Source: a virus. From it: a stretch of DNA of 25,408 nt. The notes below the pieces were generated by a model. The model saw nothing but the letters and a program-made list of their open reading frames with translations. It ran no database searches and was not told where the DNA came from. Below are positions 1 to 25,408 of the stretch, piece by piece. Position numbers and translations under genes: made by a program. The stretch lies in IMG/VR virus record IMGVR_UViG_3300020183_000419, positions 1 through 25,408 of that record; one strand, 5' to 3'. The first letter of the stretch is position 1. Every line of letters begins with the position of its first letter.

Positions 1-118
1 AAACACCTGTAACTTTATATGTTGCACCATCGCTACCGATTATTTCATCACCGACTAAAGTATTTCCAATTTTTTTAGTCCCATAAGGTGTGTAGATAAT
101 TGTCGACTTCAATAGACC
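1..118 (-). other. Intein N-terminal (Hint) segment inside the helicase Walker A motif
   Basis: Helicase residues 172-210 look like intein block A and what follows it: a TPYGTKKI segment, then LVGDEIIGSDG, then YKVTGV. This fits the Hint-fold pattern T(P)xG...I..L.VGD.I.G.DG...V..V. It begins exactly after the P-loop lysine of GLGK, a known kind of intein insertion point in P-loop NTPases, and would leave Thr/Ser of GKT/S as the +1 residue. The first intein residue appears to be Gly rather than Cys, Ser or Thr, as in class 3 inteins, which use a block F cysteine instead. The C-terminal splicing blocks and any homing endonuclease are beyond the left edge and cannot be checked here. Confidence 0.8.
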
Positions 119-631
119 TTTCCCCAATCCCATATCGTCAGCTAAAATAAACTTTTTGTTTCTAACAAGTTTTTCAATAGCCTCTTTTTGATGATCCATC
201 GGTGCCCTGTGATCGTATTTTGAATATTCAATCACAACATTTTTAACTTCATTATCTTTTATAAGTGCTGTTTTTGGAATCCAAAAATCATGTAAAGTTT
301 CACCACTAAATATTTTACCCCAAATGTGATATGATTTATCTTTTTCAACTAATAACTTTTCAACGTATATTTCTGACGGTTCCTTCGTATACATTTTATC
401 TTCCATCATTTTTTTTCCAAAGTATGAATCGAGTTTTACCCATTTTTTTGCAACCTTTGGTGTTCGTCCGTGAAAGTTAATTATGTATTCTGCTTGAGAT
501 CTTGTTGGTGTAAATGATTTACTATTTTGTTTTTTGTGTTTTAATCCTAAGATATAGTTATTTAATCCTACATAATCATCTAACATTTGAAGGGCTCTTG
601 TTTCGAGAGTTTTTGAAATTAATTCTTCCAT
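1..631 (-). CDS. SNF2/UvsW-like DNA helicase, 5' part, interrupted by an intein (runs off left edge)
   Basis: The minus strand is open from an ATG at 631-629 to the window edge (210 codons). The protein starts MEELISKTLETRALQML. At about residues 151-171 it has the helicase N-terminal signature PMDHQKEAIEKL followed by LADDMGLGK, the Walker A motif typical of SNF2-family ATPases, with the P-loop lysine at residue 171. This family unwinds or remodels DNA using ATP; T4 UvsW is a phage example that acts in recombination-dependent replication and repair. After K171 the expected Thr/Ser does not follow. The sequence instead turns into an intein start (see separate entry), so the rest of the helicase core should lie to the left of the window. 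The gene is divergent from the acidic-protein gene at 728 and has a TATTTATA box 5 nt before its ATG. The helicase call is good; the exact subfamily is uncertain because motifs Ia-VI are outside the window. Confidence 0.85.
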   Translation of the reverse strand, partial: MEELISKTLETRALQMLDDYVGLNNYILGLKHKKQNSKSFTPTRSQAEYIINFHGRTPKVAKKWVKLDSYFGKKMMEDKMYTKEPSEIYVEKLLVEKDKSYHIWGKIFSGETLHDFWIPKTALIKDNEVKNVVIEYSKYDHRAPMDHQKEAIEKLVRNKKFILADDMGLGKGLLKSTIIYTPYGTKKIGNTLVGDEIIGSDGATYKVTGV

Positions 632-636
632 TATAT

Positions 637-644
637 TATAAATA
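637..644 (-). promoter_or_regulatory. Candidate phage promoter box for the helicase gene
   Basis: Read on the minus strand this is TATTTATA, ending 5 nt before the helicase ATG at 631. It is the same box, in sense orientation, as found upstream of several plus-strand genes in the window. The promoter role is inferred from this recurrence. Confidence 0.45.
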
Positions 645-690
645 AAAATAGTAAATAATATAAAAAAAACAACTTTTTTTTTTAATGATA

Positions 691-698
691 TATTTATC
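691..698 (+). promoter_or_regulatory. Candidate phage promoter box for the 728 gene
   Basis: TATTTATC lies 29 nt upstream of the ATG at 728, in the divergent intergenic region 632-727. It matches the recurring box at seven of eight positions. The rest of this intergenic region is A/T runs with no other recognisable feature. Confidence 0.4.
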
Positions 699-727
699 AA
701 ATGAATTAAACTTGTAAAAATTAAAAA

Positions 728-1084
728 ATGAAAAGAAAAATAGGACTTTCAGAATCAGATCTTTATAGAATTGTTAACCGTGTCATATATGAACAAGATA
801 AGGACGAAAAGGATATTGAGGATGACGAAGATATTGATTATGATGACGAAGATATTGATGATGAAAACATGTCAAAATATACTGAGGATGAAATAGAAGA
901 TAAACAAGACGAATGTAGTAATTTAATAGATATGTTGGAATCATTAGTCGAAGATTTAAAATCAATGGAAAATAATGAAGACATTTTTGACTTACTTTCA
1001 ATGAAAGTTGGAGAAATAGAAGAGGCCTGTTTATTATTAAATGATTTTGTTGACGGAATAGAATCAAACCCTTTTGGTATTTGA
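728..1084 (+). CDS. Small acidic protein of unknown function with capsid-targeting-like N-terminus
   Basis: This 118-residue protein has three parts. Residues 1-23 (MKRKIGLSESDLYRIVNRVI then YEQ) form a basic amphipathic helix. Residues about 24-62 are a very acidic Asp/Glu tract with an internal repeat of DEDID. Residues about 63-118 are helical and probably coiled coil (LIDMLESLVEDLKSMEN). The N-terminus resembles, in style only, the capsid-targeting peptides of T4 internal and core proteins, which the prohead protease cuts after (L/I)xE; IYE/Q at 21-24 would fit. A related LxESxL motif occurs in the small protein at 6289. The gene has its own upstream box and downstream terminator, so it is probably monocistronic. 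It could be an internal head protein, a scaffold or an unrelated acidic protein; I do not recognise the family. Confidence 0.75.
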   Translation: MKRKIGLSESDLYRIVNRVIYEQDKDEKDIEDDEDIDYDDEDIDDENMSKYTEDEIEDKQDECSNLIDMLESLVEDLKSMENNEDIFDLLSMKVGEIEEACLLLNDFVDGIESNPFGI

Positions 1085-1105
1085 ATAAACAAATAAAAAT
1101 TAAAG

Positions 1106-1128
1106 ACCCACTATATGTGGGTTTTTTT
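1106..1128 (+). terminator. Rho-independent terminator after the acidic-protein gene
   Basis: Stem ACCCAC / GTGGGT with loop TATAT, followed by a run of T. It lies 22 nt after the stop codon at 1084. Confidence 0.85.
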
Positions 1129-1137
1129 GTTTATTGA

Positions 1138-1145
1138 TATTTATT
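1138..1145 (+). promoter_or_regulatory. Candidate phage promoter box ahead of the neck genes
   Basis: TATTTATT sits directly between the preceding terminator and the ATG at 1150, leaving only 4 nt between box and start codon. If it acts as a -10 element, the transcript would be leaderless. Confidence 0.4.
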
Positions 1146-1149
1146 TTAT

Positions 1150-1665
1150 ATGTCACAGAATAAAGTTCCAATTACAAGATTAAATAAGTTTTTTTCTGAA
1201 GAAGACTTCAATTTAGAAATTGAAATGGGTATGGAATGGCAAATGGGTGATATGAATTTCACGGTCGTTTTATATAGGGTTGATAAAGAAAGAACAAATA
1301 ATGATGACGTGTATGGTGAAGCAATGAGTGACGGAATACAATTTTTGGCTCCAATTGAAGTAAAAGGTTTAGTTAAAATTGAGGCACCTGCAAATTCTGA
1401 TTATGGGTCTTCCAAATTATCTCAACTTGAACCTGGTAATATGACATTTAGTGTTTATCAATCACATTTAGATCAATTGGCTATTGAAATATCTTTGGGT
1501 GATTATTTGGCTTATTACGAAACAGAAGATAGGGTAAGGTATTATTCGGTGGTAAATGACGGACGAGTTAATTCAGATATGAAACATACTTATGGTGGTT
1601 ATAAAAAATACTATAGAACAATAATAGCAGCACCTGTAACTAACAACGAATTTAACGGATTATAA
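1150..1665 (+). CDS. Putative neck / head-completion protein (T4 gp14-like position)
   Basis: A 171-residue protein, mostly beta by appearance. Its centre (GDYLAYYETEDRVRYYSVVNDG, residues about 117-138, quoted only as landmark GDYLAYYETED) and its end (APVTNNEF) resemble small neck or head-tail joining proteins of T4-like phages, but I do not recognise a diagnostic motif. The main argument is position: it is immediately followed, after 1 nt, by a gp15-like tail terminator gene and then by the sheath, which is the T4 order 13-14-15-18. The start at 1150 gives MSQNKVPITRLN. The only nearby alternative starts, around residues 26-28, would cut off a well-formed N-terminus. There is no Shine-Dalgarno sequence. 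A minor structural or tail-completion protein is an alternative. Confidence 0.55.
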   Translation: MSQNKVPITRLNKFFSEEDFNLEIEMGMEWQMGDMNFTVVLYRVDKERTNNDDVYGEAMSDGIQFLAPIEVKGLVKIEAPANSDYGSSKLSQLEPGNMTFSVYQSHLDQLAIEISLGDYLAYYETEDRVRYYSVVNDGRVNSDMKHTYGGYKKYYRTIIAAPVTNNEFNGL

Positions 1666-1666
1666 A

Positions 1667-2713
1667 ATGGCATTACCTAAAAAAGTAAAAAAATATTTAC
1701 CATTAATACCTACTAAGGTTGGTAATGAAAGAAGACAACAAATGTTGGATGATATTACCGACAATGGTACTTACTTACCGAAAAGTGTTTTACATGCCGA
1801 CATGGATGGAGGGGTTTTAGATTTTGTTAAAAATAACCTAAAGTTAGTTGTTGACGGTAAAACAGTACCAACAGTTAATAAAATAATAACAACACAAAGT
1901 TGGGCTCAGTTTAATGAAACATGGGAGTTTCAAGATTTAGATAAAAACGTTTCTTTACCGTTTATTATAACAGTTAGAAAACCTGAAGTTAAATATGGTA
2001 AATTAGGCGGGAACAACCTTTTTCAAAATATTCCAGAAAGACTTAGATTTAATTATTTTACCGTTCCCAATTGGGACGGTCAAAGAAAAGGTGCGGATGT
2101 TTATAAAGTACCACAACCAATACCTGTTGATATTGTATATAGTGTTAAGATATTTTGTAATAGAATGCGTGAGATCAATGAGTTCAACAAATTAATTTTA
2201 CAAAATTTCACATCCAAACAAGCTTACATTCAAATTAATGGTCATTATATGCCACTTGTGGTAGCGGACCCATCTGACGACTCACCTAAAGAAATTGAAA
2301 AAAGAAAATACTATATAATGAGTTATGAATTCACCTTGAATGGGTTTCTAATTGATGATAAAGAATTTCAAGTTTCTCCTGCGATTTCGAGACAAGTTTC
2401 CCTTTTTGAGTTTGAGACATCAAAAAAATCAAAGAGAGTTAGAATAGAACCACCGAGACCAAACTCATTCGATTTAGATTTTAATTTTGTTTCAGGAAAT
2501 ACCCAACTAAATGAAGTTTTTAGATATACGGTAGATTTAAATGTGAGTAATACGACCAACATCAGTTCTTATTCTGTTTACATCAATTCAAATTATGTTG
2601 GTGACGATTTAACAAAAATACAAATAACAGACGGAGATACTCTTGTTGTTAATGTTATAAAATTTGATAATACAAAAGCGTCTTTGATAAAAACAAATGC
2701 GGTTTTAGTTTAA
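1667..2713 (+). CDS. Tail terminator / proximal sheath-stabilising protein, gp15-like
   Basis: A 348-residue protein. Residues about 155-200 (VDIVYSVKIFCNRMREINEF, then KQAYIQINGHYMPLVV) resemble the core of T4 gp15-type proteins, which cap the tail tube and sheath and join the tail to the head. T4 gp15 is 272 residues, so this one is longer. The extra C-terminal part, about residues 265-348, reads as a small beta-sandwich domain (SVYINSNYV, ITDGDTLVVNV). The gene follows the neck-like gene by 1 nt, so the two are almost certainly co-transcribed and translationally coupled. Its TAA stop abuts the stop codon of the convergent repressor-like gene. The assignment rests on motif resemblance and gene order. 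Confidence 0.6.
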   Translation: MALPKKVKKYLPLIPTKVGNERRQQMLDDITDNGTYLPKSVLHADMDGGVLDFVKNNLKLVVDGKTVPTVNKIITTQSWAQFNETWEFQDLDKNVSLPFIITVRKPEVKYGKLGGNNLFQNIPERLRFNYFTVPNWDGQRKGADVYKVPQPIPVDIVYSVKIFCNRMREINEFNKLILQNFTSKQAYIQINGHYMPLVVADPSDDSPKEIEKRKYYIMSYEFTLNGFLIDDKEFQVSPAISRQVSLFEFETSKKSKRVRIEPPRPNSFDLDFNFVSGNTQLNEVFRYTVDLNVSNTTNISSYSVYINSNYVGDDLTKIQITDGDTLVVNVIKFDNTKASLIKTNAVLV

Positions 2714-2863
2714 CTACTCTCCGTAAATATCTTTTTCTTTTTTACAAGTCTTAATAATTAATTTTTCTAAAAACTTATAAAGCTTCAAACCATTTTCCTC
2801 ACAATAGTTTTTTAGTAAAGTATGTGTTTCTTCTGAAATCTTTATATTTTTTATTTTTTTCAT
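2714..2863 (-). CDS. Ribbon-helix-helix-like small DNA-binding protein
   Basis: This minus-strand ORF of 49 residues starts MKKIKNIKISEETHTLLKNY and ends KKEKDIYGE. It has the Arc/MetJ/CopG pattern: a short beta strand (KNIKIS), a helix (EETHTLLKNYCEENG) and a second helix (KLYKFLEKLIIK). Such proteins dimerise and use the paired strands to bind operators. An in-frame ATG at 2869 would add two residues, but it overlaps the candidate promoter box, so 2863 is preferred. The gene is convergent with the gp15-like gene (stop codons adjacent) and divergent from the sheath gene at 3000, so it is well placed to repress its own transcription and possibly that of the sheath. The target is inferred. Confidence 0.7.
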   Translation of the reverse strand: MKKIKNIKISEETHTLLKNYCEENGLKLYKFLEKLIIKTCKKEKDIYGE

Positions 2864-2866
2864 ATT

Positions 2867-2874
2867 CATAAATA
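2867..2874 (-). promoter_or_regulatory. Candidate promoter box for the repressor-like gene
   Basis: On the minus strand this reads TATTTATG, ending 3 nt before the ATG at 2863. It is another sense-oriented copy of the recurring box. Confidence 0.4.
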
Positions 2875-2881
2875 TTTTAAT

Positions 2882-2900
2882 AGGTAGAAAAAAGGTAGAA
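2882..2900. repeat. Short direct repeat, possible operator
   Basis: AGGTAGAA occurs at 2882-2889 and again at 2893-2900, an 11-bp period, i.e. one helical turn. The pair lies just upstream of the repressor-like gene and between it and the sheath promoter box. Ribbon-helix-helix dimers often bind such tandem sites, but binding is only inferred here. Confidence 0.35.
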
Positions 2901-2960
2901 TTTTTTCATACTATTAAAAAATGATGGACTTTTTTATATGTTTTTTGCTTTTTTTGATTG

Positions 2961-2968
2961 TATTTATA
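2961..2968 (+). promoter_or_regulatory. Candidate phage promoter box for the sheath gene
   Basis: TATTTATA, ending 31 nt before the sheath ATG at 3000. The same spacing is seen for the tail tube gene. High expression would be expected for both. Confidence 0.5.
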
Positions 2969-2999
2969 TATAAAATAAATCTTTAATTAAACTATAAAA

Positions 3000-5900
3000 A
3001 TGGCATCTTCTACAAAAGTATTCGTTTCTGCAGGGGTCTATACCTCAGAAAGGGACTTAACTTTCGTTGCACAAAGTGTTGGTGTAACTACTTTAGGCTT
3101 AGTTGGTGAGACTTTACAAGGGCCAGCCTTCGAACCTATTTTCATAACAAATTTTGATGAGTTTCAAGTTTATTTTGGGGGAACAAGTCCTGAAAAATTT
3201 GTAAACACACAAATTCCAAAATATGAATTGGCTTATATTTCGAATTCATATTTACAACAATCAAATCAACTTTTTGTAACAAGGGTATTAGGTTTATCGG
3301 GTTACGATGCAGGACCATCTTGGTCTATTGTAACTGCAGGTAATGTTGACCCTTCTACTGTATCAGTAACAGGTACATCAGGACCTAGTTACGTATTTTT
3401 TACAGGTACAACTGGTAATAGTACTAATGTTACTATAACATCTATTTCTTCATTACCTTCAAATTTACAAAATGATTTTTACAATTCTTATACAACATTT
3501 AATGGAGGAACATCAAGTATAAGTGATGACTTTAAAGATTATATTTCAGATCAAATAGGTCTTTATTCTACATCATCTGCATTATCAGGTAAGACTTCTT
3601 ATTTTTGGGGAGCGGTTAGTTCGTCGACAATTAATTCAGTAACAGGTTCACCTTTTAATACCACAGCAACTACTGAAACTTTTGGGGTAAGCTCAATTAA
3701 TCAAGCTAATATTGATTTTTCATCAACAATTAATGATCCTTGGTTTTATGCAACCTTCGATTATTACCAAGGCACTAATGACATTAATGGTTATATAGGT
3801 TACGGTTTTGGTTCTTCTTTGGACTCAATTTCAGCAATCTCTGCTTCAGTTTATTCTGGTTCTATGGCCGTTTATGTTACAAACTATTCAGGTTCACCAT
3901 ATACTGAATACGATGATTTAATTGTTGCGACTTTAAGATCAAGAGGTATTACCAATTTTTCGAGCACACAACACGGTCCTTTATTTCAAGTTTCAGGAAC
4001 ATCTGACGTAACAATTGATTGTTCAGGAAATTATTCAGGAGTTACTAAAAACCCTTATGAAACGTTTGTTATTTCTGGTATAACAAAAGACAACGAAACA
4101 TTTAGTTTTGAAACTTCATTAGGTACCACCGACACACAATACATTTCAAAAGTATTTGGTAGAAGTAATTTTGGTAAAGATAGAACTGAAGTGCCTTTAT
4201 TTGTTGAAGAAGTTTATTCAAGTTTATTACAAACAGGTTATAGAGATGGTAAAATTAGAGGACTTTATTGTGATTTAGTAAGTTTACCAGGAGTAACTGA
4301 TGAAACTAATTTTGCTTATTATGATTCTTTAGGATTTTATTTAGAACAATATCAAACACCTGAAACACCTTATATGGTTTCAGAATTAAGAGGTAATAAA
4401 GTTTATAAATTATTTAAATTTAAACTTATCTCTGATGGTAATGCAGCCAACAGACTTGTTAAAATGTCAATTGGTAACATTTCATTTGCTAATGGTACAT
4501 TTGATGTCTTCATTAGAGATTTTTATGACAATGACCAAAATGTAAGAGTAGTTGAAAGTTTCACTAACTGTTCAATGGATCCTAATCAAAACAACTATGT
4601 TGCTAACAAAATTGGTACATCTAATGGTGAGTACCAAGTTAAATCGAAATATGTAATGTTGGAAATGAGCGACGAGGCACCAACAGATGCGTTACCATGT
4701 GGATTTGAGGGATATATCTCAAGAGAATACGCAAACGCAACACCACCATTTGTTGTATATAAAACAAGATATTTACAACCAGGTGACGTTATCTATAATC
4801 CTCCTTTTGGTTCATCATCAGGTGGAGACAATCAAGTAATCTCAAGTGGTGAAAACCCAAGAAAGGCTTATTTAGGTATTTCTAATATTGCTGGTATTGA
4901 TTATGACTTTTTTGAATATAAAGGAAAACAATTACCTGTAAATTTAGGTACTGACACTACAGGCCCATCTTGGGGTTACAGAACTAAAGGTTTCCATATG
5001 GATAGTGGTGCTACGGTTGTAACTATGGTTGTAAATTCTGCAACAACACAAGCGTTTGAAGTAGGTACAGGTAATTTTAGAAGTGAGCCTCAGGATACTG
5101 ATAACCCTTATTACAGATTAAATACTCGTAAATTCACAGTATTAGCTTATGGTGGATTTGACGGATGGGATATTTACAGAGAATATAGAACAAACGGAGA
5201 CGCGTTCGCTCTTGGTCAATCAGGATTTAAAAAAGGAGCGGCACCTTCAGTTACTTATCCAACGTCTACAGGATGGGGAGCGTTCAAACAAATTTCAGGA
5301 CCTAACCAAGAGACTTGGGCAAATACTGATTACTACGCTTATAAATGGGGACAATCAAGTTTTGCTAATCCAGAGTCAGTTAATATTAATGTATTTGCAA
5401 CACCGGGTATTGATTATTACTACAACTCAAATTTAGTTGAAGATGCTATTGATATGGTTGAAACAGATAGAGCGGATTCAATTTATATCTGTACAACACC
5501 TGACTTTAATTTACTTTTACCGTCTTACAATGATATTGAAGAAGGTTTGGTATATCCACAAGAAATTGTCGATAGGCTAGAAGATACAGGAATTGATTCA
5601 AACTACACCGCCACTTACTATCCATGGGTATTAACAAGAGATACTGTAAACAATACACAAATCTATATACCACCAACTGCGGAAGTAACTAAAAACTTAG
5701 CGTTAACCGACAATATTGCGTTTCCTTGGTTCGCATCTGCAGGTTATACAAGAGGTTTGGTAAGTGCAATTAGAGCACGTAAAAAATTAACTCAAGAAGA
5801 TAGAGATACTTTATATAAAGGTAGAGTAAACCCAATTGCTACTTTTTCTGATGTAGGTACTGTAATATGGGGTAATAAAACTTTACAAGTTAAAGAATCG

Positions 5901-6218
5901 GCACTTGATAGAATCAACGTAAGAAGATTACTTCTACAAGCAAGAAAATTAATTTCAGCAGTGGCAGTAAGATTACTATTCGAACAAAATGATGATAAAG
6001 TAAGACAAGACTTCTTAGATTCAGTTAACCCAATCTTGGATTCAATTAGAAGAGATAGAGGTTTAATTGACTTTAGAGTTACAGTTTCTAACACACCTGA
6101 AGATTTGGATTCAAATACCTTAACAGGTAAAATTTACTTGAAACCGACAAGAGCGTTAGAGTTCATTGACATTGAGTTTGTAATTACTCCGACAGGGGCT
6201 TCTTTTGATGACGTATAA
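3000..6218 (+). CDS. Tail sheath protein, gp18-like, greatly enlarged
   Basis: At 1072 residues this is far longer than T4 gp18 (659). The N-terminus has the sheath hallmark: an extended start (VFVSAGVYTSERDLT, residues 7-21) that makes the inter-subunit linkage, then GLVGETLQGPAFEP and a tight fold to about residue 105. The C-terminus is also typical: FPWFASAGYTRG (about 904-915), then LDRINVRRLLLQARKLI (about 968-984) and the terminal strands NTLTGKIYLKPTRALEFIDI. Sheath subunits form the contractile outer tube that drives the inner tube into the cell. The middle, especially residues about 110-430, is Ser/Thr/Gly-rich and looks like inserted surface beta domains. The gene stands alone between its own promoter box and terminator. 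The assignment is strong. Confidence 0.9.
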   Translation: MASSTKVFVSAGVYTSERDLTFVAQSVGVTTLGLVGETLQGPAFEPIFITNFDEFQVYFGGTSPEKFVNTQIPKYELAYISNSYLQQSNQLFVTRVLGLSGYDAGPSWSIVTAGNVDPSTVSVTGTSGPSYVFFTGTTGNSTNVTITSISSLPSNLQNDFYNSYTTFNGGTSSISDDFKDYISDQIGLYSTSSALSGKTSYFWGAVSSSTINSVTGSPFNTTATTETFGVSSINQANIDFSSTINDPWFYATFDYYQGTNDINGYIGYGFGSSLDSISAISASVYSGSMAVYVTNYSGSPYTEYDDLIVATLRSRGITNFSSTQHGPLFQVSGTSDVTIDCSGNYSGVTKNPYETFVISGITKDNETFSFETSLGTTDTQYISKVFGRSNFGKDRTEVPLFVEEVYSSLLQTGYRDGKIRGLYCDLVSLPGVTDETNFAYYDSLGFYLEQYQTPETPYMVSELRGNKVYKLFKFKLISDGNAANRLVKMSIGNISFANGTFDVFIRDFYDNDQNVRVVESFTNCSMDPNQNNYVANKIGTSNGEYQVKSKYVMLEMSDEAPTDALPCGFEGYISREYANATPPFVVYKTRYLQPGDVIYNPPFGSSSGGDNQVISSGENPRKAYLGISNIAGIDYDFFEYKGKQLPVNLGTDTTGPSWGYRTKGFHMDSGATVVTMVVNSATTQAFEVGTGNFRSEPQDTDNPYYRLNTRKFTVLAYGGFDGWDIYREYRTNGDAFALGQSGFKKGAAPSVTYPTSTGWGAFKQISGPNQETWANTDYYAYKWGQSSFANPESVNINVFATPGIDYYYNSNLVEDAIDMVETDRADSIYICTTPDFNLLLPSYNDIEEGLVYPQEIVDRLEDTGIDSNYTATYYPWVLTRDTVNNTQIYIPPTAEVTKNLALTDNIAFPWFASAGYTRGLVSAIRARKKLTQEDRDTLYKGRVNPIATFSDVGTVIWGNKTLQVKESALDRINVRRLLLQARKLISAVAVRLLFEQNDDKVRQDFLDSVNPILDSIRRDRGLIDFRVTVSNTPEDLDSNTLTGKIYLKPTRALEFIDIEFVITPTGASFDDV

Positions 6219-6239
6219 TTAAAATACAAAAAATAAAAC

Positions 6240-6265
6240 AATGGGGAGTAGAAATATTCCCCATT
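6240..6265 (+). terminator. Terminator hairpin after the sheath gene
   Basis: Stem AATGGGGA / TCCCCATT with a 10-nt loop, then TTGTATATTT. It lies 21 nt after the sheath stop. The T-tract is imperfect, so termination may be partial. An in-frame ATG at 6241 falls inside the stem and is unlikely to be used as a start. Confidence 0.65.
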
Positions 6266-6269
6266 TGTA

Positions 6270-6277
6270 TATTTATA
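6270..6277 (+). promoter_or_regulatory. Candidate phage promoter box for the 6289 gene
   Basis: TATTTATA is followed 11 nt later by the ATG at 6289. The downstream sequence AAAAAAGTTATG is identical to that after the box at 23754. Confidence 0.5.
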
Positions 6278-6288
6278 AGAAAAAAGTT

Positions 6289-6429
6289 ATGAAAATCGAA
6301 AAAAAACTTATTAAAGAAAGTATAGGATCAAATAAAATTGAACCTAAAACATATTCAGGTAAAAAACAAAATATCGTATTAACTGAAAGCCAATTAGAAA
6401 AGTTATTATTTGCAATCAATAAAAAATGA
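6289..6429 (+). CDS. Small basic protein of unknown function
   Basis: Starting at the ATG at 6289, this is a 46-residue, lysine-rich protein (MKIEKKLIKESIGSN ... INKK). The frame is open further upstream to an ATG at 6241, but that ATG lies inside the sheath terminator hairpin and upstream of the promoter box, so 6289 is chosen. The C-terminal half has NIVLTESQLEKLLFAI, whose LxESxLxxLL pattern echoes LSESDLYRIV at the N-terminus of the acidic protein at 728. The stop TGA overlaps the next ATG as ATGA, implying translational coupling with the HAD gene. No function can be assigned. Confidence 0.6.
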   Translation: MKIEKKLIKESIGSNKIEPKTYSGKKQNIVLTESQLEKLLFAINKK

Positions 6430-7325
6430 AGTATACAAAATACATATACGATTACGTAAATAAAAAAAGATTAGTCGAAGGTATTACTGAAGAAGGGAGA
6501 CCCGATTTAAAATACTATGCTTTTGATTGGGATGATAATATTGTTTTTATGCCAACAAAAATTATTTTAATGAGTGAAAACGAAGAAGAAGTTCCGATGT
6601 CAACAGAGGAGTTTGCTGAACACAGACATGAGATTGGGGTACAACCTTTTAGTTTTAAAGGGACAACAATTGTTGGTTATGCACCAAACCCATTTAGAAA
6701 TTTTAGAACAGAAGGTGATAAAAATTTTATTATTGACTCAATGATGGCAAGTCCCGGTCCTTCATGGAATGATTTTGTGGAATGTATTAATGGTGGGTCA
6801 ATTTTTGCTATTATTACAGCTAGAGGACACAATCCTGAAACTTTAAAAGAATCTTGTTTAAATTATATATTATCAAATCATAATGGTATTAATTCAAAAA
6901 CTTTGGTTGAAAATTTAAAAAAATATAGAAATCTAAATACTCAAGACATTTATGAAAATGTAAGAGAATTAGAATATCAAGATAAAGATTTAATAAACGA
7001 ATATTTAGATCTATGTAAGTTCCACCCCGTATCTTTTGGTGAAGGGAGTGCTGCGAACCCTGAAGAAGGTAAAATTAAAGCGATGAGAGAATTTATATCT
7101 TATTGTAGAGAAATGGCTTCGGAGGTTTCAAGAATGACAGGAGACTCGTCTAAGGCCATATTTAAAAATGATATTGCAAATGATGAGGTGATTCCTTTTA
7201 TTGGTTTTTCAGATGATGATGCAAAAAATATTGAAGCAATGAAAGGATTTTTAGAAAAAGAATATCCAGAAGAAAAACCAGTAAGAGTGTATTTAACTAA
7301 AGGAGGAGAAAAAGAAGAGATATAA
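6426..7325 (+). CDS. HAD-superfamily phosphatase/hydrolase encoded in the tail module
   Basis: A 299-residue protein with all four HAD motifs in order. Motif I is FDWDDNI, with nucleophile Asp34 and acid/base Asp36. Motif II is FAIITARGHN with Thr131. The motif III lysine is at about residue 216 or 218 (EEGKIKAM). Motif IV is GFSDDDAKN with Asp263-265. HAD enzymes hydrolyse phosphate esters through an aspartyl-phosphate; the substrate cannot be told from sequence. DxDxN is a variant of the commoner DxDGT/V. The stretch between motifs I and II (about 42-125) and the helical stretch about 140-205 would hold cap domains. The gene overlaps the small 6289 gene by 4 nt and lies between sheath and tube genes, an unusual place for an enzyme. 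Nucleotide or nucleic-acid-end processing is possible, as is a role in assembly, but neither is shown. Confidence 0.85.
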   Translation: MKYTKYIYDYVNKKRLVEGITEEGRPDLKYYAFDWDDNIVFMPTKIILMSENEEEVPMSTEEFAEHRHEIGVQPFSFKGTTIVGYAPNPFRNFRTEGDKNFIIDSMMASPGPSWNDFVECINGGSIFAIITARGHNPETLKESCLNYILSNHNGINSKTLVENLKKYRNLNTQDIYENVRELEYQDKDLINEYLDLCKFHPVSFGEGSAANPEEGKIKAMREFISYCREMASEVSRMTGDSSKAIFKNDIANDEVIPFIGFSDDDAKNIEAMKGFLEKEYPEEKPVRVYLTKGGEKEEI

Positions 7326-7391
7326 GTTATTATATATAATATATATTTTAAAAATATCTGAAAGTAAATAGAAAAAAAAATTATAACAAGA

Positions 7392-7399
7392 TATTTATA
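7392..7399 (+). promoter_or_regulatory. Candidate phage promoter box for the tail tube gene
   Basis: TATTTATA ends 31 nt before the ATG at 7431, the same spacing as for the sheath. The rest of the 105-nt gap 7326-7430 is A/T-rich, with a 12-bp AT palindrome at 7329-7340 that is too weak to call a terminator. Confidence 0.5.
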
Positions 7400-7430
7400 A
7401 TAAAAATAAAAACAAAAAAAACAAAATAAC

Positions 7431-7919
7431 ATGGCTGATTTATTAATGAAAATGCCCTTTCAGTATGAACCTAAAAAGTCAAATAGGTTTATATTGAGTT
7501 TCCCTTCATCTTTGGGGATCAATTCTTGGTATGTTGAAAAAGCATCAAGACCTAATATTAAAATTGATACAAAGGAAATAAAATTTTTGAATACTGAAAC
7601 ATATGTCGCAGGTTCATTTAAATGGGAATCAATTTCAGTTACTTTAAGAGACCCAATTGGTCCTTCAGCCGCTCAAGCTGTTATGGAGTGGGTTCGTTTA
7701 CACGCAGAATCAGTAACGGGACGTATGGGTTACGCTGCTGGGTATAAAAAAGACGTTGACCTTGAAATGTTAGACCCAACAGGAGTTGTTGTTGAAAAAT
7801 GGATTTTACAAGGATGTAGTTTAACTGACGCTAAATTTAATGAGGTTAATTACACCAACTCAGATATTATGAAAGTTGATATGACATTACAACCTGACAG
7901 ATGTATATTAGTTTACTAA
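7431..7919 (+). CDS. Tail tube protein, gp19-like
   Basis: At 162 residues this matches the usual size of T4 gp19 (163). The fold pattern fits a tube subunit: an N-terminal segment with the KSNRFILSF strand (residues 16-24), a SWYVEKASRPNI strand and loop, FKWESISVTLRDPIGPS (about 63-79) and the closing strands (SDIMKVDMTLQPDRCILVY, about 144-162). Tube subunits stack as hexameric rings to make the DNA channel inside the sheath. The gene stands alone between a promoter box and a strong terminator, as expected for a highly expressed structural protein. The assignment is firm from size, pattern and location. Confidence 0.85.
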   Translation: MADLLMKMPFQYEPKKSNRFILSFPSSLGINSWYVEKASRPNIKIDTKEIKFLNTETYVAGSFKWESISVTLRDPIGPSAAQAVMEWVRLHAESVTGRMGYAAGYKKDVDLEMLDPTGVVVEKWILQGCSLTDAKFNEVNYTNSDIMKVDMTLQPDRCILVY

Positions 7920-7945
7920 TTAAAAACTAAATAAAAAATTTTAAG

Positions 7946-7972
7946 AACCTCACTAACAAAGTGGGGTTTTTT
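7946..7972 (+). terminator. Rho-independent terminator after the tail tube gene
   Basis: Stem ACCTCACT / AGTGGGGT (one G-U pair) with loop AACAA, followed by TTTTT. It lies 27 nt after the tube stop. Confidence 0.8.
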
Positions 7973-8017
7973 GTTTACAAAAAATAAAGTAAAGTTATTT
8001 TTTAAATAAAAATAATT

Positions 8018-8770
8018 ATGGATAACGCAATTGAATACGGACAACAACAATTTAATTTACCTCATGATGTGGTGAAATTACCATCAAAAGGTATTTTTTA
8101 TACCCCTAAAAAAGAATCATTAAAGGTTGGTTATTTAACCGCCGCTGACGAAAACATTTTAATGTCACAAAATAATAACAAAGAAGGTTTGATTAAAACT
8201 TTATTAAGAAATAAAATTTATGAACCAGGGTTTGATATTAACCAAATGATTAATGTTGATATACAAGCCATACTTATCTTTTTAAGAAACACTGCTTTTG
8301 GTCCTGAATATAATTTTATTGTAAAAGACCCAAAAACATCCATAGAATTTGAAACCACTGTATTAATAGATGAGTTGAATTACATTGAATCTAAAGTTAA
8401 ACCAGATGAAGACGGTCTTTATACTTTATTATTACCAAAAACACAAAAAACAGTTAGATTAAAACTTTTAAATATAGGAGAAGAAACGGAAATTGAAAGT
8501 TTATCAGATAAATACCCAAAAGGTATGGTTGCACCTATTGTTACAAAAAGATTAGAAAAACAAATAGTTGAACTTGAGGGTAATAGAGATAAAGGTGTAA
8601 TAGCCACATTTGTAAATCAAATGCCAATAATGGATTCAAAAGAAATTAAAAATTTTCTATTATTGTGCGAACCAAAAATTGATTTAAATAAAAAAATTAT
8701 AGCCCCGTCTGGAGAAGAAGTCACTGTAATGGTGAACTTTGGGGTTGAATTTTTTCGGCCTTTCTTCTAA
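8018..8770 (+). CDS. T4 gp26-like baseplate / tail assembly chaperone
   Basis: A 250-residue protein whose N-terminal half fits the T4 baseplate gp26/gp51-type family: VVKLPSKGIFYTP (residues 18-30), then LTAADENILMSQ (41-52), then IQAILIFLRNTAFGPEYNF (about 87-105). In T4 these proteins are needed for hub/baseplate assembly and are absent from the finished tail. The location, after the tube gene and before the tape measure, is exactly where tail assembly chaperones lie in other tailed phages. Such chaperones are often made in two forms by frameshifting. The ORF ends VEFFRPFF at TAA 8768-8770, and the next reading frame continues into the 40-codon ORF at 8787. No exact TATTTAT box precedes it; the leader is A/T-rich with AAATAAAAATAATT just before the ATG. 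Confidence 0.7.
   Translation: MDNAIEYGQQQFNLPHDVVKLPSKGIFYTPKKESLKVGYLTAADENILMSQNNNKEGLIKTLLRNKIYEPGFDINQMINVDIQAILIFLRNTAFGPEYNFIVKDPKTSIEFETTVLIDELNYIESKVKPDEDGLYTLLLPKTQKTVRLKLLNIGEETEIESLSDKYPKGMVAPIVTKRLEKQIVELEGNRDKGVIATFVNQMPIMDSKEIKNFLLLCEPKIDLNKKIIAPSGEEVTVMVNFGVEFFRPFF
8750..8758 (+). other. Candidate +1 ribosomal frameshift site
   Basis: The zero frame reads TTT TTT CGG. A Phe-tRNA on the second TTT can slip +1 onto TTC while the ribosome waits at CGG, a codon expected to be rare in so AT-rich a genome. The +1 frame is open from 8736 through the ORF ending at 8909, passing its ATG, so a shift would give a protein of about 296 residues. This is a prediction from sequence and gene position. 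Confidence 0.4.
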
Positions 8771-8786
8771 TCATAAAAAAAATTTA

Positions 8787-8909
8787 ATGGATGAGTTCTA
8801 TTACTTGGTAAAATACGCTCACTTTTCATACAATGACTTATTAAATGTACCAACATACGAAAGAAAATACTACGTCGATAAGTTATTAGCAGAATATGAA
8901 AAAAAATAA
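8787..8909 (+). CDS. 40-residue ORF, possible frameshift-linked chaperone tail
   Basis: It encodes MDEFYYLVKYAHFSYNDLLN and then a charged helical end (DKLLAEYEKK), rich in Tyr. It begins 16 nt after the stop of the gp26-like gene, behind an A-rich leader (AAAAAAAATTTA), so independent translation is possible. It is in the +1 frame relative to the upstream gene, and that frame has no stop between 8736 and its ATG. The product could therefore also be the C-terminal extension of a frameshifted chaperone, comparable to the T part of lambda G/GT. It ends 30 nt before the tape measure ATG. No family is recognised from the 40 residues alone. Confidence 0.55.
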   Translation: MDEFYYLVKYAHFSYNDLLNVPTYERKYYVDKLLAEYEKK

Positions 8910-8917
8910 TAATAACC

Positions 8918-8925
8918 TATTTATT
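8918..8925 (+). promoter_or_regulatory. Candidate phage promoter box for the tape measure gene
   Basis: TATTTATT, 14 nt before the ATG at 8940 and just after the stop of the 40-codon ORF. Confidence 0.4.
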
Positions 8926-8939
8926 AAATAAAAGAAAAT

Positions 8940-10874
8940 ATGTGGTTATTTTTTCAAGACGCTACTGATGAATTCGGAACAGGAGGAATTGATATTCAAG
9001 CCGATCCAAAAAATGGTATTCTCAAGTCCTTAATCAACGCAATGGAAAACGGTATAAAACCAAACGAAACGTTTAGGGTTTTAAGTCAAATGGAAGATAA
9101 GGTTAAAGACTTACAAAAAACAATGGGTAGTGGTCTTGTTTTAGGTGGTGAGGCGTTTAGAGAAAAAGTCGAACAAATATACTTTGAAACCACAGAATTA
9201 GGAATACAATTTAAAGACGTAACCGATGTAATGGGGGGTATGTCTAAAAGTGTCGGTCGTATCATAGATCCCTCAAAAGATGTCGTCCAACAAATGGCAA
9301 TACTTGGTAAAAATGTTGGAATAGCCTCTGAAGCAATGGGACAAATGGTTGGTGAATTTATGAAACTAACATTTTCTCAAGAAAAGAGTGTAGAACTAAT
9401 TAATAAAATAACAGATTCAGCAAGAAGAAGTGGTGTAAATGTTAAAGCAACATTAGAGGGAGTCCAAAAAAATCTATCAAAAGTAGACGCTTACGGTTTC
9501 AAAAATGGTATTGAAGGTTTAACCAAAATGCAAATTCAGGCCCAACAACTAAGAACCTCAGTTGAGGAAATTAATGCTGCACAATTAGGTCAAACTTTTT
9601 GGGATCCTGAAAAGGCAATTGAAGCGGCAGCAGGTATGTCCATGTTAGGTGGTTCTATGTCAAATCTTATGAACCCCTTTCAATTAATGAACATGGGAGC
9701 AAACAATGTTGAAAAACTTCAAGAAAGTTTAATAGATTTATCTGCATCCGCATTTAAAGTAAATGATGCGACGGGTGAAGTAGAAACAAATTTTGTTGCA
9801 CAACAAAGATTGAAACAACAATTAGAATCTTTAGGAAGGGGTGGTGAGTATGAAAAATACATTAATTTAGGTAGGGAGGCATCAAAACAAGCAAAAATAA
9901 TTGCAGACATTAATAAAAGTGGTTTAGGTACGTTATTTGAAGGTGAGGGTAAAACGTTCACGGAAGAAGATAAAAGATTAATAGCATCTCTAAGTGAGGT
10001 AAAAGATGGTAAGATAAGTTTAAAAATACCTGGATTTGATCAAGTTGATAATCTACAAGAAGCACTATCAGGAAATCCTGAAAGAATAAAAGAAGCCTTA
10101 GAAAAATATCAAAAAGAGGCCGCAATGTCAGAAAAAGATATTGCTATGAAAAGTTTGTCAACTGTAGACAACATTAAAAATGATACAACAGTTATATCTC
10201 AAACTCTTTTAAGAACTCTTTCTGAAACAGAAAGAACTGCAGTTTTACAGACTGTTGGTGGTGTTGCGCAAGAAGGAACTGACAAATTTAAAACTGTCAC
10301 ACAAACAGCAGCTACTGGTGTTAAATCAACAGTATTAGACCCTAATTTTTGGAGAGATATTTTTACATCAAATCCACCAACACCCGCAGAAGAAGATAAA
10401 TTTTTTGGTGATGGTACTAAAAGATTAAGTACAGGTAAAGGTGAAATGTTTAGTTTTATTAAAGAAGATCAAGCATTATTTGCTCCCGATTTAGATGAAA
10501 AACTAGGCGTTCTTAAATCAGCATATCTAAAATTAACAAAGATACGACCAAATTTAGAAACCGATGTGACTTTAACTCCTCAAGAATTCCAACAACCTGA
10601 AGTTAATTTCAAACAACCTGAAATAAAAACTCTTGATTTTTCTAAAATTATGGATTCTCTTGGGTTGTCTACTGCGCAGATTGAATCTATGTCTAATAAA
10701 GAGACTGTCCAAAAAATAGAAGGTTCGGGATCTGTTAATATCAATGTTAATATTTCAAGTAGTGGCGATTTAGCTAGTTCATTGATTTCAGATAGAAGAT
10801 TTAAAGACGATTTAGAAACAGAAATATTAAACACATTAAAAAACAAAGACTTATTAATGGTTAAAAAACCATGA
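8940..10874 (+). CDS. Tail tape measure / baseplate hub protein, gp29-like
   Basis: A 644-residue, mostly helical protein. It has long Gln/Lys/Glu-rich stretches and Gly/Met-rich turns such as MGGMSKSVG and SMLGGSMSNLMNPF (about 230-243). T4 gp29, which sets tail length, has 590 residues, so the size fits a tail of T4-like length. The C-terminal part (about 580-644) includes QKIEGSGSVNINVNISSSG, a beta segment of the kind seen at tape measure ends. No transmembrane segment or lysozyme/peptidase motif is evident. Its position, after the tube and chaperone genes and before the baseplate operon, is the standard one. The start MWLFFQDATDEF is preceded by an A-rich leader and a promoter box. Function is called from location and composition rather than a conserved motif. 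Confidence 0.7.
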   Translation: MWLFFQDATDEFGTGGIDIQADPKNGILKSLINAMENGIKPNETFRVLSQMEDKVKDLQKTMGSGLVLGGEAFREKVEQIYFETTELGIQFKDVTDVMGGMSKSVGRIIDPSKDVVQQMAILGKNVGIASEAMGQMVGEFMKLTFSQEKSVELINKITDSARRSGVNVKATLEGVQKNLSKVDAYGFKNGIEGLTKMQIQAQQLRTSVEEINAAQLGQTFWDPEKAIEAAAGMSMLGGSMSNLMNPFQLMNMGANNVEKLQESLIDLSASAFKVNDATGEVETNFVAQQRLKQQLESLGRGGEYEKYINLGREASKQAKIIADINKSGLGTLFEGEGKTFTEEDKRLIASLSEVKDGKISLKIPGFDQVDNLQEALSGNPERIKEALEKYQKEAAMSEKDIAMKSLSTVDNIKNDTTVISQTLLRTLSETERTAVLQTVGGVAQEGTDKFKTVTQTAATGVKSTVLDPNFWRDIFTSNPPTPAEEDKFFGDGTKRLSTGKGEMFSFIKEDQALFAPDLDEKLGVLKSAYLKLTKIRPNLETDVTLTPQEFQQPEVNFKQPEIKTLDFSKIMDSLGLSTAQIESMSNKETVQKIEGSGSVNINVNISSSGDLASSLISDRRFKDDLETEILNTLKNKDLLMVKKP

Positions 10875-10881
10875 TAAAATC

Positions 10882-10889
10882 TATTTATA
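10882..10889 (+). promoter_or_regulatory. Candidate phage promoter box for the baseplate operon
   Basis: TATTTATA, 13 nt before the ATG at 10903 and just after the tape measure stop. The three following genes (10903-23735) have gaps or overlaps of 4 and 11 nt and no further box, so this would drive the whole operon. Confidence 0.5.
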
Positions 10890-10902
10890 CTAAAAGTAAT
10901 AA

Positions 10903-13900
10903 ATGGAAAGCCCATTATCATTCAATTCGTCAGAAAACTTTAGAAAGAAATTACTTCTTAGAAACCTTAGACCATATGGTGTTGAGGGTTCTTATCAAGG
11001 AAATGACTCTAAAAAAAACACAGAAGTTTCAATTATTGATTATTCAGTAATTGATTCACCACCTATTGAGGTTGAGGCTAACATACAAGAACCAAAATTA
11101 ATAGGGTTAAATAAATATACACCATTAGATTCTGATTTTGGTAATATAGTTAATATAAATAAAAATTTAGGAACACAAACTAATTTTGGTAATTATACAT
11201 TTACCCAGAGTTTTGGGTCTCAATTAGAAATTTTTGGTAAAAGAACAGAAAAAGAACAATTAGTAAAAAATCAGTATTCTAAAGATGTCGGTGAAAATCA
11301 AAACACAGTAAACCCAAATTTAAATAAACAAACAAAAGCTAACGAAGGTAACTACGGATATCAAGATAGTGTTAATAGCGACTTAGAAAAAAAAGGAAAT
11401 GAACTTGAAAAGTTTTTAAGGGTTTTAAACAAATACGGACCAACTAAGATGGCTAATGGTTTTGGAGATACGGTAACATTTGACTTAGAATCTATTGGCA
11501 CAAGAGTAGGTGAATATACATACGTATCGAATGGACCTGAAATTTCGGCAGAACAATCTAGAACTAATGCTTACACTTCAAATTTCTTTGGACCAAGTGG
11601 TGGTTTTGGGTTCGAAGTTGAGCCAAATGTAAACAAACAAACAAAACCTAACTCTGGACCTTTCTTATACCCAACTTCAGAACCAAATAGAACAACAGAA
11701 AGATCTCAAAAAATGGCGTATCTTTCAAATGTTTATGGACCTGAGGATATACCAAACGGATATGGGGTTTTTATTGACCCAAATTTGAATTTCCAAACAA
11801 GATCAAATCAAGGAGAATTTGATTATGAGTCATCTTCACCAAATTTAACAACATTACAGTCACAAACATTTTTTTATGGAAAAAATAAATATAATAGTGG
11901 TGAAGGAACATTTGATGCTTTAACTGTTGAAGATTATTCTTTTGAAAATTTAAATGACCCTTACTATAATAGTGACACAACATTTATTTTTATTCCATCT
12001 GATTATAGCCCAATAAATATTTTATCACAAGATGATTTAAATAATGTTAGAGGGTCTGAAGGTTCATTGAGTCAAGATTCTGATTTGGCAAAATTAGGGG
12101 CAAAACAATTACAAAAAGAATTTAAGGCAAGAGTTGCTTTTGAATTATTACAACAAACTTTGGGTAAAACATTAGGGACAACTACCACTGTAAATCAAAA
12201 TAGTGGTGCAATATCGGCCGAATTGAAACCTGACCCATTTGATGCGTTGGGTGTTATTACTAATAATATACCATTGATACAAAGGGATTTTAAAATAACA
12301 TCTGTTGGTGGTATTATTGGTGAAGCACTTAGCTTCACATCTAGATTAGCAGGACTTTATTCCCCATATTCTTTGATACCAGGTGAATATTTTGATTACC
12401 CACAAAAAAATATTTTGTCTCAAGCGTTAACAAACCCAATAGGAGGGTTAGCGTCACTTGCAACTAATTTAGCAACGAAAATATTAACACCAAATATAGA
12501 TACAGGATCTGAAACATTATTGGCAAATACATCAAACGCAACAAAAAGTTTATTGTTCGATATGTTATATTATAATGAATATAGACCACAGTACAAACTT
12601 AGTTCCGTTCTCAGTCCAAACTTAACGGCACCTGGTGGTAATTTTTATATTGGTAAAGGTAAAAACTACATGAGGGATTTAGTGAGTCCGAAAACGGATT
12701 TACCAAGAGATAACAAAGGTAACCCTGTTGTTGGCCCTGTTTATAGTTATGGTAGAATAGGAAAAGACTATGAAGGTAATTCAGTAAACCAAAAATTATT
12801 TGGATTAAACGCGAGAGCTTTTTATGACAAAGTAGGGATACAAGGTGGTTTTACATGGACAGCTAAAAAGAATTATATTGATCCAGGAAGATTAGTTGGA
12901 CCTAAAAATGAAAAGACAGGTAAGTTACAAAACTTTTCAATTGATAGTGTTTTTGGTGCTGGATTTCAAGCAACATATAATCAAACAAAATCTTCAGATA
13001 CAAAACTCACACCGGGATCGATTTTAGACGTAACACAAAGATTGGTTGAGGCGGGTAGCGTTGGTTCAGCAAGTAAACTTGAACATGTTGGAAATGCAAT
13101 TAATCAAGTATCTAAAGTATTTTTTGATGGATATCAAGAAGTTACTAAAGGATCAAGAGCAAGAAGATTTTTAACACCTACATCATTAGGACAAAGTGGA
13201 AAGCAAGTTAAAGATGTAGTTGGTTATGAATATTGTAGATTATTCACTAAAGATAGACCTTACTATTCGTTTAATGAATTACAAAAAACTGACAGAAATA
13301 TAAGAAAATATAACAGTTCAGTTTTAGATAATACATATAATTTAAATATCGCCCCGATGGGTGGAGTTGACTCAACAAACATACAATTTATTGATGGTAA
13401 ATTGAGGGCAAAAAAATATATGTTTTCTTTAGAAAATTTAGCATGGAAAACATCAAGTAGAGTTGGTTATAGAGTCGAGGATTTACCTGCATGCGAAATA
13501 GGACCTAATGGTGGAAGGATAATGTGGTTTCCTCCTTATGATCTTACGTTTGATGACTCGTCTACTGCGAATTGGACAGATACCGCGTTTCTTGGTAGAA
13601 CAGAGCCTGTTTATACCTACACAAAAACATCAAGAAAAGGTAATATTAGTTTTAAAATTGTAGTGGATCACCCGTCCGTTTTAAATGTTTTAGTTAATAA
13701 AGAATTAGAAAAAACTGAAGAGTCTTTGGCAACAAAAGTAATTGACTCTTTATTTGCTGGATGTTTAAAATATGATTTAGTAGATCTACTAAAAAAATAC
13801 CCCATGTTCAGTTATTCTGACATATATGAAGTTGTTGAAACTTTAAGAACAGTAGAACAAGTTAGAGAGTTCACTAAGTACACATCACCAACACAAACAA

Positions 13901-16731
13901 ATGGAGAAAATAATACAAAAGAAAACGCTCAATTAGAGAGTAATGAAGAAAGTACAGGAAGTGAAACTAAAGAAATTATTGACGAGTTAAACAGTAAAGA
14001 AAAGGATAATAAGTTTGAAGAACTTATATTACTTTTCCCACAAGCAATACCTGATGGTGACACGTCAGAAAGTGATAGTATTTATGAAACTTACTTTAAT
14101 GATTTAATAGGTAGAAGTGACGAATATATTAAAAGTGTAACCTATGGGGGTGTTTCTGATGGGTATTATATCGAATATTCTAAAAAAACAAATCAAAAAA
14201 CCACTTTACCGGATAACCCACCGATTAAAGAATTGGCAGATAAATGGATTATCGCTAAACCATCAGTAACCCAAACAATATTAGATGAACTAAATCAAGA
14301 ATATCAAGACTTTAAAGAATTTTTAGAAAAAGTTTTAAAAGTATTAAAAAGTGGTGCTGAAGTTAATTTTTCACTTATTGCTTCCGCAAATGCGAATGGT
14401 GGAGAAGAGTATAATCAAAAACTATCTGAAAGAAGAATTGATTCAGTATATAAAGAAATTTTACAATTTGGTGATGGAGAAAAAACTTTATCTGATTTTA
14501 TTGATAATAAATTAAAAATCAAAAAAAAATCAGAGGGAAAAAAATCTAAATTAAAAACTGATAAATACTCATCTATTGATTGTTCTAAAGGATTCAAAAG
14601 CTCAAGTACGGATGGTAAAGGTTCTATGCAAGCGATGCTATGTAGAAGAGTTAGTGTTAGTGAAATTAAAATAAAACCTAACGAAGAAAAACCAAAAACA
14701 CAAACAGAAGAAGAAAAAAGAAAGAACAACGAAGGACAATTACCACAAACAAATGCTGCTGAAAACAATAATACTAATAACACACAAGCACAAGCAACAA
14801 CAGTAAAAGAAATTTCACAAACAACTGTAAAAGATAAGACAAATAAATTAAGAGGAGATTTAACAAAAAGACTACTGAGAAAACTTTTAACTGAGTGTAA
14901 TTACTTTGAAATGGTAAAAGAAACTAATCCGATGATTTATGATGGAATTAAAAGTAAAATTAAAAACTTCCAACCGGCATTTCACTCAATAACTCCTGAA
15001 GGATTAAATGCTAGATTAACGTTTTTAAATCAATGCGTAAGACCTGGAGATACAATCCCAACTGCGGTAGAAACAGGAGGAGAAACACAATTCCAATATA
15101 ACGATGTATTTAATAGTGCTTTTGGTACACCACCGATTTTAGTATTGAGAGTTGGGGACTTTTATCATACAAAAATAATTCCAATGTCGTTAACGTTTAA
15201 ATATGAAGATGCTAAGTTTGATATAAACCCTGAAGGTATTGGGTTACAGCCTATGATTGCAACGGTAAGTCTTTCATTTGATTTTATCGGTGGACAAGGA
15301 ATTAATAATCCGGTATCTGAATTACAAAACGCATTATCGTTTAATTATTACGCAAATACCGAAATGTATGATGATAGAGCAACAATAACTGAAGATGTAT
15401 TATCTGAATTTGATTCTGAAGTTTTAGATATTATTAAAAATGAAGTTGGTTTGATTGATGCGACCGATAAACCACAAGGTAGTGGTGCGGGTAATACTAT
15501 AGGTAATGTAAAAACAAATAATCTAGACATACAGACAAGTGCAATTACCGGAACAATTGAATATAAAACTAAAATGAACGAGTTCGTTCAAACGACTGGC
15601 TCATATTTTAATTCACTATTTTTCAATTTAAACATATTAAAAGACTATTTGAATTTAGGTGGATTGTTACTATATACTAAATCTAGAAAATATAAAGAAG
15701 GTTATTTTGATTATTTAAGTGGAACGTCAAATAGTTTAATTACTAATATTTTAGGAAAACCGGAAAACTATCAAGATAGGGTTGACGATTTAGTAAGAAG
15801 AGCAAAAAAAGATGTAAACGAGCTATTAACACCACCATTGGCTCAAGTTTTAGAAAAGAATTTTACGAACGATCAAATACGAAAAGTAAAAAGAAAATTA
15901 AAGTCCATGATTGATGATAAAAAACAACCATACATTGATTTTTTAGAAAGTGCTCAAACAAATATAATTACAGAAGAATTAAAATTTATTAATATTTCAG
16001 ACCAAGTAAATTACGTAATCAATAAAAGAGACGGTTATGTAACAAAAAAGGGTTCAGTAATAATTTATGATTTGTCTGGTAAAACTGAAGGGGTTGAAGC
16101 ATCTAGTGATTCACCGAACACATATGAAGAACTGAAAAAAGATTTTATCAAAATTGGTACAGATTTAAATGACTTTATGAAAAAATTAGATGAGTTTGGG
16201 ATCGTTCCAACAGGAGAAACTTTTACATATAAAGACGATTTCACAACTCAACTATATTTGAAAGAAGATTTACAAGAACAGGTGCCACCAGCGACAAACG
16301 TATTTTTTATGTTATTTGGTACACAAATAATAGAAAACCCAGACACTTTTGTTAATGAATTAGCAAAGGCCGCGGTTAATAACAATGTTTCAAATTTTCA
16401 CTATACCGCTTGGAAAGACTTTATATATAATAATTTAGGATTTACAAAAAATAATGACACGTATGTGGAAAAAACAAATGGAGGTTTAGTTAAAGATTTT
16501 AAGAGATCTAAAGATAGGTTAAAAAATAAATTTGATGATTTTAAAAATGATTTCTTGAATGATTTACTTCCTAACGACATATATAAACCATTCACCGACA
16601 AAAAAGAAAGAGTTTTAGATTACTCTAAACAACTAACATCTAATGATACTGATGTAAAAAATCTAAAAAATGTTTGGTCAACCGTTGATTCAAATGACGA
16701 TAAATATAATTTGAAGAAAAAAATGAATTGA
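10903..16731 (+). CDS. Very large baseplate/tail-tube-initiator-like protein with OmpA-like domain
   Basis: A 1942-residue multidomain protein. Residues about 70-330 hold roughly five degenerate units of about 50 residues (NKYGP ... NLNKQT ... N.G.Y.Y). Residues about 875-935 contain FLGRTEPVYTYTKTSRKG and ISFKIVVDHPSVLNVL; a further beta domain at about 1405-1475 has PPILVLRVGDFYHTKIIPMS and NPEGIGLQPMIATVSLSF. Both look like the LysM-associated or tube-initiator folds of contractile baseplates. Between them, about 1055-1255, lies an OmpA-like domain: ASANANGGEEYNQKLSERR (about 1157-1175) and a closing CRRVSVSEIKI. OmpA-like domains bind peptidoglycan. A low-complexity Asn/Thr/Gln/Lys linker follows (about 1260-1315). 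The protein opens the baseplate operon, 4 nt before the gp53-like gene. A baseplate role is well supported; equivalence to a single T4 protein is not. Confidence 0.65.
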   Translation: MESPLSFNSSENFRKKLLLRNLRPYGVEGSYQGNDSKKNTEVSIIDYSVIDSPPIEVEANIQEPKLIGLNKYTPLDSDFGNIVNINKNLGTQTNFGNYTFTQSFGSQLEIFGKRTEKEQLVKNQYSKDVGENQNTVNPNLNKQTKANEGNYGYQDSVNSDLEKKGNELEKFLRVLNKYGPTKMANGFGDTVTFDLESIGTRVGEYTYVSNGPEISAEQSRTNAYTSNFFGPSGGFGFEVEPNVNKQTKPNSGPFLYPTSEPNRTTERSQKMAYLSNVYGPEDIPNGYGVFIDPNLNFQTRSNQGEFDYESSSPNLTTLQSQTFFYGKNKYNSGEGTFDALTVEDYSFENLNDPYYNSDTTFIFIPSDYSPINILSQDDLNNVRGSEGSLSQDSDLAKLGAKQLQKEFKARVAFELLQQTLGKTLGTTTTVNQNSGAISAELKPDPFDALGVITNNIPLIQRDFKITSVGGIIGEALSFTSRLAGLYSPYSLIPGEYFDYPQKNILSQALTNPIGGLASLATNLATKILTPNIDTGSETLLANTSNATKSLLFDMLYYNEYRPQYKLSSVLSPNLTAPGGNFYIGKGKNYMRDLVSPKTDLPRDNKGNPVVGPVYSYGRIGKDYEGNSVNQKLFGLNARAFYDKVGIQGGFTWTAKKNYIDPGRLVGPKNEKTGKLQNFSIDSVFGAGFQATYNQTKSSDTKLTPGSILDVTQRLVEAGSVGSASKLEHVGNAINQVSKVFFDGYQEVTKGSRARRFLTPTSLGQSGKQVKDVVGYEYCRLFTKDRPYYSFNELQKTDRNIRKYNSSVLDNTYNLNIAPMGGVDSTNIQFIDGKLRAKKYMFSLENLAWKTSSRVGYRVEDLPACEIGPNGGRIMWFPPYDLTFDDSSTANWTDTAFLGRTEPVYTYTKTSRKGNISFKIVVDHPSVLNVLVNKELEKTEESLATKVIDSLFAGCLKYDLVDLLKKYPMFSYSDIYEVVETLRTVEQVREFTKYTSPTQTNGENNTKENAQLESNEESTGSETKEIIDELNSKEKDNKFEELILLFPQAIPDGDTSESDSIYETYFNDLIGRSDEYIKSVTYGGVSDGYYIEYSKKTNQKTTLPDNPPIKELADKWIIAKPSVTQTILDELNQEYQDFKEFLEKVLKVLKSGAEVNFSLIASANANGGEEYNQKLSERRIDSVYKEILQFGDGEKTLSDFIDNKLKIKKKSEGKKSKLKTDKYSSIDCSKGFKSSSTDGKGSMQAMLCRRVSVSEIKIKPNEEKPKTQTEEEKRKNNEGQLPQTNAAENNNTNNTQAQATTVKEISQTTVKDKTNKLRGDLTKRLLRKLLTECNYFEMVKETNPMIYDGIKSKIKNFQPAFHSITPEGLNARLTFLNQCVRPGDTIPTAVETGGETQFQYNDVFNSAFGTPPILVLRVGDFYHTKIIPMSLTFKYEDAKFDINPEGIGLQPMIATVSLSFDFIGGQGINNPVSELQNALSFNYYANTEMYDDRATITEDVLSEFDSEVLDIIKNEVGLIDATDKPQGSGAGNTIGNVKTNNLDIQTSAITGTIEYKTKMNEFVQTTGSYFNSLFFNLNILKDYLNLGGLLLYTKSRKYKEGYFDYLSGTSNSLITNILGKPENYQDRVDDLVRRAKKDVNELLTPPLAQVLEKNFTNDQIRKVKRKLKSMIDDKKQPYIDFLESAQTNIITEELKFINISDQVNYVINKRDGYVTKKGSVIIYDLSGKTEGVEASSDSPNTYEELKKDFIKIGTDLNDFMKKLDEFGIVPTGETFTYKDDFTTQLYLKEDLQEQVPPATNVFFMLFGTQIIENPDTFVNELAKAAVNNNVSNFHYTAWKDFIYNNLGFTKNNDTYVEKTNGGLVKDFKRSKDRLKNKFDDFKNDFLNDLLPNDIYKPFTDKKERVLDYSKQLTSNDTDVKNLKNVWSTVDSNDDKYNLKKKMN
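11110..11883 (+). repeat. Degenerate ~50-residue tandem repeats in the large baseplate protein
   Basis: Five units begin at residue 70 with NKYTP, NQYSK, NKYGP, NFFGP and NVYGP, with a sixth partial unit at residue 328 (NKYNS). Shared positions include an N(I/L)NxQT-like strand, NxGxYxY and an SQxxAY-type helix start. The units are divergent in DNA, so the duplication is old. Confidence 0.55.
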
Positions 16732-16735
16732 TATT

Positions 16736-17053
16736 ATGGATTTTTATAGAAGATATGAAAAATTTTTAATTAATGGTACACAGACTGTAGTACCATATGT
16801 TAATATTGGGTCAAGGCCGTCTGATCAAAAATATGTCTACAGAGCAGGTCAAAGTAGGTTAGATAAAATTAGTTATGAAAAATACGGTAGCCCCTATTTT
16901 GGTTGGTTAATACAATTAGCAAACCCAATTTACGGTGGTTTAGAATCTAATATACCTGATGGAACCATAATTATTATACCTTTTCCACTTATAGGTGCGT
17001 TACAAGACTACAAAAATGCAATAGATACACATATTTTTTATTATGGCAGATAG
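16736..17053 (+). CDS. Baseplate wedge protein, gp53/gpX-like LysM-type
   Basis: A 105-residue protein with the LysM-like pattern YVYRAGQSRLDKISYEKYG (residues 31-49), GWLIQLANPIYGG (about 54-66), then IPDGTIIIIPFPL. This is the arrangement of the tail protein X / T4 gp53 family: a bound to start at a low-processivity motif, then a WLI..ANP helix, then an IPDGT..IP strand. In T4, gp53 joins wedges around the hub and carries a LysM-like domain. This protein is shorter than T4 gp53 (196) and is essentially the LysM-like part alone. The gene begins 4 nt after the upstream stop and its last 11 nt overlap the start of the next gene, so the three genes are probably translationally coupled. Confidence 0.75.
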   Translation: MDFYRRYEKFLINGTQTVVPYVNIGSRPSDQKYVYRAGQSRLDKISYEKYGSPYFGWLIQLANPIYGGLESNIPDGTIIIIPFPLIGALQDYKNAIDTHIFYYGR

Positions 17054-20000
17054 TTTAAACCAAAAATCTATATATGTAGAAACCGATTATGATAATATCA
17101 TATTGATCGACCCCAATAAAATTGTTGTTGACAACAAAGTTAAAGATAGGTTGGTTGATCATGAAGAATTAGTTTTTTATGCAAATTTAGAAACAAAAGT
17201 AATTCCTAGAACTAAACTAGCTATCGGAGAGTCCTTTGACAGTCCGGTAATCAACTCAAGTATTGCGAGTTTGGTCGGCAAATCAGATGGAACAAGTATA
17301 AATTTTCTACAACCAATAGGAAAAAAAAAATATTTTGACACGTCTTGGTCAGATCAATTAACAGGAAGTGGCGCCAGAGAAGGTAAGGGTTTCAATCAAA
17401 TAAGAGAATCTAAACAAAATAAAGACGGTAAAAGTGTTTTTGTAAGAGACGTTTCAAATTATAACGACACACAAACATTGGGGATTAAAGACATAACCAT
17501 AGACATATCAGGAATAAATTCAACACAGGTTAAAATAAATCTAGTGGATGTTCAAGGTAGGACATTATTTGAACAAGGAGAAAAATCGATATATTCTGTT
17601 TTTTTTAATTTACCGTACCCACTATTTTATTTAACACTTAAAGGTTATTATGGTAAGGCAATTAAATACGCATTAAATCTTACTAAATTTAATGCTAGTT
17701 TTGATCAAAGAACGGGTAATTATGATATATCTTTAACGTTGATTGGTAGAAATACTGGACTGTTAACAGATACTCTTTTGACTTATGCTAAGACGGCACC
17801 AAAAATGACACCTACAACATTACAACAACAATCAACCGTTAGTAATGCGCCGGGACAACAATTTAGTAATTTAGAAATATTAGATTCTTCTATTGGTGAA
17901 CAAACAATGTATGAAGTTTACAAAATTTATAAATCTAAAGGTTTAATAGATAAAGATTTTCCAGAAATATCAATAGATGAGTTTATCGATAGTGCCGATA
18001 CGTTTGTGACAAAAATGCAAGATGGTATTAAACAAGGTGATTTTGCTGTCCTAAGTGACGTATCAAAATTTAGAGGAGTATTAACTGATATAAAAAACAA
18101 AGTATTTACATTATCTAAAAATAAATTTTTAGATTTAAATAACTACATTTTTTACAAAGGTCAGATACATTATACTTTCAAAAACACGGTCGATTATACG
18201 AAAAGAAAGGAATTAATTTCAGGTATCGAAACAGAAATTAATGATGCCAATAAAAATTTAAAGGCCAACAAATCCTTTGGCGACAATGCGGAATACGTTG
18301 TTGCTGGAAACACATATAGAGAAGGTATAGTAGTAACACTAGACCCAAAAGACGTTATAGAACAAATAGCTATAAGCTCATTTACGGATCTTGATTTGGA
18401 AAACACTTTAACAAAAAGATTAGGTAGAACACCAACACCTGACGAGGTTTCCAAATTTAAGATTCAAACATTACAAGATATAGAAATTTTCAGTAAAAAA
18501 ATAGACGACAATACTGGAGATTTAGTAGATGACACACCAACGTTTTTTAGGTTTGGTGAAGTGGATTTTGGTACAAATACTTATCTCGCCAATAGTTTTT
18601 TAGACGATATTAACAACGGTTTAAATAAGATAAAAACAAGAGAAGAAAAAATTGAGCAACAATTTACAGATTTACTCGCTAAAAAAATAACATCAGAAGA
18701 CGGTGGTTTAGGGTTTAGTCCGACAATAAGAAATATTTTTGCAATATTATTGGCTGGTGTGGATACATTTTATCGTTTGATGGATAAAACACATAAATTA
18801 GCTTGGGATCAAAGAACAAACCCAAAAAGATTACTATCGATAATACCTGCTGATAAAAATTTTGGAATAGATTCTAAAAACGTAATTAATGGTACTGGTC
18901 AGTTAAACGATAAAAATGTTGTTTATCCGTGGCCAACATACTTTACTAAGGAAAGAGACCCTAAAGACAAGAGCGGTAGAGAAAAATATATACTAAATTA
19001 TGTTGCCGATCCTAAATATGTGGATCTAACTAATGGGTATGATTATACGACATGGCCGGAAGTTGCATTTTTAGAAGATTATATAAATGCTCAAACAAGA
19101 AGATCTCAAACTAATAAAAGAAAAAAATATAATAACAATAAAAATGCATCACCATTTGGGTCTTGTAATACTTTAGATTTTCCATTTGAGGTTTTACCAT
19201 ATGAAAATGTTTCTGAAGTTTCTTTTTTTTATGAAATTTATGAAAGACTTTATAGTTTAGTTAATTATACAAACTTATACAGAGGAAATTATAAAACAAA
19301 TCAGGTTGATAAGTTTTTATCAGATTTAGAGGCTAAAAATATTATTTTTGGTTCAGAGGATAGTTTATTACTTAAAGAAAAACTTAAAAATTTTAAATTT
19401 AATTTACAACAATTTGAATCATTTTTAGAAAATACTGATAAAAACACTTGGGAGGTTAGTAAAAGGGATTTGTTTGTGACTGATTATGTTGAAAACTCAA
19501 TAAAAAAAGATTATGGAATTTACGCTCTTTCAGAAATAGATGGTAGGTCAATATCTTTGGAAAATTCAAGTCCATTAATTAAAGAATTTGATAAATACTT
19601 AAAGAGTACTGAACACAATGTCTATAATTTTTTAGACACAGAACCTGTTTCATTAAATAATGACTACACCGACATTGGAAAAAGTTTAATATTTTTAGAC
19701 GATAAAAAAACACTTGCTAGATTAAACGAATCAGATACGGTTAAGAACATATCAATGATTAGTTGGTATGATAATAAAAGATTCGCAAATCAAAATTTAA
19801 AAATTTTAACAAGAGATAATACTGATAAAATCATAGACTTAACTAGTTTACAACAATATTATGACGTTGACGTACCTACAGAGGTGATCGGGAATACTGT
19901 AATTACTCAATACCCAAGTACTAAATGGAATGTTACCGAACAATATTTAGGATATGAACCAACTACATATTCAGGTTTGGTTAGTACGATTCAGTCTACT

Positions 20001-23000
20001 AGTTTGTTAAACACACCATATTTTATAAATTCAATTTTAAATGGGGTTGAAAAAGAAAAAAATAAAGAGTCAAACCCATATGTGCCTACCGGATTTCTTT
20101 TTCTCTATTCTTTACCTGTCGAGGACATATCCAATCCAGCATTATATGATATTGACAAAGAAGAGACTTTAGGAAATTTTTATGGACAAGTAAGAAAATT
20201 CTCAGCAATACACCAAGTACCTTATTCATTTATATTAAAAATGGGTGCTTTTTGGCATAGATATAAAACCTATCATACAACAGGTGTCGATATATTAGAT
20301 GAATGTTGGAAAGACTTTGACTACAAAAAATATTATGATCCAATAAATAATGACTTAACTAAAGTTTATAAAATAAAAACTTATGATGGGAACGATGAGG
20401 ACTTTACAGCATATAGAAATATAGTAGAAGTTATTAACATACCTAACGAAGAGGATGAAGAAGAATCAGGAACTAGTGGTACTAGCGGTTCTTCAGGTAC
20501 TAGCGGTTCTTCAGGTACTAGCGGTTCTTCAGGTACTAGCGGTTCTTCAGGTACTAGCGGTTCTTCAGGTACTAGCGGTTCTTCAGGTACTAGCGGTTCT
20601 TCAGGAACTAGCGGTTCTTCAGGAACTAGCGGTTCTTCAGGAACTAGCGGTTCTTCGGGTGGAGGAAATGGATATACCACCATATATAAAGAATTTGACA
20701 TATTTAATTATGGATTTTATCCAAAATTAATAAACGACTTTCAGTACTTTTTTACAAAAAAAGATTTAATAAAAAATTACACAGAACAAGAAATAAAAAA
20801 AATATTTGAAAAAGGTAAAATAAAACTAGGTAACAATACTAATTCTAGTTTTTATATGCCAACAAGTGGAGACATAAACAATGAAAATAGATCAATAATA
20901 AATAATTCTTATTTTGAATATCTTATTTTTGATAAAGATTCATTAATTGACCAATCTAATAAAGTCTATATGATGATCCCATCATGTGGAGGTATACCTT
21001 TTAATCAGGCAAATTACGAATGTTTTACAATAGATAAAAAATTAAATCAAGAAGTAAAAGATAATAGTTCCATATATAATGGTACAATAAGAAGTTTTTG
21101 GGGATGCTCTCAATTTGGTTATTTTGATAATAATTCTTTAAAAAAACCAAGCATTTTTGAAGAACTTAATTATTTGGGTACCGATTACCAATCTGTAACA
21201 CAAATTTTTTCTGCGTTTGACAAATCAAAATTAGATGATTTTGAATCATTATTTTTACAATTCTGTGAACCAAACCCAATCACGACAAATTCAATTATAC
21301 AAAACGAAAATACAATTGAAAAAACAAGAAATTCAGGACTTAAACAATTAAAATTTGTTTTAAAGGATTTATTTACCATTAAAGAAAGTGAACTAACACT
21401 TTCAAACCAACAAAATAATGATGGGGAACTTTTGGCACAAAAACAAGTATTTAACCTAACTCAAAAAATAAAAACGTTTTCTAAATATGATTTAATACTA
21501 AAAATAGGTAATTCCGGACAATTTGATAGAAGACTCTTTGGTAGTCTAGCAAATAATACCTCATTAAAACCACAAAATCCAATAGTACCGATTGGAAATG
21601 GTTATAAAAAAGGAACACTTCCAGGTGACGGAACATCTGTAAATCTATTGCAAAGTAAAGTATCAAATAAAGATGCATGGGAATCATTATATTTAAATGT
21701 TGGTTTTTATGTTAAAGACATTTCTTTTGAAGGCGTTGAATACTCAACATATACCGATACAGGATCAACAATTTTTGACTTTTTTATTGATAACAATATT
21801 GAGTTTAATAAAAGTAACGTTGAGGTTTATTCTAAATTAATAAAAATATATTCAACACAAAAAAATAAAAAACTCCTTAATAATGAAACTTATGGTAACA
21901 CTGAGTTTATAAGTGAGTTAGAAACTTTTTTATTAGAAAAAAATAAAATATTAGATGATAGTGTTGTAGAAGTTTTTACTTATTTAAATAAAAATTTACC
22001 GACAGTTACTGTAAATAATAAAAACACAAAATCAACATTAGATGGTAACGTATCTAAATTAAGTATATATAATACATTTCAAGCATTTAACGACAAATGG
22101 ATTGCTGGGAGTGATTTAACAACAAGAACAATTTTTGAAGACTTTTTGTTTCATGATCCCGCAAACCACGATATTGGTGATGAGTTACAGGTTGATGTTT
22201 TAGCAATAAAAGATATGTTAAAAAATAGCGATCCTGCCACAGACATACTTTTAATAATTGGTTCTATTTTAAAATCGGCTGGAGATTTACTTTTCTTTTC
22301 AATGCCGGCGTACATTAACTTTTATGGTATTAATAACGCTACAAAAACACCAAACCCACAGAATATTGACGTACCAAATTCACTATTTGGTACTTGGACA
22401 AACGTTAATTATTTAGACTCAAGGCCCAAATTTTTGTGTGTTTATGTCGGTAAAGAATCTGAAAGACCCGTTTCTAAAGAAAATGAATTCATGTTATATG
22501 CCGACGATAGTTTTGATTTAAGAAACCCAACAACCAACCCAAATAGAATTGAAGTAGATAAGCAAAATATATCACTTTCTAATAAAGTGGTTGCCTTTAA
22601 TGTAGATTTTGGTATAAGAAATCAAAATATGTTTACAAACATAAATGTAAATATGAATGATAAAAAACCAACTAATGCAACTTTTTTAGTAAACGATCAA
22701 TTAGCAAATGGTGTTAATGGAGATAAAATAGCACAACAAACAACATCATTATATAGTCTTTATAAGTCCATGAGTTATTCTTGTACTGTAGAATCTTTAG
22801 GTAATGTTATGATACAACCACTCATGTATTTTAATTTAAGACACGTTCCATTATTTTATGGGCCTTATTACATTTACAAAGTAAAACATACAATAAGGGA
22901 GGGAGAATTTAAAACAAGTTTTGATGGTTCTAGGATGCCAAAATATGCTTTACCACAACCAGATAGTTTAGGAACATTTATAAAAATAAATTATTTAGAA

Positions 23001-23735
23001 AATTTTAAATCTGAAATATTAAAGGCGGGTAGTGACACGGTTGTCGAAGAAACCACACCGACAATTTTAGATCCAGAAAGAGCAGCTGAAAGAGAAAATT
23101 TAGTACCAAACGATAACGAACAATGTCAAATAAAAATTATTGAAAAATATAAAACATTAGAAGAAGACCCTATTAGACGAGGTACTATGACGTTTGAAGA
23201 TTTAAAAAATTTAATAAACGAAAACGTATCTTTAGATAGGTCAATAAAAACACTTTTATTTACTATTGTCATAACTAGAACAACAAATTTAGTTCAAAAT
23301 GAGTTAATACAAATATTAAATAATAACTTAACTGAAGTTAGGGCAACAAACGAATGGCCCGATAGATCCGATCTAAACAAGTGGGTTTGTTATAATAATG
23401 GAGTTGAGGCTGTACCATATTTTTCTTTTGATCAACTTAAAGACTCGATATTATTAACAAGAGATTGGTTCAAAAATGTATTACCTATTATATCAGAATT
23501 GAACGCATTAAATAAACAAGTTAATTTAACTCAAGAAGAAGTTGAACAAATAACATTATCACAAGCAATAATTTCATATTGGGACACAATTTTAGGTTTT
23601 GGACCACCACCATTAAGTGCAAACGAAATAAAAACAATTATAGATACAAACTTACAAAATGAGAGGTTACCAAAAGTAGCCTTTGACAATTATAAATATA
23701 ACGTTAAAAGGGCTCAAAAGTATTTTCCATTTTAA
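17043..23735 (+). CDS. Giant baseplate hub-like protein with GTSGSS linker
   Basis: A 2230-residue protein. Residues about 145-245 form a beta domain (GIKDITIDISGINSTQVKIN, then FFNLPYPLFYLTLKGYYGKA) that resembles contractile-tail hub domains. A helical and mixed central part follows. An acidic stretch (NEEDEEE) leads into an exact GTSGSS repeat at residues 1143-1205, then SGGGNGY. The C-terminal half has a domain at about 1911-1967 (SCTVESLGNVMIQPLMYFNL, FYGPYYIYKVKHTIREGEF) that looks like the late control gene D/gp27-like hub fold. The last about 200 residues are helical. The hub forms the centre of the baseplate and holds the spike. The size suggests fusion of hub and accessory parts. 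No lysozyme or peptidase motif is evident. The start ATG overlaps the end of the LysM-type gene. Confidence 0.65.
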   Translation: MADSLNQKSIYVETDYDNIILIDPNKIVVDNKVKDRLVDHEELVFYANLETKVIPRTKLAIGESFDSPVINSSIASLVGKSDGTSINFLQPIGKKKYFDTSWSDQLTGSGAREGKGFNQIRESKQNKDGKSVFVRDVSNYNDTQTLGIKDITIDISGINSTQVKINLVDVQGRTLFEQGEKSIYSVFFNLPYPLFYLTLKGYYGKAIKYALNLTKFNASFDQRTGNYDISLTLIGRNTGLLTDTLLTYAKTAPKMTPTTLQQQSTVSNAPGQQFSNLEILDSSIGEQTMYEVYKIYKSKGLIDKDFPEISIDEFIDSADTFVTKMQDGIKQGDFAVLSDVSKFRGVLTDIKNKVFTLSKNKFLDLNNYIFYKGQIHYTFKNTVDYTKRKELISGIETEINDANKNLKANKSFGDNAEYVVAGNTYREGIVVTLDPKDVIEQIAISSFTDLDLENTLTKRLGRTPTPDEVSKFKIQTLQDIEIFSKKIDDNTGDLVDDTPTFFRFGEVDFGTNTYLANSFLDDINNGLNKIKTREEKIEQQFTDLLAKKITSEDGGLGFSPTIRNIFAILLAGVDTFYRLMDKTHKLAWDQRTNPKRLLSIIPADKNFGIDSKNVINGTGQLNDKNVVYPWPTYFTKERDPKDKSGREKYILNYVADPKYVDLTNGYDYTTWPEVAFLEDYINAQTRRSQTNKRKKYNNNKNASPFGSCNTLDFPFEVLPYENVSEVSFFYEIYERLYSLVNYTNLYRGNYKTNQVDKFLSDLEAKNIIFGSEDSLLLKEKLKNFKFNLQQFESFLENTDKNTWEVSKRDLFVTDYVENSIKKDYGIYALSEIDGRSISLENSSPLIKEFDKYLKSTEHNVYNFLDTEPVSLNNDYTDIGKSLIFLDDKKTLARLNESDTVKNISMISWYDNKRFANQNLKILTRDNTDKIIDLTSLQQYYDVDVPTEVIGNTVITQYPSTKWNVTEQYLGYEPTTYSGLVSTIQSTSLLNTPYFINSILNGVEKEKNKESNPYVPTGFLFLYSLPVEDISNPALYDIDKEETLGNFYGQVRKFSAIHQVPYSFILKMGAFWHRYKTYHTTGVDILDECWKDFDYKKYYDPINNDLTKVYKIKTYDGNDEDFTAYRNIVEVINIPNEEDEEESGTSGTSGSSGTSGSSGTSGSSGTSGSSGTSGSSGTSGSSGTSGSSGTSGSSGTSGSSGTSGSSGGGNGYTTIYKEFDIFNYGFYPKLINDFQYFFTKKDLIKNYTEQEIKKIFEKGKIKLGNNTNSSFYMPTSGDINNENRSIINNSYFEYLIFDKDSLIDQSNKVYMMIPSCGGIPFNQANYECFTIDKKLNQEVKDNSSIYNGTIRSFWGCSQFGYFDNNSLKKPSIFEELNYLGTDYQSVTQIFSAFDKSKLDDFESLFLQFCEPNPITTNSIIQNENTIEKTRNSGLKQLKFVLKDLFTIKESELTLSNQQNNDGELLAQKQVFNLTQKIKTFSKYDLILKIGNSGQFDRRLFGSLANNTSLKPQNPIVPIGNGYKKGTLPGDGTSVNLLQSKVSNKDAWESLYLNVGFYVKDISFEGVEYSTYTDTGSTIFDFFIDNNIEFNKSNVEVYSKLIKIYSTQKNKKLLNNETYGNTEFISELETFLLEKNKILDDSVVEVFTYLNKNLPTVTVNNKNTKSTLDGNVSKLSIYNTFQAFNDKWIAGSDLTTRTIFEDFLFHDPANHDIGDELQVDVLAIKDMLKNSDPATDILLIIGSILKSAGDLLFFSMPAYINFYGINNATKTPNPQNIDVPNSLFGTWTNVNYLDSRPKFLCVYVGKESERPVSKENEFMLYADDSFDLRNPTTNPNRIEVDKQNISLSNKVVAFNVDFGIRNQNMFTNINVNMNDKKPTNATFLVNDQLANGVNGDKIAQQTTSLYSLYKSMSYSCTVESLGNVMIQPLMYFNLRHVPLFYGPYYIYKVKHTIREGEFKTSFDGSRMPKYALPQPDSLGTFIKINYLENFKSEILKAGSDTVVEETTPTILDPERAAERENLVPNDNEQCQIKIIEKYKTLEEDPIRRGTMTFEDLKNLINENVSLDRSIKTLLFTIVITRTTNLVQNELIQILNNNLTEVRATNEWPDRSDLNKWVCYNNGVEAVPYFSFDQLKDSILLTRDWFKNVLPIISELNALNKQVNLTQEEVEQITLSQAIISYWDTILGFGPPPLSANEIKTIIDTNLQNERLPKVAFDNYKYNVKRAQKYFPF
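20469..20657 (+). repeat. 18-bp tandem repeat coding for GTSGSS
   Basis: A half unit (GGAACTAGT) is followed by ten 18-bp units GGTACTAGCGGTTCTTCA at 20478-20657. The first seven units have GGTACT and the last three GGAACT; otherwise they are almost identical. The translation is a flexible Gly/Ser/Thr linker inside the hub-like protein. Such uniformity points to recent slippage or unequal recombination, and copy number may vary between strains. Confidence 0.95.
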
Positions 23736-23753
23736 TTTTTTACTTCTTTGATA

Positions 23754-23761
23754 TATTTATA
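23754..23761 (+). promoter_or_regulatory. Candidate phage promoter box for the 23774 gene
   Basis: TATTTATA, 12 nt before the ATG at 23774. The sequence AAAAAAGTTATG downstream is shared with the unit at 6270-6291. Confidence 0.5.
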
Positions 23762-23773
23762 TATAAAAAAGTT

Positions 23774-23998
23774 ATGAGCGTAAAAAAATTACTTGATGAT
23801 TATCTTAGAAAGGATACTAAGATTACGGAAAAACAAATAGACCCTGACCATAAACAAGTTTGTGATTTGGATACAGGTGAATGTTATACCGTTAGAATGA
23901 AAGACGGTCTTATTGAAAGATTCGACAACACAATGAAGACTAATAGAACATTAAGAGTTGAAACACCACAAGGAGTTAAAACATTATTAAACGGGTAA
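23774..23998 (+). CDS. Small protein of unknown function
   Basis: A 74-residue protein (MSVKKLLDDYLRKDTKITEK at the start). It has a short helical N-terminus, a central hairpin-like segment with two cysteines (VCDLDTGECYTVRM, residues about 35-48), and a C-terminal beta segment (TLRVETPQGVKTLLNG). The cysteine pair could form a disulfide or bind metal, but nothing else supports either. It has its own promoter box, follows the baseplate operon by 38 nt and is 11 nt upstream of the next gene, with which it is probably co-transcribed. I do not recognise the family. Confidence 0.65.
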   Translation: MSVKKLLDDYLRKDTKITEKQIDPDHKQVCDLDTGECYTVRMKDGLIERFDNTMKTNRTLRVETPQGVKTLLNG

Positions 23999-24009
23999 AA
24001 AAAAATTAA

Positions 24010-24687
24010 ATGATTTCAGAAAAAAAGATTTTAGAAGAATTAAGAAGATTTAATGAAATAAATAAATATATTCTTAATGAACAAGAACCACCCCCACCCC
24101 CACCACCAGCAGGAGATGCGGGAGCAGTGCCGCCACCTCCAGCAGGAGATGCGGGTGCACCACCACCCCCACCACCAGCAGGAGATGCGGGAGCACCACC
24201 AGCAGGAGGCGCTGAAGAAATCCCTGAGCCTGTTGATGTTGCAAATGATCCCGATGTTGAAGAGGTCGATACAGAAGAGAAAAAAGAAGGTGAAGAAGAA
24301 ACTGAAGAAATCGATATCACTGATTTAATTACCGCACAACAAGAAATTAAAGATAAACAAGATACCTTTATGGATGATATGTTTAAGAGATTAGACGATT
24401 TACAATCAAAACTTGAAAACATGGATCAAATTATGAGTAAGATTAGTTCGTTAGAAACTAAATTTGACAGGTACAGAGAAAAAACACCTGAAGAAAGATT
24501 AGAACTTAGGTCTTTAGATTCATACCCATACAATCAAAAACTTACAGACTTTTTTGATGATAAAAAAGTAGATATGGAAAAAACAGGTAAGAATGAATAT
24601 ATTTTAACATCTGACGAGGTTGAAAATTTTTCACCTAATGAAATTAAAAAAACTTTTAATAGTTACAACAACGAAGAGGAAATGTAA
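24010..24687 (+). CDS. Pro/Ala/Gly-repeat and coiled-coil protein of unknown function
   Basis: A 225-residue protein in four parts. Residues 1-25 (MISEKKILEELRRFNEINKY, ILNEQ) are an amphipathic helix ending in LNE/Q, similar in style to the N-terminus of the 728 protein. Residues about 26-70 are a polyproline/AGDAGA repeat. Residues about 71-97 are acidic. Residues about 98-155 are probably coiled coil (QQEIKDKQDTFMDDMFKRLD, DDLQSKLENMDQI). The rest, with YPYNQKLTDFFDD, may be a small folded end. The layout suits an elongated structural or scaffold protein, perhaps an internal head protein if the N-terminus is a targeting peptide. A strong terminator follows. No family is recognised. Confidence 0.75.
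   Translation: MISEKKILEELRRFNEINKYILNEQEPPPPPPPAGDAGAVPPPPAGDAGAPPPPPPAGDAGAPPAGGAEEIPEPVDVANDPDVEEVDTEEKKEGEEETEEIDITDLITAQQEIKDKQDTFMDDMFKRLDDLQSKLENMDQIMSKISSLETKFDRYREKTPEERLELRSLDSYPYNQKLTDFFDDKKVDMEKTGKNEYILTSDEVENFSPNEIKKTFNSYNNEEEM
24089..24212 (+). repeat. GC-rich Pro/AGDAGA-coding repeat
   Basis: CCAGCAGGAGATGCGGG occurs exactly at 24106-24122, 24139-24155 and 24175-24191, with a diverged copy starting at 24199. The copies are separated by C-rich proline codons. The block is much richer in G+C than the rest of the window. Confidence 0.9.
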
Positions 24688-24694
24688 AAATAAT

Positions 24695-24719
24695 AAGGGA
24701 CCAACAAGGTCCCTTTTTT
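24695..24719 (+). terminator. Rho-independent terminator before the ssDNA-binding protein gene
   Basis: Stem AAGGGACC / GGTCCCTT with loop AACAA, followed by a T run. It ends the 23774-24687 unit. Confidence 0.9.
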
Positions 24720-24720
24720 A

Positions 24721-24751
24721 TTTGACATTCTAACAAAATCACTTATAATTG
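24721..24751 (+). promoter_or_regulatory. Host-type promoter for the ssDNA-binding protein gene
   Basis: TTGACA at 24722-24727 and TATAAT at 24744-24749 with a 16-nt spacer. The same bases give TTTG at 24721-24724 and TATAATTG at 24744-24751, one mismatch from the Bacteroidota TAnnTTTG element. The phage TATTTAT box is absent here, consistent with early or middle expression by unmodified host polymerase. Confidence 0.6.
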
Positions 24752-24788
24752 TTATAGATAAAAGAGTTAAAAATTAAAAACAAAATCT

Positions 24789-25408
24789 ATGGCAAATTCA
24801 ATTGACGCAGTACTAGCACAGTACGAAAAGAATTCACAACCAAGTGGTTCACAGAGACAAAACATCTCACAAGAAGACAGAATGAAAAAGTATTTTTCAG
24901 CAATTCTTCAAAAAAATGAAAAATCAGCACAAAAAAGAATTAGAGTGTTACCTACAAAAGATGGTTCTTCACCATTTGTTGAGGTTTGGTATCATGAGAT
25001 TCAAGTTAATGGGCAATGGGTTAAGTTGTACGACCCTGAAAAAAATGACAACGAAAGATCCCCTTTAACAGAAGTTTATAATGAACTTATTTCAACAGGT
25101 AAAAAAGAAGATAAAGAATTGGCTTCACAATACCGTTCACGTTTATTTTACATCGTAAAGGTTATTGATAGAAATAACGAACAAGATGGTGTTAAATTTT
25201 GGAGATTCAAACACAATTACAAACAAGAAGGTGTGTTAGATAAAATTCTCCCTATTTGGAAAGCAAAAGGTGACGTAACTGATTCAGAAAAAGGTAGAGA
25301 CCTTATTATTGAACTTATTAAAGCAAAAACACCACAAGGTAAAGAGTATACAGTTGTTCAAACAATTATGTATGACGATCCAGCACCATTACACACAGAT
25401 AAAGAAAT
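24789..25408 (+). CDS. Single-stranded DNA-binding protein, gp32-like (truncated by window edge)
   Basis: The ATG at 24789 opens a frame of 206 codons that runs off the right edge. The N-terminus (MANSIDAVLAQYEKNSQ) is polar and would correspond to the cooperativity arm. From about residue 50, KRIRVLPTKDGSSPFVEVWY, then QVNGQWVKLYDP, then SRLFYIVKVIDR (about 118-129), then VKFWRFKHNYKQEGVLDKI follow the order of the T4 gp32 core: FLPS, the hydrophobic strand, the insertion, and VVKD..KVF.YRFG..IWDKI. gp32 coats single-stranded DNA and organises replication and recombination. The Cys/His zinc ligands of T4 gp32, between the KLYDP and SRLFY segments, have no counterpart: no cysteine is present there. 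The gene is preceded by a host-type promoter and a 5' leader of about 40 nt without a Shine-Dalgarno sequence. Confidence 0.8.
   Translation, partial: MANSIDAVLAQYEKNSQPSGSQRQNISQEDRMKKYFSAILQKNEKSAQKRIRVLPTKDGSSPFVEVWYHEIQVNGQWVKLYDPEKNDNERSPLTEVYNELISTGKKEDKELASQYRSRLFYIVKVIDRNNEQDGVKFWRFKHNYKQEGVLDKILPIWKAKGDVTDSEKGRDLIIELIKAKTPQGKEYTVVQTIMYDDPAPLHTDKE

What the first reader, a model, noticed from the sequence alone, without database searches (positions are those of the whole stretch)
1..250. Intein inserted in the Walker A lysine-threonine step of a phage SNF2-like helicase
The minus-strand protein reads LADDMGLGK and then, instead of T/S, changes to TPYGTKKI ... LVGDEIIGSDG ... YKVTGV, an intein N-terminal block. 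Insertion at the most conserved point of an essential ATPase is typical of inteins, but one in a Bacteroidota-type T4-like phage helicase would be worth recording.
Basis: partly seen in the sequence, partly recalled or inferred. Interest (0 to 1): 0.75.

Follow-up and report, generated by a model that had tools for sequence, protein, structure and literature searches.

The report
Class 3 intein in phage helicase
A freshwater phage's DNA helicase gene carries a self-removing protein insert (an intein with its own homing endonuclease) exactly in its ATP-binding loop; this is a clear new example of a kind already known from other phages, of the unusual type that starts splicing with an internal cysteine.

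Summary
Window 631-119 (minus strand) encodes the first 171 residues of an SNF2 helicase ending ...LADDMGLGK. From base 118 to the edge it encodes the first 39 residues of an intein. The window is the whole public record, but L002 is 99.97% identical to its left 6,631 bases and continues the gene. That gene is 954 aa: a 587-aa helicase interrupted between the Walker A Lys and Thr by 367 extra residues ending VTHN|T. Close relatives lack the insert precisely (GK|TTSTII).
Residue 1 is Gly, so the ordinary (class 1) first step is impossible. The full-length homologues have Trp66, Cys347 and Thr365 (the WCT triplet), His64, His366, Asn367 and +1 Thr in every case, while position 1 is F, G, A, C, L, M or S. 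This is a class 3 intein. A LAGLIDADG endonuclease with conserved acidic residues lies inside it. The intein moves between helicases: one pair is 98% identical in the intein and 74-76% outside.
Class 3 inteins in phage P-loops, and in a bacterial Snf2 protein, are already published, so this is a new member of a known kind. Two further sites of the same helicase family (motifs II and VI) carry other inteins.

The parts
119..631 (-). N-extein: first 171 aa of the SNF2-like helicase, ending at Walker A ...ADDMGLGK
   Evidence: full-length relative L002 hits Pfam SNF2-rel_dom 1.9e-28 and Helicase_C 2.5e-18; intein-free relative L004 hits phrog_62 DNA helicase 6e-113
1..118 (-). first 39 residues (of about 367) of the class 3 intein, block A region; cut by the record's end
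   Evidence: 118/118 bases identical to L002, where the intein is complete
116..118 (-). intein residue 1, Gly (no Cys/Ser/Thr nucleophile)
   Evidence: sequence; Gly also in L002, L003, L008, L029, L048
119..121 (-). Walker A lysine codon, last N-extein residue; the Thr that should follow is the +1 residue after the intein in L002

Best explanation
A mobile class 3 intein with a LAGLIDADG homing endonuclease sits between the P-loop Lys and Thr of an SNF2-type phage helicase. Inferred splicing path, by homology to studied class 3 inteins: the block F Cys (Cys347 in L002) attacks the Lys-Gly1 bond; the N-extein passes to the helicase's own Walker A Thr (+1); Asn367 cyclises with help from His366 and releases the intein; the ester shifts to a peptide bond. 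The helicase is restored as GK-TTSTII. Until then its ATP site is broken. The endonuclease presumably cuts intein-free helicase genes at the same site so that repair copies the intein in. Shown here: exact insertion, WCT and other splicing residues, HINT + LAGLIDADG fold (predicted), conserved endonuclease acids, horizontal movement. Inferred: splicing activity, cleavage activity, order of steps.
For: Precise insertion against empty alleles. Of 52 distinct full inteins, all have H64, W66, C347, T365, H366, N367 while position 1 is F17 G12 A10 C9 L2 M1 S1. The same C-terminal blocks appear in all 78 unfiltered loci that reach that end, and the same invariants in the 23-row alignment, chosen by spread along the hit list. 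The WCT definition (B:12, F:4, G:5) and the missing nucleophile at position 1 match PMC3196547, PMC7664689 and PMC5050341; the block B Thr (TxxH) is also missing, as PMC6195587 says is usual for class 3. Fold: pLDDT 89; the HINT+HEN intein PI-SceI has Z 25.6, and the best splicing-domain-only matches are class 3 DnaB inteins 6bs8 (Z 20.6, 1.4 A over 123) and 6rix. LAGLIDADG_3 2.6e-6, above the cut-off; acids D156, D238, D240 invariant. Mobility: L101/L102 intein 98.3% DNA against 74-76% in the exteins; fourfold sites 96% identical against 41-47%.
Against: The window holds only 39 intein residues; the WCT triplet and endonuclease are read from L002, not from the window. No splicing or cleavage was measured. 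Ten of the 52 homologues have Cys or Ser at position 1, so the missing nucleophile is not universal in the family (it is missing here).
Confidence: 0.95

Rival explanations
1. An ordinary class 1 intein whose Cys1 was lost by mutation (TGT to GGT), so a dead intein that cannot splice.
For: Residue 1 is Gly, one base from Cys; some homologues have Cys1.
Against: Gly1 is kept in L002, L003, L008, L029 and the more distant L048. Position 1 is F, G, A, C, L, M or S across the family while WCT, His, Asn and +1 Thr never change. A dead intein would leave the P-loop broken in many lineages.
Confidence: 0.03
2. A trans-splicing or split gene, or an assembly chimera that joins a helicase to an unrelated intein.
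For: Several contigs (window, L003, L008, L029) end just inside the intein.
Against: L002 and L048 carry the whole 954-aa reading frame on one contig, as do dozens of other loci. The contig ends look like assembly breaks where intein alleles in one sample share sequence (inference).
Confidence: 0.01
3. Splices by class 3 chemistry but no longer homes (inactive endonuclease), being inherited vertically.
For: No cleavage was tested; many close helicases are empty.
Against: Catalytic acids invariant in 52 of 52; intein far more alike than the exteins in many pairs, also at silent sites.
Confidence: 0.1

Closest known systems
Class 3 inteins of mycobacteriophages (TerL1 group) and mycobacterial DnaB-b (PMC5050341, PMC6195587)
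   Same: WCT triplet, no needed nucleophile at position 1; PMC6195587 puts DnaBi1 in the P-loop, and PMC5050341 describes the TerL1-a insertion between P-loop Lys and Thr as 'classic'; phage spread
   Different: Here the host protein is an SNF2 helicase of uncultured T4-like phages; DnaBi1 lacks the endonuclease; position 1 is highly variable here
Deinococcus radiodurans Snf2 class 3 intein (named in PMC3196547; splicing shown, per PMC11219805)
   Same: Class 3 intein in an Snf2-family protein
   Different: Bacterial host; its sequence and exact insertion site were not compared here
Intein-bearing SNF2 gene of Pseudomonas phage PhiPA3 (gp233) and other GenBank phage ATPases
   Same: 33-37% identical inteins, mostly after a P-loop-type GK, with a block F Cys and THN|T ends
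   Different: Exteins only remotely similar (20% for PhiPA3); the gene records read here do not name an intein
PI-SceI and other LAGLIDADG inteins (1ef0, 1lws)
   Same: Whole-length fold, HINT with inserted LAGLIDADG endonuclease, Z about 25
   Different: Class 1 chemistry, other host protein, 18% identity

Membership tests
Intein | In-frame insert whose removal restores a conserved host protein | tested here: met
   L002 954 aa against L004 587 aa; GK|TTSTII restored exactly
Intein | HINT fold with blocks A, B, F, G, C-terminal Asn and C/S/T at +1 | tested here: met
   VTHN|T in all 78 loci that reach the end; HINT matches Z about 20
Intein | Protein splicing activity | not testable with these tools
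   needs expression
Class 3 intein | WCT triplet: Trp B:12, Cys F:4, Thr G:5 | tested here: met
   W66, C347, T365 invariant in 52/52 and 23/23; definition from PMC3196547; seen in homologues including L002, not in the window's own 39 residues
Class 3 intein | No N-terminal nucleophile required at position 1 | tested here: met
   Gly1 in the window; F, G, A, C, L, M, S among homologues
Class 3 intein | Block F Cys forms the first branched intermediate | not testable with these tools
   biochemistry
Class 1 intein | Cys, Ser or Thr at position 1 | tested here: not met
   Gly1
LAGLIDADG homing endonuclease | Two LAGLIDADG helices with acidic residues | tested here: met
   GLGLGDGS and LQGLMDTDG with D156, D238 and D240 invariant; PF14528 28.0 bits against cut-off 22.5
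SNF2-family helicase (extein) | SNF2 N-terminal domain plus Helicase_C | tested here: met
   PF00176 1.9e-28, PF00271 2.5e-18 in L002

The most novel reading that the evidence does not exclude
In this one insertion site the intein's first residue has changed many times (at least 17 changes among F, G, A, C, L, M, S on the tree), apparently together with a short exchangeable N-terminal stretch, and some members hold both Cys1 and the full WCT triplet. Such members might use either the class 1 or the class 3 first step, and would be candidate intermediates for how class 3 arose.
Probability: 0.08. Interest if true: 0.55.

Novelty: new member of a known kind. Interest (0 to 1): 0.33.

Why it matters
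It adds a large, recently mobile family of class 3 inteins outside mycobacteria and their phages, at one fixed site with many alleles. [quoted passage not shown] It also gives protein engineers many new internally initiated inteins.

Tried and rejected
Reading left of the window: impossible, the record ends there; relatives were used instead. Helicase N-extein query against GenBank phages: no match, because it is too diverged; the whole helicase does match at about 30%. Genome-contig scan for the intein: only two distant bacterial hits (28-29%), so no close bacterial copy was found with these patterns. A dead class 1 intein was considered and rejected (position 1 varies, WCT fixed). Paper searches turned up no description of this intein in this phage group, but the library holds only open papers and the key ones (Tori and Perler 2011, Brace 2010) were not held. 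The PhiPA3 extein is only remotely like this helicase.

Full report
Observation. The minus strand of the window encodes MEELISKTLETRALQ...NKKFILADDMGLGK and then GLLKSTIIYTPYGTKKIGNTLVGDEIIGSDGATYKVTGV, open to the edge. Helicase codons run from 631 to 119 and intein codons from 118 to 1. The window is the complete IMG/VR record, so its own left continuation cannot be read.

Completing the gene. A search of IMG/VR with the 171-aa N-extein gave 80 relatives. L002 is 99.97% identical to window bases 1-6631 and runs on past the edge. Its gene is 954 aa. Comparing residues 172-538 (367 aa) with the uninterrupted relative L004 (587 aa) shows that the rest of the protein is collinear, with DDMGLGK directly followed by TTSTIISALETG in the empty allele. 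L048 (helicase about 84% identical in DNA) has the same arrangement; L003, L008 and L029 show the same N-junction before their contigs end. The extein is an SNF2 helicase (Pfam SNF2-rel_dom 1.9e-28 and Helicase_C 2.5e-18 in L002; phrog_62 6e-113 in L004).

Which kind of intein. A second IMG/VR search with the intein found 146 relatives; the best 80 were kept, and wherever the flank is present the insertion is between the same Lys and Thr. In 52 distinct full-length inteins position 1 is F 17, G 12, A 10, C 9, L 2, M 1, S 1, while His64, Trp66, Cys347, Thr365, His366 and Asn367 never vary. That extraction used a pattern containing the block F and G residues, so it is partly circular for those; the unfiltered table shows the same C-terminal ends in all 78 loci that reach them, and a 23-row alignment chosen by spread, not by motif, gives the same invariants. 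Trp66 was not in the pattern. The block B Thr of the usual TxxH is not conserved. [quoted passage not shown] PMC7664689; PMC5050341); [quoted passage not shown] All sequence features are met by L002. The window itself holds only the first 39 residues, including Gly1.

Fold. The AlphaFold2 model of the L002 intein (pLDDT 89, pTM 0.87) matches PI-SceI over its whole length (Z 25.6, 331 residues). Among splicing-domain-only structures the closest are the class 3 DnaB inteins 6bs8 (Z 20.6, 1.4 A, 123 residues) and 6rix/6riy (Z about 20). The profile also hits class 3 DnaB inteins and gp41-1 by sequence. The central part matches LAGLIDADG_3 above the cut-off, with invariant acids in GLGDG and MDTDG. 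The endonuclease is therefore probably active; this was not tested.

Mobility. Between L101 and L102 the intein DNA is 98.3% identical and the helicase on either side 74% and 76%; fourfold sites agree at 96% in the intein and 41-47% in the exteins, so protein-level constraint does not explain the difference. Many other pairs go the same way. The reverse also occurs: in L083/L099 and L115/L117 the helicases are alike (83-98% aa) but the inteins differ strongly in the first 25-50 codons and in a stretch between the two LAGLIDADG motifs, a mosaic pattern. A tree of the inteins without the N-terminal columns needs 17 changes of the position-1 residue; it is a quick tree with several open forks, so the number is approximate.

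How common. In a capped scan for ADDMGxGK in viral contigs, 109 of 119 reading frames with a readable next residue had T or S next and 10 had another residue followed by intein-type sequence. These include unrelated helicases, so this is a rough frequency.

Relation to the known. GenBank phages hold many more distant relatives (33-37% identity): PhiPA3 gp233 SNF2 helicase, a Parabacteroides phage, Proteus phage 10 and others, mostly directly after a P-loop GK and ending THN|T, with the block F Cys. PMC5050341 describes the Lys|Thr P-loop insertion as 'classic' and reports class 3 inteins in mycobacteriophages, including terminases; PMC3196547 names the D. radiodurans Snf2 class 3 intein and proposes a phage origin for class 3. 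The finding is thus a new member of a known kind. New details are the phage group, the free variation of position 1 at a single site, and the strong transfer signal.

Other inteins in the same helicase. L046, L052 and L054 (and L119, L120 together with the motif I intein) have a Cys1 intein in motif II (DE|C...SN|CH). L154, L155 and L156 have a Cys1 intein in motif VI (EDR|C...HN|CYRIGQ) besides the motif I one.

Limits. Splicing, cleavage and the host were not tested. The tail sheath is only distantly like Microcystis and Flavobacterium phage sheaths, so 'Bacteroidota-type' is unproven. 'Freshwater' in the plain sentence is an inference from my own knowledge of the sample series, not a tool result.

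Noticed in passing
L052:6001-8862, L054, L046; L119 and L120: A different intein (366 aa in L052, Cys1, class 1-like, no LAGLIDADG hit) interrupts motif II of the same helicase (LIADE|CFSYDT...ILVSN|CHVVSN); L119 and L120 carry both this and the motif I intein.
   Followed up: partly
L154, L155, L156, C-extein: A third site: a Cys1 intein (362 aa in L154, weak LAGLIDADG) splits motif VI (EDR|CVFGG...NVHN|CYRIGQK), together with the motif I intein in the same gene.
   Followed up: partly
L083/L099, L115/L117, L082/L083: Mosaic inteins: first 25-50 codons and (in the first two pairs) a stretch between the two LAGLIDADG motifs diverge while the rest is nearly identical, suggesting recombination between intein alleles.
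   Followed up: partly
window base 1; ends of L003, L008, L029; starts of L085, L091: Several contigs from different samples end or start inside the intein (L003 at the same base as the window), probably assembly breaks at shared intein sequence.
   Followed up: no
window 3000-6218, 7431-7919, 8018-8770, 17043-23735, 24789-25406: T4-like structural and replication genes: long tail sheath (1072 aa), tail tube, baseplate hub, 2230-aa tail-fibre-like protein, single-strand DNA binding protein.
   Followed up: partly
window 10903-16731: 1942-aa reading frame without a PHROG match; only a sub-threshold OmpA hit (E 0.011).
   Followed up: no
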